DNA from: Verrucomicrobiota bacterium
GTDB taxonomy: Bacteria > Verrucomicrobiota > Verrucomicrobiia > Limisphaerales > UBA9464
Assembly: GCA_017309115.1 (NCBI GenBank)
Contig: JAFLEF010000006.1
Span: 146,993 to 210,992, forward strand
Direction of reading: 5' to 3'
Length of the DNA stretch: 64,000 nucleotides
The notes under the pieces are model-generated. The model saw only the letters and a program-made list of their open reading frames with translations. It did not search any database and was not told where the DNA came from. The translations under genes and the position numbers were made by a program. Of this stretch, positions 1 through 64,000 are shown piece by piece; the stretch's first letter is position 1, and the number at the start of each line of letters is the position of its first letter.

Positions 1-1
1 A

Positions 2-322
2 GCATCGATCCTGACCGAATACGGGATGAGTGAACTAAGTTCCCAAGCCTACTCAGATGAAGCCGCCGCAACGGAAGCGGCTCCCCATCTTCGCTTTCCC
101 CCGTGGGTCCGCACCCGCGTCATTTCACCCGAGACAGGGCGAGAAGTTCCCGCAGGACAGGTGGGAATTCTCCAAATCTTCGATCTGGCGAACGTTTGGT
201 CGACACTGGCGCTGCAAACCGCCGATCTGGCCCGCGCCCAAAGCGGACTGTTCCAACTACTCGGTCGGGCCAGCCGTTCGGAACCGCGTGGTTGCTCACT
301 CCTGTCCCTGGAAATCTCCTGA
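2..322 (+). CDS. LuxE-like acyl-protein synthetase, C-terminal fragment (gene enters from the left edge)
   Basis: The open frame runs in from the window edge, so only about 106 C-terminal residues are visible. They contain the adenylating-enzyme core TEYGMSELSSQAY near the N-terminal end, then GxxGxLxxFDLANVxS and the terminal LLGRASRSEPRGCSL block typical of LuxE/acyl-protein synthetase proteins. Family members activate a fatty acid with ATP and transfer the acyl group onto a protein thiol. The next gene, 3 bp downstream, is a LuxC-like acyl reductase, so the pair probably makes a fatty aldehyde or related acyl derivative. No luciferase gene is present, so light production is not implied. 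An internal ATG at 26 lies inside the conserved core and is not the true start. Confidence 0.85.
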   Translation, partial: ASILTEYGMSELSSQAYSDEAAATEAAPHLRFPPWVRTRVISPETGREVPAGQVGILQIFDLANVWSTLALQTADLARAQSGLFQLLGRASRSEPRGCSLLSLEIS

Positions 323-325
323 ACC

Positions 326-1750
326 ATGTCTCTGCCCAATCTCTTTCTCGCCGATCTCCCCCCGGAGGCGGCGCTGACCCCACAGCTCGTTCAAGAGGCC
401 TGCGTCGCGATCAAACGCAATCGGGCCAATTGGCTGCTTCACCGATCAACCCAGGAGTTGGTGGAACTGCTGGCCTATGCGGCCGAACGGTGGCTTCAGC
501 CCGAGTACGGATTGCGTCGACTCGCTCTCAGCTTGGCCCCGGATGAAACTGGGTTCGGAATGGCCACTCTGGCCCGCGGACTGGACACGTTCTTCAAGCA
601 ACTGACCGTCGAGAACCTCAATGCGCTGCTCATTCAAGACCTCGGCGATTCCCGCCGGCTGGACGAATTCTGCGCCCCGCCCGGCGAACTTCGCCAAGGT
701 CGATTGGCCCACGCTCGCGGACCCGAATTACTCGTTCATTTCGCCGCGGGTAATCTCCCCAATTCAGCCCTGTTTTCCCTCGCGCTGGGGGTGCTGACCA
801 AGTCGGCCCAGTTTGTGAAGTTGTCCCGCTCCGGCAGTGTGATTCCTCGACTCTGGGCGCACACCTTGGCGGACCTCGAACCCAAGCTCGGAAGCTGCCT
901 GGAACTGGCCACCTGGGCCGGCGGTAACGACTCTCTGGAGTCCATGATCCTCAGCCAGGCGGAATGTGTGACGATCCACGGAAGCAATGAAACTATCGCC
1001 TCTCTAGTGCCTCGGATTCCCGCCGGTTGCCGCCTCGTGCCGTATGGGCACCGCCTCAGTTTCGGATTCATTGGGGCGGATCAACTGTCCACCTATCAAA
1101 GCCAAAAGACCGCGGCTCGCGCCGCCACCGATGTAACCGCCTGGAATCAACTAGGCTGTCTTTCCCCCCACCTCTTCTATGTGGAGGAACGGGGCGTAGT
1201 CACACCCGAAGGCTGGGCCGATCAACTCGCCCAGGCCCTTGCCGAGCGCGAGCGGTCCGAACCCCGGGGTGAACTTCCCACGGACATCGCCGCGGAATTG
1301 GCCGGACGCCGTTCCCTCCACGAACTGCGCGGAGCCCGCCACGCCGCCACCCGCGAGGAAGCCGTCACTGTTCCGCGGGGCGCCTTCTTCGACGGTCCAC
1401 AAGGCGCCACACGCGTCTGGGCCAGCCCGGAATCCACGGCTTGGACCGTGGTCTACGAGGAGGACCCTCGCTTCCGCGTCTCGTGTCTGAACCGATTCGT
1501 CTACGTGAAACCCTGCCGGGATCTGGCGGACGCCCTGCGCCAGGCGGAAGTCGTCCGGGGACAGGTCAGCACCGTGGGCACTGCGGTTAGCGAAAGCCGA
1601 CTCACCGAACTCGCGCCTTTGCTGGCCCGCTGGGGTGTCAGTCGGATTTGTCCGCTGGGCCGGATGCAGGAACCGCCCCCGGGCTGGCGTCACGACGGTC
1701 GACCAGCTCTCGCGGATCTCGTTACCTGGACGGATTGGGAAACGGTTTAA
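326..1750 (+). CDS. LuxC-like acyl-CoA/acyl-protein reductase
   Basis: A 474-residue protein of the LuxC branch of the aldehyde dehydrogenase superfamily, expected to reduce an activated acyl group to an aldehyde with NADPH. Visible landmarks are the nucleotide-binding stretch HFAAGNLPNSALFSL (residues 138-152), KLSRSGSVIPRL and the catalytic cysteine region NQLGCLSPH with Cys278. Length matches the family (about 450-490). It follows the LuxE-like gene by 3 bp and precedes queD by 6 bp, so all three are probably co-transcribed. The linked DegT aminotransferase and glycosyltransferase suggest the aldehyde may feed a surface lipid or glycan rather than luminescence; that substrate assignment is inference. 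Confidence 0.85.
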   Translation: MSLPNLFLADLPPEAALTPQLVQEACVAIKRNRANWLLHRSTQELVELLAYAAERWLQPEYGLRRLALSLAPDETGFGMATLARGLDTFFKQLTVENLNALLIQDLGDSRRLDEFCAPPGELRQGRLAHARGPELLVHFAAGNLPNSALFSLALGVLTKSAQFVKLSRSGSVIPRLWAHTLADLEPKLGSCLELATWAGGNDSLESMILSQAECVTIHGSNETIASLVPRIPAGCRLVPYGHRLSFGFIGADQLSTYQSQKTAARAATDVTAWNQLGCLSPHLFYVEERGVVTPEGWADQLAQALAERERSEPRGELPTDIAAELAGRRSLHELRGARHAATREEAVTVPRGAFFDGPQGATRVWASPESTAWTVVYEEDPRFRVSCLNRFVYVKPCRDLADALRQAEVVRGQVSTVGTAVSESRLTELAPLLARWGVSRICPLGRMQEPPPGWRHDGRPALADLVTWTDWETV

Positions 1751-1756
1751 ACTTTT

Positions 1757-2116
1757 ATGGAACTACGTCGAACCTTTCAGTTTGAGGCCGCGCACCGACT
1801 GACCCAAGTGCCGTCCGGGCACAAATGCGCCCGCCTTCACGGGCACAGTTTTCAAGTCGAAGTGGTGGTGGAAGGCCCCCTGGATCCGCAGTTGGGTTGG
1901 GTCATGGACTACGCCGACATCAAGGCCGCCTTCGCTCCGTTGTACCAGCAACTGGACCACAACTATCTCAACGACCTTCCCGGCCTGGAGAATCCCACCA
2001 GCGAACTGCTCGCGATTTGGATCTGGCAACGTTTGAAACCGGCCCTGCCCTTGCTTACCGAAATCGTAGTCGCCGAGACCTGCACCGCCCGGTGTGTTTA
2101 CCGGGGAGGTGCGTGA
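1757..2116 (+). CDS. queD: 6-carboxy-5,6,7,8-tetrahydropterin synthase (QueD)
   Basis: A 119-residue member of the 6-pyruvoyl-tetrahydropterin synthase fold that converts 7,8-dihydroneopterin triphosphate to 6-carboxytetrahydropterin, the second step of queuosine/7-deazaguanine synthesis. The zinc histidines are visible as FEAAHRL (His13) and LHGH (His28, His30), the catalytic Cys24 lies in [10 protein letters not shown], and the DHNYLND (Asp67-His68), PTSE and AETCT (Glu107) motifs are intact. The size is right for QueD. It is embedded between luxC and a DegT aminotransferase, and no other queuosine gene is in the window. ATG start 6 bp after the luxC stop. Confidence 0.92.
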
Positions 2117-2169
2117 ACACTTGGCGAACGGTGCCTAATTCTTCTCTATTGCTCCAACGAACTGAATTG

Positions 2170-3321
2170 ATGACTTCAACCGCCAAACCGTCCACGCGAA
2201 TTCCCGTATCTGGACCCTGGATTACCGACCTCGAGGTTTCGTATGTCACCGATGCAGTCACAAACGCCTGGTATTCTCAGGCCAACGTTTGGCATGACCG
2301 CTTCGAAAAAGCGTTTGCCGCTCATCTCGGGGTTCCGTTCGTAACGAGCCTACCTTCGTGCACCTCCGGCCTGCATCTGGCGCTGGCCTCTCTGGGGATC
2401 GGCCCGGGAGACGAGGTCATTGTGCCTGAATGCACATGGATCGCTACTGCGGCCCCAGTTTCCTACGTCGGGGCGACTCCCATTTTTGCCGATATCGATC
2501 CTGTCACCTGGTGCCTATCGGCCTCGTCGGTCGACGCCCGCCTTTCCTCTCGAACCCGGGCGATTATTCCCGTGGATCTCTACGGCGGTATGCCAGACTA
2601 CGGAGCCTTGCAGACACTCGCCGAGGAACATCGGATTGCCCTCATCGAAGATGCAGCCGAAGCCATCGGAGCCGAGTATCACGGACGCCGGGCGGGAGCC
2701 TTTGGCCGGGCTGGAGTTTTCAGTTTCCACGGCTCGAAGACCCTGACCACCGGCGAAGGGGGGCTGCTGGCAACCTCCGACGAAGAACTGTTCCGACGGA
2801 TCCTTTACCTCCGAGACCATGGGCGCGAACCGGGCGATCGTTTCTTCAGAAACACCGCCGTGGCGTTCAAATACAAAATGAGTGCCCTCCAAGCGGCTTT
2901 GGGCACAGCACAGTTGGAGCGTGTTCAGGCCCTGATTGAACGGAAACGGCAGATCTTCCAGTGGTATCGCGAACGCCTATCCCATCTGCCCGAGGTAAAC
3001 CTCAACGCCGAGCCACCGGGCACCAGGAATGGATTCTGGATGATCACAGCGGTTTGGGATCGCTCCTTGGGGCTCGACAAGACGACCCTGCAGCTGGAGT
3101 TGGATGCGGCCGGCATCGATTCTCGCCCGTTTTTTCATCCCTTAAGTTCCCTGCCCGCGTACGCCAACCACCCGGATCGCCAGTATGCTGCGAGCCGCAA
3201 TCCGGTGGCTTACGACATCGCCTCGCGCGGACTGAATCTGCCCTCAGCACTGAATCTGACCGAGAACCAGGTAGACAGAGTTTGTTCCGTGCTTACGGGA
3301 CTGTTGCGGCGGCGATCGTAA
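2170..3321 (+). CDS. DegT/DnrJ/EryC1/StrS family PLP-dependent sugar aminotransferase
   Basis: A 383-residue PLP enzyme that transfers an amino group to a keto-sugar nucleotide, a step in making amino sugars for surface glycans. The frame is open further upstream (through queD), but the ATG at 2170 starts the recognisable protein. Family landmarks are PVSGPWIT near the N-terminus, the cofactor aspartate in IEDAAEAIGAEY (Asp161), the Schiff-base lysine in FHGSKTLTTGEGG (Lys190) and the FKYKMSALQAALG segment. The following glycosyltransferase starts 4 bp after its stop, supporting one operon. The exact sugar cannot be told from sequence. Confidence 0.9.
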   Translation: MTSTAKPSTRIPVSGPWITDLEVSYVTDAVTNAWYSQANVWHDRFEKAFAAHLGVPFVTSLPSCTSGLHLALASLGIGPGDEVIVPECTWIATAAPVSYVGATPIFADIDPVTWCLSASSVDARLSSRTRAIIPVDLYGGMPDYGALQTLAEEHRIALIEDAAEAIGAEYHGRRAGAFGRAGVFSFHGSKTLTTGEGGLLATSDEELFRRILYLRDHGREPGDRFFRNTAVAFKYKMSALQAALGTAQLERVQALIERKRQIFQWYRERLSHLPEVNLNAEPPGTRNGFWMITAVWDRSLGLDKTTLQLELDAAGIDSRPFFHPLSSLPAYANHPDRQYAASRNPVAYDIASRGLNLPSALNLTENQVDRVCSVLTGLLRRRS

Positions 3322-3325
3322 TCCC

Positions 3326-4408
3326 ATGAGCGAACCATTTTTCAGTATCCTCCTGCCTACCAAGAATCGCGCTGAGATTGTTGCGGGCGCGATTGAGAGC
3401 GTGCTGACACAAACTTGTGGCGACTTTGAACTGATCGTTTCCGACAACGACGACTCCCCGACGGACACGCGCGATTCAGTCGCCCGATTCAGTGATCCTC
3501 GACTCCGGTACTTTCGTACCTCGGGAAATCTGGCGATGCATGAAAACTGGGAGTTCGCCCGCCGTCAGGCCAAGGGGAAATGGGTATTGATCGTTGAAGA
3601 CAAGCAAAGGCTCAGCCGGACTGCTTTGGCGACGTTGAAGCCGGTATGCGAAGCGCATCCCGATGCGATTGTCACCTATCCCCCCGTTTTGGCGTTCGCC
3701 GACCTCCTTCCCGGTCCGACAGAGACCGCCCGAACCCAAATCTTTACCTGTGAAGAAACCGTCGAACACTTTTGCCGATTTACGGCCAGATTCTGGGAAA
3801 TATTTCCCCGGGGCCTGACGTCCGCCACTCCCCGAACCATGCTGGATGACATTGAGCGAACCAGCCCGACGGGTTTGGTCTTCTCCTGGGTCAATCCTGA
3901 CTATTCCTACGGATTCCAAGCCCTCTCCCGCGCCCGAGAGCTGGTCTATGTCGCCGACGACATCATCTACGTTCCGCTTTCCGTGGGTCGGGCCGGAAAG
4001 TACTCGAATGGTCTGGCGGCGACCCGAAAGGAGGGCCCGGCCAAGCGCTTCTTCGCCAGTCTCCCGGTAGGAGAGCAAGAAATGTTGAAGGGGCTTCCGG
4101 TGCGTTCCGTTTGGCTGTGGGTCAACCCCGTGCTGTTCGACTTCTACAAGTTCTACCATCGCCCTGGCCATGCACCACAGGTTGATTGGGTAAGCTACCA
4201 CGCTCAGTGCATCCACATCATCTTGGTGGGACGTGAATGGGGAGCCGACATGAGCGCCGAAACCCAAGCCGTTCGCGATTCCCTTCGAAAACTGGGGCTT
4301 TGGTTTACCATCCGGGTTTTGCTTCTCACAGGATTTCGCAGTGCCCGCGGCCTCTTCTTGAGGCTGGTAAACCTCATTCGGCATCGTCGAGAATCAAAAC
4401 GGCAATGA
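3326..4408 (+). CDS. Family 2 glycosyltransferase
   Basis: A 360-residue GT-A fold glycosyltransferase. The N-terminus FSILLPTKNRAEIV followed by AIESVLTQT and ELIVSDNDDS is the standard GT2 nucleotide-sugar-binding beginning. The acidic metal-binding position appears as VEDKQ around residue 90, an atypical DxD equivalent. The C-terminal third has no recognisable extra domain but carries basic residues that could sit against the membrane. It overlaps the start of the next, multi-spanning protein by 4 bp (ATGA at 4405), so translation of the two is probably coupled. Likely role: assembly of a cell-surface glycan; acceptor unknown. Confidence 0.85.
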   Translation: MSEPFFSILLPTKNRAEIVAGAIESVLTQTCGDFELIVSDNDDSPTDTRDSVARFSDPRLRYFRTSGNLAMHENWEFARRQAKGKWVLIVEDKQRLSRTALATLKPVCEAHPDAIVTYPPVLAFADLLPGPTETARTQIFTCEETVEHFCRFTARFWEIFPRGLTSATPRTMLDDIERTSPTGLVFSWVNPDYSYGFQALSRARELVYVADDIIYVPLSVGRAGKYSNGLAATRKEGPAKRFFASLPVGEQEMLKGLPVRSVWLWVNPVLFDFYKFYHRPGHAPQVDWVSYHAQCIHIILVGREWGADMSAETQAVRDSLRKLGLWFTIRVLLLTGFRSARGLFLRLVNLIRHRRESKRQ

Positions 4409-7014
4409 CTCCTTCCCCTACAACTTCCCGATCTTGGCGGCCTTTTTGGATCACCTTGGCGGTCCTTAGTGTCGTTCTGTTGTGGCTTTGGCGGGATAGC
4501 TTCAACCCGCAGCTTCTGGCCTTCGCTAATGATGCGCCCTTCGGGATGATGTCTGCTTACTCGGAGTTCCGCTGGAGCAACTTCTGGCAGGGGAGTTGGG
4601 TACCCTTCGTATGGCTGGGTAATCCCGCTCTCCCACTTCAACCAGCATTCACACACGGGCTTTTTCTGGTTGGCGGACCCCTGGCATTCGCCAAGTTCGC
4701 CGCTCCGCTTTCGATGTTGCTGCTTGGCGTCGGCGCCTACGCGTTCTGCCGACAACAAGGATTCCATTGGGGTGTAGCACTAATCACGGCGTTGGCGGCA
4801 GCACTCAATCTGAACTTCCTGTCTCATGCGACCTGGGGTCTGGGGGTCCGAGCTACGGCTGGAGGCTTCACCCTTCTAGCTTTGGCAGCACTTTCCCAAC
4901 CCGGCGGCGCTCGAGGGCTCTTTATGGCCGTGTTGGCTGGAATCTCCGCGGGATACGTCGTCATTGAAGGCGCAGACTCTGGGGCGATCATGACCGTCTT
5001 TATCGCTGCCTACGTCATAGTAGTGGGAGCGCTGGAATCCGGTCCGATCGCGTCCAAGGTGCTTCGAGCTAGCTTCCGTCTCATCTTGGTCGTTGCCTTC
5101 GCAATCTGGGTCGCTGCCTATTCGCTTTCGTCCCTTATTGGGACCCAAATCGAGGGCATCGCGGGCATGGGGGACGGGGCGCAATCTCGGCAGGAACGTT
5201 GGGAGTTTGCGACCGGTTGGAGCTTCCCGAAACTCGAAGTCATTCGTATGGCTATCCCTGGAATCATGGGACTTCGCAGCATTTCGCCCGGCGAGGAAAC
5301 GTATTGGGGAGATGTCGGCAGCGACGGCGCGCCCCCACGGTTCAACGGAGGAAGTGAGTATGCGGGTGTCTTGGTACTCATTCTCGCCGGGTGGGCCAGC
5401 GCCAGATCTCTCGCTCGCAGCGGCCGACAGCCCTACACGCCCCGCGAACAAACTCTCATCTGGTTTTGGTCGGTGGTAGCCTTCGTTTCCCTACTTCTCT
5501 CGTTTGGACGAAACGCTCCATTCTACCAGATCGTATTTGCTCTTCCCTACTTCTCTACGATTCGGGTTCCGATGAAGTTTCTTCATGTGACCCACCTTGC
5601 CCTGCTGATTCTTTTCGCATACGGACTTCAAGGCATTTGTCGCCTCTACCTCGAAACCTCCCACTCGAAGTCAGAAGGACTGCTCTCCGGACTTCAATCT
5701 TGGTGGAGACGCAATACCGGATTTGATCGAACCTGGGCGTGGACTCTGGTAGGGATATCCGCAGGTTCTGCCGCATTCGCCCTGATCTATGCCTCCTACC
5801 AGCCGTCCTTAGTTCAACATCTGGCAGGGCTGGGATTCACTGGGGACGAGGGGAAATCGATGGCCGCGTTTAGCGTTCACGAAGTGCTCTACTTCACAAC
5901 GTTTGTCGTAGTCTCGTGTTTCGTTTTGGCCTTGGTCGCGTCGGGCAGGTTTTCCGGCGCAAAGTTAGGTTGGGGCTTGGGGTTCCTCGGACTGATCCTT
6001 GTGATTGACCTCGCCAGGGCGGCCACTCCCTTCGTCTTGCATTTCAATTTTCAACGTCGCTACGAACCGAACGCCGTAACTGAGTTCCTTCGAAACACAC
6101 CCTGGTTGCATCGGGTCGTAGCCCGGCCTCATCCTCAGGTTCGTTCCACCTTCTCCAGTCCTTCAGACGGCGCCTGGCCGGCGGTCCACAACCAATGGTT
6201 GGAGCATCAGCTGCCGTTTAATGAGATCCAGACGCTCGACATTTGGCAAATGCCCCGCCAACCCGAGTTGGACAAAGCGATGTTGGATGGGTTCAAGCCG
6301 GAAGCTGACGATCTCTCCATGGTCGGACGGCTGTGGGACCTAACCAATGTCCGTTATGTTCTGGGCGCTCGAGGAATCGAGTCCGAACTAAACCGTCTTT
6401 TCGCCAAGGGAAACCCGGTGTTTCGGCCGGTCCTTGGATTTGATCTCACGGCGAAGCCTGGAACCTCGGGAAAAGGGGTGACGGTCGACGACATCACCGC
6501 TGTTCCAAATCCCAATGGTCAGTATGCGGTTTTTGAAAACACCCGAGCCCTGCCGCGGGCTGCTTGGTTCAGCCGCTGGGAAGTCGTCACCAACGACGCA
6601 GCCGCGCTCCAACGATTAAAGGATCCATCCTTGGTGATTTCCCAGGACGTCCTCCTGTCTTCTCCAGTGCCCGTTTCTGGCCAGACAAACCAAGTCATCG
6701 GAAAAGCCACCATCACCCGTTGGACTCCCAAACTCATCACCGTGGAGAGTGAATCTCCCGCACCAGGAATCCTTCTGCTCAACGAACGTTGGCACCCGGA
6801 TTGGCAGGCCAAAATCGATGGTCAACCGACCGAACTGCTCAGGGGCAACCTGCTCATGCGCGCCGTGGCAGTCCCGGCAGGCAAACATACCGTGGAATTC
6901 TCCTACAATCCTTCGATGAAGATGCTCTGGGTCAGCCTAAGTGCACTACTGACCGCACTGGTCTTCGGCGTCTGGCTGGCCGTCGTGGGAAATCGCCCTT
7001 CTCGTCCGAAATAG
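4405..7014 (+). CDS. YfhO-like multi-spanning membrane protein
   Basis: An 869-residue integral membrane protein with an N-terminal helix (FWITLAVLSVVLLWLW) and roughly a dozen further hydrophobic segments up to about residue 570. A soluble stretch of about 250 residues follows, then a final helix (LWVSLSALLTALVFGVWL). The soluble domain ends with a pattern typical of YfhO-type proteins: LNERWHPDWQAKIDG, then RAVAVPAGKHTVEFSYNP. Proteins of this class resemble GT-C glycosyltransferases and have been linked to glycosylation of surface polymers. I chose the ATG at 4405 because it overlaps the glycosyltransferase stop (ATGA) and precedes the first helix; the frame is open upstream but that part is a shadow. 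Function in detail is unknown. Confidence 0.8.
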   Translation: MTPSPTTSRSWRPFWITLAVLSVVLLWLWRDSFNPQLLAFANDAPFGMMSAYSEFRWSNFWQGSWVPFVWLGNPALPLQPAFTHGLFLVGGPLAFAKFAAPLSMLLLGVGAYAFCRQQGFHWGVALITALAAALNLNFLSHATWGLGVRATAGGFTLLALAALSQPGGARGLFMAVLAGISAGYVVIEGADSGAIMTVFIAAYVIVVGALESGPIASKVLRASFRLILVVAFAIWVAAYSLSSLIGTQIEGIAGMGDGAQSRQERWEFATGWSFPKLEVIRMAIPGIMGLRSISPGEETYWGDVGSDGAPPRFNGGSEYAGVLVLILAGWASARSLARSGRQPYTPREQTLIWFWSVVAFVSLLLSFGRNAPFYQIVFALPYFSTIRVPMKFLHVTHLALLILFAYGLQGICRLYLETSHSKSEGLLSGLQSWWRRNTGFDRTWAWTLVGISAGSAAFALIYASYQPSLVQHLAGLGFTGDEGKSMAAFSVHEVLYFTTFVVVSCFVLALVASGRFSGAKLGWGLGFLGLILVIDLARAATPFVLHFNFQRRYEPNAVTEFLRNTPWLHRVVARPHPQVRSTFSSPSDGAWPAVHNQWLEHQLPFNEIQTLDIWQMPRQPELDKAMLDGFKPEADDLSMVGRLWDLTNVRYVLGARGIESELNRLFAKGNPVFRPVLGFDLTAKPGTSGKGVTVDDITAVPNPNGQYAVFENTRALPRAAWFSRWEVVTNDAAALQRLKDPSLVISQDVLLSSPVPVSGQTNQVIGKATITRWTPKLITVESESPAPGILLLNERWHPDWQAKIDGQPTELLRGNLLMRAVAVPAGKHTVEFSYNPSMKMLWVSLSALLTALVFGVWLAVVGNRPSRPK

Positions 7015-7021
7015 TTCCCTC

Positions 7022-7756
7022 CTAAAAAGCCTTCAGAATCTTTGCCGGAAAGTAGGGAAGCGCCAACACCACTTCCCGCAACATTCGGGGAGACATCTCC
7101 GCCGGCACTGTTGCCCGCACATAGGCCCGCGGATGAACCAAGTCGGTAGGCCACGGTAGGCTCCTTTTCACAGCGAGCTCAAAGTCCTGGAGACGGGTTT
7201 CTCGAACGTAGGCGAACATGTTCTGAACGTACCACCACGCCACGTTCGGGTTCCCCCACAGCTGAGGCCGAAAACAATCCAACGGGACAAACCCCTGACT
7301 CTTGAACTTCGGCTGCCAATAGCTCGGCCACTGCTCATTGACATGATGGGTGCCCCCTTGGCCAGGTACCGCCGCCGAAAAAACCACCACATCCGCGAGT
7401 CGACAAAGGTCGGAAATCAAGCCATCAGCCCGGACCTCAGGAAGGTGCTCGGCGACCTCCAAGCAATTCACGAGATCAAAGCGCGACTCCAGCGTTAATG
7501 GCTGCTGCAAATCATGCCTCCGAAATCGATCGCGCGGAAACACCAACTGATCTTCCTGAACAAAAGCCCCATCAATGCCCAGGACCTCACAACCAGCCTC
7601 TAGGTAACACCGAGTCCAAGTCCCCGAGCCACACCCGACATCCACGACCCGCTTTGCTGGAAAAAGTTGAAGAATTAGTGGAACGGTGTCCCGGGCGGAA
7701 CCCGCAGAATCCTCCTTCAAGCCTTCGTAGTATCGCGACGAATAGGTCAGACCCAT
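7022..7756 (-). CDS. SAM-dependent class I methyltransferase
   Basis: A 244-residue methyltransferase. Motif I is explicit as VVDVGCGSGTWTRCYL, followed by LGIDGAF (motif II acidic residue), and NCLEVAEHLPE is the usual post-motif with the buried EHL. The C-terminal part (WPSYWQPKFKSQGF, NVAWWYVQNMFAYV) matches methyltransferases found among sugar and glycan genes. It converges on the YfhO-like gene with 7 bp between the stops, and lies downstream of the two PEP-CTERM genes on the same strand. The target molecule is not evident; glycan or lipid modification is the likeliest role by neighbourhood. Confidence 0.82.
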   Translation of the reverse strand: MGLTYSSRYYEGLKEDSAGSARDTVPLILQLFPAKRVVDVGCGSGTWTRCYLEAGCEVLGIDGAFVQEDQLVFPRDRFRRHDLQQPLTLESRFDLVNCLEVAEHLPEVRADGLISDLCRLADVVVFSAAVPGQGGTHHVNEQWPSYWQPKFKSQGFVPLDCFRPQLWGNPNVAWWYVQNMFAYVRETRLQDFELAVKRSLPWPTDLVHPRAYVRATVPAEMSPRMLREVVLALPYFPAKILKAF

Positions 7757-7818
7757 GCGTCACAATCCGAGGCGACCTGAAAAATTCAAAGCCCAAAACG
7801 GCCTGCGAACACAACTCC

Positions 7819-8571
7819 TCATCGGCGACGTTGCCCCCCGCTTAGTCCACGGAAGGCAAAAAGCACCGCACCCAGTCCGCCAAGAACGACCATCGATGGC
7901 TCGGGAATCTGAGTGATCGAAAACTCAAACTCGGACAACACGAAGTTGCCATTTTGAAACTGCCACCCCGGCCCGTCGGTCGGAAGCGAGGGATCCTCCA
8001 GAGCCTCGAGACGCACCCCAGTTATGCCGGTTAACGCAGTCTCAGCGACCACTCGATAATGGTCATTCGCGGCAAAAAAGCTATTGGCCAGAATGGAACC
8101 GTCGGAGAGCAGCGACAACGTCGCGGCATCCGCGGCAAAAAAGACCGGAGTCAATGCCGACCAATTGGCCGTTACATCCCCTCCAGACGCCAGTCCATCG
8201 GCGAACTGAGCGCGATCATCCGTGGTCACGGAAATCCGAAATCGACCCAAAGTGTGGTTCGGATTCCAATTGGCGAAATGCAGGTCAAAAGTGAGGAAGG
8301 AACCCTGCGAAAACCCAACGTTCTGTTTTGTTTCAAAGACCGCAGTGGCGGGGCCAGTGGTCCCAGAGACCGCCCCACCGTTATAGATGGCCCAGCCAAC
8401 CGGGTCGTCCACCCGCCCGTTGATCGCCTGAGCCGGCGAGAAATCCCCCATGTACGTTTGCGAATAGGTGGCCGTGGCATTTTGAAGCCCCACCGGCGTC
8501 TGGCACTGAACCACGATACCGTGCCCCAGCGAAACGATTCCAACACACGCAGCAGTTAGGGTAATCTTCAT
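7819..8571 (-). CDS. PEP-CTERM sorting-domain secreted protein (paralogue 1)
   Basis: A 250-residue exported protein. It has an N-terminal signal sequence (MKITLTAACVGIVSLGHGIV) and a C-terminal tripartite sorting signal: IPEPS, a hydrophobic helix (MVVLGGLGAVLFAF) and a basic tail ending GGQRRR. Such tails are recognised by exosortase, which cleaves and anchors the protein at the outer envelope. The body begins LQNATATYSQTYMGDFS and looks beta-rich; no catalytic motif is visible. It is clearly paralogous to the gene at 8658-9407. The two lie head to tail on the minus strand, separated by a strong terminator. No exosortase gene is in the window. Confidence 0.85.
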   Translation of the reverse strand: MKITLTAACVGIVSLGHGIVVQCQTPVGLQNATATYSQTYMGDFSPAQAINGRVDDPVGWAIYNGGAVSGTTGPATAVFETKQNVGFSQGSFLTFDLHFANWNPNHTLGRFRISVTTDDRAQFADGLASGGDVTANWSALTPVFFAADAATLSLLSDGSILANSFFAANDHYRVVAETALTGITGVRLEALEDPSLPTDGPGWQFQNGNFVLSEFEFSITQIPEPSMVVLGGLGAVLFAFRGLSGGQRRR

Positions 8572-8618
8572 GAATTTCCCATATCACAAGCCTTCATCAA
8601 CCCAATCAATTCGACAAC

Positions 8619-8650
8619 CAAAAAAGGGGGCGGCGGTGAACCGCCGCCCC
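8619..8650 (-). terminator. Rho-independent terminator after the second PEP-CTERM gene
   Basis: Read on the minus strand, a perfect 10-bp stem GGGGCGGCGG / CCGCCGCCCC with a TTCA tetraloop (+ strand 8627-8650) is followed by C and a run of six T. It starts 8 bp after the stop of the gene ending at 8658, so it separates the two PEP-CTERM transcripts. Confidence 0.9.
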
Positions 8651-8657
8651 GACACAG

Positions 8658-9407
8658 TCACACCCGGCGACGCTTTAGCCAACCGAAGGCGAGTAGCGCG
8701 GAAAACACTCCGACAGGTGCCGCCGGTTCGGGCACGGGCGAGATGGGGGTGATGTTGAGGCCGAACTCCGAAAGGATGAAGTTCCCATTGTCTGGTTGAC
8801 GGCCCGGCCCGTCGGTGGGTAGCGAAGCATCAGCCAGCACTTCCAACCGGACTCCGGTGATACCCGTAAGCGTCGTATCAGCCTCGATCTTGTAGTAATC
8901 CCACCAGTCCAAAAGGGGACCTGAAGCCAGCACCGACCCATCAGCAAGCTCGCTCAAAGGAGTGCCCGCCAAGGAGGTCATGGATCCCACATCCAAGACC
9001 GTCCAATTCGCCGTGACGTCGCCACCGGTCGCCAGTCCGTCAGCAAATGTGCTGCGGTCATCTGTGGTGACAGAAAGCCGAAAACGACCGATAAAGTGAT
9101 AGGGATTCCAGTTATCGAATTGAAACGTGAACTCCAACCGGCTGCCGCCCGAATACCCTACATCAGTCGTCGTTTCAAACACCGCTGTCTGGGGTTCCGT
9201 CACGCCACCAGAGGCATCGCCGTCGTAAATAGCCCACCCAAGATAATCCCAAGTAGTTCCATTGATCGACGTTCCAACGGAGTAATCGCCGTAGTAGGTC
9301 TGCGAAAACGTGGCCGTTGCGTTTTGGAGAGAAACCGGAGTGCTCCCCGAAGCCGACAACAATCCGACTCCTAATGATCCAACCAATACAATCGTTTTTA
9401 TTTTCAT
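8658..9407 (-). CDS. PEP-CTERM sorting-domain secreted protein (paralogue 2)
   Basis: A 249-residue exported protein paralogous to its downstream neighbour: both share an LQNATAT(Y/F)SQTY block, GWAIY(N/D)G, RISVTTDDR/RLSVTTDDR, FADGLA(S/T)GGDVTANW, LTGITGVRLE and SLPTDGPG. The ATG at 9407 starts a signal peptide (MKIKTIVLVGSLGVGLLSAS). The frame is open further upstream, but that stretch has no signal and overlaps the divergent gene's leader, so I reject it. The C-terminus has VPEPAAP, a hydrophobic helix and the tail KRRRV. Its role is unknown; the fold may be an adhesive or carbohydrate-binding beta-sandwich, but no motif proves this. Confidence 0.85.
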   Translation of the reverse strand: MKIKTIVLVGSLGVGLLSASGSTPVSLQNATATFSQTYYGDYSVGTSINGTTWDYLGWAIYDGDASGGVTEPQTAVFETTTDVGYSGGSRLEFTFQFDNWNPYHFIGRFRLSVTTDDRSTFADGLATGGDVTANWTVLDVGSMTSLAGTPLSELADGSVLASGPLLDWWDYYKIEADTTLTGITGVRLEVLADASLPTDGPGRQPDNGNFILSEFGLNITPISPVPEPAAPVGVFSALLAFGWLKRRRV

Positions 9408-9568
9408 TTTGTTTTCAGGGTTAACTGACTCGCTAAATTTGTAATATACAAACCGAACTGGGTCAACTGAAAACAAGTGAAACCAGTCAAAACCGGCACT
9501 AGGCCTGAAACAATTTGGCGCCCCCCTGAAACGTTGCCTTGCTCGACCGTTTTCGGGACAATCCTTTC

Positions 9569-10240
9569 GTGTCTCCTGTCGTCGACAGCCGCCCCTTGAT
9601 TCTCTGGGGAGCAACCGGACAAGCCAAGGTCCTGAAAGAGTTCCTGCCCAGACTCGGTTGGCGACTGGTCGCACTGTTCGACAACAATCCGTCAATTCTA
9701 TCGCCATTCGCTGAAGTCCCTTTGTTGGGCGGAAAAGAGAATTTTGCGGACTGGCTTTCCTCTCAGGACGAAATCCCATCCGCGTTGGCAGCCATCGGCG
9801 GAGACCGTGGTCGGGACCGTCTCCAGATCCAGCGGTGGCTCGCCGAATTCGGGTGCTGGATCCCGATAGCTTGCCACCCCACCGCTTGGATCGCAGGCGA
9901 TGCCCGCATTGGGGCAGGCTGCCAAATCTTGGCTCGCTCGGCAGTTGGCACCGAATCAATCCTGGAAGACGCCGTCATCATCAACACTTCCGCCTCAGTC
10001 GATCACGAGTGTCACTTGGGAGAAGGGTCCCACATTGGTCCCGGGGCAGTGGTCTGCGGCTGCGTGTCGGTTGGTTCCGGCGCCTTTATAGGCGCCGGAG
10101 CGACAGTCCTTCCCCGCCTCACCATTGGCTCCAACACCGTCGTGGGAGCGGGTTCCGTGGTTACTGCCAATCTGCCTCCAGACGTTGTCGCCGTGGGAAA
10201 TCCCGCCCGCATCATCCAGATTCGGAACGCAGCTCAGTAG
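9569..10240 (+). CDS. PglD/NeuD-type sugar O/N-acyltransferase
   Basis: A protein of about 223 residues with an N-terminal Rossmann-like segment (PLILWGATGQAKVL) and a C-terminal left-handed beta-helix of hexapeptide repeats (IAGDARIGAGCQI, HIGPGAVV, FIGAGATVLP, VVGAGSVVTANLP), ending VGNPARII. The catalytic histidine is in SVDHECHLGEG. Enzymes of this type acetylate amino sugars or sialic acids for surface glycans. The start is uncertain. I favour GTG 9569, which places the Rossmann strand a few residues from the N-terminus and has a CGGGA at 9554 as weak ribosome-binding site; TTG 9539 in the same frame is the alternative. Confidence 0.85.
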   Translation: MSPVVDSRPLILWGATGQAKVLKEFLPRLGWRLVALFDNNPSILSPFAEVPLLGGKENFADWLSSQDEIPSALAAIGGDRGRDRLQIQRWLAEFGCWIPIACHPTAWIAGDARIGAGCQILARSAVGTESILEDAVIINTSASVDHECHLGEGSHIGPGAVVCGCVSVGSGAFIGAGATVLPRLTIGSNTVVGAGSVVTANLPPDVVAVGNPARIIQIRNAAQ

Positions 10241-10273
10241 ACTGTTTCAGCCCACCCCGCTTCATCTCCCGCC

Positions 10274-10735
10274 ATGCCGCATATCCACGAACGGATCGAT
10301 TTCACCGTGGCGTTGCTGATCGTTCACGAGTCCAGAATCCTGCTCGTCCTCCATCGCAAGCTCGGCCGTTGGCTTCCCATCGGTGGGCACATCGAACTCG
10401 ATGAGGATCCGGAAATGGCCGCCCTGCGGGAGGCCCGGGAAGAAACTGGGCTGGAAATCGAACTGATCGGCGAACGTCCTCCCACCACCGAACCCGGCAC
10501 CCGGGCGCTCATCGCCCCAAGATTCCTCGATATCCACCGGATCTCCGCCACTCACGAACACATCGGCATGATCTATTTGGCCCGGGTCAAACGCGGCACC
10601 CTGACGCTGGCGGCCCAGGAACATCACGATATCCGCTGGGTAGACTGGGCCGGCCTGGAACAGCTCGATCCCCCGCTATCCGGGGCCGTCAAATGGTACT
10701 GCCAACAGGCCCTCCGCGAGCTCGGTCCAGCCTGA
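10274..10735 (+). CDS. NUDIX hydrolase
   Basis: A 153-residue NUDIX protein. The full signature Gx5Ex7REUxEExGU is present at residues 38-60 (GGHIELDEDP through LREAREETGL), including the metal-binding REAREE. The flanking beta strands (VALLIVHESRILLVLHR before, IGMIYLARV after) fit the fold. Such enzymes hydrolyse nucleoside diphosphates linked to another moiety; the substrate cannot be assigned here. It follows the acyltransferase by 33 bp on the same strand. Confidence 0.9.
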   Translation: MPHIHERIDFTVALLIVHESRILLVLHRKLGRWLPIGGHIELDEDPEMAALREAREETGLEIELIGERPPTTEPGTRALIAPRFLDIHRISATHEHIGMIYLARVKRGTLTLAAQEHHDIRWVDWAGLEQLDPPLSGAVKWYCQQALRELGPA

Positions 10736-10823
10736 TTCCCCGCCCCAATACCACCTTCCCGCCACCCCGAGTGAATCGTTTGCGCAGTTGACACGTCCTT
10801 CTCGACAACACGACGCTATTCCC

Positions 10824-12203
10824 ATGTCCACTGAAACTCCTGCCACCGCGACCTCCCGCCGTGATTTCCTCAAGAGCACCGGGACACTCGCCGCCGCCGG
10901 CGCTCTTGCCGGGGTCACTCTTCCCCACGTCCACGCCGCCTCTAGCGACACCATCCGCATTGCCCTGATCGGCGCGGGCGGACGCGGCACCGGAGCCGCT
11001 GGCAACGCCATGTCAGCCCGGAACGGTCAGGTCAAACTCGTCGCCATGGCCGATGTCTTTCCCGATCGGCTCAAGACCAGCTACGAAGGCCTGAAAAACC
11101 AATTCGGCGACAAGGTCGATGTCCCGGAAGATCGCCGGTTCATTGGTTTCGATGGCTACCAAAAGGCCATGGAAGTCATCGGCAAAGGTGACATCGTCAT
11201 TTTCGCCACGCCGCCTGCCTTCCGCTGGCCCTTCTTCAAGCACGCCATCGACAAGGGCATCAACGTGTTCATGGAGAAGCCCGTCGCTGTCGACGCGCCG
11301 ACCGCGAAACGGATGATGGAACTCTCCGAGGAAGCCACGAAGAAGAACATCAAGGTCGGCGTGGGCCTGATGTGCCGCCACTGCCGCTCCCGCCAGGAAC
11401 TCCACAAGAAGATTCAGGATGGCGCCATCGGGCAGATCATCACCATGCGGTCGTACCGCATGCACGGCCCGGTGGGATCCGCGTTCTCCCAGCCGATGCC
11501 CGATAGCGAGGACAGCGAGTTGCTCTGGCAGATCAAGCGCTTCCACAGCTTCCTCTGGGCTTCCGGCGGCTGCTTCAGCGACTTCTACATCCACAACATC
11601 GACGAGTGCTGCTGGATGAAAAACGACTGGCCGGTGCAGGCGCAGGCGAGCGGCGGCCGCAATTATCGCGGCGACAACGTGGACCAGAATTTCGACAACT
11701 ACTCGGTCGAATACACGTTCAAGGACGGCACCAAGTTCTTCCACTTCGGTCGCACCATGGCCGGCTGCCACGACGAATTCGCCAGCTATGCCCACGGACA
11801 GAACGGTCTGGCCGTCATCTCCTCGGAAGGTCACTGGCCGTCCAAGGCGCGCATCTACAAGGCCCAGAAGATGACCAATTCGGAAATCGTGTGGCGCACG
11901 CCGAAGGAAGGTCCGGATCAGGATCCCTACCTGCTCGAATGGGAAGACCTCATCGACGCAATCCACAAGGACACGCCGTATAACGAAGCGATGCGCGGAG
12001 CCCAGGCCAGCTTGGTCACCGCGATGGGTCGGTTCGCTGCCCACACCGGCCAGGTCATCACCTACGACGATTACCTCAAGAATCCGCAGGAAATGGCGCC
12101 CGGCGTCGGCACCTTCGACATGAAGTCGGCGGCCCCGTTGATCAGCGAAGGCGGCAAGTACCCCATTCCCCGCCCGGGTCTGCTCAAGGATCGGGAGTAC
12201 TGA
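10824..12203 (+). CDS. Tat-exported Gfo/Idh/MocA family oxidoreductase
   Basis: A 459-residue oxidoreductase whose N-terminus carries a twin-arginine signal, SRRDFLK, followed by a hydrophobic stretch ending near HVHAAS (about residue 39). The dinucleotide-binding site is IALIGAGGRGTGAAG and the conserved catalytic-region EKPVAVD follows at about residue 152. Members oxidise or reduce sugars and related compounds; exported versions are common in Verrucomicrobiota and Planctomycetota that degrade glycans. The in-frame ATG at 10824 is chosen because it gives a proper Tat signal; a further-upstream start would add a non-signal extension. A strong terminator follows at 12236, so the gene is probably monocistronic. 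Confidence 0.92.
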   Translation: MSTETPATATSRRDFLKSTGTLAAAGALAGVTLPHVHAASSDTIRIALIGAGGRGTGAAGNAMSARNGQVKLVAMADVFPDRLKTSYEGLKNQFGDKVDVPEDRRFIGFDGYQKAMEVIGKGDIVIFATPPAFRWPFFKHAIDKGINVFMEKPVAVDAPTAKRMMELSEEATKKNIKVGVGLMCRHCRSRQELHKKIQDGAIGQIITMRSYRMHGPVGSAFSQPMPDSEDSELLWQIKRFHSFLWASGGCFSDFYIHNIDECCWMKNDWPVQAQASGGRNYRGDNVDQNFDNYSVEYTFKDGTKFFHFGRTMAGCHDEFASYAHGQNGLAVISSEGHWPSKARIYKAQKMTNSEIVWRTPKEGPDQDPYLLEWEDLIDAIHKDTPYNEAMRGAQASLVTAMGRFAAHTGQVITYDDYLKNPQEMAPGVGTFDMKSAAPLISEGGKYPIPRPGLLKDREY

Positions 12204-12235
12204 TCCACCCGGTCGGTTCCGGTTCGATTTAATCA

Positions 12236-12263
12236 GGGGAGGCGGCAACGCCTCCCCTTTTTG
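12236..12263 (+). terminator. Rho-independent terminator after the Gfo/Idh/MocA gene
   Basis: Perfect 9-bp stem GGGGAGGCG / CGCCTCCCC with a GCAA tetraloop, followed by TTTTTG. It begins 33 bp after the stop at 12203. Confidence 0.92.
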
Positions 12264-12323
12264 TTTCCGCCTTCAGGCCCGGCCCTTTCAACCCGAACCA
12301 TTCGAGGGTAGGGTCCCGCCACA

Positions 12324-12815
12324 TTGAACGAAGAAGGTACGAGAGCCGTAAGGAACGTGGTCGGGTTGTTTATCGCCACCCTGTTTTTCTACATCACGAT
12401 TTATGGCGGATGCATGGCCTGCCGGCGCAAAGGCGGCCCCTGGGCCATTACCCAAGATAAACTTCCCGACGGAACCCCCATCGTGAAGATCGAGCACCAC
12501 CTCATTCTCTCGAACGCCCCGGTTATCCTTCAGTTCCCCGGCGAAGTGGCGCCCGCCCGCTTCACCAACCATCCCTTCCTCCGCCTATACACCCAGCCCA
12601 ACACCAATGCCTTGCCCTACGGACCGGTGGTCTTCCTCGACACCACGTTCCTGCCCGGCAACGTCACCTTGGACGTCTTTGGACACCTCGTGGAAATGAT
12701 TCCCCGAACCCTGTTCATCGATGGCAAGGAAGTCGGTTGGCATCCCGGAACCAACATCATCGTGTCTCCCAGCTACAAGCTGCCGCTCGAAGCCCGGCCC
12801 AAGCCGAAACGCTGA
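12324..12815 (+). CDS. Hypothetical membrane-anchored protein
   Basis: A 163-residue protein that I do not recognise. It starts with TTG and has one hydrophobic segment at about residues 10-27 (VVGLFIATLFFYITIYGG), followed directly by the pair CMACRRKGG and then a soluble region rich in prolines and beta-prone residues (PVILQFPGEVAPARF, VVFLDTTFLPGNVTLDVFGH). The topology suggests one inner-membrane anchor with the bulk outside the cytoplasm. The tail is basic (PKPKR). Codon use resembles its neighbours and it converges with the phospholipase D gene with only 19 bp between, which supports it being real. No function is proposed. Confidence 0.6.
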   Translation: MNEEGTRAVRNVVGLFIATLFFYITIYGGCMACRRKGGPWAITQDKLPDGTPIVKIEHHLILSNAPVILQFPGEVAPARFTNHPFLRLYTQPNTNALPYGPVVFLDTTFLPGNVTLDVFGHLVEMIPRTLFIDGKEVGWHPGTNIIVSPSYKLPLEARPKPKR

Positions 12816-12834
12816 TCGTCGCGCCCCTTTCGGC

Positions 12835-14016
12835 TCAGCGAGGATCCCGTGCCAACCAACGGGTGACCCACGGATCCACCTTCGACAGCAGCCACCAGGA
12901 CCACCGGTCCCGCCACTTCTCCCAACCGGCCCGGTTCTCCCAAACGGCAGGATCCACCTTGCGGGAATGGGAGCAGAAGAGTTCTCCCTGATGCCACCCG
13001 CGTCGAACGATGTCGGGATCGGTGAACCGGAACATCAACTCGTGATTGATGTACAAACTTCGCACGTCCAAGTTGGACGATCCGGCATAGGCTGAGTGTT
13101 CGGTCAGATACAGCTTCGCGTGCAACACCTGGGGCTGATACTCGAGAACGTCCACTCCTCGGCGAAGGAGCGGTCCATACAGATGCCGGGCTGCGCGCCG
13201 CGCGATTTCCACGTCAGACGTCCCGGGAACCACCACCCGGACTCGAGCCCCCCGCTTGGCGGCATCCCGCAGTAGTTTTCGAATGCCCCGGGTCGGCACG
13301 AAATACGCCACCACCAACAGAATGTCGCGGGCTCGGATCAGATCCTCCCGAAGCGCCAATTGGAAGGCGCCCGCCGTTTGACCCGGCCCGGTAGCCAACA
13401 CCTGCACGTCGGGCGATACCCAACGAGGAGTGGTCCGAGCCGAGCGGGTCAGTAAACTGCGCCAGCGGGGGCCTTCGGCGGCCACGGCCCACATGCGATC
13501 GAATTCCGCAGCCAACGCTGCGACCGCAGCTCCGTACAGGGCAATTCCCAGGTCCGCCCAGCCGTGGTGAACGCCGTCACCCACGTATTCCTCCGCGATA
13601 TTGAAGCCCCCGGTCCCGCCCGCCTTGTCGTCCACGACCAACAGTTTTCGATGGTTCCGCACCGGCAACCGACGCAATTCCAAGGGATTGAACCAACGAA
13701 CCTGGCCACCGGCCTGGGTCAGCTCATCCCAGAATCCCTGCGCCGTCTCATTGGAGCCCAGCGCATCCAGCAGGACCCGGACTTCTACCCCATGATGCGC
13801 CGCCATCACCAAGGCACTCCGGACGGCTTTCCCGACGGAGTCATTGGCAAAGATGTAAACCTCCAATCGGATGGATCGCTTGGCCCCATTGATGGCCCGC
13901 AACAATCGGCTGAAGAACTCCCGACCGGTTCCCACCCAGTGGCAGGCTACGGATTCAGGAGGTGCAGCCACCGGTTTCACAGGGTTCGCAGGAGGGAATT
14001 GGCGCGTCGAACCCAC
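12835..14016 (-). CDS. Phospholipase D / cardiolipin synthase-like protein
   Basis: A protein of about 393 residues with two HKD catalytic motifs, as in cardiolipin synthases of the ClsB/ClsC type, which join phosphatidyl groups at the inner membrane. The first is NHRKLLVVDD (His122, Lys124, Asp129) followed by GGFNI. The second is LHAKLYLTEHSAYAGSSNLD (His299, Lys301), where the usual Asp is Glu306. There are no N-terminal transmembrane helices, unlike E. coli ClsA. It starts with GTG at 14016 and overlaps the TPR gene upstream by 40 bp, so the two are coupled; a GTG at 13935 would remove the overlap but begins very close to the catalytic domain. Confidence 0.85.
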   Translation of the reverse strand: MGSTRQFPPANPVKPVAAPPESVACHWVGTGREFFSRLLRAINGAKRSIRLEVYIFANDSVGKAVRSALVMAAHHGVEVRVLLDALGSNETAQGFWDELTQAGGQVRWFNPLELRRLPVRNHRKLLVVDDKAGGTGGFNIAEEYVGDGVHHGWADLGIALYGAAVAALAAEFDRMWAVAAEGPRWRSLLTRSARTTPRWVSPDVQVLATGPGQTAGAFQLALREDLIRARDILLVVAYFVPTRGIRKLLRDAAKRGARVRVVVPGTSDVEIARRAARHLYGPLLRRGVDVLEYQPQVLHAKLYLTEHSAYAGSSNLDVRSLYINHELMFRFTDPDIVRRGWHQGELFCSHSRKVDPAVWENRAGWEKWRDRWSWWLLSKVDPWVTRWLARDPR

Positions 14017-14744
14017 ACCTTCTCCCGTTCCCGCTCAAACTTCGGGGCATGGGCATCGTCCTCGACCACTTCCTGGAGTTCCTTGCGGGCGCGATCCCGG
14101 TCACCCCGGGCGAGAACCAACTCGGCATACTGCACCTTGGCCCGGGCATAGCCGTGACTGCCCAAGACTACCTCCCATTCGCGAATCGCGGCTTCGGGTT
14201 GCCCCAGCGCGGTCAACGCCTCTGCCAGGGCCATGCGTGTCTGCCCGTAATCATGTTTGGGGTCGGCGCGCAGCACCGACTCCAGCAATGGCTGGGCCTC
14301 CTGAGGTCGGCCCAACTTGATCAGGCACAGTCCCAGATGCGACTGGGTATCGAGATCTTCCGGATCCCGTTGCAACGCCGCCCGGTAACTGACCTCGGCC
14401 TTGGCGTACTTGCCCTGACCGAAATACACGTCCCCCAGGTCCAAATGGTCCCGGGCGTGGTCCAGATTGTAGATCCGAGCTTCGAGTTCCTTAATCCGCT
14501 TTCGAGTGCGGGATCCTGGCCATTCAAAACTTCGCCCCGAACCGCCCCCCGCCGGTCCTTCCTGCCGATAAACCATCAGCCAGTAAAAGAAGGCGCTAAG
14601 CGCCCAGAAAAAGAAGATGCACGCTGCCCAGATCCACTCCCGCCGACGCACCGCATCAACGAACATCCACAACTGAAACGGAAGGAGGAGCCAGAAGACC
14701 GGCTCGGAGAAGATGGCCCCAGGGTTGGTAAGGAATTGGTACAT
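13977..14744 (-). CDS. Membrane-anchored TPR-repeat protein
   Basis: A 255-residue protein with two N-terminal transmembrane helices (EPVFWLLLPFQLWMFVDAV and WIWAACIFFFWALSAFFYWL), a basic linker (SRTRKRIKELEARI) and then at least three tetratricopeptide repeats. The repeats are recognisable as LGDVYFGQGKYAKAEVSYRA, LGLCLIKLGRPQEAQPLLES and LAEALTALGQPEAAIREWEV. It probably holds partner proteins at the inner membrane. The overlapping phospholipase D-like gene is the most likely functional partner. Confidence 0.8.
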   Translation of the reverse strand: MYQFLTNPGAIFSEPVFWLLLPFQLWMFVDAVRRREWIWAACIFFFWALSAFFYWLMVYRQEGPAGGGSGRSFEWPGSRTRKRIKELEARIYNLDHARDHLDLGDVYFGQGKYAKAEVSYRAALQRDPEDLDTQSHLGLCLIKLGRPQEAQPLLESVLRADPKHDYGQTRMALAEALTALGQPEAAIREWEVVLGSHGYARAKVQYAELVLARGDRDRARKELQEVVEDDAHAPKFEREREKVWVRRANSLLRTL

Positions 14745-15053
14745 GACCGCGAACAGCCGAGGCTGCGGTTCAACGCCTCAAATGGCAAGGCAGCGGCCCG
14801 GTCTCTCAGAATGTTCGGTGAACTGGCTGGGCCAGAGGCAGAATCCACCGTGATTTTTGCAAACGAACAACGAACTGCCCGAGGCGCCGGCAGACTGGAT
14901 GGCGCGAACCCACTGGTGCCGGATTAAATGCCTCAGGTTTTCCATCTCCGGAACCCCATGCTCTTCCTTGTTGTTCTACGTGAAGCTTGATCGCGAAAGG
15001 AGGTTTCCATTTGCACAGGGAGTTGGTGATGAGCACGGCTACCAGGAGCCTGA
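14745..15053. other. Intergenic region, no gene seen
   Basis: About 310 bp between the divergent TPR gene and the AT-rich orphan at 15054. No convincing coding frame, RNA or terminator was seen. It should hold the promoter of the TPR-phospholipase pair (minus strand), but no clear -35/-10 pair stands out. Confidence 0.5.
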
Positions 15054-15698
15054 TCAGCAGCGCCCAACGGGTGCTGTTGTACTGAAACGACTCAAAAGGT
15101 TGACGACATCTCGCCGGTAAATATCCAGAACGATGCGTTGCTGATTAACTACCGCCCATCGGTGAAAGCATCCTTTAGTGTCCCACTTGTTATTGTGAGA
15201 CCGCTCACACAAACCGGCAATCACGCCTGATCGCCCTACCCCGGAATGCAACTCTTCTTCCAATTCCCTCGAAATTCCGCGAGCGACATCTGCTGACCGT
15301 GGGAACATCGCGCCAGGCATCAATTCCTTTAGAGACATCATCCACTCACACTCCTGTTTCCCTTCAATTTCACAGAGCGCATAAAGGATGCTATCCAGAT
15401 CCATCGACATTGATGAATCATCCAGCATACCAAACAAAGCATCATACCCATCCAATCCAATACTCAGACAAAATGCATTAATCCTCACCGCAAATTGCAG
15501 GTATATTGGCTTAAAATCGAGATCGAAGTTGGAAAATCGACCATCGTATGTTGATATAACATCAACAATAAACGAATCAGTGTTGCCACGATTAATAATG
15601 TCTATCAATCCAGCCACGTTGCACGGGTGAGTATTCAACGCTTTGCCGAGTGCGAGTAAAACGATGTACTTGGCCCACCGATGGCAGAGAACCGCCAC
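15054..15698 (-). CDS. Orphan hypothetical protein in an AT-rich patch
   Basis: A possible 214-residue protein that I do not recognise. The frame is open and the DNA from about 15120 to 15660 is visibly more AT-rich than all neighbours (for example runs such as ATTAATAATG), which points to acquired DNA. The predicted protein is acidic in the middle (MLDDSSMSMDLDS), contains EFELEEEL-like acidic helices (GISRELEEEL) and ends with a Cys. The GTG at 15698 is only one of several possible starts and lies 18 bp from the stop of the serine hydrolase upstream. It could be an orphan immunity or effector-type gene; nothing proves this. Confidence 0.45.
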   Translation of the reverse strand: MAVLCHRWAKYIVLLALGKALNTHPCNVAGLIDIINRGNTDSFIVDVISTYDGRFSNFDLDFKPIYLQFAVRINAFCLSIGLDGYDALFGMLDDSSMSMDLDSILYALCEIEGKQECEWMMSLKELMPGAMFPRSADVARGISRELEEELHSGVGRSGVIAGLCERSHNNKWDTKGCFHRWAVVNQQRIVLDIYRRDVVNLLSRFSTTAPVGRC

Positions 15699-15716
15699 CT
15701 CACTTCGGTCTACGCC

Positions 15717-17015
15717 TCAGAGGAATTCCTGAATCATCCGCCCCACCACGGCATCGGTGGCCTCGAACGCTCCCGTTCCTCCGAAATTGGTCAGTACTAC
15801 GCAGGCCCAGTCTTTGCCGGGCGCGATCCACACGTTGGTGAACCACTGCAGATTGGAACCGGAGTGGGCGATTGTCTTTCCGTTGGCCCAGGGTCGCGTC
15901 GAAACATACCAGCCCTGGGAGTAATCGGAATTGTTGGGAACCGCGGTGTGCAGTTTGTTGAAGGAGGCCTGACTGATCAGCTCCGCCTGACCGCGGGCCC
16001 CTGCGAGGTGGAAGGCCACGTAACGGGCCATGTCCACCAAGTTGCAGTGGACCGTTCCCGCTGGACCAATGCCCGGGGGATTGTCCGCGTCCTTGCCGGG
16101 GGCCATGGGCGTCCGGGTCGTGCCACTCCCAATATGCCCCCAAGGTTGATCGATATGTCGCGGGGTGGCCGGCACCCCAAACCCCACCGAAGTCATGCCC
16201 AGCGGCGCAAAGAGCTTTTCGGTGATCAGTTGTTCCCACGGCGTCCCCGTCACCCGTTCCAGCATGGACCCCGCGATGGAAAATCCGGCGTTCGAGTACT
16301 CGTAGGCCGTGTTGGGAGTCCGCTTGGGCGGCTTGGCGATCAATTGATCCAGGAGAAACATCCGCTGTTCCTGCGGCGTTCCCTCATGATTCCACAATTG
16401 GGTCCACAGCGCTCCCAAATCCTCCGGAGCCCCGCCTCGGTTGGCCAGCAGCAGCTCCAACGTCGTGGTCTTCCAGCCGTCATTCATGGCCGCCGCCTTC
16501 TCGGGAAAGACGTCCACCAATTTGGTCGTCCACTGAATCTTCCCTTCCTCCACCAGGATCGCCGCCAGGGTGGCCGTCATCGATTTGGTGAGCGAGCCGT
16601 GATGCCACCGGTCCGTGGCTTCCACCCTTTGGGTGAGACCCCATTTGCGGACTCCCGTCACTCCGAAACCCACAATCCGGTTGGACCGAATGACCGCACA
16701 GGCCAGGGCCGGAAGCGTGCGTGCATTCCGAATGCCTTCGAGAATCGTATCCAGATTCCGAACCTCCCCGCTCGCCACCCGATAGAACTGGGCGGCGTCC
16801 GGGGAGGGCAACAATTGGGTCACCAAGTTGGTCTGACGAACCACCCAAGGGCCGACCGGCTTCCATTGGGACAAGTCGGAAGAGGCTTCCAGTTGCAGGA
16901 ATTGGGAAGAGGCGGCGGGAAACTCGAGTTCAACCGCTGGCCGCAGCGAAAGATCAACCGCTCCCGCCCGGCTCAACAGGAGGATCCACAGGAACAATCG
17001 GAAAGGCGTTTTCAT
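15717..17015 (-). CDS. Secreted serine hydrolase of the beta-lactamase class C / esterase family
   Basis: A 432-residue exported protein. A signal peptide (FRLFLWILLLSRAGA) is followed by a short beta-rich module ending AAQFYRV, of a kind often found in verrucomicrobial secreted enzymes, and then the serine hydrolase domain. The catalytic SxxK is GSLTKSM (Ser141, Lys144), the tyrosine motif is YSN (Tyr240) and the third box is HSGS (His384) instead of KTG. The His-type third box is commoner in esterases and peptidases of this fold than in true beta-lactamases. So it probably cleaves esters or D-amino-acid peptides outside the cytoplasm; antibiotic hydrolysis should not be assumed. Confidence 0.87.
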   Translation of the reverse strand: MKTPFRLFLWILLLSRAGAVDLSLRPAVELEFPAASSQFLQLEASSDLSQWKPVGPWVVRQTNLVTQLLPSPDAAQFYRVASGEVRNLDTILEGIRNARTLPALACAVIRSNRIVGFGVTGVRKWGLTQRVEATDRWHHGSLTKSMTATLAAILVEEGKIQWTTKLVDVFPEKAAAMNDGWKTTTLELLLANRGGAPEDLGALWTQLWNHEGTPQEQRMFLLDQLIAKPPKRTPNTAYEYSNAGFSIAGSMLERVTGTPWEQLITEKLFAPLGMTSVGFGVPATPRHIDQPWGHIGSGTTRTPMAPGKDADNPPGIGPAGTVHCNLVDMARYVAFHLAGARGQAELISQASFNKLHTAVPNNSDYSQGWYVSTRPWANGKTIAHSGSNLQWFTNVWIAPGKDWACVVLTNFGGTGAFEATDAVVGRMIQEFL

Positions 17016-17171
17016 TGGATGATCGCGTCAAAACCCACGTTGCGGAAGCTGACGACGCGCGGGTTGAATGTCGAGCCACGGGTAATCGCCCCCCACTTTG
17101 CCCCAACCCGATCGTGTCAGCGGGAAATTCTTTGACCCGCCCGCCCCTGACTGGGACCTTCCCGCCCCTAC

Positions 17172-17618
17172 ATGACTCCGAATCGAATTTTGCCCGATCT
17201 GCAGTGCTCGCTGCTCGTGGAAGACGTCCGCCAAGAAGCCTCCGGAAACATCATCCTGGTGGGCGTGCTGGGAGTGATCCGCGTTCCCCAAGTGCCCATC
17301 GCCGCCCCCAAGGTCTGCGTGGTCAATCGGTGGTGCGCCGGCATCGGCCAGTTCAACGAACAGGTCCGTCTGGTGGCTCCCGACGGTCAGCAAGTGCTGC
17401 GCAAGAGCAACGCCAAGTTCGCTCTCCCCGACCCCACCCAGACGGCCACGCTGGTGAGCGTTTTCCCTGGGATCGAATTCCCGACCGCCGGTGTTTACCA
17501 CATCGAAGTGCTGGTCGATGACGTGATGAAGATCCGCTATCCCATCCCGGTCGTGGTCGTCCAGCAACCCGGCCAAGCCCCGGCCGCCCCGGCTATCCCG
17601 CAGGCGCCGAAGGCCTGA
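17172..17618 (+). CDS. DUF6941-like protein
   Basis: A 148-residue soluble protein beginning with the pattern CSLLVEDVRQEASGNIILVG and then VVNRWCAGIGQFNE. I associate this from memory with the DUF6941 family, which is frequent in Verrucomicrobiota. The rest looks like a small beta-sandwich (FPTAGVYHIEVLVDDVMKIRYPIPVVV), followed by a proline/alanine-rich tail. Its biological role is unknown. A terminator follows, so it is transcribed alone. Confidence 0.75.
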   Translation: MTPNRILPDLQCSLLVEDVRQEASGNIILVGVLGVIRVPQVPIAAPKVCVVNRWCAGIGQFNEQVRLVAPDGQQVLRKSNAKFALPDPTQTATLVSVFPGIEFPTAGVYHIEVLVDDVMKIRYPIPVVVVQQPGQAPAAPAIPQAPKA

Positions 17619-17645
17619 GAGGGGGCTGAATCGCCCGTTTTGAAC

Positions 17646-17682
17646 GCCCGCCCGGAGGTGACTCCCGGCGGGCTTGTGTTTC
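17646..17682 (+). terminator. Terminator-like hairpin after the DUF6941-like gene
   Basis: Inverted repeat GCCCGCC (17646-17652) / GGCGGGC (17667-17673) with inner partial pairing, followed by TTGTGTTTC. The T-run is interrupted, so strength is uncertain. Confidence 0.65.
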
Positions 17683-17714
17683 ATGGGTTGGCCCGGCACG
17701 TCATTCGCTGTTGA

Positions 17715-18617
17715 ATGCCCCCGGTGGGTGAAGCTGACTCCAAATCGACAACTGCCGGGCTCCTGACCTTTCGTCCGGGGGCCTGGCAACCGTTGACCGG
17801 TTCCGGTCTGGCGGCCTTCGCCCAGGCCGGATCGGGTAGGGTCCTGCTGTTTCAGTTCACCTTCGCGGTGCTCAGCGCCCTGACCGTCGTCTGGAGTTTT
17901 CGGGCGGCCTGGTTTCCGGTGATCGAGCGGGCGATCCTCCAACTGCCCAATTCCGAAGCCGAAATCCGCGGACAACGCCTGCTCTGGCCCGATGCCGAGG
18001 CCGTTCTGCTCGCCAGCAGTCCGCATCTGGCCCTGGTGGTGGATCCCACCTCGTCGTCCCAACTGGGCCAGAATGGCGATCTCCAGGTGGAACTGCGGGC
18101 AACCGACCTGAGGTTTCGCGGATTGCTGGGGCAAACAGTGGCCCCGTATCCTGCGCAACTTCTACTGCCCTTGGATCAAACCGGTGCCAAGGCCGCCTGG
18201 GGAGCGTGGCGACCACCGATCTCAACGTTGGTGGGACTTGGAACGGCTTTGGGCTTGATCGTCTCGGGTTGGATTCTGGCCACGCTCTACGCGCCGGTGC
18301 TCCTCGTATCGGGCTGGGTCATCCGCCGCGAACTTGGTTGGGGTGAAGCCTGGAAACTGGGGTTGGCCAGCCTGATGCCTGGCAGCCTCGTCATGAACGC
18401 CGCGCTCCTGCTGTACGCCAGCCATTGGATCGGTCTGACCTCGCTCACCGCGATGTTCGGCCTGCATTTTTTGGTGGGTTGGCTGGCCGCGCTATGGGGA
18501 CTCGGCAGTTTACCCTCCAGCTCAGCGGCCGCGGTTGAACCCAATCCCTTCGAAAACGAGACGATGCCCGTGCGCCCGCTGGCACCCACCAAGCCGCGCA
18601 ATCCGTTCGGCTCCTAA
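17715..18617 (+). CDS. Hypothetical membrane protein
   Basis: A 300-residue protein I do not recognise. It has a hydrophobic segment at about residues 43-63 (VLLFQFTFAVLSALTVVWSF), a soluble extracytoplasmic-looking region of about 110 residues, then four or so helices between residues 175 and 275 (LVGLGTALGLIVSGWILATLY, LLVSGWVI, SLVMNAALLLYAS, LHFLVGWLAALWGL). The tail is proline-rich (PVRPLAPTKPRNPFGS). The arrangement recalls DUF1189-type membrane proteins but I cannot confirm this. It is followed after 9 bp by two tiny genes (DUF2007-like and slyX), probably one operon. Confidence 0.7.
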   Translation: MPPVGEADSKSTTAGLLTFRPGAWQPLTGSGLAAFAQAGSGRVLLFQFTFAVLSALTVVWSFRAAWFPVIERAILQLPNSEAEIRGQRLLWPDAEAVLLASSPHLALVVDPTSSSQLGQNGDLQVELRATDLRFRGLLGQTVAPYPAQLLLPLDQTGAKAAWGAWRPPISTLVGLGTALGLIVSGWILATLYAPVLLVSGWVIRRELGWGEAWKLGLASLMPGSLVMNAALLLYASHWIGLTSLTAMFGLHFLVGWLAALWGLGSLPSSSAAAVEPNPFENETMPVRPLAPTKPRNPFGS

Positions 18618-18626
18618 ACCTCTGCT

Positions 18627-18833
18627 ATGAAACACTTCTTCACCGGCCCGTTCATCAAGACGGACCTCCTGGTCAGTTGGCTGGAGCAACATGGCATTTC
18701 CGCCACCACGGAATCGGCCGAGCCCGATGCCGACGAAAATGACCTCAGCCGGGAAGTTCGGGTGCTGGTGCCCGAAGCGGACTACGATCGGGCCTACGCC
18801 CTGTTTTTCGAAGAACGACAAGACGAACTATGA
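18627..18833 (+). CDS. Small DUF2007-like protein
   Basis: A 68-residue protein of the type MKHFFTGPFIKTDLLVSWLE... with a C-terminal RVLVPEADYDRAYALF, the layout of DUF2007 (putative signal-transducing) proteins: an initial strand, a helix that spans 'one level of the protein chain', and a second strand-helix with an acidic tail. Its stop overlaps the start of slyX by 4 bp (ATGA at 18830), so the two are translated together. Function is unknown. Confidence 0.72.
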   Translation: MKHFFTGPFIKTDLLVSWLEQHGISATTESAEPDADENDLSREVRVLVPEADYDRAYALFFEERQDEL

Positions 18834-19045
18834 CGCCCGACGAGACCCAACACCGCTTGGAGCGACTGGAAGCGAACGTGGCTCACTTGGAGCGGCTCGT
18901 GGAACAGCTCAACGAAGCGCTCGTGGAACAAGGTCGCCAGATCGTCCGTCTGCAAAAACGGGCCGATCAACTCACCGAAGCCTGGCATTCCCGGGACCAG
19001 GCCCCACCGCCGGCGCAGGAGCGGCCGCCGCACTACGGCCGCTGA
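18830..19045 (+). CDS. slyX: SlyX-family coiled-coil protein
   Basis: A 71-residue protein made of one long heptad coiled coil (LERLEANVAHLERLVEQLNE...VRLQKRADQL) and ending PPHYGR, the hallmark ending of SlyX. SlyX function is not established in any organism, and its homologues are tiny helical proteins that probably form oligomers. It is translationally coupled to the DUF2007-like gene and converges with recN, with 10 bp between the stops. Confidence 0.85.
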   Translation: MTPDETQHRLERLEANVAHLERLVEQLNEALVEQGRQIVRLQKRADQLTEAWHSRDQAPPPAQERPPHYGR

Positions 19046-19055
19046 TCGTGGGGCC

Positions 19056-20720
19056 TTAAGCGCCGAGCAGTTCCTCGGCATGACGCCGGGCGGCAGCGGA
19101 GGTTCCGCCGAGCATGCGCGCCAATTCCTCGATTCGCGTCGCTCGATCCAATCGGTGCACCAGCGACTCGGTCCGGCCGGCCTTCACTTCTTTCGACACC
19201 ACGAAGTGCGCCTGACCGGCGGCCGCCACGGGCGCTAGGTGAGTGATGCACAGCACCTGATGTTGCGCCGCGATCTGGCGCAACTTGGCGCCCACCGCTC
19301 CCGCCGTTTCCCCGCCCACGTTGGCGTCCACCTCATCAAAAACCAGGACCGGCACCTCATCCTCCGCCGCCAGAACAGTCTTGAGCGCGAGCATCACCCG
19401 GGCGAGTTCGCCGCTCGAGGCAATGGCTCGAAGCGGTCGGGCGGGTTCACCGGGATTGGGGGCAAACTGAAATTCGCACAGATCAAACCCAGTCAACGTC
19501 GGCGTGTCGTCTTGAGTCAGGGCCACTTCGAAATGGCTCTGACGGAACCCCAACGCGTTCAGTTCCCGGCTGACCGACTTGGAAAGCTTGGCCACCAACT
19601 TACGCCGCGCTGCCGACAATTCCTGACCCGCCCGTTGAATCTCCACCATCAGTCGCGCTCGCTCGGCCTCCAATCGGCTCACCTCGGCATCGCGTCCTTC
19701 CAGCAACTCCAGCTTGGCCTGGGCTTCCCGACCAAAGTTCAGGACATCGCCCACCGTGTGACCGTACTTGCGCTTCAGGTTCTGCAGCAGATTCAGCCGT
19801 TCCTCCAGTTCCCCCAACCGAGCCGGATCCACTTCCACGGAATCCAAGTACCGGGACAACTCCACCTGCAGATCCCGCAAGGTACTCACCGCCGCCTCTT
19901 GCTGACCACCCAACGAAGCCACCGAACCATCGAGTCGTTGCATCTCCTGGAGCAGGCGTCCCACGGCACCCAACCGGGTGAGAATCGCCTCCTCATTCTC
20001 GGCCAGCAGACCCACCGCCCCCTGCGCTAGTTCCAGCAACCGCGCCGCGTTGGCCGACCGCTGATGCTCCTGTTCGATCTGAACTTCCTCGTCTTCCCGC
20101 AGCCGGGCCTCGGCGATTTCGCGTACCTGGAACCGCAACAAATCCAACTGCCGGGCATACGCCTGTTCATCCACCACCAACGCTAAGCGAGCCGCCTCCA
20201 ACCGATCACGCTGCTGCACCAATTCGCTGAACGCAGTTCGCGTCGGACCCAAGCCCCCAAACGCATCAAGAATGGCGAGCTGACGCGAGGATTTCAGCAG
20301 GGATTGATGGTCATGCGGTCCGTGCAGATCCACCAAACCACCGGCGACTTCGGCCAGCGTGGCCAAACTGGTCGGAGATCCATTGACGAACTGACGGTTG
20401 GTTCCGGCGGCGGAAAAGGTCCGCTTGAGGATCAACTGACCGCCTTCGCAGGGTTCCACTCCCAAATTCGCCAGCAACTCCGGGTCCGGCACCACCCGAC
20501 CATGGGATCCAACCTCGAACACAGCTTCCACGGTGCAGGCATCGGCCCCCGAACGAATCAGCGAACGGTCGGCCCGTTGCCCCAGGACCAGGCTTAAGGC
20601 GCCCAGAATGACCGATTTGCCCGCGCCAGTTTCGCCGGTGAGGACGTTCAGTCCAGGCGACAACTCCAGCGTGAGATCGGCCACGAGGGCCAGATTTCGG
20701 ATCCGCAACGTGGTGAGCAT
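19056..20720 (-). CDS. recN: DNA repair protein RecN
   Basis: A 554-residue SMC-like ATPase that acts in double-strand break repair. The Walker A is LTGETGAGKS (residues 28-36), two long coiled-coil stretches flank the middle, and the C-terminal ATPase half has SGELARVMLALK (signature), VLVFDEVDANVGGETA (Walker B and D-loop) and CITHLAPVAA. Length and order match RecN (about 550). The ATG at 20720 gives the standard MLTTLRIRNLALV beginning. It is probably a single-gene transcript. Confidence 0.96.
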   Translation of the reverse strand: MLTTLRIRNLALVADLTLELSPGLNVLTGETGAGKSVILGALSLVLGQRADRSLIRSGADACTVEAVFEVGSHGRVVPDPELLANLGVEPCEGGQLILKRTFSAAGTNRQFVNGSPTSLATLAEVAGGLVDLHGPHDHQSLLKSSRQLAILDAFGGLGPTRTAFSELVQQRDRLEAARLALVVDEQAYARQLDLLRFQVREIAEARLREDEEVQIEQEHQRSANAARLLELAQGAVGLLAENEEAILTRLGAVGRLLQEMQRLDGSVASLGGQQEAAVSTLRDLQVELSRYLDSVEVDPARLGELEERLNLLQNLKRKYGHTVGDVLNFGREAQAKLELLEGRDAEVSRLEAERARLMVEIQRAGQELSAARRKLVAKLSKSVSRELNALGFRQSHFEVALTQDDTPTLTGFDLCEFQFAPNPGEPARPLRAIASSGELARVMLALKTVLAAEDEVPVLVFDEVDANVGGETAGAVGAKLRQIAAQHQVLCITHLAPVAAAGQAHFVVSKEVKAGRTESLVHRLDRATRIEELARMLGGTSAAARRHAEELLGA

Positions 20721-20790
20721 CGACGCCCCTCATTTCGGCCGGAAGCCGCCAAATGCCAAAGCAATTTCTGCGACCGTTGGCTCGCCCGGA

Positions 20791-21285
20791 TCAACCCGGC
20801 GGCGGCAGCAACTCAATGCCGTACTTCGGCGCCGCCGCGAGCAGACGCGTTAGCTGGTCGGGCGAAAACGGTACCGGCGGGGAATCAAACGAAGGAACCG
20901 GCTCGGAAATCTCCCGGAGGAACCGGTCAAATTGGGCCGGCGTCACGAAAATCAACATCCGAGCCGGAACGGAACTTTCATTCTTGAACGAATGGGGGAT
21001 TCCCCGGGGACCCTGCACAAACGAACCGGCCGCCGCCACCAGACGCTGGTCACCCAGCTGAAACGTGATTTCCCCTTCGAGAATGAAGAATCCCTCTTCT
21101 TCGCGTTGATGGATGTGGGGCGGCGGACCGCCGCCCGGCAAAACCCGGGCCTCACAGAGAACGTAAGCCCCGCCGGTCTGATCCCCCCGGGCCAGGAGGC
21201 GATAGACGTCACCGGCGGCCGAAAGGCATTCCCCTTCCCGGGGTCCGACAAAAATGGGTAGAGCAGGCGTGGACATGAGCGGCAT
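20791..21285 (-). CDS. Cupin-domain protein
   Basis: A protein of about 164 residues with a single cupin beta-barrel. Motif 1 is GGPPPHIHQREEEGFFILEGE (His pair plus Glu) and motif 2 is FVQGPRGIPHSFKN (His). Metal ligands are therefore present. The family covers enzymes and sensors, and no substrate can be inferred. Two in-frame ATG codons, 21285 and 21276, are equally plausible. It is divergent from the PhnP-like gene with about 105 bp between. Confidence 0.82.
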   Translation of the reverse strand: MPLMSTPALPIFVGPREGECLSAAGDVYRLLARGDQTGGAYVLCEARVLPGGGPPPHIHQREEEGFFILEGEITFQLGDQRLVAAAGSFVQGPRGIPHSFKNESSVPARMLIFVTPAQFDRFLREISEPVPSFDSPPVPFSPDQLTRLLAAAPKYGIELLPPPG

Positions 21286-21390
21286 CGAAGTAGAACAACC
21301 GACCCGCGTGAGTCAATCGAAGGGCGGACTTGTTCCCGGCAAAGATTCTCCTTTGAGGTTCGCTGACTCGGTTCCAGCCTGTACCGGGAC

Positions 21391-22173
21391 ATGGCGTTTT
21401 CGTTTCGATTCCTCGGCACCGGCACCTCGCAAGGGGTCCCCGTGATTGGCCGCGAGTATCCGCCCGAGTTTCTGGCCAACCCGCGCAACCACCGATTGCG
21501 ACCCTCACTCTACGTCGAAACGGATTCGACCCGATTGGTCATCGACACGACCCCGGACTTCCGAACGCAAATGCTGCGGGAAAAGCTGGGGTATTTGGAT
21601 GCCGTGTTGATCACCCACGCCCACGCCGACCACATCATGGGCATGGACGACTGTCGGCGGGTGTGTGACCTGCGCGGCGGGACTCTGCCCATCTACGGCA
21701 GCGCTGAAACCCTGGCCGACCTCCGCCGCATCTTCGTTTATGCGTTCGACGGTCGAACCATCCCCAAAGGTTATTTCCATCCGGATCCACGCGAGGTCAC
21801 CGGGCCGTTTTCGTTGGGAGACCTGGAAATCTCCGCGTTCCGTTTGCCACACGGCCGAATTCAGACCCTGGGTTACCTCTTTCGCCAAAATGGACGGCGA
21901 CGACTCGCCTACCTCAGCGACTGCCGCGAAATTCCGGATGCCGCCATCCCGGAACTGCGAGGAACCGACGTCGTCATCCTGGACGCGCTCCGCAAGACCC
22001 CGCATCCCACCCACATGTGCCTCGATAAAGCCCTCACTGCGGCCCGCCGCCTGGGAGCCGAGCGGACCTACCTGACTCACCTGACCCATGACTACGACCA
22101 CGATGTGGATCAGGCGGAACTCCCGGATGGAGTATTCCTCGCGTACGATGGACTGAGGGTCGACGTGTCATGA
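21391..22173 (+). CDS. Metallo-beta-lactamase-fold hydrolase, PhnP-like phosphodiesterase
   Basis: A 260-residue MBL-fold protein. The N-terminus [15 protein letters not shown] and the zinc motif THAHADH (His76, His78, Asp80, His81) with [10 protein letters not shown] match the PhnP/cyclic-phosphate phosphodiesterase group; later histidines are in [12 protein letters not shown] and [12 protein letters not shown]. It likely hydrolyses cyclic phosphodiesters such as nucleoside or ribose cyclic phosphates. No phosphonate genes are nearby, so a PhnP role in C-P lyase is not implied. It overlaps plsC by 4 bp (ATGA at 22170). Confidence 0.88.
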
Positions 22174-22859
22174 GCAACCCCGCCTCCTGGGAAGCCGCCG
22201 CGCGCTTCTCCCCGCTTTACGCCTTCTGCCATGTGGTGGTTCGAAACCTGATCAAAGGGTATTTCAACCACCGTACCTATCATCCGGAACGCGTTCCTTT
22301 GGTGGGACCAGCCATTCTCGCCGCCAACCACGTCTCCTTCGGTGACCCACCGATCATCGGCGCCACCCTACCCCGATCCATCAGCTTTCTGGCCCGAGAC
22401 ACCCTTTTCCGGCCTCCCTTCTTCGCGAAACTCATTCGAACCTTGAACGCCATCCCCATTGATCGGGACGGGGGAGGACCCGCTGGGCTCAAGATTGTCC
22501 TCAGCCGCTTGGAATTGGGGGAAGCCGTTCTACTATTCCCAGAAGGCACCCGATCCATGGACGGCAAAGTGCACCCGGCGCGCAACGGCATTGGTCTGCT
22601 GGTGATCCGTTCCAAGGTTCCTGTAGTCCCTTTGCGCATCTTCGGACTCTATGAGGCCTGGGGACGGGACCGACTCTTTCCCCGACCCCATCCCACCGTG
22701 ATCAAGTATGGCCCGGCCATGAACTTCGAGGAACACCGCGCAGAAGCCGCCACTGCCAGTAAGCAACGACTCAAGGTGATTTATGACGAGATCAGCCGGG
22801 ACATCACCTCCGCCATTGAGCGACTGGAACCGTGCGCCGATGTGACCACATTTCCCTGA
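22170..22859 (+). CDS. 1-acyl-sn-glycerol-3-phosphate acyltransferase (PlsC family)
   Basis: A 229-residue acyltransferase with motif [10 protein letters not shown] (His54, Asp59), motif II-like [20 protein letters not shown] and motif [14 protein letters not shown] (residues 122-131). It acylates lysophosphatidic acid or a related alcohol at the inner membrane in phospholipid synthesis. The N-terminus has a hydrophobic face ([14 protein letters not shown]). It is translationally coupled to the MBL-fold gene upstream. Several PlsC paralogues are usual in a genome, so I assign only the family. Confidence 0.88.
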
Positions 22860-22991
22860 CCGACTTTCGCCCAACTTCACAATCCGGCGCCGCAGGCGTC
22901 CTAGGCACCACGGAATCAACTCTTGATCAACGATTGACCGCCCGAAATTCTCGCCTACTTGCCGGAACGATCCGGATTCCCAGATCTCGAC

Positions 22992-23738
22992 ATGAAAGTT
23001 CTTATTCTCGCCGCCGGTTACGCCACTCGACTGTATCCGCTGACCCTGACCCAGCCTAAGCCGCTGCTGCCGGTCGCCGGGAAGCCGATGGTGGACTACG
23101 TGCTCGACAATCTGGCCAAAATCCCAGGAATCGACCGGGTCTATATCGTCACCAACGCGAAGTTCGCGGGACACTTCCGAGCCTGGGCCGACGACTATCG
23201 GGCCAAAGGATCCCCCCTGGACTTCACGGTGGTTAACGATGGTTCAACCGACGACACCAATAAGCTCGGTGCCATCGGCGATCTGAACCTCGTGTTGGAA
23301 CGGGAGCAGGTGGACGACGACCTGATTGTGGTGGCCGGTGACAACCTGTTCAGCGAATCGCTGGAGGACTTCGGAGCCTACTGCCGGCAGATCGGCGGAC
23401 CCGTGCTGGGCGTGTACGACGTCGGCTCCCTCGAACAGGCCAAGAAATACGGCGTGGTCGAAGTGGACGCGATGGGCAAGCTGCTCAGCTTCGTGGAGAA
23501 ACCGGCAATTCCGGCCAGCACACTGATTGGCATCGCGTTGTATTACTACCCCCGGGCAACGCTAACGAAGATCCGCCAGTACCTCGCGGAAGGGAACAAT
23601 CCCGATCAACCCGGACGCCTGATTCAGTGGCTCTATCCGCAACAAGCCGTCCACACGTGGTCTGTGCCCGGCATCTGGTACGACATCGGTTCGAAGGAAA
23701 CTCTCGCCGAAGCCAACCGAATCTTCGGAACCCGGTGA
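22992..23738 (+). CDS. Sugar-nucleotide nucleotidyltransferase (RmlA/GlmU-like)
   Basis: A 248-residue nucleotidyltransferase that makes an NDP-sugar from NTP and sugar-1-phosphate. The signature LAAGYATRLYPLTLTQPKPLLPVAGKPM, broken here into the GxxxRL loop and PKPLLPV lysine region, starts at residue 5. The metal aspartate is in VVAGDNLF, and VEKPAIPAS, YYYPRATL and WYDIGSKETL complete the pattern. The ATG at 22992 is the proper start. It overlaps the ABC ATPase start by 4 bp (GTGA at 23735). Confidence 0.9.
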   Translation: MKVLILAAGYATRLYPLTLTQPKPLLPVAGKPMVDYVLDNLAKIPGIDRVYIVTNAKFAGHFRAWADDYRAKGSPLDFTVVNDGSTDDTNKLGAIGDLNLVLEREQVDDDLIVVAGDNLFSESLEDFGAYCRQIGGPVLGVYDVGSLEQAKKYGVVEVDAMGKLLSFVEKPAIPASTLIGIALYYYPRATLTKIRQYLAEGNNPDQPGRLIQWLYPQQAVHTWSVPGIWYDIGSKETLAEANRIFGTR

Positions 23739-24547
23739 AACCAACCCGCACGGCAATTCTCGAGGTTTCCGATCTAACCATCATCCGCGACGGGACGCGC
23801 ATTCTCGACGGAGTCTCGTGGCGGGTGGATCCCGGTCAGCATTGGGTGGTCGTGGGCGCCAATGGCTCGGGGAAGACCTCCTTGCTGGCCGCCCTCACCG
23901 GTTACCTCATGCCGACCCGCGGGGAGATTCAACTCCTGGGACAACGCTACGGAGAAACCGATTGGCGGGATCTACGCTGCCAGATCGGACTGGTCAGTTC
24001 CTCGGTGCGTCAGCTGATGGCCGACAGCGAACCAGCGCTTCTGACCGTCGTGGGCGGTCGGTACGCCATGATCGACTTCTGGGGGGAACCAACCCGGGCC
24101 GACCAGAAAGCCGCTCGCCAACTGCTGGACTGGGTCGAGGCGTCCGCCTTGGCCGACCGACCCTGGGCGGTCTTGAGCCAAGGTGAACGCCAACGGGTGT
24201 TGATCGCTCGAGCCCTGATGGCTCAACCCCGACTGCTGATTCTGGATGAACCGTGTGCTGGTCTGGATCCGGTGGCCCGGGAACATTTTCTCCAATTCCT
24301 CGGCCGACTCTCCCGCCGACCCAAAGCGCCCACCCTTGTTTTGGTCACCCATCACGTGGAAGAGATCACACCGGTTTTTACCCATGCCCTGCTCCTGCGA
24401 GAAGGGCGAGCCGTGGCGTCAGGCTCCCGTCGAAACGCTCTGACTTCGGCCAATCTCAGTCAGATGTTTGGATCCCCGGTTCAACTCCGCTCGACGGCGG
24501 GACACCTGTCCTTACGCGTCACGCGAACCAGTCGACGCGTGATGTAG
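23735..24547 (+). CDS. ABC transporter ATP-binding protein
   Basis: A 270-residue ATPase with Walker A GANGSGKTS, Q-loop CQIGLVSS, signature LSQGERQRVLIARAL, Walker B LLILDEP and switch histidine VTHHVEEI. I chose GTG 23735, which overlaps the preceding stop; an upstream extension lies inside the nucleotidyltransferase. It resembles the half-size ATPases used as ModF-type or general importer ATPases. No permease gene is adjacent, so it either pairs with one elsewhere or is a non-transport ATPase. Residues around 60-110 (ITDFWGEPTRAD-like segment, MIDFWGEPTRADQ) differ from classical importers. Confidence 0.88.
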   Translation: MKPTRTAILEVSDLTIIRDGTRILDGVSWRVDPGQHWVVVGANGSGKTSLLAALTGYLMPTRGEIQLLGQRYGETDWRDLRCQIGLVSSSVRQLMADSEPALLTVVGGRYAMIDFWGEPTRADQKAARQLLDWVEASALADRPWAVLSQGERQRVLIARALMAQPRLLILDEPCAGLDPVAREHFLQFLGRLSRRPKAPTLVLVTHHVEEITPVFTHALLLREGRAVASGSRRNALTSANLSQMFGSPVQLRSTAGHLSLRVTRTSRRVM

Positions 24548-24655
24548 TCGCCCGGATCACCATCCGGAACCAGCGGTTCGCCCCAAGAAAGGCCGCCCTT
24601 CGCCCCAGAACTCCGCTGTAGGGGGCGAATTGTCGGTAGATCCCCGCATCACTCC

Positions 24656-25768
24656 ATGAAGTTTTTTGATGCGGGACTTTCGCGAACCTTGTTCGGCCTG
24701 GGACTACTTGCCGGTGCTCTTTGGGAGTCGACGCCGGCGGTCCAAGCTCAAGGGTGCGTGGCTATCCGGGGTACGGGCATGTGTCACTTCGACCAGTTCG
24801 CGCAACCAGCCGATGCCGATCTCACGCGGGGCGAGTGGCTGGCGAGTCTCGGTTTCCGTTGGTTCCAATCCGACCGACACTTTGTGGGCGATGTGGATCA
24901 GAATCGGAAAGAACGGGGCAACCAAGTCATCAACAACTCCTACTTTTGGGATCTAGGCGTCCAGTACGCCATCAATCCCCGCTGGAGCGTGGCCCTGACG
25001 ATTCCCTTCGTTTACTCGACTCGCTCGTCCCTCTACGAACATCCGGGCGCAGGTCGCCACGAAACCTCCGCCGGCGGTCTCGGAGACATCCAACTGACCC
25101 CGTACGTGTGGCTGTGGGATCCCGCCCAGCGGCCCAAGGGTAACATTCAGATAGGCGTGGGACTTTCCGCACCTTCGGGGGAATACGACGCCACCGACAC
25201 CTTCTTTACCGTGGACGGCCCGGTGACCGGCTACGTGGACCAGTCCATCCAGCCCGGAACCGGCGGTTGGGGATTCACCTTCAACATTACTGCCTATCGC
25301 GAACTGTTGCCGCGTCTGACCGGGTTTGTGAACGGCACCTATCTGTTTAATCCGGAGGGCATCAACGGAACGCCGACGCGGACCGGATCCACCCGGCGCA
25401 ATCCGTACGAACAAGTGATGTCCATTCCGGATCAGTACTTCGGTCAGGGCGGATTCATATACACCGTGGCTCCCAAATGGGGCCTTTCGTTGGGCGTGGG
25501 CGCACGAATTGACGGGGTTCCTGCCGAAGACGTGTTCGGCAGCAGCGATGGATTCCGCCGTCCGGGCTACGCGATCAGCGTGGAACCGCTGGTGCAATGG
25601 ATGAAGGGCCGATACACGTTTTCCCTGGCCACTCCGATCGCCGTGTACCGTAACCGAACCCAGAGTGTTGCGGATCAAAAATGGGGCGCCGAACAAGGCC
25701 GGTACATCCATGGCGATGCTGCCTTTGCCGACTTTTCCGTGCTGGCCAATCTGGCGGTCTCGTTCTGA
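24656..25768 (+). CDS. Predicted outer-membrane beta-barrel protein
   Basis: A 370-residue exported protein. It has a signal peptide ending about residue 31 (LGLLAGALWESTPAVQAQG), then a repeating alternation of aromatic strands (WDLGVQYAINPRWSVALTIPF, NIQIGVGLSAPSGEY, GFTFNITAYRELL, GLSLGVGARIDG, YTFSLATPIAVY) and a C-terminal Phe (LAVSF). Both features point to an outer-membrane barrel recognised by the Bam machinery. The general layout resembles the transporter-type barrels of the MetA/phenol-degradation (PF13557-like) group, by memory. No transported compound can be named. Confidence 0.78.
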   Translation: MKFFDAGLSRTLFGLGLLAGALWESTPAVQAQGCVAIRGTGMCHFDQFAQPADADLTRGEWLASLGFRWFQSDRHFVGDVDQNRKERGNQVINNSYFWDLGVQYAINPRWSVALTIPFVYSTRSSLYEHPGAGRHETSAGGLGDIQLTPYVWLWDPAQRPKGNIQIGVGLSAPSGEYDATDTFFTVDGPVTGYVDQSIQPGTGGWGFTFNITAYRELLPRLTGFVNGTYLFNPEGINGTPTRTGSTRRNPYEQVMSIPDQYFGQGGFIYTVAPKWGLSLGVGARIDGVPAEDVFGSSDGFRRPGYAISVEPLVQWMKGRYTFSLATPIAVYRNRTQSVADQKWGAEQGRYIHGDAAFADFSVLANLAVSF

Positions 25769-25927
25769 TCCGCCGGCCCCAGATTCCAGCGGACGATTTC
25801 AGGTCGGGCGTCAGTTCTTCTGCGTCCGGAATGAGAATTGAATTCCCGACCGACGGTGCGACGGGTAGTCGTTGGCGCGCGGTGAACTGCCCGTTCAGGT
25901 CGGTTCACCGCGCACCCCTGATTGATC

Positions 25928-28108
25928 ATGAGCGCGAAACCGTTGACCGGACCGGAACTGAAAGAACTCACTGACGGACTGAACCGTCTAGCCCGCAACC
26001 TCTGGTGGAGCTGGTATCAGGAAGCCCAGGACATCTTCCAGACCCTGTCACCCCGTGGCTGGCAGAACCTCTATCACAACCCCGTGGCCGTGCTGCACGA
26101 GGTTTCCGACTACGAACTGCGGGCCCGCCTGCAGGATCCCGAGTTTGCCGCGCATGTGCGCAAAACGTTGAACGAGTTCAACAACTACCTGAACGAGAAG
26201 AATACCTGGGCCTCGCATCACGCTCCGGAACTGGCCCAGAACCCGGTCGCTTATTTCTCGGCCGAGTTCGCTTTCCACGAGTGCCTGCCCATCGCCGCCG
26301 GCGGTTTGGGCGCGCTGGCTGGGGATCACACTAAGTCCGCCAGCGATCTCGGCCTGGGATTCGTCGGCATCAGCCTGTTCTACCGCGAAGGGTACTTCCA
26401 GCAGTCTATCAGCCCGGACAACTGGCAGCAGGAAAACTACGTACCGCTGGTTCCCCGCAATCTGCCGCTCGATCCCGTGGTGGATGCCCGGGGTGAACAG
26501 ATCGTTTGCACCGTCCGCATCTTCGGCCAACCCATTCGCTTCCACGCTTGGCGGGCGAACATCGGCCGGGTGCCGGTGTATCTGCTCGACACCAATCGTC
26601 CGGAGAATGAAGGCCAGTACCGTGACCTGACCAATCGGGTGTACGGCGGTGACACCACCACCCGGATTATGCAGGAAATCCTGCTCGGGGTCGGGGGCGT
26701 TCGCCTGCTACGCGCCCTGAGCATCCAGCCGTCGACGTTCCACATGAACGAAGGCCACGCCGCCTTCCTCACCTTGGAACTGCTTCGGGAAAAGATGGCT
26801 GCCGGTAAATCGTATGCGGACGCCGCCGAAGCTACGAAACAGGAGTGCATCTTTACGACCCACACTCCGGTCGAAGCAGGTCATGACCGCTTCTCGTCGG
26901 ACCTGATGCGCCTCGCTGCAGGCAAGTTCCCCGCCAATCTGGGAATCACCCACCAGCAGCTGATGGAGTTGGGCAACGAACATCCGGGCAAGACCGACGG
27001 GCCCTTCTGCATGACGGCTCTGGCCTTGAACTTCTCCCGGGCCGCCAACGGTGTCAGTGCTCTGCATGGCGAGGTCAGCCGGGACATGTGGAAAGGATTC
27101 TACGGCAAGACCAAAGCCGAAGAGGTTCCGATCGGGTCCATCACCAATGGCATTCACCTGGTGGGTTGGATCAAGGGTCCCATGCGCCGCTTCCTGAAAC
27201 AGCGCTATGTGCAAACCGGGGGCGATCCATCGAAGTTCATTATCGATGGCAACACTCCGGAGTTCTGGCAGAAGATGGCCGATCCCTCCGTTACCAGCGA
27301 CGAGGAGCTCTGGGCCATGCGCTACAAGCTCCGCCGCGAGTTGATCGAGTTCGCCCGGCGGCGCCTGTTGATCCACAACCGCTCGTTCAACCAGGCCAGT
27401 TACATCGCGTTCGATGCCCTGCTCAATCCGGACGCTCTGACGATTGGGTTCGCCCGGCGCTTCGCGACCTACAAGCGCGCGCCACTGATTTTCGATCAGT
27501 TCGAGAACATCGCCAAACTGGTGCGCGACACGAGCCGACCCATCCAGTTCATCTTCGCCGGCAAGGCCCATCCCCGGGACGACGAAGGCAAGCGATTCAT
27601 CCAGAAAATCATTCATCTCTCTAACTTCAGTGAGCTGAAGGGACACCTGGTCTTCCTCGAGAACTACGACATCCACGTCTGCCGACAGATGGTCTCAGGC
27701 TGCGACATCTGGCTGAACAACCCGCGCCGTCCCCTCGAAGCGTCGGGCACCAGCGGCATGAAGACCACCCCCCATGGCTGCCTCAACTTCTCGATTCTCG
27801 ATGGGTGGTGGCGCGAAGGCTATGACGGCACGAACGGATTCGCCATCGGACCGGATTCCCATCCCAACGATGTGGTGGAGCAGGACCGGGTGGACAGCGC
27901 GAATCTCTTCCACGTCCTGACCGAAGAAGTAGTGCCCAGCTTCTTCAATCGCGACGCCAATGGGGTGCCCCGTCAGTGGATTGGACGGATCCGCCGGGCC
28001 ATGGTGACTCTGGCGGCCAAGTACAGCACTTGGCGCATGGTCCAGGAATACACCGAGAAGTATTATCACAAGGGTGGCACCTCGCACGGGACCTTGACGG
28101 GCGTTTAG
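25928..28108 (+). CDS. glgP: Alpha-glucan phosphorylase (glycogen phosphorylase, GT35)
   Basis: A 726-residue PLP-dependent phosphorylase that releases glucose-1-phosphate from glycogen or maltodextrin. It belongs to the shorter bacterial/archaeal group: N-terminal LARNLWWSW, then YFSAEFAFHECLPIAAGGLGALAGDH, MNEGHAAF, THTPVEAGHDRF and ARRFATYKRAPL. The cofactor lysine is Lys612 in EASGTSGMKTTPHG. An upstream TTG at 25922 is in frame, but the ATG at 25928 is better. It precedes a membrane glycosyltransferase by 20 bp. Confidence 0.94.
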   Translation: MSAKPLTGPELKELTDGLNRLARNLWWSWYQEAQDIFQTLSPRGWQNLYHNPVAVLHEVSDYELRARLQDPEFAAHVRKTLNEFNNYLNEKNTWASHHAPELAQNPVAYFSAEFAFHECLPIAAGGLGALAGDHTKSASDLGLGFVGISLFYREGYFQQSISPDNWQQENYVPLVPRNLPLDPVVDARGEQIVCTVRIFGQPIRFHAWRANIGRVPVYLLDTNRPENEGQYRDLTNRVYGGDTTTRIMQEILLGVGGVRLLRALSIQPSTFHMNEGHAAFLTLELLREKMAAGKSYADAAEATKQECIFTTHTPVEAGHDRFSSDLMRLAAGKFPANLGITHQQLMELGNEHPGKTDGPFCMTALALNFSRAANGVSALHGEVSRDMWKGFYGKTKAEEVPIGSITNGIHLVGWIKGPMRRFLKQRYVQTGGDPSKFIIDGNTPEFWQKMADPSVTSDEELWAMRYKLRRELIEFARRRLLIHNRSFNQASYIAFDALLNPDALTIGFARRFATYKRAPLIFDQFENIAKLVRDTSRPIQFIFAGKAHPRDDEGKRFIQKIIHLSNFSELKGHLVFLENYDIHVCRQMVSGCDIWLNNPRRPLEASGTSGMKTTPHGCLNFSILDGWWREGYDGTNGFAIGPDSHPNDVVEQDRVDSANLFHVLTEEVVPSFFNRDANGVPRQWIGRIRRAMVTLAAKYSTWRMVQEYTEKYYHKGGTSHGTLTGV

Positions 28109-28128
28109 GCTCCGGTAGGAACGTCCGC

Positions 28129-29841
28129 GTGCAGTGGGGTTTGGACGCACGGGCGCCGAACCAGGAAACAAATCAGTCCGCGCCGAGGCTCTCCCGGCGC
28201 GGATTTTGGTGGGCAGCCCTCTGGTGGATGGTCGCGGTCCTGAGCGGACTCGCGATCCGCCCGCTCCTGCCGTTGGACGAAACCCGATATACAGCCGTCG
28301 CGTGGGAGATGCGCACCACCGGCGAATGGCTGGTGCCGCACCTCAACGGAGCCACCTACCACCACAAGCCCCCCTTGCTGTTCTGGCTGATGAACATCGC
28401 CTGGGCCGGCTGGGGTGTGTCGGAGTTCGCCGCTCGGGTGGTGGCTCCCTGTTTCGGACTGGCCTCGCTGGCGGGAACCTGGGCACTCGCCCGCCGGATG
28501 TGGCCCGACCGACCCCGGGTGGCCTTTCTAGCGCCGCTCCTTTTGGTTGGCTGCGTCCTGTTTACGCTGTTCTCCAGCCTGATCTTCTTTGATCTGCCGC
28601 TGACGTTCAGTGTGCTCCTGGCTTGGCTAGGATTGTGGCGCGCCGCCCACGGTCAGCGTCTGAGTGGGTGGTTGGGGGTGGCCGCCGGCCTCGGATTGGG
28701 CGCTCTGTTCAAGGGCCCCGTGGTACTGCTGCCCGTGGTTTGGGCCGCAGTCCTGGCACCTTACTGGAAGCCGGTTCCAATCCCCTCCTGGTCGAACTGG
28801 TACGGTAGTTTCCTGCTCGCCATCCTCGCTGGCGCGGCGTTGGCGCTGGCGTGGGCTCTTCCCGCCGCCCAGGCCGGCGGACCGGAATTCGCCCGAATGT
28901 TGTTCTTCGGTCAACACGCGGGCCGAGTGGTCAACTCCTTCCAGCACGCCAAGCCCCTGTGGTGGTACCTGGTTCTGCTTCCTGTCCTCATCTTTCCCTG
29001 GACGTTCTGGGGCGGACTATGGCGAGGCGGGCCGCCCTCAAGCCAGTTGCGCACCGATCCAGGCGTTCGCTTCGTCGGAAGCGTCGTCACGGCCACGGTG
29101 TTCACGTTTTCGCTCATCAGCGGGAAACAACCGCAGTATCTGCTGCCGATCTTCCCGTTGCTGGCGCTCGGCCTGGCCCACCGCCTGGACACCAATCCGC
29201 CGCCAGACCGACGTCGCGACCGCGCGGCGCTGGCGGCGTTGGCTCTCTTGGTCGGACTGGCGGTGGTGGGAGTTGGAATAGTCGTTCGTTCGCGCGGTTG
29301 GCCCGAGACTTGGCCACCCCTTCCCGAACCCGCCCGCGAAATCGCCCCGGGATGGGGACTGCCGTTCCTGCTCCTCGGCGCATTTTATCTGCTGGACCGA
29401 CCCCGCTCGCTGGAAAGTCGGGTGTTCATCCTCGCCGGATTCCCGGCGCTGGTTCTCCTGTTCGCGCAGGCCGCGTTTTTTCAGGCCGAACGCGAGAAGT
29501 ATGATCTGACGCCCACCGCCCTTCAGGTGGCCCGAGTGCAATCCCAAGGGCGTCCAGTGGCCATTCTGGGCGGTTACGAAGGGCAGTTCACCTTCCTGGG
29601 ACGCCTCACCCAGCCCCTGACCACACTGACCGAAAAAACCGCCCGCGCTTGGGCGGAGACCCATCCCGACGGCCTGATCGTGGCCATTCATCGCCGACCT
29701 CGGGATCTTTCTTGGCCTCGTCAGCCGGAATTCGTCTATCCGCATCGAGGCCGGCATTGCCTCGGTTGGCGGGCGAGTGACTTGGTTCAAATGGGCGACG
29801 AATTCCTCCGGGATGTTCCCCGGTCCCGCGCCCGCCGATAG
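28129..29841 (+). CDS. ArnT/PMT-like membrane glycosyltransferase (GT39 or GT83)
   Basis: A 570-residue polytopic enzyme that moves a sugar from a polyprenyl-phosphate carrier to an acceptor on the periplasmic side. After a short basic N-terminus the first helix is FWWAALWWMVAVLSGLAI, followed by the catalytic acidic loop LDETRYTAVAWEM and EWLVPHLNGATYHHKPPLLFWL, typical of the family. About ten more helices follow and a C-terminal soluble domain begins near residue 470. The GTG at 28129 follows a GTAGGA ribosome-binding site at 28115-28120. The frame is open further upstream inside glgP but is a shadow there. Confidence 0.87.
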   Translation: MQWGLDARAPNQETNQSAPRLSRRGFWWAALWWMVAVLSGLAIRPLLPLDETRYTAVAWEMRTTGEWLVPHLNGATYHHKPPLLFWLMNIAWAGWGVSEFAARVVAPCFGLASLAGTWALARRMWPDRPRVAFLAPLLLVGCVLFTLFSSLIFFDLPLTFSVLLAWLGLWRAAHGQRLSGWLGVAAGLGLGALFKGPVVLLPVVWAAVLAPYWKPVPIPSWSNWYGSFLLAILAGAALALAWALPAAQAGGPEFARMLFFGQHAGRVVNSFQHAKPLWWYLVLLPVLIFPWTFWGGLWRGGPPSSQLRTDPGVRFVGSVVTATVFTFSLISGKQPQYLLPIFPLLALGLAHRLDTNPPPDRRRDRAALAALALLVGLAVVGVGIVVRSRGWPETWPPLPEPAREIAPGWGLPFLLLGAFYLLDRPRSLESRVFILAGFPALVLLFAQAAFFQAEREKYDLTPTALQVARVQSQGRPVAILGGYEGQFTFLGRLTQPLTTLTEKTARAWAETHPDGLIVAIHRRPRDLSWPRQPEFVYPHRGRHCLGWRASDLVQMGDEFLRDVPRSRARR

Positions 29842-30007
29842 AGGTGGACAATCTCAGCCCGAATCGCTGTCGCGTTTTGTCCTTACTGGCGTTTTCCGCC
29901 CGACTTACGGAACAGTGCCCAAAAACGTTTTGCTTCGCTTCCGCCGCGACCGGTAGGCTTCCTCGGTTGCACGTGGCCAACCGCCGTCAACACGCCTGGG
30001 TCCTTTC

Positions 30008-33000
30008 ATGAAGTCATATCCGTTGGTTCCAAATTCGCTGTATCGGCCGGAGTTCGAACACGACGCCTGTGGGGTCGGGTTCATCGCCAACATTTCCGGA
30101 CGCAAGGAACAGCGCATCGTTCAGTTCGCGATCGAAGCGCTCAACAGTCTGGCGCATCGCGGCGCCCTCGATGCCGACGCCAAAACCGGCGACGGCGCCG
30201 GCATTCTGGTGCAGCTGCCCAAGGCCTTTTTCAAACGCGAAGCCGACAAACTCGGCGTTCAAGCCGTTGAAGAAGAAGATCTCGCCGTCGGCTTCGTCTT
30301 CGCTCCGGCCGGCAACAAGTACGTCGTCGCCAAATGCCGGCAGTTCGTCGAGGAGGCCTGTGCCAAATACGGAATTCATTTTCTGGCGTGGCGCCCCGTG
30401 CCGACCAATCCGCGCTGCCTCGGGGACAAGGCCAAGTCCACCATGCCGGAGATCATGCAGTGTCTCCTGGGACGCGACCTCAGCTGGAGTCCCGACGAGT
30501 ACGAGCGGAAACTGTTCCTCGCCCGAAATCACGCCGAACGAGCCGCGATGGCCGACAAGGTGGACGGTTTCTACTGCCCGTCGTTCAGCGCCCGCACCAT
30601 TGTGTACAAGGGCCTGTTCAACGCCCCGCAGTTGCCCAAGTTTTACCTCGACCTCAAGGATCCGTTGTTTGTCTCGGCGCTGGCGATCTACCATCAGCGC
30701 TACTCGACCAACACCTTCCCCACGTGGCATCTCGCCCACCCGTTCCGAATGCTGGCCCATAACGGGGAAATCAACACGCTGCTCGGCAACAAGAATTGGA
30801 CCCGCGCCCGCGAAACCGAACTGGAATCCGCCGTCTGGGGCGAGGAAGTGGAAACGCTGCGACCCCTGATTCAACCCGGCGGTTCGGATTCCGCCGCGCT
30901 CGACAATGCGCTGGAGGCTCTCGACCTCTCCGGTCGAAATCTGCTGCACAGCGTCACCATGCTGGCTCCCGAAGCTTGGGAGAATGCCACCGACATGGAT
31001 CCCGCATTGAGGGACTACTACCAGTACCACGTTTGCCTCAATGAGCCCTGGGACGGTCCGGCCGCCGTGGTCTTCTCCGATGGACGAATCATCGGCGCCA
31101 CCCTCGATCGCAACGGTCTGCGCCCCGCCCGTTACAAGATCTACGAAGACGGTCTGATGGTCATGGGCTCGGAAGTCGGCGTCGTGGCCCTCGACGAAAA
31201 GAAAGTGGTGCAAAAGGGTCGGCTTGGACCCGGTCGCATCCTGGCCATCGACACCGAAACCGGGAAGTTCCTGGACAACGACGCGGTCAAAACCTTCGTC
31301 GCTTCCCAGCAACCCTACGGCGAATGGCTCAAGACCAACCTGTTCGACCTCGCCACACATGCCCGCCCGTTTGCGAGCAATCATCAGGCGGTCAACCTGC
31401 TCGACCTGACGCTCCAACAAATCACCTTCGGTTGGGATCAGGAACAGTTGGATGACTTGTTGAAGTCGATGGCTACCCAAGGGGGCGAACCTGTGGGTTC
31501 CATGGGCGACGACACGCCGATCGCCGTTCTGTCCAAGCGGCCGCGGTTATTGTTCGACTACTTCAAGCAGTTGTTCGCGCAGGTCACCAACCCGCCCATC
31601 GATTCGATCCGCGAAAAGATCGTCATGTCCTTGGCGAACACTTTGGGCGCCCGGAAATCCTGGTTTGAAGAGACGCCGGAACACGCGAAACAGATTCGCA
31701 TCAGCTCTCCCTTCCTTTTCGACTACGAACTGGCCGCGCTACGGCAAATCCCCGAACCCGCGTTCCAGGCCGAGACCATCCTCTGCTGCTTCGACGCCAC
31801 CCAAGGGGCCTCCAATCTCGACGCATCGCTGACCAGCCTTTGTCAGTCAGCCGAAAAGGCGGTGGATGCTGGCAAGACCATTTTGATCCTCAGCGACCGC
31901 GGGGTGGACGCACAAAAGGCTCCGATCCCGTTGCTGTTGGCCATCGGAGCTGTCCATCATCACCTCATTCGCGCCGGCAAACGCCTGCGCTGCTCCATCG
32001 TCTGCGAAAGCGGTGAGTGTCGGGACGTGCACCACTTTGCGTGTCTCGTCGGATTCGGCGCCAGTGCGGTCAATCCATATGTCGCCCTCGATACGATTCG
32101 CGAGTCGGTGGAGTCCGGAAAATACGGTGAAATCTCTCTCGAAAAGGCCGCGACCAACTTCCGCAAATCCATCGAATCCGGCTTGCTCAAGGTGATGGCC
32201 AAGATGGGGATTTCCACCATCGCCAGCTATCGCGGCGCCCAGATCTTCGAGGCCATCGGACTCGGACAGGAAGTCATGGACCGCTGCTTTTTTGGCACCA
32301 CCAGCCAGATTGGTGGCATCAGCCTAAAAGAGATCGCCGAAGACGCCCTGCGGCGTCATAGGGCGGCCTACACCGCTCCCGAAGCGGCCGTGCTGGATGT
32401 GGGTGGCAACTATCGCGTCGCCAAGGGCGGCCGGGGCGAATACCACGCCTACAACCCGCAGGTCGTCATGACCCTCCACCGCTTCCTCAAAAGCGGTCAA
32501 CGCGAGGAGTTCCTCAAGTACATGGAGACGGTCGAGAAGCGCGAACCCGTCAGCCCGCGGGATCTGTTTCAGTTCAAGCCCACCGGGACGCCCGTGCCCC
32601 TCGATGAAGTCGAGTCGGTGGATGACATTCGCCGGCGCTTCACCACGGCCGGCATGTCCCTCGGCGCGTTGTCGCCCGAGGCACACGAATGCCTCGCCAT
32701 CGCCATGAACAGCATTGGCGGCAAGTCCAACTCGGGTGAAGGCGGCGAAGATCCCACCCGCTACAGCACGGAACGCAACTCCGCCATCAAGCAGGTCGCT
32801 TCCGGCCGGTTCGGCGTGACGCCAGCCTACCTCGCCAGCGCCTCGGAGATCGAAATCAAGATGGCCCAGGGCGCCAAACCCGGCGAAGGCGGACAGTTGC
32901 CCGGACACAAGGTCAGTCCGCTTATCGCCCGGCTGCGCTACAGCGTTCCCGGTGTGCCACTGATCTCTCCGCCGCCGCACCACGACATCTATTCCATCGA

Positions 33001-34555
33001 GGATCTGGCGCAGCTGATTTACGACCTCAAGCAGGTCAATCCCCGCGCCAAGGTCTGCGTGAAGCTGGTGGCCTGCGCTGGCGTGGGCACCGTGGCCGCC
33101 GGGGTGGCCAAAGCCTACGCCGACGTGGTCCTCATCTCGGGTCACGATGGCGGAACCGGCGCTTCGCCGCTCAGTTCCATCAAGAACACCGGTGGCCCCT
33201 TCGAGTTCGGTGTCGCGGAGGCGCACCAAACACTCATGCTGAACGACCTTCGCTCTCGAATTGTGCTGCGGACCGACGGCGGCATGAAGACCGGACGCGA
33301 CATCGTGCTCGCGGCTCTATTGGGCGCCGAGGAATTCAACTTCGGCACGGGCGCCTTGGTGGCCGCCGGTTGCGCAATGTTCCGCGTCTGTCATCTGAAC
33401 ACCTGTCCGGTGGGTGTCGCCACCCAGAAGGAAGAACTCCGCCTCAAGTTCCGCGGCAAACCGGAGAATCTAGTGGCCTTCTTCAACGCCGTCGCCCAGG
33501 AGGTCCGAGAAATCATGGCGTCCCTCGGCTTCCGCAAGCTGGACGAAATCATCGGTCGGACGGATCTGATGGAACGCCGCCCGGTGACCGACTTCCCCGA
33601 AGAAATTCGGGCCAAGGTCGCCAGTCTGCAGCTCGACCGGCTGCTGTATCAGGTGGATCCCACTGGCACCTCGCCGCGGATCCACACCCGCGAGCGCAAC
33701 GAGCGATTCGGCGACAGTTCGCTCGACGACAAAATCATGAACGACGCGCGCGTGGCCTTGCAGGGCAAGGGTGTCGCGCAGTTGAGCTACAAAATCACCA
33801 ACGTTCACCGGAACATCGGCACCAAAGTGTCGGGCCAGATCGGTTACCAGTATGGCGACGTTGGGCTGCCTGAAGGATCCATTAATGTCACCCTGAAGGG
33901 CAGCGCCGGCCAGAGTCTCGGGACCTTTCTCGCCAAGGGGGTTCGCCTCAAACTAATCGGTGAAGCCAACGACTACGTCGGGAAAGGCATGAACGGCGGC
34001 GAGATCGTGGTTCGCCCGCCCGATACGGTGAAATTCGCCTGGGCCGACAACAGCGTGGTGGGCAACACCTGCCTTTACGGTGCTACGGGTGGACGACTAT
34101 TCGCGGCGGGCCGGGCCGGCGAACGGTTCGGTGTTCGCAATTCCGGCGGCACCGCCGTGGTGGAAGGTGTTGGCGATCACGGATGCGAGTACATGACAGG
34201 CGGTCTCGTCATTGTTCTAGGCGAAACCGGACGCAACTTCGGCGCCGGCATGTCCGGCGGACGCGCCTACATTTGGGACCCCCGGAACGAATTCCCCAGC
34301 CGTTACAACGACGGCATGGTAGGTCTGGAGCGCTTCAAGGACGAAGAAGAGGCCAAGCGAGTCGAAGGACTCATCTTTGCCCACCTCGAAGCCACCGAAT
34401 CGCCTCGGGCCAACGAAATTCTGAAGAACTGGAGCCAGGCCCGGGAACAATTCTGGGTCGTTATCCCACACCCTGCGGTCGCTCCTCCGGGAACCGGCCC
34501 GGTTCATGAACCGGAAAAGCCCGGCGCAAAAGCAATCGTTCCCGCCAAAAACTAA
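30008..34555 (+). CDS. gltB: Glutamate synthase large subunit (GltB)
   Basis: A 1515-residue enzyme that makes glutamate from glutamine and 2-oxoglutarate. The N-terminal nucleophile is Cys21 in EFEHDACGVGFIANISG; in this family the leader before it is removed. The FMN/synthase region includes GEGGEDPTRY and the substrate loops around HKVSPLIARLRYSVP. The iron-sulfur cluster cysteines are Cys1122, Cys1128 and Cys1133 (CAMFRVCHLNTC, Cx5Cx4C). The C-terminal beta-helix follows. No small subunit (gltD) is adjacent, so it may be elsewhere or the electron donor may differ. Monocistronic, followed by a long perfect hairpin. Confidence 0.97.
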   Translation: MKSYPLVPNSLYRPEFEHDACGVGFIANISGRKEQRIVQFAIEALNSLAHRGALDADAKTGDGAGILVQLPKAFFKREADKLGVQAVEEEDLAVGFVFAPAGNKYVVAKCRQFVEEACAKYGIHFLAWRPVPTNPRCLGDKAKSTMPEIMQCLLGRDLSWSPDEYERKLFLARNHAERAAMADKVDGFYCPSFSARTIVYKGLFNAPQLPKFYLDLKDPLFVSALAIYHQRYSTNTFPTWHLAHPFRMLAHNGEINTLLGNKNWTRARETELESAVWGEEVETLRPLIQPGGSDSAALDNALEALDLSGRNLLHSVTMLAPEAWENATDMDPALRDYYQYHVCLNEPWDGPAAVVFSDGRIIGATLDRNGLRPARYKIYEDGLMVMGSEVGVVALDEKKVVQKGRLGPGRILAIDTETGKFLDNDAVKTFVASQQPYGEWLKTNLFDLATHARPFASNHQAVNLLDLTLQQITFGWDQEQLDDLLKSMATQGGEPVGSMGDDTPIAVLSKRPRLLFDYFKQLFAQVTNPPIDSIREKIVMSLANTLGARKSWFEETPEHAKQIRISSPFLFDYELAALRQIPEPAFQAETILCCFDATQGASNLDASLTSLCQSAEKAVDAGKTILILSDRGVDAQKAPIPLLLAIGAVHHHLIRAGKRLRCSIVCESGECRDVHHFACLVGFGASAVNPYVALDTIRESVESGKYGEISLEKAATNFRKSIESGLLKVMAKMGISTIASYRGAQIFEAIGLGQEVMDRCFFGTTSQIGGISLKEIAEDALRRHRAAYTAPEAAVLDVGGNYRVAKGGRGEYHAYNPQVVMTLHRFLKSGQREEFLKYMETVEKREPVSPRDLFQFKPTGTPVPLDEVESVDDIRRRFTTAGMSLGALSPEAHECLAIAMNSIGGKSNSGEGGEDPTRYSTERNSAIKQVASGRFGVTPAYLASASEIEIKMAQGAKPGEGGQLPGHKVSPLIARLRYSVPGVPLISPPPHHDIYSIEDLAQLIYDLKQVNPRAKVCVKLVACAGVGTVAAGVAKAYADVVLISGHDGGTGASPLSSIKNTGGPFEFGVAEAHQTLMLNDLRSRIVLRTDGGMKTGRDIVLAALLGAEEFNFGTGALVAAGCAMFRVCHLNTCPVGVATQKEELRLKFRGKPENLVAFFNAVAQEVREIMASLGFRKLDEIIGRTDLMERRPVTDFPEEIRAKVASLQLDRLLYQVDPTGTSPRIHTRERNERFGDSSLDDKIMNDARVALQGKGVAQLSYKITNVHRNIGTKVSGQIGYQYGDVGLPEGSINVTLKGSAGQSLGTFLAKGVRLKLIGEANDYVGKGMNGGEIVVRPPDTVKFAWADNSVVGNTCLYGATGGRLFAAGRAGERFGVRNSGGTAVVEGVGDHGCEYMTGGLVIVLGETGRNFGAGMSGGRAYIWDPRNEFPSRYNDGMVGLERFKDEEEAKRVEGLIFAHLEATESPRANEILKNWSQAREQFWVVIPHPAVAPPGTGPVHEPEKPGAKAIVPAKN

Positions 34556-34570
34556 CCTCGGCTTCTACCC

Positions 34571-34606
34571 GCCCCGTTCGAGGCCCCCTGGGCATTCGAA
34601 CGGGGC
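34571..34606 (+). terminator. Long hairpin after gltB, terminator-like
   Basis: Perfect 11-bp inverted repeat GCCCCGTTCGA / TCGAACGGGGC with a 14-nt loop, 16 bp after the gltB stop. The downstream T-run is weak (TTGGGAGTTTTC), so it could also protect the 3' end or be read by Rho. The rest of the ~300-bp gap to 34858 shows nothing else. Confidence 0.6.
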
Positions 34607-34857
34607 TTGGGAGTTTTCTGATAACGATAACGCGCCAAATCCGGTGGGATTTCGGCCATTTTCGACTTGGGCAAAGTCCGCCCTCCCGCCAGCCTGAGGG
34701 TGCGCTGAGCCAAGACAATCAGTTGCCTTGGGGAGCCACCTGTCGGGAAGTGTCGAATTCGACGCCGCGACGGCTGAACTTCGAGACGTCCCGCCCCTTG
34801 GCCCCTGACTCCGATTGCGGAGCCAGACGCCAATCCACACTATCTTGGGACATCCTT

Positions 34858-35259
34858 ATGGAACTCGCCACCCAACTTGCCCTCTTCCTCGACAACAAAC
34901 CCGGAACCCTCGCGCGGGTTTGTCAGGCCTTGGCCGACGCCAAGATCAACATTCTCGCCTTCTCCATGAGTGACACGGTGGACCACACGGTGCTGCGGAT
35001 GGTGGTCAGTGATCCTCGACGCGCCCTGGCCCTCTTCGAAGAACGCGGCGCGCTGGTGGTGGAAAACGAGGTGCTGCTGCTCTCGGGCGACAACAAGCCC
35101 GGCTCCCTGGCCAAGATTGCGAGTCAACTGGCCGACGGCGGGGTCAACATCGAGTACGCCTACAGCGCCACCAGCCCCCAAGCCCGCCACGGACTGCTGG
35201 TCATGCGCGTCTCAAACTACAAGAAAGCCATGAAGCTTGTGAACTCAGACCCGACCTGA
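34858..35259 (+). CDS. Tandem ACT-domain protein
   Basis: A 133-residue protein consisting of two ACT domains: LALFLDNKPGTLARVCQALADAKINI and LLLSGDNKPGSLAKIASQLADGGVNIEY. Such stand-alone ACT pairs bind amino acids and act as regulatory sensors, often near amino-acid metabolism genes. Position directly after gltB fits a link to nitrogen or amino-acid metabolism, but the ligand is unknown. The ATG at 34858 is the start; the longer frame upstream lacks the fold. Confidence 0.85.
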   Translation: MELATQLALFLDNKPGTLARVCQALADAKINILAFSMSDTVDHTVLRMVVSDPRRALALFEERGALVVENEVLLLSGDNKPGSLAKIASQLADGGVNIEYAYSATSPQARHGLLVMRVSNYKKAMKLVNSDPT

Positions 35260-35653
35260 GGCAAACCAGGTGAGAGCTGAGAGGGAAATCCTGGAAATCA
35301 GCAGGTCGGAAGAGCCGACGAGTTTGTGGATCCACTAAAGAACTGGATCACCGGTTTTGGTGCCTTTCAGCTCGGTCTGTGGAGGCGGGACGGGCAATTT
35401 GTTGATCGGATCGGAGGCGATTTCCGGTCTCTCAACTTTCAACTATCAGCTCTCAACTGATTTCAAGCCCCCACTCACGGACAAACAGTTGCGCGATTCC
35501 AAAATTATCGCTAACTATCCGCGGTCCGAGGTCTGACAACCCTGCTGGTTGAGTGAATTCAGGGTTGCTTCCCCAAGTTCGAAATTCTTGCGGCTGTGTG
35601 TTCAATTCTGCCGCTTTCCTGGGTTCAGCCCGTTCCGGACACACCATAACTGT
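35260..35653. other. Intergenic region upstream of rho
   Basis: About 390 bp without a gene. It contains a 10-bp inverted repeat, TGAGAGCTGA at 35271-35280 and TCAGCTCTCA at 35446-35455, far apart. Nothing else clear is present; the rho promoter and its usual autoregulatory leader should lie here. Confidence 0.5.
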
Positions 35654-37084
35654 ATGAGCAACTCAAGTGTGCAACCCCAGGGCTCCACGCCGCAAAACGC
35701 GGATTGGTCCCCGGGAAAAAATGCCCCCGCGTCTGAACCCAATCCCGCCCGCGCCGCTGCGCCGGCCCGTCCGCCGCAAGGCCCTGGACCCCGTCCGATC
35801 CCGGCAGTTCCTGGATTTCAGGCCCGCCCACCGCAAGGCGGCCCACCGTCCCGCCCCCAAAACCAACCCCAAGGCGGTGGTCGTCCGGCCCAGTCCCACC
35901 AGCAGTCTCACCCGCAACAACGCCCCAACAACCCTCCCCAACCCCAACGCCCCAGCGGCCCCCAACTCGGGCCCGATGGCCAACCCATCCTGCACGAGGG
36001 CTATTTGGAAGTTTCCGAAAAGGGCTTCGGCTTTCTGCGCTCCGCCAAAGGCCACTACGCCCCCAAGCCGACGGATGTTTTTCTGACCCCGGATTCGATT
36101 AAGCGCCTGGGGTTGCGAGAAGGCTGCCACATCGAATGCACCGTCAATCCACCCCACAAAGGCAACAGCCCGCAGTTGCGAGAGGTACTGAAGGTTAACG
36201 GCAAAACCTATCAGGATTTCATCCACGCGATCCGCTTCGAAAACCTCACCACGATCGACCCCGTGGAGAAGTTTCGTCTGGAAACCGCTCCAGACCTCCT
36301 GGAGCAGCGCATCATCGATCTGGTCACCCCCATCGGAAAGGGCACCCGCGGCCTCATCGTCGCCCCGCCCCGCACCGGCAAGACCACCATCCTCAAGCAG
36401 ATCTGCAATGCCATCACGACCAACCACCCCGAAGTCTTCGTGATGGTATTGTTGATCGACGAACGTCCCGAGGAAGTCACCGATTTCCAGCGCAGTGTTA
36501 AGGCCGAGGTCGTTGCCTCGAGCAACGATCAGGACCTCGAGACCCACGTGCGTCTCAGCCGGTTCATGATCGAACGCTGCAAGCGCATGGTTGAAGCCGG
36601 CAAGGATGTGTTCGTCCTGCTCGACTCCATCACCCGCGTGGCGCGGGCCTACAATTCGGTCCACGGCGGCTCCGGCCGAACCATGACCGGTGGTGTGGAT
36701 GCCCGGGCGTTGGAAATTCCGCGCAAGATGTTCGCCGCGGCGCGCAAGATCGAAGAAGGCGGTTCGCTGACCATTCTGGCGACGGCCCTGATCGATACCG
36801 GCAGCCGGATGGACGAGTTGATCTTCCAGGAGTTCAAGGGCACCGGTAACATGGAGTTGATCCTTGACCGCAAGCTGAGCGAGCGCCGCCTATTCCCGGC
36901 CATCGACATTCCGAAGTCCGGCACCCGGAAAGAGGAAAAGCTGTTCCCGCCGCATCAGATCGATGCCATCCGCAAGCTGCGTCGGATGCTCACGGACCTG
37001 CAACCCGTCGAGGCCATGGAAACCCTCCTGGCCGCGCTCAAGAAGCACAAGACCAACGACGAGTTGCTGACCAAGCTCTCCTAA
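35654..37084 (+). CDS. rho: Transcription termination factor Rho with long Pro/Gln-rich N-terminus
   Basis: A 476-residue RNA helicase that ends transcription. Residues 1 to about 110 are a low-complexity Pro/Gln/Arg-rich extension (stretches such as PPQGPGPRPIPAV) absent from E. coli Rho. The RNA-binding domain follows (GYLEVSEKGFGFLRS, DVFLTPDSIKRLGLREG), then the ATPase with Walker A IVAPPRTGKTT (Lys243), LLIDERPEEVTDF and DSITRVARAYN with GRTMTGG. The E. coli counterpart of this Walker A is APPKAGKT. The ATG at 35654 follows the family; the in-frame start at 35549 is rejected. A strong terminator follows. Confidence 0.96.
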   Translation: MSNSSVQPQGSTPQNADWSPGKNAPASEPNPARAAAPARPPQGPGPRPIPAVPGFQARPPQGGPPSRPQNQPQGGGRPAQSHQQSHPQQRPNNPPQPQRPSGPQLGPDGQPILHEGYLEVSEKGFGFLRSAKGHYAPKPTDVFLTPDSIKRLGLREGCHIECTVNPPHKGNSPQLREVLKVNGKTYQDFIHAIRFENLTTIDPVEKFRLETAPDLLEQRIIDLVTPIGKGTRGLIVAPPRTGKTTILKQICNAITTNHPEVFVMVLLIDERPEEVTDFQRSVKAEVVASSNDQDLETHVRLSRFMIERCKRMVEAGKDVFVLLDSITRVARAYNSVHGGSGRTMTGGVDARALEIPRKMFAAARKIEEGGSLTILATALIDTGSRMDELIFQEFKGTGNMELILDRKLSERRLFPAIDIPKSGTRKEEKLFPPHQIDAIRKLRRMLTDLQPVEAMETLLAALKKHKTNDELLTKLS

Positions 37085-37100
37085 TTTGGTTTTGATCCAG

Positions 37101-37137
37101 CGCCCAGTCCGCCCTGCGGACTGGGCGTTTGTTTTTG
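37101..37137 (+). terminator. Rho-independent terminator after rho
   Basis: Perfect 11-bp stem CGCCCAGTCCG / CGGACTGGGCG with a CCCTG loop (37101-37127), followed by TTTGTTTTTG. The gap from here to the tRNA at 37317 shows no gene. Confidence 0.93.
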
Positions 37138-37316
37138 TGCGGTAGGGGCTGCTCCCGCTTTCCGATGGGCGAGAGTCCAGACGCCAAACCCGGCGAATTG
37201 TTCCTAGCCCCTCAACTTAGGAACGCGCCCCAAATCCGTCGCCGAGCCCACCACAAGAGATTCTTCGACTCCGCGCTTGCTACCCCCGGGCATCTCCCTA
37301 TTTTTGCCCCCCTGTC

Positions 37317-37393
<77 letters not shown>

Positions 37394-37416
37394 ATTTTAG
37401 TTGCACTGCAACAACT

Positions 37417-37450
37417 TAAGCCGCTGGTTTCCAGCGGCTTATTTTATTTT
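37417..37450 (+). terminator. Terminator after initiator tRNA
   Basis: Perfect 11-bp stem TAAGCCGCTGG / CCAGCGGCTTA with a TTT loop (37417-37441), followed by TTTTATTTT. The next 290 bp up to 37737 hold no gene I can support. Confidence 0.92.
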
Positions 37451-37737
37451 GAGCGATGGTCCCAAGATCGTTGCAGGACCCGCCATCGACGGCTGGGTGG
37501 ACGATCCCCGGAACGATCCGGTCGATACGCCGATCGCATAGATGCCGAGGTGAAGTTATCCGGAGATCAATCACACCCGGCCGATCTGGCTTACCTCCAA
37601 CTGGACCTTTGGCCGGGAGCAGGCTCGCCCTTGGCCGACGCGAATCCAGCAGGGTGCGGCTTAGGCGTTAGGAGCATGGACGCAGTTCCCAGAGAGAGCG
37701 CTCGAATTCGGCTGCCGCCCTCCCTAGCGTTCACGCC

Positions 37738-38760
37738 GTGAAACGACTCTGGCCCTGGTACCTTTGGCTGCTGTGTTTCTACGGAAGCTGGCTGGGCTTT
37801 GTCGCGTTGGGAGACCGCTGGTCGACCCTTCGAGAGCACTGGGGAATTGCCGTCGCCATGACCTTTGGCTCTTATGTTGCTGGCTCGACTCCCATGGGTG
37901 GTGGCACTGTGGGATTCCCGATTCTGGTCCTTCTCTTCGATCTACCCGCAACCTTAGGACGGGATTTCAGTTTTGCCGTGCAATCCATCGGAATGACCAG
38001 TGCCAGCATCTTCATCCTCTGCCGGCGACAACACCTCGAATGGGTCATGTTGCGCTGGTGCATGGTGGGCTCGTTGATTGGAACTCCCCTGGGAATTCTG
38101 TTCGTCGCGCCTCACATTCCCGGATTTGCCATCAAGGTCGTCTTTGCCGTGGTTTGGGCCAGCTTTGGAGTTCTTCACATGTATCGAACGACCCAAATCT
38201 GCGCGAACATCGGGGAAAGCCCGGTCGCTCATGCCTTTGATCGCATAACCGGATTTCTAGTCGGCTTAATGGCCGGAGCAACGGTTGCCGCCGTAACCGG
38301 AGTCGGGATCGACATGGTGCTCTACTCGGTGATGGTTCTCCTGATGCGCTCGGACTTGAAGTCAGCCATCCCTTCGTCAGTCCTCATTATGGCCTTCACC
38401 TCACTGGTCGGCATCGCGACCAAGAACCTGATCACGGGGGTGCAACCCGGGGTTTTCGATAACTGGCTGGCCGCCGCTCCGGTCGTGGCGTTGGGGGCTC
38501 CGCTCGGGGCCTTCGTGGTGGATAAGATCGGCCGGAAACCCACACTCCTATTTGTGGCGTTTTTGTGCCTCGGACAGTTCGTTTGGACCATGCACGAGGA
38601 ATTCTCCACACTAGGGTGGCTAGGGATTGGCATTGCGACCTGTGGAGTCGCCATTGCGAATCTGGGATTTGAGTGGCTTTGGAAGTTGGGCGACCGGTTC
38701 GAACGACGCTCCCTGCCAGTGGTCGTTCAGAATCGACCGAGCGAGAAGGCCTCTCCCTAG
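37738..38760 (+). CDS. TauE/SafE family (TSUP) membrane transporter
   Basis: A 340-residue permease with about eight helices. The family pattern is an N-terminal helix followed by a glycine/proline-rich loop, here AGSTPMGGGTVGFPIL, repeated in the second half as AGATVAAVTGVGIDMVL. Related proteins export sulfite, taurine-derived or organosulfur anions, but specificity is unknown. It starts with GTG at 37738. The gene is separated from fabF, which converges on it, by about 40 bp. Confidence 0.85.
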   Translation: MKRLWPWYLWLLCFYGSWLGFVALGDRWSTLREHWGIAVAMTFGSYVAGSTPMGGGTVGFPILVLLFDLPATLGRDFSFAVQSIGMTSASIFILCRRQHLEWVMLRWCMVGSLIGTPLGILFVAPHIPGFAIKVVFAVVWASFGVLHMYRTTQICANIGESPVAHAFDRITGFLVGLMAGATVAAVTGVGIDMVLYSVMVLLMRSDLKSAIPSSVLIMAFTSLVGIATKNLITGVQPGVFDNWLAAAPVVALGAPLGAFVVDKIGRKPTLLFVAFLCLGQFVWTMHEEFSTLGWLGIGIATCGVAIANLGFEWLWKLGDRFERRSLPVVVQNRPSEKASP

Positions 38761-38799
38761 GCCGACGCGGTCACCGCCGCAGCTGGGACTTCTTCAGCC

Positions 38800-40050
38800 C
38801 TACTCCACAAACCGCTCAAAAATCAGCACGCAATTCTGTCCGCCAAAGGCAAACGAGTTGGACATCACCCGGCAAACCTCGGCCTTCCGGGCCTGATTGG
38901 GAACGTAGTCCAAATCACACGCCGGATCCGGATCTTCCAAATTGATCGTCGGAGGAATGATGCCGTGATTGATGATGTTGACACAGGTCGCCGCCTCCAG
39001 AGCCCCACCGGCGCCAATTGAATGGCCAATCATCGACTTGATGGAACTCACCGGGATCGAATAGGCCCGCTCCCCGAAAGTGGTCTTGATCGCCCGGGTT
39101 TCGATCGGATCGTTGACGTCGGTTCCCGTGCCGTGGGCATTGATGTAGTCAATATCCTCCGGCTTCAGACCCGCCGTCTGCAACGCCTGTTGCATCGCCT
39201 GCACTGCCCCCAACCCGTCCGGATGCGCCGCCGTAATGTGGTAGGCGTCGCACGACATCCCGATTCCCGACAACTCAGCCAGGATCGGCGCCGACCGTTT
39301 CCGGGCGTGTTCCAACGTTTCCAAAACGAGCACCGCCGCCCCTTCGGCCATGACAAATCCGTCCCGACCGCGATCAAACGGCCGACTGGCGCGCTCGGGT
39401 TCGTCATTGCGCGTGGACAACGCCCGCAACGCGCAGAAGGACTCCAGATAGGACTCGGTGATCGCTGACTCCGCTCCGCCCGCCAACGCGACATCGGCAA
39501 AGCCCAAACGAAGCATCATCCAGGCGCTCGCGAGGGCGTGGCTGCCGGTCGCGCAGGCGGACGACACACTGAACCCGGGACCCGTCAGACCGTACTGCAG
39601 GGCGATATTCCCGGAGGCCATGCTGGTGCTGACGCGCGGCACAGAGAACGGATTGGTCTTGCCTGGTCCCTTCGTGAACAACTGCATCATCTGCGTCTCC
39701 AAGAAGGGAAAATCAGCAATCGCCGAGGCCACCACAGTGGCAATGCGGGAGCGGTCCTGTTGCTCCAAGTTCAATCCGGCGGCCCGCATGGCTTCCGTAC
39801 TGGCCGCGATGGAGAACTGAGCGTAACGGCCAATGCGGCGGGCCATCTTCGGATCCATGTGATCCGTCGGCTGGAATTGCTTCACTTCCCCGGCGATCCG
39901 ACTCGGCAGCCGAGAGGCATTGAACTGGGTGATCGGGCCAATCCCGGACCGACCGGCGATCAGCCCGTCAAACGTTTCGCGGTTGGTTAGTCCCACGGGC
40001 GAAAGGGCGCCGATCCCAGTAACAACGATGCGGGGTTGGACAAGATTCAT
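38800..40050 (-). CDS. 3-oxoacyl-ACP synthase II (FabF-like)
   Basis: A 416-residue beta-ketoacyl-ACP synthase of the KAS II type. The catalytic triad is complete: Cys166 in SSACATGSHA, His306 in NAHGTGTD and His343 in MIGHSIGAG, with Lys338 nearby. It condenses malonyl-ACP with acyl-ACP in fatty acid elongation. No acyl carrier or other fab gene is adjacent, so it may be a specialised copy. The ATG at 40050 (MNLVQPRIVVTGIG) is preferred to an upstream in-frame start. Confidence 0.9.
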   Translation of the reverse strand: MNLVQPRIVVTGIGALSPVGLTNRETFDGLIAGRSGIGPITQFNASRLPSRIAGEVKQFQPTDHMDPKMARRIGRYAQFSIAASTEAMRAAGLNLEQQDRSRIATVVASAIADFPFLETQMMQLFTKGPGKTNPFSVPRVSTSMASGNIALQYGLTGPGFSVSSACATGSHALASAWMMLRLGFADVALAGGAESAITESYLESFCALRALSTRNDEPERASRPFDRGRDGFVMAEGAAVLVLETLEHARKRSAPILAELSGIGMSCDAYHITAAHPDGLGAVQAMQQALQTAGLKPEDIDYINAHGTGTDVNDPIETRAIKTTFGERAYSIPVSSIKSMIGHSIGAGGALEAATCVNIINHGIIPPTINLEDPDPACDLDYVPNQARKAEVCRVMSNSFAFGGQNCVLIFERFVE

Positions 40051-40170
40051 AAGCGGGTCTCCCGGCAGTGCCCCCAGACCCATGGGCAAAACTCTTCCAC
40101 GCCCACTTCCCAGTTACCAGATTTCCCGCCCGAACCGATCGACCGGGCCAACCACAGCCTGCGGAACCGG

Positions 40171-41514
40171 TCACCGGGACTCCTGCGTCAAGTCAGCCCC
40201 GAGCCGTTCTCCAGCGGCCCGAAGACCGGCCATGACGGCATCCGCTACCGCCACCGGGAAACCCTTGGGCAACGCATTCTGGACCTTAGCGATCACCATC
40301 GGCGTGCGGTCCACAATCTCTGCCAGGAGGGCAGGCATGTCAGCCACACCGGAGCGGCGAGCGGTTTCAATCCAGTGTTGGGCGTGGATGCTTTCCCACA
40401 GGTAATGTCGGTTCTTCCCCTCGACGGCCATGGCCATCTTGAGCTTCTGGGGCGCAATCTTCCCCGCCCCATTGCCCAGCAACGGATACGCTGACAAAAC
40501 ATCGTAACGCGGAGTCAGCCGGTAGGCACCGCCCGACAGAAGGAAGAGGCTGAAATTCTTGGCATGACCGTCAATGGCCGCGAGCAGCCAGAACACGACC
40601 AGAGTGCGCAGAAAATCACGTCGATCCTCGGCCGGGTCCTCGGAGCCAAGAAGCACCTCAAGGATCCGGCGAATTCCGGGTCCGCCATGGGCCTCGTATT
40701 TCAACGCCCCCGCAGTTGCCGTGGCCTGGCAGAAGTCCTCTTGCGGCAGTCGGATCCACCACCGGCTATCAACGGACAGGCGCCGATCAAACCGGTCGAC
40801 CACGAGTGTTTTGTGTTCGCCGAAAGTCTCCAGGCTACAGTTCGCTACCGGGATGCCGTATTCGCGGACAACTTGGGCACACAGCCACTCGTTCTCGACG
40901 GATGTGGACAAATCGAAACCCTGCGGAAGGAGTCCGATCGGCAGCTTAAAAATGTGGGTTGTCGGCGTTGTCCCCGTCGGCCGATACCAACGTCCCTTGT
41001 GCCTGAGCAAAGCGGTCTTTTCCTGCGCGCCCGCCAGTGAAATTCGAAACGCATCTTCTTCCTCCGCTTCGCCGAAGCCCGAGGAGGATCCCAGCGAGGC
41101 GGTGAGCAACTTGGCGACTCGAGCTTCGGTCAGAGGCTCGCCCGTGATGCGCCGGACATCCGGAGTCCCTTCGTCAACTGGCAGGATTTGTAGAGCCCCC
41201 ACGCAGTCGCGGCCGATTTCGCGCAGAAGGTCGAAGGCGGCGACCGAAGCGGTCCGAAAGCGCCGCTGAATCCGCTCGCGAATCTGGCGGTTATCCGGAA
41301 GCAGGTTATCAAAGAATGCTTCGACTCCGACCCGGTAGGATTCTCGGGACGGGCGCAAGGGAAAGGAGAGGGAAATGGGCCGTGACGCCGGTGACGATAG
41401 CCACTCCTCGTCGTACCTGAACTCCTGGGCTCCGCTGGCCGGTAACCGCCATTCGCCCACCCGTTCCCCGTTCATCCAGACCGCCAGAGCGCGGGATTTG
41501 CCAAGGCGTCCCAT
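40171..41514 (-). CDS. hipA: HipA-type serine/threonine kinase toxin
   Basis: A 447-residue kinase of the HipA type II toxin family, which phosphorylates glutamyl-tRNA synthetase in E. coli and causes growth arrest. The N-terminal domain begins LAVWMNGERVGEW. The autophosphorylation serine is Ser159 in RISLAGAQEKTAL, matching E. coli HipA Ser150. The catalytic loop is IDGHAKNFS (Asp315) and the metal aspartate is in RYDVLSAYP (Asp338). All key residues are present, so an active kinase is expected. It is downstream of hipB with 12 bp between. Confidence 0.93.
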   Translation of the reverse strand: MGRLGKSRALAVWMNGERVGEWRLPASGAQEFRYDEEWLSSPASRPISLSFPLRPSRESYRVGVEAFFDNLLPDNRQIRERIQRRFRTASVAAFDLLREIGRDCVGALQILPVDEGTPDVRRITGEPLTEARVAKLLTASLGSSSGFGEAEEEDAFRISLAGAQEKTALLRHKGRWYRPTGTTPTTHIFKLPIGLLPQGFDLSTSVENEWLCAQVVREYGIPVANCSLETFGEHKTLVVDRFDRRLSVDSRWWIRLPQEDFCQATATAGALKYEAHGGPGIRRILEVLLGSEDPAEDRRDFLRTLVVFWLLAAIDGHAKNFSLFLLSGGAYRLTPRYDVLSAYPLLGNGAGKIAPQKLKMAMAVEGKNRHYLWESIHAQHWIETARRSGVADMPALLAEIVDRTPMVIAKVQNALPKGFPVAVADAVMAGLRAAGERLGADLTQESR

Positions 41515-41526
41515 GATTCACCAGTC

Positions 41527-41772
41527 TCACCACTCCGCCGTGCGGTCGGGCGACTTGCGGGGACGAACCACCAGCTCGAGATCCAGCGCGGCCAGCAATC
41601 GAGCGATCCGAGCCAGACTGGCCGGACCCGGATCGTTCTCCAACAGCGACACTGCATTCTGAGCCAAACCGGCGCGGTCGCCGACCGCGCTCTGCGAAAG
41701 GTTCTGCTCTCGACGGAAACCGCGCAGAACCGCCCCCAACTGCTGGGGAGTTCGAATGGGGTAGTCGCGCAT
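41527..41772 (-). CDS. hipB: HipB-type antitoxin (XRE helix-turn-helix)
   Basis: An 81-residue DNA-binding protein with an XRE helix-turn-helix (LGAVLRGFRREQNLSQ followed by VGDRAGLAQNAVSLLE), normally binding HipA and repressing the operon. I chose the ATG at 41772 because the frame upstream encodes two copies of a nine-residue repeat that is really an operator in DNA. The C-terminus (LDLELVVRPRKSP) is like other HipB. It neutralises hipA encoded directly downstream. Confidence 0.88.
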   Translation of the reverse strand: MRDYPIRTPQQLGAVLRGFRREQNLSQSAVGDRAGLAQNAVSLLENDPGPASLARIARLLAALDLELVVRPRKSPDRTAEW

Positions 41773-41775
41773 ATC

Positions 41776-41829
41776 AGCTAAACCAGATATTTCCACTTTA
41801 TCGCTTAAACAAGCTATTTCTTCTTTATC
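41776..41829 (-). promoter_or_regulatory. Two 27-bp tandem repeats at the hipBA start, likely HipB operators
   Basis: Read on the minus strand, two consecutive 27-bp units each begin GATAAAG and continue through GAAATA to TGGTTTAGCT or TTGTTTAAGC, ending four bases before the hipB ATG. Each unit contains a partly palindromic core around GTTTA. Operator clusters with this spacing are typical of autoregulated TA promoters, though the exact HipB site here is inferred. Confidence 0.7.
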
Positions 41830-41964
41830 CGGTTTACTGAATGGAGTCCTCCTCCCGATCGCGATGACTTCCACAGATCGACGATTGCGGGTTTCCGGAC
41901 GTGACGAACCGGGTTCTGTCCCGCAGTGTCAAACCAGTCTGCGTTCGAACACTGACGCGAAATA

Positions 41965-41999
41965 TTCCCGGTTTTCCGCTGAAATCGGCATACCGGGAA
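41965..41999 (+). promoter_or_regulatory. Candidate leader hairpin upstream of rpmI-rplT
   Basis: Inverted repeat TTCCCGG (41965-41971) / CCGGGAA (41993-41999) about 95 bp before the rpmI start. In many bacteria L20 represses this operon by binding a structured leader; whether this hairpin is that site is only a possibility. Confidence 0.35.
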
Positions 42000-42092
42000 C
42001 GAAGCACCATTTGGAAACAAGGATTCTCCTTGCACCAAGGAGTCACTTGCCTAAGCTTCGCGGCCTTTAACGAGCAGAAACCGAGGCTTCTT

Positions 42093-42302
42093 ATGCGTCG
42101 TCCCAAGGGGATCAAAACCAAAAAATCTGTCGCCAAGCGCTTTAAAATTAGCGCCCGCGGAAAGGTGTTCGCGCGCCATTCCGGAATGCGCCACCTGTTG
42201 TCCAGCAAAAGCGCCAAGCGGCGGCGTCGTTTGGGCGAAGACAAGGAGCTGCATCCTTCCGACGTCTACAAGATCAAGGCGTGCTTGCCGTTCTCGCACT
42301 AA
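42093..42302 (+). CDS. rpmI: 50S ribosomal protein L35
   Basis: A 69-residue, very basic protein with the L35 pattern KGIKTKKSVAKRFKISARGKV and then RRRRLGEDKELHPSD. The frame is open upstream, but the ATG at 42093 gives the standard length and a family-like start. It is followed by rplT after 35 bp. In many bacteria infC precedes rpmI; here the upstream neighbour is the divergent hipBA unit, so infC is elsewhere. Confidence 0.95.
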   Translation: MRRPKGIKTKKSVAKRFKISARGKVFARHSGMRHLLSSKSAKRRRRLGEDKELHPSDVYKIKACLPFSH

Positions 42303-42337
42303 GCCCGGATCCCGAACCATTTAACTGATTTTCATCC

Positions 42338-42709
42338 ATGCGTGTTACTAACGCCCCCGCCTCCCGCAAACGCCGGAAACGGATGCTGAAGCTCGCCAAG
42401 GGCTATCGCCTGAAGCGCAGCAAGCTGTACCGGTACGCCAGCGACGCCGTCGACCACGGCCTGAAGTACGCCTACCGCGATCGCAAGACCAAGAAGCGGA
42501 CCTACCGCTACCTCTGGCAGATTCGTATCAACGCGGCCGCTCGCGCCGCCGGAATCACCTACAGCCGGTTCATCGAAGGCCTCAAGGCCGCCCAGTGCAG
42601 CCTCGACCGCAAGGTCATCGCCGACCTCGCCGCCACGGACACCGCCGCGTTCGCCAAGTTGGTGGAACTCGCGCAAGGCGCTCTGAAGACCAAGACGGCC
42701 AAGGCGTAA
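42338..42709 (+). CDS. rplT: 50S ribosomal protein L20
   Basis: A 123-residue basic protein with the L20 pattern RVTNAPASRKRRKRMLKLAKGY and YRYLWQIRINAAARAAGITYSRFIEGL. It binds 23S rRNA early in assembly and often autoregulates the operon. The gene is followed by a strong terminator. Confidence 0.97.
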   Translation: MRVTNAPASRKRRKRMLKLAKGYRLKRSKLYRYASDAVDHGLKYAYRDRKTKKRTYRYLWQIRINAAARAAGITYSRFIEGLKAAQCSLDRKVIADLAATDTAAFAKLVELAQGALKTKTAKA

Positions 42710-42728
42710 AGGCCAGTCCCAAGTTTCC

Positions 42729-42762
42729 AAGCGGACTTCCGAAAGGGAGTCCGCTTTTTTTA
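42729..42762 (+). terminator. Rho-independent terminator after rplT
   Basis: A 12-bp stem AAGCGGACTTCC / GGGAGTCCGCTT with one G-T pair and a GAAA loop, followed by TTTTTTAT. It overlaps the 3' end of the converging MFS gene. Confidence 0.93.
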
Positions 42763-44259
42763 TCGCTCGTCGCGGTCAAATGGTGCCTTCAACACGTCCT
42801 TGCCACCTTCCACAATCTCCCCGCCCACCGTTCCCAGAATTCGGGCGTGGCGCCGAAGCTGGCGCCACGAGTTCCGGGTCAATCCCATCAACCCACCCGG
42901 CGTCAATACCATCTGAGCGGCACTGGTCAGGGTCAGCATCGGATTGAACGGCCGCATCCGCCGCATGGTTTTCCAAACCTCCTCCGGTTCATGCGCCGCC
43001 TCTTCCCGCACGAAGTCCAGCAGATGAACACTCAGCAGGCAGCCCACCATCGAACCGGCAATCAGCAAATGGTAGTCCCGGATGGTCTGTCCCAGGAAAA
43101 CGCCTGGGGCATCCGGCAACAGCTTCAGGATTAATCCACCCAACAGCGGTCCGGCGGCCGTCAGCAAACTGGTTAACGCCAGGAACACCGCCACGTACGG
43201 AGCCTTATTCGCCGGGGCGAGCTTCAGCATCAGGTTGAACTGGCACAGCTGAAAACACGCCGTGGTTGCGCCCACGACGAGAAAGGCCACTGCCAAATGC
43301 CAGAAGAAGCGCTCGCCCGCGAGGGACCACGACACCAAACCGGTCAAGGCCCAGACGAGCGAGGCCACATACAGCACCGGCTTGCTGCCATAGCGATCAC
43401 AGAGCCAGCCCCAACCGCGCAAGGTCAATAGCCCCCCGACCCCCGCCAGAGCGGTCAGCAAGCCGACGTCACTCATCGGACGCTTCAGACCCTCAAGGAG
43501 AAACACCGTGTAGAACGGCTGACCCAAGTTCAGCAGCAATCCCCAGACCCCCACAAAGGCGACCAACTTGAGGTAGTTGAGGCTTCGCAAGGGTTCCCCG
43601 ATCTCGGCCAGATCCGGCGGATCTTCCTCCCGGAGCATCACCGAAGGTGGGAACTTCATTCGCGTAAGGAACAAAAAACCAATCAGCCGGCCCATTCCCG
43701 CCACCGCGAAAATCCAGCCAAATGTGAGCAGGGAATTGTTCCCTTTCTCCGCCGCCCAACTCGCGACTATGACCGTCACTAAAGTCCAAAAACCAAACAC
43801 CAGATTGCGCCGCCCGAAGTACGAACCGCTCAGCCAAGGTGGCACCAATTCGGAAATGGCAGCCGACCAAGCAACCGATCCCAGACTGTTCGCCAGAGTC
43901 GCAATGGTCAGCAGGACGGCAAAAGCGCTGTCCCGGTGGGTTTCCTCCAAGAAGGGCAACCCCGCCACCAATCCCCAGGGCGTCGCACTCAACAAGAACG
44001 ACAGGGCCATGATCTGATACAAGGACATCCGGCCGCGCAACCAGGTTGCTAAGGGCGGCTGTACCAGATTGCAAAAATGCGGTAGGGCCGCCATCAAACC
44101 AATTGCTCCCGGTCCCCACCCCAAAGCCATCACCGCAAACGCGATGACGAAGGGAAAACTCGGCATGGTCAGGTTCAGCATCGGAACGCTGAAACAGGCC
44201 TCGATCGTCGCGTACTTCAGCGAGAGCAGAAGTTCCCGATGCCGGAGTCGCTGGTTCAT
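42760..44259 (-). CDS. MFS transporter
   Basis: A 499-residue transporter with about 12 helices in two halves. The first half has LKYATIEACFSVPMLNL and a loop after the second helix (LRGRMSLYQIMAL), and the second half has GLLTLRGWGWLCDRYGSKPVL, the MFS loop 2-3 type motif (G-x-x-x-DRYGSK). Substrate is unknown. The ATG at 44259 (MNQRLRHRELL) is preferred; a GTG at 44346 would add 29 residues and start 5 bp from the pyrC stop, which is possible for a coupled gene. A C-terminal tail of about 60 residues is cytoplasmic. Confidence 0.83.
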   Translation of the reverse strand: MNQRLRHRELLLSLKYATIEACFSVPMLNLTMPSFPFVIAFAVMALGWGPGAIGLMAALPHFCNLVQPPLATWLRGRMSLYQIMALSFLLSATPWGLVAGLPFLEETHRDSAFAVLLTIATLANSLGSVAWSAAISELVPPWLSGSYFGRRNLVFGFWTLVTVIVASWAAEKGNNSLLTFGWIFAVAGMGRLIGFLFLTRMKFPPSVMLREEDPPDLAEIGEPLRSLNYLKLVAFVGVWGLLLNLGQPFYTVFLLEGLKRPMSDVGLLTALAGVGGLLTLRGWGWLCDRYGSKPVLYVASLVWALTGLVSWSLAGERFFWHLAVAFLVVGATTACFQLCQFNLMLKLAPANKAPYVAVFLALTSLLTAAGPLLGGLILKLLPDAPGVFLGQTIRDYHLLIAGSMVGCLLSVHLLDFVREEAAHEPEEVWKTMRRMRPFNPMLTLTSAAQMVLTPGGLMGLTRNSWRQLRRHARILGTVGGEIVEGGKDVLKAPFDRDER

Positions 44260-44350
44260 GGGGTTGACCGGCAACCAAATCGCCGGCCCGCAAGCTTTCC
44301 GATGATTTCCCCCGCCTGGCGAGCCCAGACCCACCGGATCTGCCACGGCC

Positions 44351-45727
44351 TCACGCCGGCAAAGTCCACACCACCCGGCCGCCGACCACGGTGTGCGTTA
44401 CCCGACCGCGCATCCTCCAACCATGGAACGGATTGTTCACCGACTTGCTCGCCGTCTCGGTGCGCAGGGAGGTCCATTCCGCATCCGGATCAAACACCGT
44501 CACATCGCCCACCCCGCCCACCTCGAGCCGTCCCCGCCCATCCTGAAACCGCAGCAGTCGCGCGGGCTCAGTGGTCAGCTTGGCCACCACCTTCGACAAA
44601 CTCAGCCGCCCGGTGTGGTACAGGGCCATCAGGGACAGCGCGAACTCGGTCTCCAAGCCCACAATGCCAAAGGGCGCATAATCGAACTCCACTTCCTTCT
44701 CCGACTTCGAATGCGGAGCGTGGTCGCTGCTGATGATCGCCAGGGTGCCATCCACCAAGCCTTCGAGAATCGCCGCCCGGTCCGTCGCCGATCGCAACGG
44801 CGGGTTCATCTTAAAGTCGGTGTGATAGGACGGCCACTCCGGCAAGGTCTGGCCCGCCATGAACCGCTGGGCCCATTCGGCACCATCCTCCTTCCAAAAC
44901 GCTTCGCTCCCGGCAATGCAGGCATCCGTCAGCGTGAAATGATGCGGACACGCCTCACCCGAGATCGGCACTTTCCGACTCAACGCTTCCCGCAACAACC
45001 GGACGCTGCCCGCCGAACTCAGGTGCTGACAGTGGATCGGCGTGCCCGTTTGTTCCGCCAACAGGATGTTCCGGGCCACAATCACTTCCTCGCCCGCTGC
45101 CGGCCAGCCCGCCAGACCCAGCATGGTGGAGTAGCGGCCTTCGTGCATCACCCCCTTGGTAACCAGCCCGTAATCCTGACAGTGGTCCATGACGGGCAAT
45201 TGGAACATCCGGGCATACTCACAGGCCCGCCGCATCAGTTCGTTGTTCTGAATGCAATGCCCGTCGTCGGTTAGCGCCACCACGCCGGCCTTGAAGAGCG
45301 AACCGATTGGCGCGAGTTCCTCCCCAGCGATGCCTTTGGTCAGCGCTCCGGTAATCTCCACCCGAACGTCCGCCTTTCCGGCCCGATCCTGAATCAGCGC
45401 CACCGTCCCGGCGTTGTCGATGGCGGGTGAGGTATTCGGCATGCACACCACGGTGGTGAAGCCGCCTCGCGCCGCACACTGGGCTCCGCTGAGAATGTCT
45501 TCCTTTTTGGTCTGCCCGGGTTCCCGGAAATGGACATGCAGATCAATCAGCCCCGGCACCACCACCTTGCCGACCACCGACAGCACCGGGATCCCGGCGG
45601 GCGCCTGGGCGGCCACTCCGGGCCCCACGGCGGCCACCCGGCCCTCGAGAACCAGGACATCGGCAATCTGATCCATCCCGGAAGCGGGGTTAACGACACG
45701 ACCGCCGGTCAGCAGCAATGAACTCAT
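44351..45727 (-). CDS. pyrC: Dihydroorotase, class I (PyrC)
   Basis: A 458-residue amidohydrolase that closes carbamoyl-aspartate to dihydroorotate in pyrimidine synthesis. The metal site begins DLHVHFREPGQTKKED (His64, His66), with the substrate Arg68 alongside, and NTSPAIDN follows. MDHCQD and HCQHLSSAGSV supply further metal histidines, and SSDHAPHS holds the catalytic Asp. The N-terminal strand SSLLLTGGRVVNP and C-terminal VVGGRVVW close the small beta domain. No aspartate carbamoyltransferase gene (often adjacent) is in the window. Confidence 0.93.
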   Translation of the reverse strand: MSSLLLTGGRVVNPASGMDQIADVLVLEGRVAAVGPGVAAQAPAGIPVLSVVGKVVVPGLIDLHVHFREPGQTKKEDILSGAQCAARGGFTTVVCMPNTSPAIDNAGTVALIQDRAGKADVRVEITGALTKGIAGEELAPIGSLFKAGVVALTDDGHCIQNNELMRRACEYARMFQLPVMDHCQDYGLVTKGVMHEGRYSTMLGLAGWPAAGEEVIVARNILLAEQTGTPIHCQHLSSAGSVRLLREALSRKVPISGEACPHHFTLTDACIAGSEAFWKEDGAEWAQRFMAGQTLPEWPSYHTDFKMNPPLRSATDRAAILEGLVDGTLAIISSDHAPHSKSEKEVEFDYAPFGIVGLETEFALSLMALYHTGRLSLSKVVAKLTTEPARLLRFQDGRGRLEVGGVGDVTVFDPDAEWTSLRTETASKSVNNPFHGWRMRGRVTHTVVGGRVVWTLPA

Positions 45728-45779
45728 CCGGCCGGCACGCTAGGGCGGCGCCGCCAATCGGGGAAGCCGGAACAAAGCT

Positions 45780-46012
45780 CGGAGAAGCTGAGCTGAGAGC
45801 TCTCAGCTCTCAGCTGCCTTCCCGCTTACCCGCCTTTACGAATTGAGCGTGGGTGGTCCTGGGGCAGACCACCAACATCCAGTCCACCTTGCTGCGCCGG
45901 CGGACTGGTGACGACCCAGCGGTCCATTCCTACCTTACCCCTTACCGCTTACCCCTTACCGCTTACCCCTTACCGGCTTTACCTCTCAGCTCTCAGCTCT
46001 CAGCTCTCAGCT
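45780..46012. repeat. Simple tandem repeats in the gap 45728-46218
   Basis: The gap before tRNA-Gly has no gene. It contains heptamer runs of TCAGCTC type at about 45786-45814 and 45982-46012, and a 16-bp-period run of CTTACCCCTTACCGCT at 45931-45976. Similar TCAGCTC words occur upstream of rho. They have no spacers, so this is not a CRISPR array. Confidence 0.75.
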
Positions 46013-46218
46013 TCCCTGGCCCCGATAGGGCGAAGCTTCCGCTGAGCCATTCCCCTGTGGAGTCCAACGCCAATCTCAGCCGCCAAACACCCCACCCAAC
46101 CAGCGTTCCTTACCTCTTCCCCCTTACCCTTTACCTTCTGTCAGCAAAAATTCCCCCGCGCCGAAGCCTTGCATCGTTCCCGAAAAATCGCTTTCCTCTC
46201 TTTGTCGCTGCTGCGATC

Positions 46219-46292
46219 GCGGGCGTAGCTCAATGGTAGAGCGCTAGTCTTCCAAACTAGTTACGAGGGTTCGATTCCCTTCGCCCGCTCCA
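46219..46292 (+). tRNA. tRNA-Gly (anticodon TCC)
   Basis: A 74-nt cloverleaf with encoded CCA: acceptor GCGGGCG / CGCCCGC, anticodon loop with TCC flanked by CTAGT / ACTAG stem pairs, and T-loop GTTCGATTC. It marks the left boundary of the accessory region; a tyrosine recombinase gene follows after 62 bp, the usual position for an element integrated in a tRNA 3' end. Confidence 0.95.
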
Positions 46293-46325
46293 ATCACCAC
46301 GCCTCTCCGGCGGTAGAGACTGGAC

Positions 46326-46388
46326 ATTCCGAACAAATTCCGAACAGTCCGGGCGTGAATCCGAAGGTTCCGCGGGGAATTCCGAACA
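46326..46388 (+). repeat. Three ATTCCGAACA repeats at the integrase start
   Basis: The 10-mer ATTCCGAACA occurs at 46326-46335, 46337-46346 and 46379-46388, the first two 11 bp apart. This small cluster overlaps the integrase start. Such short direct repeats next to an integrase gene can be arm-type binding sites or operator sites; that role is inferred. Confidence 0.5.
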
Positions 46389-47581
46389 ATCCCGAAGCTG
46401 GGTTGAGCTTTCCTCATGTCGTGACTCGTCGCCATGGAACTGCGACCATCTATCAGTATCAGCGCACTAAAGGCGGGGTAGAGTACACGGAATTCAAGTT
46501 GGCCGCTTTCGATTCCGCAGGTCGGCGCTCGTTTCGTTCCTTTTCAAACTTTAACGAGGCCCTGAAGGAAGCTGAGGCAAGGCTTGCTGCCCTTGGTCAA
46601 GGCTTGGTGGAAGTTACGACCCTCCACGGCCCCACTCGCCTCGATTACCTGAACGCTATTGGACTCCTCCCCCTCGGCCGGACCCTGACGGACGCGGTAA
46701 ACGCGTTGCTCCGCGAACACACCAAACCCAAGGCCGATCCTATCCGGGTATCGGACCTCGTGGCCGCATTTCTGCATGCTAAAGAAGGACGCACTCGTTC
46801 CGGCCGACCGGCATCGGACGCTTACCGCCGAGATCTGGAGTGGCGCCTCTCGCGGTTCGTCGAAACGTTTCAGATGGATATTTCGGACGTTTCCCCGCGC
46901 CAGATTGAAGATTGGATCGAAAAGGTAGCCCCCGGTCCGGTCAACGCCTGGAACATGGTCCGCTTACTCCGAACTCTATTTCGCTGGGCCCAAAAGCGAG
47001 GGCACCTGCCCTCCGGCCCTCTTCCCACTGACTCCCTTGATATCCACAAACCAGTCTCGACGGAGGCGCCCGGAATCCTGACCCCCGCGCAACTCAAGAC
47101 CCTTCTAGCGTCACTCACCCCGAGTATGGTTCCCTACGGTGCCTTGGCAGCGTTCGCGGGGCTCCGCCAAGCGGAAATCCAGAGACTGGATTGGTCCGAA
47201 ATTTCCTTCGATCGGGGGCATATCGAAGTGACCGCCGCCAAAGCGAAGACGGCGGGCAGACGTTTGGTTCCATTATTGCCCGTCTTACGCACTTGGCTAG
47301 AACCCTATCGGGCGACAGGACCCGTGTGCGACCTGTCCAATGTGGCCAAGCCCCTCCTCAAGGCAGCCAAGGCCGCTGGCATCGCCTGGAAACGGAACGC
47401 CCTTCGCCATTCGTACATATCCTACCGGGTAGCCGCGTTGCAGGACGTATCTCGTGTCGCCCTGGAGGCCGGGAATTCACCTGCCATGATTTTTAAGCAC
47501 TACCGCGAACTCGTGACGCCCGAAACCGCCGCAGCTTGGTTCGATGTCCAACCATCGACCAAATCGAAAAACGCGAAATAG
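46355..47581 (+). CDS. Tyrosine recombinase / integrase
   Basis: A 408-residue phage-type integrase. The N-terminal half is a DNA-binding/SAM-like domain (TLTDAVNALLREH, RVSDLVAAFLHAKEGR). The catalytic domain shows the first Arg in AFAGLRQAEIQRL (Arg271), NALRHSYISYR with Arg351 and His352, a Gly-Asn-Ser box and the nucleophile Tyr383 in FKHYREL. The first His of HxLRHS is Asn here, a common variant. It starts at GTG 46355, 62 bp after tRNA-Gly, and reads away from it. It is the likely mover of the accessory region. Confidence 0.92.
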   Translation: MNPKVPRGIPNNPEAGLSFPHVVTRRHGTATIYQYQRTKGGVEYTEFKLAAFDSAGRRSFRSFSNFNEALKEAEARLAALGQGLVEVTTLHGPTRLDYLNAIGLLPLGRTLTDAVNALLREHTKPKADPIRVSDLVAAFLHAKEGRTRSGRPASDAYRRDLEWRLSRFVETFQMDISDVSPRQIEDWIEKVAPGPVNAWNMVRLLRTLFRWAQKRGHLPSGPLPTDSLDIHKPVSTEAPGILTPAQLKTLLASLTPSMVPYGALAAFAGLRQAEIQRLDWSEISFDRGHIEVTAAKAKTAGRRLVPLLPVLRTWLEPYRATGPVCDLSNVAKPLLKAAKAAGIAWKRNALRHSYISYRVAALQDVSRVALEAGNSPAMIFKHYRELVTPETAAAWFDVQPSTKSKNAK

Positions 47582-47644
47582 TTCGTTCGTACGGATCTAT
47601 TGTTTCCGTCCGGCGAATCGCCGTAGACAGAGAAGGCCGGGTGT

Positions 47645-47840
47645 GGTGTGGAGAGTGAAAGAACCTCCGAGCACACCCCTGGTTGACCGGAACAGCACTC
47701 CGAGGAGGGCGAGGCGTTGGGTTTTCAGTCAGAAGTAGGCAAGCTTTCCTGTACGCGGGTAGGGATCGTAGCCGAGATGCAGTCCCTGACGCCAAAGCGT
47801 CTCTTCTGGCACCTCGAGTGGTTGGCGTGTCGAGTTCACC
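47645..47840 (+). repeat. Dispersed repeat, copy A
   Basis: Starts GTGTGGAGAGTGAAAGAACC and ends near GAGTTCACC. The core also occurs at 49280-49432 and 56716-56916, with stretches of 20-50 identical bases to the latter. It lies in the 540-bp gap 47582-48123 behind the integrase, which holds no gene I accept; the ORFs overlapping it are artefacts of the repeat. Confidence 0.85.
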
Positions 47841-48091
47841 TTCTCCCGCTACGGGTTCAATTTTTGACCGACGATTTACGAAGGAGTCGAATGCTGAGCT
47901 GAGGCTGGACGGCATTATCGCGCCATCGGTGGCGGGGATTATGGGAATACGGGCCGCGGTCAGGGGCAATGTTCCGGGCCTGGTGCTCGCATGGGAGCGA
48001 GTCTGATTTCCTTCCCTTTCCCCTCACCAACCGGTCCTGAAAGAGACCGAATATCTTAGATTTTTCGTGCCCTTATGGGCCGTTTTGTTTT

Positions 48092-48116
48092 GTTAAACAG
48101 AACAATTCGGTTAAAC
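48092..48116 (+). promoter_or_regulatory. Repeated GTTAAAC at the start of a small gene
   Basis: GTTAAAC occurs at 48092-48098 and 48110-48116, 18 bp apart, 8-30 bp before the small gene at 48127. It resembles a regulator binding site or promoter. No matching regulator is proven; the XRE protein of the downstream operon is one candidate. Confidence 0.4.
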
Positions 48117-48126
48117 TCTTGGCGTG

Positions 48127-48348
48127 ATGAAAAACGAAACATACGCGATGATTGAGAACCTAACTAAAGCCAGCCAGACGGCCGGTCTCCTGATCGGTGA
48201 TTTGAGAGCGGCCGGACGATTCAAAGGCGCCCTAGTCGGGATGTTGGTGCTCGATCTTATCGACGAGGCCGCAATGCTCGAAAAGAGCATCGCTCGACTA
48301 CTGAGTGCCGTGGAAAAGGACGCCGGGGAGACCGCCCCTCCCCGATAA
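48127..48348 (+). CDS. Small hypothetical protein in the island
   Basis: A 73-residue helical protein not recognised (MKNETYAMIENLTKASQTAG, then LKDLRAAG-like and EKSIARLLSAVEKD helices). The double start GTG-ATG at 48124/48127 leaves 73 or 74 residues. Acidic/basic spacing suggests a helical bundle. A short direct repeat (CCCTCACC..CCGGTCCTGAAAG) flanks it on both sides, at about 48021-48043 and 48353-48377. Confidence 0.5.
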   Translation: MKNETYAMIENLTKASQTAGLLIGDLRAAGRFKGALVGMLVLDLIDEAAMLEKSIARLLSAVEKDAGETAPPR

Positions 48349-48583
48349 TCTCCCCTCACCAAAACCGGTCCTGAAAGGGGCCGCCTTTTGTGCTATTCTC
48401 AGTCTACGGTAAGAATACCCGAGGTATGGGTTCCTGTGCGTTCTGTCCGACTTCCCATTGGAATGCTTAGGACTATCTGATTCCGCGAGGCCGGCCACAT
48501 CCTGGCAGGCTTCCTGAAACGTTTTCTCGCCGGGACCCCAAGGACGTGATCCAAGGCTCTGATCGCTTGCTCCTATTAGGGCC

Positions 48584-48958
48584 ATGAAAAAGCCAAAACT
48601 GAATATTCCGCGGCGGGGAGCGCCCAAGGGGAACCGCAACGCGGCAAAGGAAACAACGCGGGTGATGATGGGGGCGCGGGTGTCGCCGGCGACCTTGGAA
48701 CATTTACGGGCGCTGGCGGCGGAGCCTGGGAGCGGCGGCCTCGGATCGGTGCTGGACCGAGTGGTCGCGGGGTTGGCGCCGCGGGAGAAATCTACGGGGG
48801 CGGGCGTGTCACCTAATTACCTGCGCGAGCTGTCCATGTACGTTTTGGACGCGCATCCGAGAGACTGGAAGATCCGAGAGGTGGCGAAGGCTCTGACGGG
48901 AGCCGCAGAGAGTCTGGAGCGAGCGGCGTGTTTAGGGAACCAGACAAATGAGAATTAA
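48584..48958 (+). CDS. Small hypothetical protein with RGAPKGNRNA motif
   Basis: A 124-residue protein with a basic start (KKPKLNIPRRGAPKGNRNAAK), a motif common at the N-terminus of small phage and mobile-element proteins that contact DNA. The region VSPATLEHLRALAAEPGSGGLGSVLDRVV could be a ribbon-helix-helix-like segment, but it is not proven. The gene lies alone between two repeat copies and starts with ATG 48584. Confidence 0.55.
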   Translation: MKKPKLNIPRRGAPKGNRNAAKETTRVMMGARVSPATLEHLRALAAEPGSGGLGSVLDRVVAGLAPREKSTGAGVSPNYLRELSMYVLDAHPRDWKIREVAKALTGAAESLERAACLGNQTNEN

Positions 48959-49195
48959 ATTCATCCTCGTGAACAAAGAAACGCCATCACCGCCACGCCA
49001 CGGCGTAGTACTGTCTCACCGCCCCCGCCCGTAGACCAGGCTCACCTCCAAGGGCGGCCGCTCTTGGCTCTTGGAGTCTCGAAAGTCCGCCACTAAATCG
49101 GCACCAGCTGTCCCGGGTGCCGAGCTTGGCTCTTTGGCGAAACGCGAGTTCCAGACTCCACGTAGGCCGCGCCATAACTGGATGGGCGTTCTGAC

Positions 49196-49432
49196 TTGCC
49201 AAGATTGACGGCCAAGAACCCGGGATGCTCAATGATCCAAGAATAGTTTAGGCCGTCGCATCCCTGTCCTAGGACGAACCGGGTATGGAGAGTGCAAGAA
49301 CTAATGAACCTTCAACCGCACCCCCGGTTGATCGGGACAGCGCCCCGAGGCGGGCAAGGCGTTGGGGTGTTCAGTCAGAGGTAGGCGGGCTTTCCTGTAC
49401 TCGAGCAGGGTTCGTAGCCGAGAAGCCGGTTT
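49196..49432 (+). repeat. Dispersed repeat, copy B
   Basis: Begins TTGCCAAGATTGACGGCC and continues through TTTAGGCCGTCGCATCCCTG and GGCAAGGCGTTGGGGTGTTC to GTTCGTAGCCGAGAAG. It matches copy C at 56630-56916 in the same orientation. It lies in the 690-bp gap 48959-49644, which has no gene, and sits just upstream of the seven-gene operon. Confidence 0.85.
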
Positions 49433-49644
49433 GAAAATCCACCGCTGGCTCCGATGGGCCTTGGCTAGCGGCTCGCTCCAAACCCATTACCTGCCCGCAG
49501 CTCGGCTCGGCCTCACAAGCCGCTCCGAAAGAAGCCGAAGCATCGGTCCTTCATGGAACTAGGATGCTTTTGTCACCGACCAAAGCCCGACAACTCGAGT
49601 GCCGGGCCTATTGTCTGTCAGTATTTCTGGGTTCCGGGCATGGC

Positions 49645-49672
49645 TTGACACATGGTAAGATATTCGTACATT
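49645..49672 (+). promoter_or_regulatory. Candidate sigma-70 promoter of the seven-gene operon
   Basis: A perfect -35 TTGACA (49645-49650), a 16-bp spacer and a -10-like TACATT (49667-49672). Transcription would begin at or within a few bases of the ATG at 49679, giving a leaderless message. No Shine-Dalgarno sequence is visible in front of 49679, consistent with this. Confidence 0.45.
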
Positions 49673-49678
49673 CACTTC

Positions 49679-49984
49679 ATGACGACCGTGGATGCTAACG
49701 CGGTGGAAGCGGCGCTCCGGGGAGGGGTGGAGTATCTGCTTCGCGGCAAGAAACCCGCAACTTGGACGCAGAACACCATTCTCACCAAGGATCTTGGATT
49801 AGATTCCGAGGACGGTGTGGAACTGGCTTGCTTCCTGTCCGAATCACTGGGCGTAGAAATCCCCGACATAGTGAATCCCCTGATTGGTGCCGAAAAGGGC
49901 CAGTGTCACCATCGCACCCTCGGAGAAGTGACGGCGCTGATATTAGAGCTATGCATGAAACCGGCAGGAGGGCGATTGTCATGA
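49679..49984 (+). CDS. Acyl-carrier-protein-like protein, first gene of the hypermodification operon
   Basis: A 101-residue protein (from ATG 49679; an ATG at 49652 lies inside the promoter). It resembles acyl carrier proteins around the prosthetic-group helix: DLGLDSEDGVELACFLSESLGVEIPD, broken here as DLGLDSEDGVEL (Ser43) and LGVEIPD; compare the ACP consensus DLGxDSxDxVEL. Ser43 could carry phosphopantetheine. Its stop overlaps the XRE start (ATGA at 49981). Its presence at the head of a nucleotide-modification operon is unexpected; it might carry an acyl or aminoacyl group for the modification, or belong to a regulatory module. No ketosynthase or phosphopantetheinyl transferase is adjacent. 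Confidence 0.7.
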   Translation: MTTVDANAVEAALRGGVEYLLRGKKPATWTQNTILTKDLGLDSEDGVELACFLSESLGVEIPDIVNPLIGAEKGQCHHRTLGEVTALILELCMKPAGGRLS

Positions 49985-50316
49985 GCACCACAACCGATTC
50001 CTTGGCAGACCGGCTCCGAGCGGGCCGCGAGATGGCCGGGTTGTCCCAAGGGCAGGTGGCTGCGTTGCTCAAGTTGCATCGACCGGCAGTCAGCGAAATC
50101 GAAGCAGGGCGTCGGAAGGTTTCCGCCGAGGAGCTTGCGCGGCTCGCAGAGATCTATGGGGTGACCGCCGAGTGGCTGCTCGGGAAATCCCACCAGACCG
50201 AGGACCCGATGGTGGAACTGGCGGCCCGAGAACTATCCAAGCTCGGCCGGGACGACTTGGACCGAGTGATGGGATTGTTGAAGACGCTGCGGCGCAGCAA
50301 AGGGGATGATAAATGA
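49981..50316 (+). CDS. XRE-family transcriptional regulator (helix-turn-helix)
   Basis: A 111-residue regulator with an N-terminal HTH (LRAGREMAGLSQGQVAALLKLHRPAVSEIEAGRRKV) and a short C-terminal helix-rich region. The protein is the typical partner of an ImmA/IrrE protease, which in phage and mobile-element systems (ImmR-ImmA of ICEBs1, for example) cleaves the regulator after DNA damage or cell-cell signalling. It overlaps the genes on both sides by 4 bp (ATGA). Confidence 0.88.
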   Translation: MSTTTDSLADRLRAGREMAGLSQGQVAALLKLHRPAVSEIEAGRRKVSAEELARLAEIYGVTAEWLLGKSHQTEDPMVELAARELSKLGRDDLDRVMGLLKTLRRSKGDDK

Positions 50317-51164
50317 GCTGCGTCCTTGAGGGCCGTGAAGCCTTGAGGGGCGCGCTGGAGCTTCGGCGGCGGCTAGGCATCCCCAGAGAGCGACCGCTCA
50401 ATGTGCTGGATGCCGCTGACCGCTTGGGGCTGCGGGTCCAGTTGGCAGATATCGCAACCTGCGAAGGTATGTTCTCCGCGGACTCCAAAGTCATCCTCCT
50501 CAATCATCGGCGACCCGCCGGTCGACGGGCTTTCACCTGCGGGCACGAACTCGGGCATTGGCATTTTGGCCACGGTGCCTCCTGTGACATGCTCGAATTT
50601 GACCGTCCCGACCAGGAAAAACCAGAAGAGCGGTTGGTAAACGGATTCGCCGGATTTTTCCTGATGCCGAAGCGAGCAGTCGAAGAGGCGTTGGCGCGTC
50701 GAGGTTGGCGCCCGGAGTCACTGACACCGGACCAGACGTACATTGTCGCCGGTCAGATGGGCGTGGGTTACCTGACTCTGATCCTGCACCTTTGCTGGTC
50801 GCTGCAAATGATCTCGCGTTTGCAAGCCGATGAATTGGCATTGCGCTCACCCAGAAGCCTTCGCGAGCAACTTGCCGGGCCGGATGTCGGACCCAATTTG
50901 ATCGTTGCCGACGAAGCTTGGGATGAGCTTCCCATCGATCTTGAGGTGGGTGATTATACGTTGCTGCCAAAAGATGCCGAGCCCTCAGGGTCGCAGCTTC
51001 AGCCGATTAGGGGGCACCGCGGGATGATACTTTTTCGGGCCGCGCGGCCTGGCATCTCGAATGTTCGGACATCCACGTGGACCCGGTTTGTCCGCGTCAG
51101 CCGACGCGAGTTCACCGGGTGGGCCAAATACCGTCATTTCCAAGACCCAGACGATGAAACCTAA
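50313..51164 (+). CDS. ImmA/IrrE-family metalloprotease
   Basis: A 283-residue protein with the zinc metalloprotease motif CGHELGHWHFG (His78, Glu79, His82) and the third-ligand region PEERLVNGFAGFFLMP (Glu105/Glu106). The fold is the IrrE/ImmA type that cleaves an XRE repressor. The C-terminal 110 residues (LREQLAGPDVGPNLIV onward) are an additional domain of unknown function. With the XRE gene next door it forms a putative inducible switch. Its end overlaps the next gene by 11 bp. Confidence 0.9.
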   Translation: MSCVLEGREALRGALELRRRLGIPRERPLNVLDAADRLGLRVQLADIATCEGMFSADSKVILLNHRRPAGRRAFTCGHELGHWHFGHGASCDMLEFDRPDQEKPEERLVNGFAGFFLMPKRAVEEALARRGWRPESLTPDQTYIVAGQMGVGYLTLILHLCWSLQMISRLQADELALRSPRSLREQLAGPDVGPNLIVADEAWDELPIDLEVGDYTLLPKDAEPSGSQLQPIRGHRGMILFRAARPGISNVRTSTWTRFVRVSRREFTGWAKYRHFQDPDDET

Positions 51165-51972
51165 ACTGTTCCAGCACGAAAACCTGACATGCGCTTGGGC
51201 GCAGGCCTTTGTCAGTGTGTTCGACCACCCGCGCCATGGCCCCTTGGTAGTGAACGTCTCCGGTTTCACTAGCGAGTCGCCGGAAGAAAATGCGTCCTTG
51301 GCGGCCACACTCGATGAGATCCTGCGTGCCCAAGAACGACCGGTCACCATCCGGCAGACCGCCATGACCATTTTTCCCTTCGACACATGGGAGCGACGTG
51401 GCCGGCCTGCGGTTGTCCCACTGTCCGAATACTATCTCCAGCACATGTTGCCGCGCCTTAAAGCCCGTAATCATAAGAACAGTCGGGGAACATATTTCCA
51501 AAGAATGGTATCATTTACTGGCGTAAACGGCAAGACCCCCGGCGATTCCCCGATCAAGACGGTGAACCAACTGGAGCACATTGTTCGGATTTGGAACAAC
51601 CACCGGGCGAAAGGCGGGAGCGAGCGAGAGAGCGCCCTTCAAGTCGGGATTTTTGATCCGGCCAAAGACCACACCGGTTCTCCCTTGCAAGGCTTTCCTT
51701 GCCTACAGCAAGTGGGCTTTAGTGTCGACGCCGAAGACAAACTCACGGTGATTGGTTTCTACCCGAGCCAGTATCTGGTGGACCGCGCATATGGCAATTA
51801 CCGGGGCCTTTGCCACCTCGGTGTATTCATGGCCAGGGAGATGAGGTTGCGATTCGGAGGGCTATCATGTTTCGTCGCCCATCCGTTGCCAGGAAGCGTT
51901 CCCAAACGCGAGTTGCATGAACTCTACCGCCAAGCTCGCGCACTGGTGGCAGAAACAGAGGTTAGCGCATGA
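51154..51972 (+). CDS. Divergent thymidylate-synthase-fold protein
   Basis: A 272-residue protein with the C-terminal half of a thymidylate synthase fold: a Cys in FPCLQQVGFSVDAEDKL (Cys183, the nucleophile position), then FYPSQYLVDRAYGNYRGLCHLGVFMAREM, where the usual RSxD...GLPxN is degraded to PSQY...AYGN. The Ser and Asn are kept, but the phosphate-binding Arg and the Asp are missing, so it is unlikely to be a normal thymidylate synthase. It may bind or act on a pyrimidine nucleotide differently or partner with the canonical homologue 1.6 kb downstream. The ATG at 51154 overlaps the ImmA-like stop; the in-frame ATG at 51061 is the alternative. Confidence 0.75.
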   Translation: MKPKLFQHENLTCAWAQAFVSVFDHPRHGPLVVNVSGFTSESPEENASLAATLDEILRAQERPVTIRQTAMTIFPFDTWERRGRPAVVPLSEYYLQHMLPRLKARNHKNSRGTYFQRMVSFTGVNGKTPGDSPIKTVNQLEHIVRIWNNHRAKGGSERESALQVGIFDPAKDHTGSPLQGFPCLQQVGFSVDAEDKLTVIGFYPSQYLVDRAYGNYRGLCHLGVFMAREMRLRFGGLSCFVAHPLPGSVPKRELHELYRQARALVAETEVSA

Positions 51973-52565
51973 GAATCGGGCGATTGATTGTGTTTGAGGG
52001 AGCCGATGGATGCGGCAAGACCACGCTCTCGAAGGGGTTGGCTGAGCGACTTCAACTTCGGGGCGAAAGAGTGGAATGGAATTCTTTTCCAGGGCGAGAA
52101 GCCGGCACCTTGGGAGAGTTGGTCTACCGCCTCCATCACCAGCCTGAACAACTCGGAGTGCGCGGTATCACGCCGCTAAGTTTGCAAGCGATGCATATCG
52201 CTGCTCATCTAGACACGATCTCTCGTCGCCTCCGTCCGGCGTTGGAATCGGGAATTTCGGTCGTGCTTGACCGCTTTTGGTGGTCCACATGGGCCTACGG
52301 TGTTGCCGATAGTATAGATCCAGCGAACCTGGATGCGCTCATCGAAGTCGAACGTCGGCTCTGGCAACCGATCCAACCTGCCGTAGTTTTTGTCGTCCGC
52401 CGGCAAGTTCCCCTTCGTCCCGAGCAATCCGGAAAGTGGACTGTCCTAAATTCGGCCTATGAACGGCTTGGGGCGCGTGAGCATCTGTTTCACCGTGTAG
52501 TAGAGATCTGGAATGAAGGCTCGATTGAAGAATCGGTTGCCAAAATCGAGGTGGCGCTTTCATGA
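51969..52565 (+). CDS. Thymidylate-kinase-like P-loop nucleotide kinase
   Basis: A 198-residue P-loop kinase similar to dTMP kinase: FEGADGCGKTTLSKGLA (Walker A, residues 11-18), the DR motif in VVLDRFWWSTWAYGV, and a C-terminal helix with an ExGS-type end. The loops around the base (FPGREAGTLGE) resemble dTMP kinases (FPRE-type). It likely phosphorylates a dTMP analogue such as 5-hydroxymethyl-dUMP. Starts at ATG 51969, overlapping the previous stop (ATGA), and its own stop overlaps the next start (ATGA at 52562). Confidence 0.88.
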   Translation: MRIGRLIVFEGADGCGKTTLSKGLAERLQLRGERVEWNSFPGREAGTLGELVYRLHHQPEQLGVRGITPLSLQAMHIAAHLDTISRRLRPALESGISVVLDRFWWSTWAYGVADSIDPANLDALIEVERRLWQPIQPAVVFVVRRQVPLRPEQSGKWTVLNSAYERLGAREHLFHRVVEIWNEGSIEESVAKIEVALS

Positions 52566-53647
52566 ACGGCATAGCCGAACAGTCACTACTCGCTCTCCCG
52601 GACGGAAGCCGAGCCAAACCTCGAAAGGTCCGGGAGTATCGGTTTCTTGCCCCGGCCCAACCGACCATCGTCTTCGATAGCTTCTGGCATCTGGCCGCGG
52701 AACGTCAGCGCATCTTCTTCGCGCGACTGCGCGGCGAGCCGTCCCCGTGGAGCCGCGACCCGATCCTCCAAGCGCACAAGTTCACGAACGCATACCGTGC
52801 CTCCGACCGCGTGAGCCAATACCTGATCCGTGAGGTAATTTATAAAGGGAGCCAGTCGCCGGAGGAAGTCACCTTCCGGACGTTGCTGTTCAAGTTGTTC
52901 AACCGCATCGAGACCTGGGAGCGCCTAAGCCAACATCTCGGCCCTTTGACTTGGGATGAGTTCAAGCCAGATGCCTGCACCGCGGTGCTCGACGCGGCGA
53001 TGGCTGAAGGTGAACGGGTCTATTCGGCGGCCTACATCATGCCCTCAGGCGGACGTCAGGCCAAGCTAGCCCGGAAGCACACGATGCACCTGTCCCTTTT
53101 AGGCCGAATGATGCGCGAAGACCTGCCGGGACAGCTCGAGCGGGCAAGCAACATGGAGGAGGCGTTCACGATCCTACGCGGCTACCCGACTATCGGAGAT
53201 TTCCTCGCCTACCAATATGTCACGGACTTGAACTACGGTCCGCATTTGGATTTCACCGAGATGGAGTTCGTAATTCCCGGACCGGGCGCGCGTGACGGCA
53301 TCCATAAGTGCTTTTCGGACACGGGCGGCCTCACTGAACCCGAGTTGATCCGATTGGTTGCCCAGCACCAGCGAGATTGCATGAAGGTGGCGGAGGTTGA
53401 GTTCAGAGACCTTTGGGGTCGGCCGCTCCAGTTGATTGATTGCCAGAACTTGTTCTGCGAGGTCAGCAAATATGCCCGAGTGGCCCACCCGGAGGTGGCG
53501 GGACGAACTGGCCGCACCCGGATCAAGCAGTTGTTTTCGCCCGGTCGTTCGCTTCTAACGCCGTGGTATCCGCCAAAATGGAAGCTGAACAGCCGCATCA
53601 AGGAGGACTTCCCCGATGTTCCGAACCGCTCAAGCAACAAGCGCTGA
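52562..53647 (+). CDS. Putative 5-hydroxymethyl-dU DNA kinase / thymine hypermodification enzyme
   Basis: A 361-residue protein whose central helical region FDSFWHLAAERQRIFFARL, then FTNAYRASDRVSQYLIREVIY and LLFKLFNRIETWE, matches from memory the helical family seen in the predicted 5-hmdU DNA kinase and alpha-glutamyl/putrescinyl-thymine pyrophosphorylase group of phage DNA hypermodification. Conserved C-terminal blocks are HLDFTEMEFVIPGPGARDG and LIDCQNLFCEVSKYAR. It has no P-loop. If right, it acts on hydroxymethylated thymine in DNA or nucleotide form. It overlaps the kinase upstream (ATGA) and the TS gene downstream by 32 bp. Confidence 0.7.
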   Translation: MNGIAEQSLLALPDGSRAKPRKVREYRFLAPAQPTIVFDSFWHLAAERQRIFFARLRGEPSPWSRDPILQAHKFTNAYRASDRVSQYLIREVIYKGSQSPEEVTFRTLLFKLFNRIETWERLSQHLGPLTWDEFKPDACTAVLDAAMAEGERVYSAAYIMPSGGRQAKLARKHTMHLSLLGRMMREDLPGQLERASNMEEAFTILRGYPTIGDFLAYQYVTDLNYGPHLDFTEMEFVIPGPGARDGIHKCFSDTGGLTEPELIRLVAQHQRDCMKVAEVEFRDLWGRPLQLIDCQNLFCEVSKYARVAHPEVAGRTGRTRIKQLFSPGRSLLTPWYPPKWKLNSRIKEDFPDVPNRSSNKR

Positions 53648-54623
53648 CGGCCTCTGGCTCCAGGCCCACGAATGGTTCAAGAATGGCACCGCCGTAGTTT
53701 CGGAGGGTGGCCGCGATGGTCGCACGCGGGAGGTTCTTCATGCTGCCCTCAGCCTATCCGATCCTCGTCAACGTTGGATTGCTTCCCGCGAACCAGCCAT
53801 GAACCCCGCGTTCGCATTGGCCGAGGTTGTGTGGATTGTTCAAGGACGTGAGGATTCGGAGTTTGTGAACTATTTCAATCCGCGTCTGCCCGACTTTGCA
53901 GGTGACGGTCCGACCTATCACGGCGCGTATGGTCATCGACTCCGCCAAAGGCTGGGGGGCGATCAGCTAAAGCAAGCCGCCGCGGCGCTCCATTCAAACC
54001 CCGGCAGCCGCCAGGTGGTGCTCCAGATTTGGGATGCAGCCAGGGATTTGCCCTTAGGGGATGGCCATCCGCGCGCTAAAGATATCCCCTGCAATGTCGC
54101 GGCGATGCTTAAAGTTCGGTATGGCCGGTTGGAATGGACGCAGGTGATGCGCAGCAATGATTTAGTCCGTGGCTTACCTCACAACATCGTGCAATTCACC
54201 TCCCTCCAAGAAGTCATGGCTGGTTGGCTCGGTTTGGAGGTCGGGAGCTACAATCACCTGAGTGACAGTCTCCATATCTATGAGAGCGAATTCCCAAGCG
54301 TCGATAAGGTTCGGGGCCTTTCCTTGCCGGCGAACGTAGAAGACCTCCGCCTATCGCTTCCTCAATCGGAAGCGGTCTTCGGTCAGTTGGAAGAAAACGT
54401 GGCGCAAATGGTTGACACGCGAAATTCTCCAGATGAGTTAATTCGACAGCTGTCCAGTTCAGGTCTCGCCACTCCGTATCGGAACTGGCTGGCAATTCTT
54501 ACGGCCGACGCTTGTCGCAGAAGGAACGAGGCGACGGCGGCGAATGACGCGGCTGAAAGATGCTCCAACCCTTCATTGCGGTTCTTATGGCAACGCTGGT
54601 TGGACCGTCGCAAATGCCGATAG
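53616..54623 (+). CDS. Thymidylate synthase / dUMP hydroxymethylase homologue
   Basis: A 335-residue member of the TS superfamily with a full active site: Cys159 in DIPCNVAAML, Arg179-Ser180 and Asp182 in MRSNDLVRGLPHN, Asn190 in the base-recognition position, and His220/Tyr222 in DSLHIYESE. All spacings match E. coli TS (Cys146, Arg166, Asp169, Asn177, His207, Tyr209). Asn rather than Asp at the Asn177 position favours dUMP over dCMP. Whether it adds a methyl or a hydroxymethyl group cannot be decided from motifs. A strong ribosome-binding site AAGGAGG (53601-53607) precedes ATG 53616. Confidence 0.88.
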   Translation: MFRTAQATSADGLWLQAHEWFKNGTAVVSEGGRDGRTREVLHAALSLSDPRQRWIASREPAMNPAFALAEVVWIVQGREDSEFVNYFNPRLPDFAGDGPTYHGAYGHRLRQRLGGDQLKQAAAALHSNPGSRQVVLQIWDAARDLPLGDGHPRAKDIPCNVAAMLKVRYGRLEWTQVMRSNDLVRGLPHNIVQFTSLQEVMAGWLGLEVGSYNHLSDSLHIYESEFPSVDKVRGLSLPANVEDLRLSLPQSEAVFGQLEENVAQMVDTRNSPDELIRQLSSSGLATPYRNWLAILTADACRRRNEATAANDAAERCSNPSLRFLWQRWLDRRKCR

Positions 54624-54976
54624 ACTCAACCAGGGTTACTGGCGTAAGCCAATTCGGGCGGCCACCCGCAACCTGATCTATACGCAAGTAGCTGATCTAG
54701 AATTTGGAGGCGGCGGGAGTTGAAGCCAAACCAGGCACTTCGGGACGGCGACGTAAACATGCGTCACAGGCCCGTAAATAGGGCGCAGAGTGCGCAATCC
54801 ACTTTTCCGGCACTCGGTCGTTATTCCGAACCGTTCCGAAGAAAGTCTGTTCGGTTTTGTTCGGTAAACTCTGCCCGACCGAAGGCCGCGCCCGCCCCGC
54901 GTTCGGAACCTTTCGCAACCTGCGGCCCGAGAGGTTTCAAGCGCCAACCGCTTCACCTGTAGACAGAGGTTGCCGC
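54624..54976. other. Intergenic region after the operon, with clustered CCGAAC words
   Basis: About 350 bp without a gene. Between 54820 and 54912 the hexamer CCGAAC (either strand) recurs several times, including ATTCCGAAC and TGTTCGG twice, similar to the repeats at the integrase start. No terminator or tRNA-like attachment core was found. Confidence 0.45.
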
Positions 54977-54998
54977 AGTATGCTAAATGTAGCATACT
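54977..54998 (+). promoter_or_regulatory. Perfect palindromic operator of higBA
   Basis: AGTATGCTA-N4-TAGCATACT, a perfect 9-bp inverted repeat centred 12 bp before the higB ATG (55000). Autoregulatory HigA operators have this form, so it is most likely the antitoxin binding site. Confidence 0.75.
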
Positions 54999-54999
54999 G

Positions 55000-55383
55000 A
55001 TGGTGGATGAGTCGAAACCCGAAAAGCCGCTCTTCTGGATTGGCCGGTCCTATGACGACCTGTTGGACTGCCCGGAGGAGGTCCGCCGCACCTTCGGATT
55101 CGCGCTGGGCCTGGCCCAACAGGGCGGCAAGTTCGTCGATGCCAAGCCGCTCAAAGGCTTCGGCGGGGCCGGGGTACTCGAAGTCGTCGAGGACTGGCAG
55201 AGCGACACGTTTCGCTGTGTTTACTCGGTCAGATTCGCCGGGGCGGTCTAGGTGCTGCACACCTTTCAGAAGAAGTCCAAGACCGGTAGCAAAACCCCGA
55301 AGCAGGAGATCGATCTGGTGAAGGTACGGCTGAAAGCCGCCGAAGAGCATTACCAGGAATGGATCAAAAAAGGAACTCAATGA
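55000..55383 (+). pseudogene. higB: HigB-type (RelE/phage Gp49-like) toxin gene, interrupted by an in-frame amber codon
   Basis: The frame reads MVDESKPEKPLFWIGRSYDD and DCPEEVRRTFGFALGLAQQG, a HigB/Gp49 toxin. It meets TAG at 55249-55251 exactly where the family has Tyr (VYVLHxFQKKS), then continues VLHTFQKKSKTGSKTPKQEI and EHYQEWIKKGTQ to TGA 55381-55383. Only one base change (TAC or TAT to TAG) is needed, so this is a recently disabled toxin, unless the amber is suppressed. The original stop overlaps higA by 4 bp (ATGA). Confidence 0.85.
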
Positions 55384-55706
55384 AAACCACCATCCGCCCT
55401 AGCAGCGCCAACGTTTTCGCCGATCTCAAGCTGCCCGACGCCGACGAACTCCACGCGAAGGCGCAGATCGCCTACCAGATTTGCCGCATCCTCGAAGAGC
55501 GCAAACTCACGCAGAAGGCGGCGGCCCAGCTGCTCGGCATCGACCAGCCCAAAATCTCCGCGCTGCTCCGCGGCAAGCTCGAAGGGTTCTCCTCCGACCG
55601 CCTGTTCCGCTTTCTCAATGCCCTCGACCGGGACATCGAGATTGTCATCAAGCCCATCGGCAAACGCAGCGGCCTCCCCGGCATCCGCGTCCTGGCCCTC
55701 GCGTGA
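55380..55706 (+). CDS. higA: HigA-type antitoxin (XRE HTH)
   Basis: A 108-residue antitoxin starting MKTTIRPSSANVFADLKLPD and containing an HTH (RKLTQKAAAQLLGIDQPKISALLRG). This layout, with the DNA-binding domain in the C-terminal half, matches the antitoxins of the HigBA/Gp49 pair. It is intact and follows the broken toxin, overlapping its stop by 4 bp. Transcription from the palindromic operator upstream should be autoregulated. The gap to 55952 has no gene; an inverted repeat CCTGAT/ATCAGG lies at 55743-55764. Confidence 0.88.
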   Translation: MKTTIRPSSANVFADLKLPDADELHAKAQIAYQICRILEERKLTQKAAAQLLGIDQPKISALLRGKLEGFSSDRLFRFLNALDRDIEIVIKPIGKRSGLPGIRVLALA

Positions 55707-55888
55707 TTTCCCGGCCTGCCGCCTCCTCGCGCTCGCAAATTTCCTGATAAGTTTCCTCATCAGGCAATTTCAGAACGACGCCCTATCAGGCCCAAAGCCC
55801 ATTCTACACCCCTGCCGAAAGAGACTCCGATTCCCTGCTTTATCAGAATCCCTTCCCTCCAACACCCTTTCTGGGCCGATAACAGGCT

Positions 55889-55918
55889 TTGCGCATTCCC
55901 TGGCATCTGTGGTACACT
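55889..55918 (+). promoter_or_regulatory. Candidate promoter of parDE
   Basis: TTGCGC (55889-55894), an 18-bp spacer and TACACT (55913-55918), 33 bp before the parD ATG. Both hexamers are only partial matches to consensus. Confidence 0.4.
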
Positions 55919-55951
55919 GCTTCCAACGACCGATTTTGGAGCAAAGCCATC

Positions 55952-56230
55952 ATGAACATCTCGATCACCCCGGAACTGGAAAAATTCGTTCAGCAGGAAG
56001 TCAAAACCGGCCTCTACCAGTCGGCCAGCGAAGTCATTCGCGCCGCCCTCCGCCGCCTCAAGGAGGACAAGGAGCGCAAACCGCGCTTCATGGTTTCAAC
56101 CAAGGAGGAACTGCAGGAGAAACTGCTCGAAGGCATCGAACAACTGGACCGCGGCGAGGGGATTCCCGCCGATCAGGTCTTCGCCGAACTCAAAACCCGC
56201 AGCGCCCAGCGCCGCCGTCGTCATGCCTGA
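55952..56230 (+). CDS. parD: ParD-type antitoxin
   Basis: A 92-residue antitoxin with an N-terminal ribbon-helix-helix (MNISITPELEKFVQQEV and YQSASEVIRAALRRLKED), the ParD type, followed by a C-terminal toxin-binding tail rich in charged residues (EELQEKLLEGIEQLDRG). It overlaps parE by 8 bp. The in-frame longer start upstream is rejected because the family begins at MNISI. Confidence 0.92.
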   Translation: MNISITPELEKFVQQEVKTGLYQSASEVIRAALRRLKEDKERKPRFMVSTKEELQEKLLEGIEQLDRGEGIPADQVFAELKTRSAQRRRRHA

Positions 56231-56546
56231 GGTACTCGTTTCCCCAGCCGCCCGCGCCGACTTGATCGCCCAATGGGATTTTTTCGCCGCCGAAGTGGGC
56301 AACGCGGCCTTGGCTGACCGCTTTGTCGGCTGCGCCCAAGCTACCTTCAACACGCTTGCCCGCAGTCCTGGACTCGGGCGCCTTCGCCCGTTCCCGATTC
56401 CCAAAACCGAAGGTCTCCGTTCGTGGAAAGTCGCCGATTTTCCCAAACATCTGGTCTTCTACCGTAAACTTCCCGACAACGCCGGCATCGAAATTGTCCG
56501 CGTCATTCACGGCGCGCGAGATCTGGAAGCCCAGTTCGGCAAGTGA
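56223..56546 (+). CDS. parE: ParE-type toxin
   Basis: A 107-residue RelE/ParE fold toxin. The pattern VLVSPAARADLIAQWDFFA, RSPGLGRLRPFPIPKTEGLRSWKV and LVFYRKLPDNAGIEIVRVIHGARDLE is that of ParE, which in characterised cases inhibits DNA gyrase. Unlike the neighbouring higB it is uninterrupted, so an active pair is expected. It starts inside parD (8-bp overlap). Confidence 0.9.
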   Translation: MPEVLVSPAARADLIAQWDFFAAEVGNAALADRFVGCAQATFNTLARSPGLGRLRPFPIPKTEGLRSWKVADFPKHLVFYRKLPDNAGIEIVRVIHGARDLEAQFGK

Positions 56547-56629
56547 ACTGGGCGGACCAACTTCGCCTCCGCTGATGGTGGGTCTTGCTGCACTGGGCCG
56601 GTCATCCGGCAGGAGTTCGGCGTACTGAC

Positions 56630-56916
56630 ATGCCAAGATTGACGGCCAGGAAGGGGCACCGCTCAAATGCCCACACATAGTTTAGGCCGTCGCATCCCTG
56701 ACCGAGGACGAACCGGGTGTGGAGAGTGAAAGAACCTCCGAGCACACCCCTGGTTGACCGGAACAGCGCTCCGAGTCGGGCAAGGCGTTGGGGTGTTCAG
56801 TCAGAAGTAGGCAAGCTTCCCTGCACACCAGCAGGGTTCGTAGCCGAGAAGCGGTCTCAAACGCCAAAGCACTTTTCCTGGCACCACGAGTGCTATGGTT
56901 GGCGCGTCGGGTTCAC
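56630..56916 (+). repeat. Dispersed repeat, copy C
   Basis: The longest copy, starting with CATGCCAAGATTGACGGCC and including GTTTAGGCCGTCGCATCCCTG, GTGTGGAGAGTGAAAGAACC, GGCAAGGCGTTGGGGTGTTC and a terminal segment GGCACCACGAGTGCTATGGT. It lies in the gap 56547-57058, which holds no gene. ORFs across it are rejected as artefacts of the repeat. Confidence 0.85.
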
Positions 56917-57016
56917 TTTTCAATATCCTCAACTCGCCTGCTCCTAAACTCATCCTCCAAGCTTACCCTCCCAATCCACTCTGGAGAGTGGTGCTCGGCG
57001 TGACGCTTACTTTATT

Positions 57017-57055
57017 CTGGCACCACGAGTGCGATGGTTGGCGCGTGGAGTTCAC
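57017..57055 (+). repeat. Terminal fragment of the dispersed repeat
   Basis: A second copy of the end of the repeat (CTGGCACCACGAGTGCGATG and GGTTGGCGCGTGGAGTTCAC), 138 bp after the end of copy C. It also resembles the end of copy A, so partial duplication of the element's end has occurred here. Confidence 0.8.
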
Positions 57056-57058
57056 ATC

Positions 57059-57460
57059 TCAACGACCACTCCTCCACAACTCAACCCGGTCCCATATCAA
57101 CATATAAATGTAAACATTCCAAACTACCCAGCATAAGACATAAACACTTGATAGCGCACCAACAAAACCATGCTGCAGTTGCAACATAGATGAAAAGTCG
57201 TAAAAAACAAAAAGGTATAGTATTCCTGATATGCTATTACAAAGCATCAATGCAAATACCACAATCCAGCCACGTCCACTCCACACAAGAGCCATAATCG
57301 GCCAGCAAACAAACATGACTCCCCACGGTGCACCAAACGATGCAATAGCTAGATTAACAGGATTGCTAATTGAAATTGCACCGCCCAATAAATAAGTAAT
57401 GACACTAAACAATATTCCGAAGTAAACTTTCATGGTCCTATTTGTTTGCTGATCACTCAT
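57059..57460 (-). CDS. Small membrane protein, candidate immunity protein of the RHS toxin
   Basis: A 133-residue protein of about four transmembrane helices (VYFGILFSVITYLLGGAI, GVMFVCWPIMALVW, WIVVFALMLCNSISGILYLFVF, VYVLCWVVWNVYIYMLIW). It lies directly downstream of the giant RHS gene on the same strand and overlaps its stop by 8 bp, the usual arrangement of an RHS toxin and its immunity gene. It is AT-rich compared with the backbone. The ATG at 57460 is used; ATG 57433 is possible. Homology is not known to me. Confidence 0.6.
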   Translation of the reverse strand: MSDQQTNRTMKVYFGILFSVITYLLGGAISISNPVNLAIASFGAPWGVMFVCWPIMALVWSGRGWIVVFALMLCNSISGILYLFVFYDFSSMLQLQHGFVGALSSVYVLCWVVWNVYIYMLIWDRVELWRSGR

Positions 57461-60400
57461 CGATCGTTTTCTGATACTCGTGAGAGTAGTACCATGCGAC
57501 ATGGTCCGGCCCGAAGGCGTTTATGGTAGCGGAGTAGACATTTCTAGATCTCCCAACTTCACTGCCCTTCTTGCGCAAGAGAGAACTCAAAGTCCCCCGA
57601 ATCTCATCCCAAGGTAATTTACGTCCACAATAAGCATACGACCCGACGGGAATCATCGCGTAAATTGCCTGTGCCGCATTTAGAGCTAAATTTGGGCGAA
57701 GAAAGGGGTAGTCTGGGCGGCTTCCAAAAGGCCCGTGCCCTATTAAAGGCAGCTGGGGCTTGGTATAATGCCTCCATTCTGGGTGAACCTCCAGAGAATT
57801 CACAAACCTAGTTTGGTCTGCCGAAAAACCATTGTGGGCAAAAGTGTCGGCGAAAGTATGCAAATTTGCACCAAGTGTTAATAAGTCGGACTCATTATTG
57901 CCCCGCAGCATACTTAACGAATATTGCAAGGCATTCAACGCTTGCGATTCTGCTATCGGTGTGCCAAGAAAACGGGTAGATCCCGGAAAGTGGTACATTC
58001 GCAATAGGTCGTAATCACCCGTGGGGCTCCAAAATCCATGCATTCCTAACCGTATGGGATCAGTTAAAGGATCGTTATCGACATGCTGAGACCAGTTTGC
58101 AATCGCTTTTGAATCAGGACCGTATCCAGAGGCTAAAAACAAATACTGAATAATGTAGAAATGAAAGTCGATTTGGTAGAGGCCATTGGGATCAACAGCG
58201 TTAGCGGGGTGGTTTCCGACAAACGAATACATAGAATCATCATCATGTTCCCCAGATGGGTCCCTACTGATCCACCGTCCCAAGGTTGGTTGGTAATACC
58301 GGTATCCGAAGTATAGAAGCCCGGATTCTGTTTCGGCGGCTTTTGTCGAGAACCTAAAGGGATTGGCGGCAGCCCGGGGGCCAGTCATCCTCAAAGTTTC
58401 GCCAAAGGTCGAGTAGTCGTAATTGGCGGTGGTTGCACCGCTTGCCCCATCCACCAGCCCGATTACGTTGCCACTACCGTCGTAAGCTGCGAATTGGGCA
58501 TCTCCGCCGACGGGCTTTACAAACACCAACCCTCCCACCCCTCCGGCACCCTCCAGTGATCCGCTGAGGTCGCTGCCCCAAAGATAGCTCTGCAACAAGG
58601 CGTTGGCACTCAGTCCATTAAGTTCTGCCACTACATTCCACCCATCCAACACGAACCTGACGTCGCTAACCATTGTGTACGTGCTGTTGTTCCCGTTCGA
58701 CACTCTCTTCCGTATCCGCCGCCCTTGGTCGTCGTAATCGCACTGCAACCGCTGACCGGGCACTCCGGCAACATAAGCCGCCGCTACGGTGTCCATCTGT
58801 ACTAAGCGGTTCTCGGCATCCCAAGTGTAAGTCCACCGGCCATCGCCAGTCAGGTTGCCGTCGAAATCGTACGTGAAGGATTCTGGCGTGGGCGGCACGT
58901 ATAGCTTCCGGCCGGTGGCACTGCCGCCACCGCTGGTGGTAACGTCCACATTCTGCCAAGCCGGCGCACCGCCGCTGATTGTGAGCTCATGGCGGAAATA
59001 CTCTCCTCTCCGCCAAGCAGTCGTGCCGTTAACGGTGACACTACTGCTCGCCGCCGCTAATCCAAGGATGTCTGCGTAGCGACTGCCGCTCGAGGACCGA
59101 CTGCTGTACTGGTTGAGGCTGTTCACCCCATAGGTTTCGAGCCGAAGGTTCGCACCATCAGCATCGCCACCACGCTTGGCGTTGCTGCGGTTACCGATGG
59201 TGTCGAAGGTATACTCGAACTGCTGACCCGGGACCGGCGACCCGTCGCCGAAATACTGTTTGCCGGAAACGACCTGCCCAAGGCTATCGTAGGTATAAAC
59301 CCTGACGCTGCCGTCCGCGAACATTTGCCGCGTACGTTGATTCACATCGTTGTACTGATAGCCCGTTCCAAGCGGCAGCGAACCGCCCAACTGCGGCTGG
59401 GCCGTGACGCCTTGAAGCCGGTTAAGGAAATCGTAACTACGCGTCGTTACCAACCGCGTCGTCGTGCCTTGCTTCATCGTCACTGACTCGGCAAGCGGAC
59501 TATTCGCCAGGTACGTGTAGGTAGCGGAATAGGTGCCATCGCTGACGTTCGTCAATCGCGAAGCCCCGTCATAACCGAGCGAGTAGCCCAGGGCCGCAGG
59601 GCTCGAGTCCAACGAGAAGGTCGAACGCCGCAACAGACTATCATAGGTCAGGGTGGTCGTACGTCCCGCCAACGGGTGGGTGCCGGCGTAGGATTCTGTC
59701 AATGGATTGTGTTGCAGATCGAAAGTGCGGTTCACCGACCACGTCCCACCCAATGCTACGGAGGAAACCGTGGTCTGACATCCATGTCGGTCGTAGCCGT
59801 AGGTGATGTCCGGAGTGAGGCTGCTGTCATTGTTGTAGGTTAGCGTCTCCACATCGCCCGCCTTGTTGTAGGTCCAAACCGCCTCCACTCGCGGACTACC
59901 CCGCGCCCACTGCCGCTTCTGCAACCGTCCCGAAGGCAGGTAAGTATAATCCGGCCCCCTATTATCGGCGAAACGCTTGTTATTCAACCAGCCGCGGTAC
60001 TCATCGTAATTCCATGTAGTGGTGTCAGCTGTGCCGGGACTAACCCAATTTCCGCTGAAGTTGCGGTAGGTCTTCTGGGTCTTTAGCCGCCCTTGTCCAT
60101 CATAGGCATATTCCACCGGATACGTCTGGGAGCCCCAAGATCGCTTTAGCAATCCCGTCGGGTAGTAATCGCTTAAGGTAACTGTGCCGTCGGGTCGCGT
60201 CACCTGCTTTACCCGACCCAGATTGTCATACTCCGTCTGCGTGGTCTGTGCCGGCTGGCCATTGCCGGGCGGGGGCGTGGTCACCGCCCTTACCTGATCG
60301 GCGTTATCGTAAGTAACGACAGTGGATCCGTTGCGGGCATCAGTAACCTTCCATTGACGCCCATGGGCATCATAAATATATGATACCGCACCAATCTGCG

Positions 60401-63400
60401 TTCCGGTCGAGAGCCTCTGCGTCGATGACTGCAATCGGCCATTTAAAAAGATGTTGAGCGTGTACGAACCATCGGGCGCGGTGGTCGTGACGTTGCGATA
60501 ACCACCGCCAGGATATTGCGTAACCGTGGCTGAAGGATTGCCAACACCCACTGTCGTCTGCCAGGACCGCAGGCCATCTGCCGAAACCTCGCTTACGCCC
60601 GTTACCACGGGCGTTCCATTGTTCATAAAAGTGTATTCATATGTTGTTGTCCGCCGCACTGTCGTACCGTAGGCCGGAGCGACCTCGCTCACAGTCTTGG
60701 AAATGCGGTCGGTTCCGGAATAGTCAATGAGGCCGTTCAAGTTCATGTCCACAGCCGTCACGGCGTTTGTTAAATTAGGTCGCGAATAGAGAGTTGTGAT
60801 TCCGTCCGGATCAACCGACCTAACGACTCGACCTTGATTATCGTAATAAGAGGTATTGGCAGCATTGTCTGCCAGGGTTCCCGGCGTGTTGTCGGAGTAA
60901 ATTGTCTTGTAACTGCGTCCAAGAAAATCTGTCAGCGTCGCGGACCATTCGTTAGTTCCTGTGGTCGTGCCGGCTACCGTCAGTTTTACGGTAAGCCGAT
61001 AAGGCACCTGAAATACGCCATCCGTCAAAATGCCGTATGCATAGCGGGTGGGACTTTCACCATTGCCCGACGTCTCCTTCAGTTGCCCATCCGGAAAGTA
61101 CGATTCGATTCGAGTTAACTCCTCCGGCAAACCTACGGCTTCGGTAGTAGTGCGAGTCCGGACTCCTCCGATCCAAGATTCTGTATAAGTCGTAGTAGCA
61201 CCCCGTTGATCAGTCGAGGAGTCCAACTCTCCTGCGCTGTTGTAGTGGTTCAGGTTCAGGGTAATTATTGATCCATCTGTCCCTTGGCGCCGCGTCCGCC
61301 AGACGTAACCAGCCGCGTCATAGTCAGTCCAGTGCGTAATTCCAACTGTCGTCTCCGATATTCGCCTTTTTAAGGAGTCGTATCCGTAGGTAGTAACTGT
61401 GCCATCCCGCGCGGTAAAGGAGTCCAACAAGCAGCAACTGTAGCTGTACAATTCAGTCGTTCCGTCCAGATAGGTCAGAGTTTGCGCCCGTCCGCGGCTG
61501 TCGAAATTGCTGTAGGTGCGTTGCTCTACCACTAAGTTACTTTCGAAGTCTCTAGTTGTGCTGGAGAGAAGTCGGCCATCCCTACTGACAACAGTGGTTT
61601 GTTTAGAGCCGGCAACCAGAGCGGTCTTGGCACCGTTCGGCTGACCGCGGTAAACGGTCGTCGTCAAGTCGGTCGCTGTATCTACGTAACTGTAAAACGC
61701 CATGGTCTGATCAGGGTAGAGTACACTCTTGACCCGGCCGGCGAAGGTGCCTGTGGTGTAAAAGTCGGTGGTTGTGACTAAAGCTGCAGGATCTGTAAGC
61801 GGTGCGCCTTCATACGGTAATAGGTATACCTTGATCCAATCGACAATCGCTGGGCTGGCCAATCGATGAACCACCCGCTTGGTCTGCCGAACCGCTACTC
61901 CCTCGACATACTCCGTCTCACTACGCGCAAGCTCAGGCCATAAGGATCCGTCATCATTATCATAATCCTCAGTGTCGTAGGAATACTCAGTACGTCGACA
62001 GAGATTAGGATCATTTTGAAAATCTGCGTAAGTGTGGCTTCCGAAGCTCTCGGAACGGCTCGCAAGCCGTTGCCCGGACCACGTGTACTTCGTCCATCGG
62101 CCAGATGGGTGTTGTTCGAGTTTAATCTTCCAGTTCTCGTAGGTGTAGCTCGTGCTTACTTCTTCAGTTCCCACGCCTACTCGGCTCTCGATCGGATTTA
62201 CATAGGCCACGCCACCATTGGCCGCCTGCGGGACGGACCATACCTGCGAGTCGCGATATACAATCTGATCCGTCAGCGGATCCAACCGGTCGCGGATTAC
62301 CGTAAGCGTTTTTGTCATAGAGTCCCAAACAGAGGATTCGCGTTGTTTACTCGCAGCGTCCGGGGCAAGGAGAGTCCAGCTCTTGTTTCCAGGGCTATAG
62401 CTAAACTGACTCGTTTTAATTAATGGATTACTTGATGGACCCAGGATTTCTGAAATATTGATTTGATCATAGTTTCCGCCACTCGCCAATGGAGCGGTCA
62501 CCAGCCAAACCGCAACTTCGGTGGCGCCATTGGTCACAAATAGCCCATTTACTTTGGTAAGGGCGATCTGCGACGCCGGAAATATATGTACCACCAAGCT
62601 TGAGGCGGACACGGTGCGAACGTGAGCCAAGTACTGCCTCGAACGCGCCTGCCTGAGGGCGCCCGCAGTATCATTGATAACCTCGGTGTCCGGGGCCGGC
62701 CCCACCACCTCCAGTGAGCCAGCAGTGGCGCTTTTTGAACTTCCCTGCGGAGTGTGAAACCTCACTGATCCGGCCGACTTGCCGTAACCAGTGAGACCAA
62801 GTGGAATCGTTAGGTTTACCCCGCCTTGGAGGCTGACCCCGCCTCCGGTCTGTTCGCTACCACAACAGCCAGGCTCCCCACTCGCAATTGCCATACTGTT
62901 GGGGCCATTGCAATTATCGACAGCTCCATCGGGGCAGACACGGGCGTCGGTGATGTACTTGATCGCGTCCTCGCAGGGCAGCGACAACTCATAGCGCGGC
63001 GACACTACAACGGCCCCCGTTCCCGTGGTTTGCCATTGCTTGGACACCGTGCTTATTCCACCGTCTAAGTAAATTGTAACCTCGGTCCAGCGGACCGTAT
63101 AGCTCACCAGAGGGCTGGTTGGAAACTCGAACTTATACCACATACGGCGGACCCACGCTTGTTGATGGTTCTCACTTTTTAGAGTGTAGGCGTTGCCAAT
63201 GGATCCCCAGATTTGGGGATCATTGAGCTGCGCTTCAGTGAGAGCGGCGCGTTCCTTGGCAATTTCCACCATTCTACAGGTGGTAAATTCGTCAGAAAGG
63301 GTGATTGTCTGATTACAGGAGTAAGGCTTAGTGCCCCCTATCACTAAACTGTACACCGATGTTGTCGGTGGCGTAACTGTTGTGGTTCCCCCCGGTTTAA

Positions 63401-63944
63401 AACTGAACCCGGTCATCGTGAGTGGATTACTGTAATCATGCCTACCTAATGCAGGCCCGTCTGAATATGTAGAGTCTACAAAATAGAACCCGACTCTTGA
63501 CCCGGCATTATTATCTTGCCAGGAGGCAATACAATTGACCATTTGGAGCGAGGCTCCTTTGGTATCTTGATACCTATGTACCGGTCCTGGCGAGGCATCT
63601 TCGCTCCAATCTTGTCCCTCAGATCCATTGTGCCAAGCCTTCCGGAAATCCTCAACATAACCGTTATAGCTGGCAGTTCCACTTGCGGAACAGGACGAAA
63701 AACCCGTTTCAGTATATTCGTCTTGTATCAATTCTTTGGTATAGCTAACAGCGTCATGAACATCCTCAGTTCGGTTACCGGTACCGTAATAGGTTCCTTG
63801 GATAGGAGCTTCGCCAGTAAGGTATTCCGTTACCGTGTAATCTGAGGCCACCCAACCCGTTTCACGATATTTCTGGCTCCGGATGAGTTTGTGTGGGTAG
63901 GAAGGGAGGGGAAACCTTCGGTTGTGGGGAGCCTTGGTGCGCAA
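57453..63944 (-). CDS. Giant RHS/YD-repeat protein with C-terminal HxxxDxxxH putative toxin domain
   Basis: A protein of about 2160 residues made of many YD/RHS repeats of the form YDxxGRxxxxxxxxG (for example YDNQGRVVRSVDPDG and YDGQGRLKTQKTY). It ends with a typical RHS core, YRYYQPTLGRWISRDPSGE, and PNGLYQIDF, after which the variable tail begins (about residue 1925). The tail contains LHTFADTFAHNGFSA with HxxxDxxxH and GHGPFGSRPDYPF, suggesting a zinc hydrolase such as the phospholipase C/P1 nuclease-like group (DUF6765-type, by memory). The frame stays open to the window edge and the true 5' end is unclear; TTG 63944 is the furthest start. Confidence 0.88.
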   Translation of the reverse strand: MRTKAPHNRRFPLPSYPHKLIRSQKYRETGWVASDYTVTEYLTGEAPIQGTYYGTGNRTEDVHDAVSYTKELIQDEYTETGFSSCSASGTASYNGYVEDFRKAWHNGSEGQDWSEDASPGPVHRYQDTKGASLQMVNCIASWQDNNAGSRVGFYFVDSTYSDGPALGRHDYSNPLTMTGFSFKPGGTTTVTPPTTSVYSLVIGGTKPYSCNQTITLSDEFTTCRMVEIAKERAALTEAQLNDPQIWGSIGNAYTLKSENHQQAWVRRMWYKFEFPTSPLVSYTVRWTEVTIYLDGGISTVSKQWQTTGTGAVVVSPRYELSLPCEDAIKYITDARVCPDGAVDNCNGPNSMAIASGEPGCCGSEQTGGGVSLQGGVNLTIPLGLTGYGKSAGSVRFHTPQGSSKSATAGSLEVVGPAPDTEVINDTAGALRQARSRQYLAHVRTVSASSLVVHIFPASQIALTKVNGLFVTNGATEVAVWLVTAPLASGGNYDQINISEILGPSSNPLIKTSQFSYSPGNKSWTLLAPDAASKQRESSVWDSMTKTLTVIRDRLDPLTDQIVYRDSQVWSVPQAANGGVAYVNPIESRVGVGTEEVSTSYTYENWKIKLEQHPSGRWTKYTWSGQRLASRSESFGSHTYADFQNDPNLCRRTEYSYDTEDYDNDDGSLWPELARSETEYVEGVAVRQTKRVVHRLASPAIVDWIKVYLLPYEGAPLTDPAALVTTTDFYTTGTFAGRVKSVLYPDQTMAFYSYVDTATDLTTTVYRGQPNGAKTALVAGSKQTTVVSRDGRLLSSTTRDFESNLVVEQRTYSNFDSRGRAQTLTYLDGTTELYSYSCCLLDSFTARDGTVTTYGYDSLKRRISETTVGITHWTDYDAAGYVWRTRRQGTDGSIITLNLNHYNSAGELDSSTDQRGATTTYTESWIGGVRTRTTTEAVGLPEELTRIESYFPDGQLKETSGNGESPTRYAYGILTDGVFQVPYRLTVKLTVAGTTTGTNEWSATLTDFLGRSYKTIYSDNTPGTLADNAANTSYYDNQGRVVRSVDPDGITTLYSRPNLTNAVTAVDMNLNGLIDYSGTDRISKTVSEVAPAYGTTVRRTTTYEYTFMNNGTPVVTGVSEVSADGLRSWQTTVGVGNPSATVTQYPGGGYRNVTTTAPDGSYTLNIFLNGRLQSSTQRLSTGTQIGAVSYIYDAHGRQWKVTDARNGSTVVTYDNADQVRAVTTPPPGNGQPAQTTQTEYDNLGRVKQVTRPDGTVTLSDYYPTGLLKRSWGSQTYPVEYAYDGQGRLKTQKTYRNFSGNWVSPGTADTTTWNYDEYRGWLNNKRFADNRGPDYTYLPSGRLQKRQWARGSPRVEAVWTYNKAGDVETLTYNNDSSLTPDITYGYDRHGCQTTVSSVALGGTWSVNRTFDLQHNPLTESYAGTHPLAGRTTTLTYDSLLRRSTFSLDSSPAALGYSLGYDGASRLTNVSDGTYSATYTYLANSPLAESVTMKQGTTTRLVTTRSYDFLNRLQGVTAQPQLGGSLPLGTGYQYNDVNQRTRQMFADGSVRVYTYDSLGQVVSGKQYFGDGSPVPGQQFEYTFDTIGNRSNAKRGGDADGANLRLETYGVNSLNQYSSRSSSGSRYADILGLAAASSSVTVNGTTAWRRGEYFRHELTISGGAPAWQNVDVTTSGGGSATGRKLYVPPTPESFTYDFDGNLTGDGRWTYTWDAENRLVQMDTVAAAYVAGVPGQRLQCDYDDQGRRIRKRVSNGNNSTYTMVSDVRFVLDGWNVVAELNGLSANALLQSYLWGSDLSGSLEGAGGVGGLVFVKPVGGDAQFAAYDGSGNVIGLVDGASGATTANYDYSTFGETLRMTGPRAAANPFRFSTKAAETESGLLYFGYRYYQPTLGRWISRDPSGEHDDDSMYSFVGNHPANAVDPNGLYQIDFHFYIIQYLFLASGYGPDSKAIANWSQHVDNDPLTDPIRLGMHGFWSPTGDYDLLRMYHFPGSTRFLGTPIAESQALNALQYSLSMLRGNNESDLLTLGANLHTFADTFAHNGFSADQTRFVNSLEVHPEWRHYTKPQLPLIGHGPFGSRPDYPFLRPNLALNAAQAIYAMIPVGSYAYCGRKLPWDEIRGTLSSLLRKKGSEVGRSRNVYSATINAFGPDHVAWYYSHEYQKTIDE

Positions 63945-64000
63945 TTCGCCCCTTGGTGACCCGCTGGAGAAGCCCCCGGGCGGAGCCCTTTTGAGGGGCT

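Follow-up and report, generated by a model that had tools for sequence, protein, structure and literature searches.

An accessory bacterial operon with a carrier protein, a repressor-protease pair and thymidylate-synthase-type enzymes as a candidate modified-pyrimidine conflict module

What purpose could be served in a bacterium by an operon that combines the enzymes of phage DNA self-modification with an acyl carrier protein (ACP) and a repressor-protease pair? Such an operon lies in a 64,000-nucleotide stretch (the window) of contig JAFLEF010000006.1 from a Verrucomicrobiota bacterium. All seven plus-strand genes were re-found, with ATG starts throughout and overlaps of 4, 4, 11, 4, 4 and 32 bp (Table 1), and profile searches bore out the family calls of the initial annotation for all seven proteins, in the case of P4 as a thymidylate synthase (TS) fold by prediction. 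The single promoter candidate proposed at 49645-49672 did not exceed chance expectation, with three such sites on both strands against 1.9 ± 1.4 expected; the candidate also runs into the first ACP start (49652). Around the operon (approximately 46.3-57.5 kb), an integrase-like gene after a tRNA-Gly gene and two toxin-antitoxin pairs were recognised, and three small genes in the same stretch gave no family match. The claim that no DNA polymerase accompanies the operon agreed with the genes recognised there, and the claim about phage structural genes was checked in that stretch alone. An attR duplicate of the tRNA-Gly 3′ end was searched for throughout the genome, where the only exact match was the tRNA itself and two inexact copies lay on other contigs, so the right end of the island was not placed.

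Table 1. Features of the operon and the integrase-like gene in the window.
Feature	Position	Strand	Basis
P1, acyl carrier protein	49652..49984	+	ATG; profile evidence; probable start 49679
P2, XRE-type repressor	49981..50316	+	HTH_3; top PADLOC model capH
P3, ImmA/IrrE metalloprotease	50313..51164	+	PF06114, HELGH motif; top PADLOC model capP
P4, divergent thymidylate-synthase-fold protein	51154..51972	+	predicted fold; Cys183, Asn215
P5, dTMP-kinase-like P-loop kinase	51969..52565	+	PF02223
P6, PF18723 (HMUDK_hel) protein	52562..53647	+	PF18723 match, predicted fold
P7, TS-family member of pyrimidine 5-hydroxymethylase type	53616..54623	+	PF00303; MilA likeness
tRNA-Gly (tcc)	46219..46292	+	adjoins integrase-like gene
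tyrosine-recombinase-like integrase gene	46355..47581	+	PF00589 1.1e-5, slightly below curated cut-off

P7 matched PF00303 at 7.5e-20, and its closest solved relative was MilA, a CMP 5-hydroxymethylase, at 1.1e-28 compared to 5.3e-11 for the best true thymidylate synthase in the PDB. This likeness supports the earlier assignment as a hydroxymethylase homologue, and the active site was indeed intact, with PCN, RSND and Asn conserved. The choice between Ser/Asn and Ala/Asp in such enzymes is read through substrate-specificity rules. At the positions occupied by Ala and Asp in MilA, P7 carries Ser and Asn, and by these rules its probable substrate is deoxyuridylate. The enzymes of loci L031 and L032 are the predicted cytosine counterpart. 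A duplicate of the housekeeping thymidylate synthase was also considered and rejected, because the genome has a separate ThyA (409 bits versus 72 for P7) and P7 is closer to MilA.

P5 matched PF02223 at 8.5e-13. P6 was placed firmly in PF18723 over residues 36-313 (366 bits against a cut-off of 25, 1.4e-109), but by itself matched no P-loop family; in relatives the kinase is either separate or fused, with 19 of the 80 related loci showing a fusion of a P5-type kinase and P6. The predicted fold of P6 was closest to those of a phage 5-PmdU glycinyltransferase, enzymes of the DUF2419 family and HhH DNA glycosylases, and the probable substrate of P6 is a modified pyrimidine within DNA. The P6 profile found no match among PDB sequences, and no structural paper behind 8z2m was found in the literature search.

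The Pseudomonas phages PaMx11 and Ab18 have three corresponding genes, for a kinase, a PF18723 protein and a TS-type enzyme, in the order and orientation of P5-P6-P7, and the phage parallel drawn in the initial annotation thus held. PaMx11 gp50 was 27% identical to P6 (E 4e-22), and Ab18 ORF13, which is 87% identical to gp50, matched PF18723 at 9.8e-40. The PaMx11 TS-type enzyme shared 44.6% identity with P7 over 57% of the length. PaMx11 gp49 showed a weak likeness (E 0.001) to P5, which is itself dTMP-kinase-like, and gp49 matched HMUDK_HMUD1 only under the cut-off. The phage cassettes additionally have an FAD-oxidoreductase, an acetyltransferase, other genes and a DNA polymerase, whereas the bacterial operon has the ACP, XRE, ImmA and P4 genes in their place. 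That the whole operon is an integrated phage cassette was rejected, as a search of 50,697 phage records (E up to 0.01) gave no match to P4. A pattern scan of IMG/VR, insensitive to distant relatives, gave one relative of P4 on a contig (L134) with the gene set ACP, XRE, ImmA, P4, P6 and MazG_C.

P4 had no Pfam match, its match to TIGR03283 (2.5e-8) was under the cut-off, and its profile found no match among PDB sequences. Structure prediction gave a TS fold with the catalytic Cys present, and on both counts P4 is a putative TS-fold protein; all 57 aligned rows had Cys183 and Asn215. The RSxD motif of true thymidylate synthases was not present, and a profile alignment to the P7 family (probability 71, E 3.7e-5) showed another motif at that place.

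The single-sequence match of P1 to TIGR00517 (1.4e-5) was, like its other single-sequence matches, under the model's cut-off, but a profile built from nine members of the P1 family, including the P1 of the window, matched ACP structures (best 2.8e-9). The carrier serine, residue 52 when read from 49652, was conserved in 79 of 81 rows, and P1 was accepted as an ACP on the family profile and this serine. Translation more likely begins at the ATG at 49679, because the ACPs of relatives start around there. P2 matched HTH_3 at 2e-14 and P3 matched PF06114 at 5.9e-14, in agreement with the predicted repressor-protease pair. Their top PADLOC models were capH (5.7e-17) and capP (2.4e-17), the CapH-CapP pair of CBASS; capP, however, aligned to residues 19-130 of P3 only, and no CBASS cyclase or effector was among the families of the operon. 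P1, P4, P6 and P7 had no match in PADLOC-DB (2023) at E up to 1, and the operon matched no modelled system in full.

Related loci were then collected with P4 as the search query, giving 80 loci, of which 22 were omitted for short flanks and 58 were counted. P4, the query itself, and P6 were both found in 58 of 58, and the near-constant core was ACP-XRE-ImmA-P4-P6. This core recurs in distant bacteria, so the arrangement goes beyond chance. A P7-type gene was missing from 47 loci and a P5-type kinase from 38; P5 and P7 form one interchangeable module outside the core. MazG-MazG_C, present in 41 of the 58, or a radical SAM protein took the place of P7 in other loci, a UDG-family protein took the place of P6 on some plasmids, and variants also included a dCTP deaminase. 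The MazG_C variants include cyanobacterial and rhizobial ones. Homologous operons without the TS and kinase genes, named beforehand as evidence against a modified-base pathway, were thus found in part, but that pathway survives because all 58 loci keep P4 and P6 and 41 have MazG-MazG_C. The PF18723 assignment, the type of P7 and the phage gene order stood, while the statement that no such system was known needed qualifying. The radical SAM protein of one locus was also considered as a prokaryotic viperin, and its matches (top PADLOC model pVip at 1.5e-14, generic PF04055) reached the superfamily level only. A search for an E. coli homologue by DNA similarity with a Colwellia query found none. 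Some loci adjoined ThsB-like TIR genes, and the neighbours of related loci matched many defence families. The Pfam names HMUDK_hel and MazG_C presumably come from the Iyer/Burroughs group, and those authors may therefore have noticed such operons. The literature search, with Iyer et al. 2013 and Burroughs et al. 2015 outside its reach, found no text on the ACP/XRE/ImmA/P4 core.

The carrier protein and the closeness of P7 to MilA could also suggest a free nucleoside or nucleotide product, an antimetabolite or signal built on the ACP, as with MilA in nucleoside-antibiotic synthesis. An AcpS gene, which together with an ACP is typical of small-molecule pathways, was close to 35 of the 58 loci, although none was found in 40-64 kb of the window, and the TIR genes beside some loci would also fit. 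However, P6 is kept in every counted locus, and since no gene cluster outside the named families occurred in more than nine loci, there is no constant loading, ketosynthase or export gene. We regard a free product as improbable.

The relatives spanned twelve phylum labels and many were on plasmids. Of the plasmid records, 7 of the 22 that carry P6 and 10 of the 17 that carry P4 were typed as conjugative. At least three loci (L050, L060 and L075) were judged chromosomal from their titles or lengths. In the phylum of the window, the P4-P6 operon occurred in 4 of 387 genomes including that of the window, with five weak P6 matches left outside the count. The operon is accessory. The plasmid locations, the integrase-like gene beside the tRNA-Gly gene, the plasmid DNA polymerase III genes that adjoin some operons or P6 genes, and enzymes that are those of phage self-modification would fit an operon that modifies the DNA of its own mobile element against host restriction, with the XRE-ImmA pair timing this to excision or transfer; ImmA-type pairs regulate integrative elements according to an excerpt of PMC10233336. 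Against this stand the chromosomal loci, the defence families nearby and the want of a recognised polymerase gene near the operon of the window, and the UDG of the variant would attack DNA so modified. Self-protection is a rather unlikely explanation.

A role in DNA-damage response or repair, in which dUTP or oxidised thymine (5-hmU) would be removed or tolerated and any defence would be incidental, appears very unlikely. It would accommodate the glycosylase-like predicted fold of P6 and the variants with UDG, dCTP deaminase and MazG, and an excerpt of PMC10904395 describes the ImmA/IrrE-type PprI as a sensor of DNA damage in Deinococcus. By its family, however, P7 would make a hydroxymethylpyrimidine rather than remove one, and the patchy distribution also argues against a repair function.

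We lean slightly towards an accessory, horizontally moving conflict module in which inducible synthesis of a modified pyrimidine marks or spoils DNA, probably that of phages. CapP/CapH and PprI/DdrO are models for a protease that inactivates a repressor. By analogy, we infer that the P3 protease would inactivate the P2 repressor upon DNA damage or infection. P7 would then convert dUMP to 5-hydroxymethyl-dUMP, and P5 would take this towards the triphosphate and/or form a split 5-hmdU kinase with P6, so that new DNA would gain 5-hydroxymethyl-uracil and later phosphomethyl-uracil. P4 and the phosphopantetheinylated ACP may make or deliver a further group. Because phage DNA is much of the new DNA during infection, the modified base would mark or spoil it. 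One specific and unlikely version is that P4 and P6 join the phosphopantetheine arm of holo-ACP (free, acyl or aminoacyl) to an activated 5-phosphomethyl-uracil in DNA, tagging invading DNA with the carried group or the carrier; if true, immunity would here employ a DNA base modification that depends on a carrier protein. If the module works as proposed, bacteria would have adopted the DNA-disguise chemistry of phages under an infection-type switch and with a carrier protein. The swapping of hydroxymethylase, MazG-MazG_C and radical SAM around a near-fixed core suggests a family of different DNA bases yet to be found.

The idea is not wholly new, since the validated E. coli defence systems described in the available portion of a 2026 paper (PMC13092281) contain thymidylate synthase and 5-hydroxymethyluracil kinase domains. 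A dNMP kinase and nucleotide-modification-associated domains (NMAD) also appear in a figure legend of that paper, from which the operon grouping is not evident. These systems have enzyme classes in common with our operon, a likeness by domain names rather than sequences, and the term "acyl carrier" does not occur in the main text of PMC13092281, whereas our operon has an ACP. Protection against phages was measured there for the E. coli TS/dNMPk/5hmdUk/NMAD systems.

The seven overlapping genes (ACP, XRE repressor, ImmA/IrrE protease, divergent TS-fold protein P4, dTMP-kinase-like kinase P5, PF18723 protein P6 and pyrimidine 5-hydroxymethylase-type TS homologue P7) lay where the initial annotation had placed them, with overlaps of 4, 4, 11, 4, 4 and 32 bp, and all seven started with ATG. 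The promoter candidate proposed there did not rise above chance and overlapped the upstream ACP start; the ATG at 49679 agrees better with the relatives than that upstream start does. PF18723 was found in one of 59 near relatives, namely the window's own genome, and in 12 of 387 genomes sampled from its phylum, and because of this rarity the operon is accessory. Locus content was inspected in these 12 except for five weak matches, and three genomes besides the window's own combined P4 and P6 with XRE and ImmA (L111, L113 and L114), the latter two also with ACP. Another locus (L112) held P6 and P7 alone within the stretch taken, and P4 was absent from the stretches taken around two weak P6 matches (L115, L116).

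A scan with the P4 alignment, using one genome per species, found 84 relatives, and the 80 best of these were carried forward. Record titles supplied twelve phylum labels and none for two loci, and since many relatives are metagenome bins, individual labels may be wrong. Gene content was counted over the 58 loci with sufficient flank, which are not phylogenetically independent and all of which contain P4 as the query. P6 (58/58), XRE (56/58), ImmA (56/58) and ACP (55/58) were nearly constant. The variable genes were MazG-MazG_C (41/58), AcpS (35/58), a kinase (20/58, 14 of them fused to P6), dCTP deaminase (15/58), P7 (11/58) and radical SAM (4/58); no constant gene for ACP loading was seen among the related loci. 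P7 was always accompanied by a kinase at most 6.5 kb away (11 of 11 loci), and it occurred together with MazG_C in one locus. On the tree of the 58 P4 rows, the end-enzyme labels cannot be explained with fewer than 10 changes, against a mean of 18.1 after shuffling; the P7 label required five, and well-supported branches force four of these. Because P5-P6 fusions (19 of 80 loci) and a P6-MazG_C fusion (L090) exist, P6 seems to work with either a kinase or MazG_C as partner. In L005/L013, L029, L052 and L098, P6 was split over two open frames, as decayed copies or genuine two-piece genes.

Pseudomonas phages Ab18 and PaMx11 share the order P5-P6-P7: their P-loop kinase is followed by a PF18723 protein, and this in turn by a TS-type enzyme. 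P6 was 27% identical to PaMx11 gp50 (E 4e-22). The enzyme of structure 8z2m is a different PaMx11 protein, more distant from P6; gp46, taken by number to be that enzyme, gave only a local match (E 0.016). PaMx11 gp49 (L122 2218-2787) is annotated as a terminase small subunit, yet it is of P-loop kinase type by Pfam. Among 50,697 phage records, 491 matched P6 and 1,127 matched P7 (both E up to 1e-5), the latter including ordinary thymidylate synthases, and none matched P4. The operon's enzymes point to synthesis of a 5-hydroxymethyl pyrimidine nucleotide that is then altered further in DNA. In two Opitutaceae loci (L031, L032), P7 carries Asp at the position of the Asn that reads uracil; under the TS specificity rule, this change predicts a cytosine hydroxymethylase. 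By family, dCTP deaminase, MazG and UDG act on uracil in DNA or on dUTP or dUMP. Earlier work has described the phage pathway, the regulator pair and, in general terms, defence by nucleotide modification; in the literature, which was covered incompletely, we found no description of a conserved unit that unites a carrier protein with XRE, ImmA, PF18723 and a TS-fold enzyme.

Of 422 eligible neighbours of the operon in 52 loci, 120 were sampled. With E up to 1e-10 they hit 132 PADLOC families, 25 of which were listed, and 101 control genes, a small set from the window's phylum only, hit 7; the comparison counts families, not genes. The neighbours included a ThsB-like TIR, Nmad2, AbiEii and a type I restriction subunit. 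A published study reports that E. coli systems in which TS and 5-hydroxymethyluracil kinase domains occur are protective (PMC13092281). Given these systems, the enzyme classes and the defence-family neighbours, we favour, at slightly better than even chance, an inducible anti-phage system over one by which the operon protects its own mobile element. Such self-protection is unlikely; the strongest point in its favour is that operons lie on plasmids, in some cases near DNA polymerase III genes.

The P6 form occurred on plasmids of cyanobacteria, rhizobia and streptomycetes. Four plasmids (L019, L135-L137) carried ACP-XRE-ImmA, a papain-like protein, P4, a UDG-family protein (short in L135) and MazG_C, with no P6 found near the operon; the papain-like protein was also present on a fifth plasmid (L021), which retained P6. 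On Sphingosinicella and Erythrobacter plasmids (L022, L023), P6 was flanked by exonuclease/DnaQ and DNA polymerase III alpha genes, and neither ACP nor P4 was seen, so that P6 has another genomic setting besides the operon. An E. coli IncHI1B plasmid (L026, NZ_CP016183.1) had consecutive metallophosphoesterase, weakly TS-like, MazG and TS genes, and metallophosphoesterase-TS fusions lay near the ACP operon in L064, L092 and L099 (Pfam) and in L077 and L081 (clustering). A radical SAM protein stood beside the operon in L071 (10912-11955), as did relatives of it in L045, L052, L062, L068, L094 and L105; among PADLOC models, the L071 protein scored best against the prokaryotic viperin.

In the window, a tRNA-Gly and a tyrosine-recombinase-like gene lay on the upstream side of the operon. 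The flanking repeat had six matches genome-wide, three of them on other contigs; it may serve as a substrate for recombination or represent a miniature element.

Features flanking the operon in the window
Feature	Coordinates	Remark
Direct-orientation repeat, up to ~240 bp	47657-47780, 49185-49426, 56619-56852	flanks the operon
Gp49-type / HTH_37 toxin-antitoxin pair	54970-55251 and 55359-55706	directly downstream of the operon
ParD-ParE toxin-antitoxin pair	55889-56230 and 56223-56546	directly downstream, after the Gp49-type pair

Farther along, a 2163-aa protein encoded on the minus strand (57453-63944) was YD-repeat/RHS-like as judged by eye.
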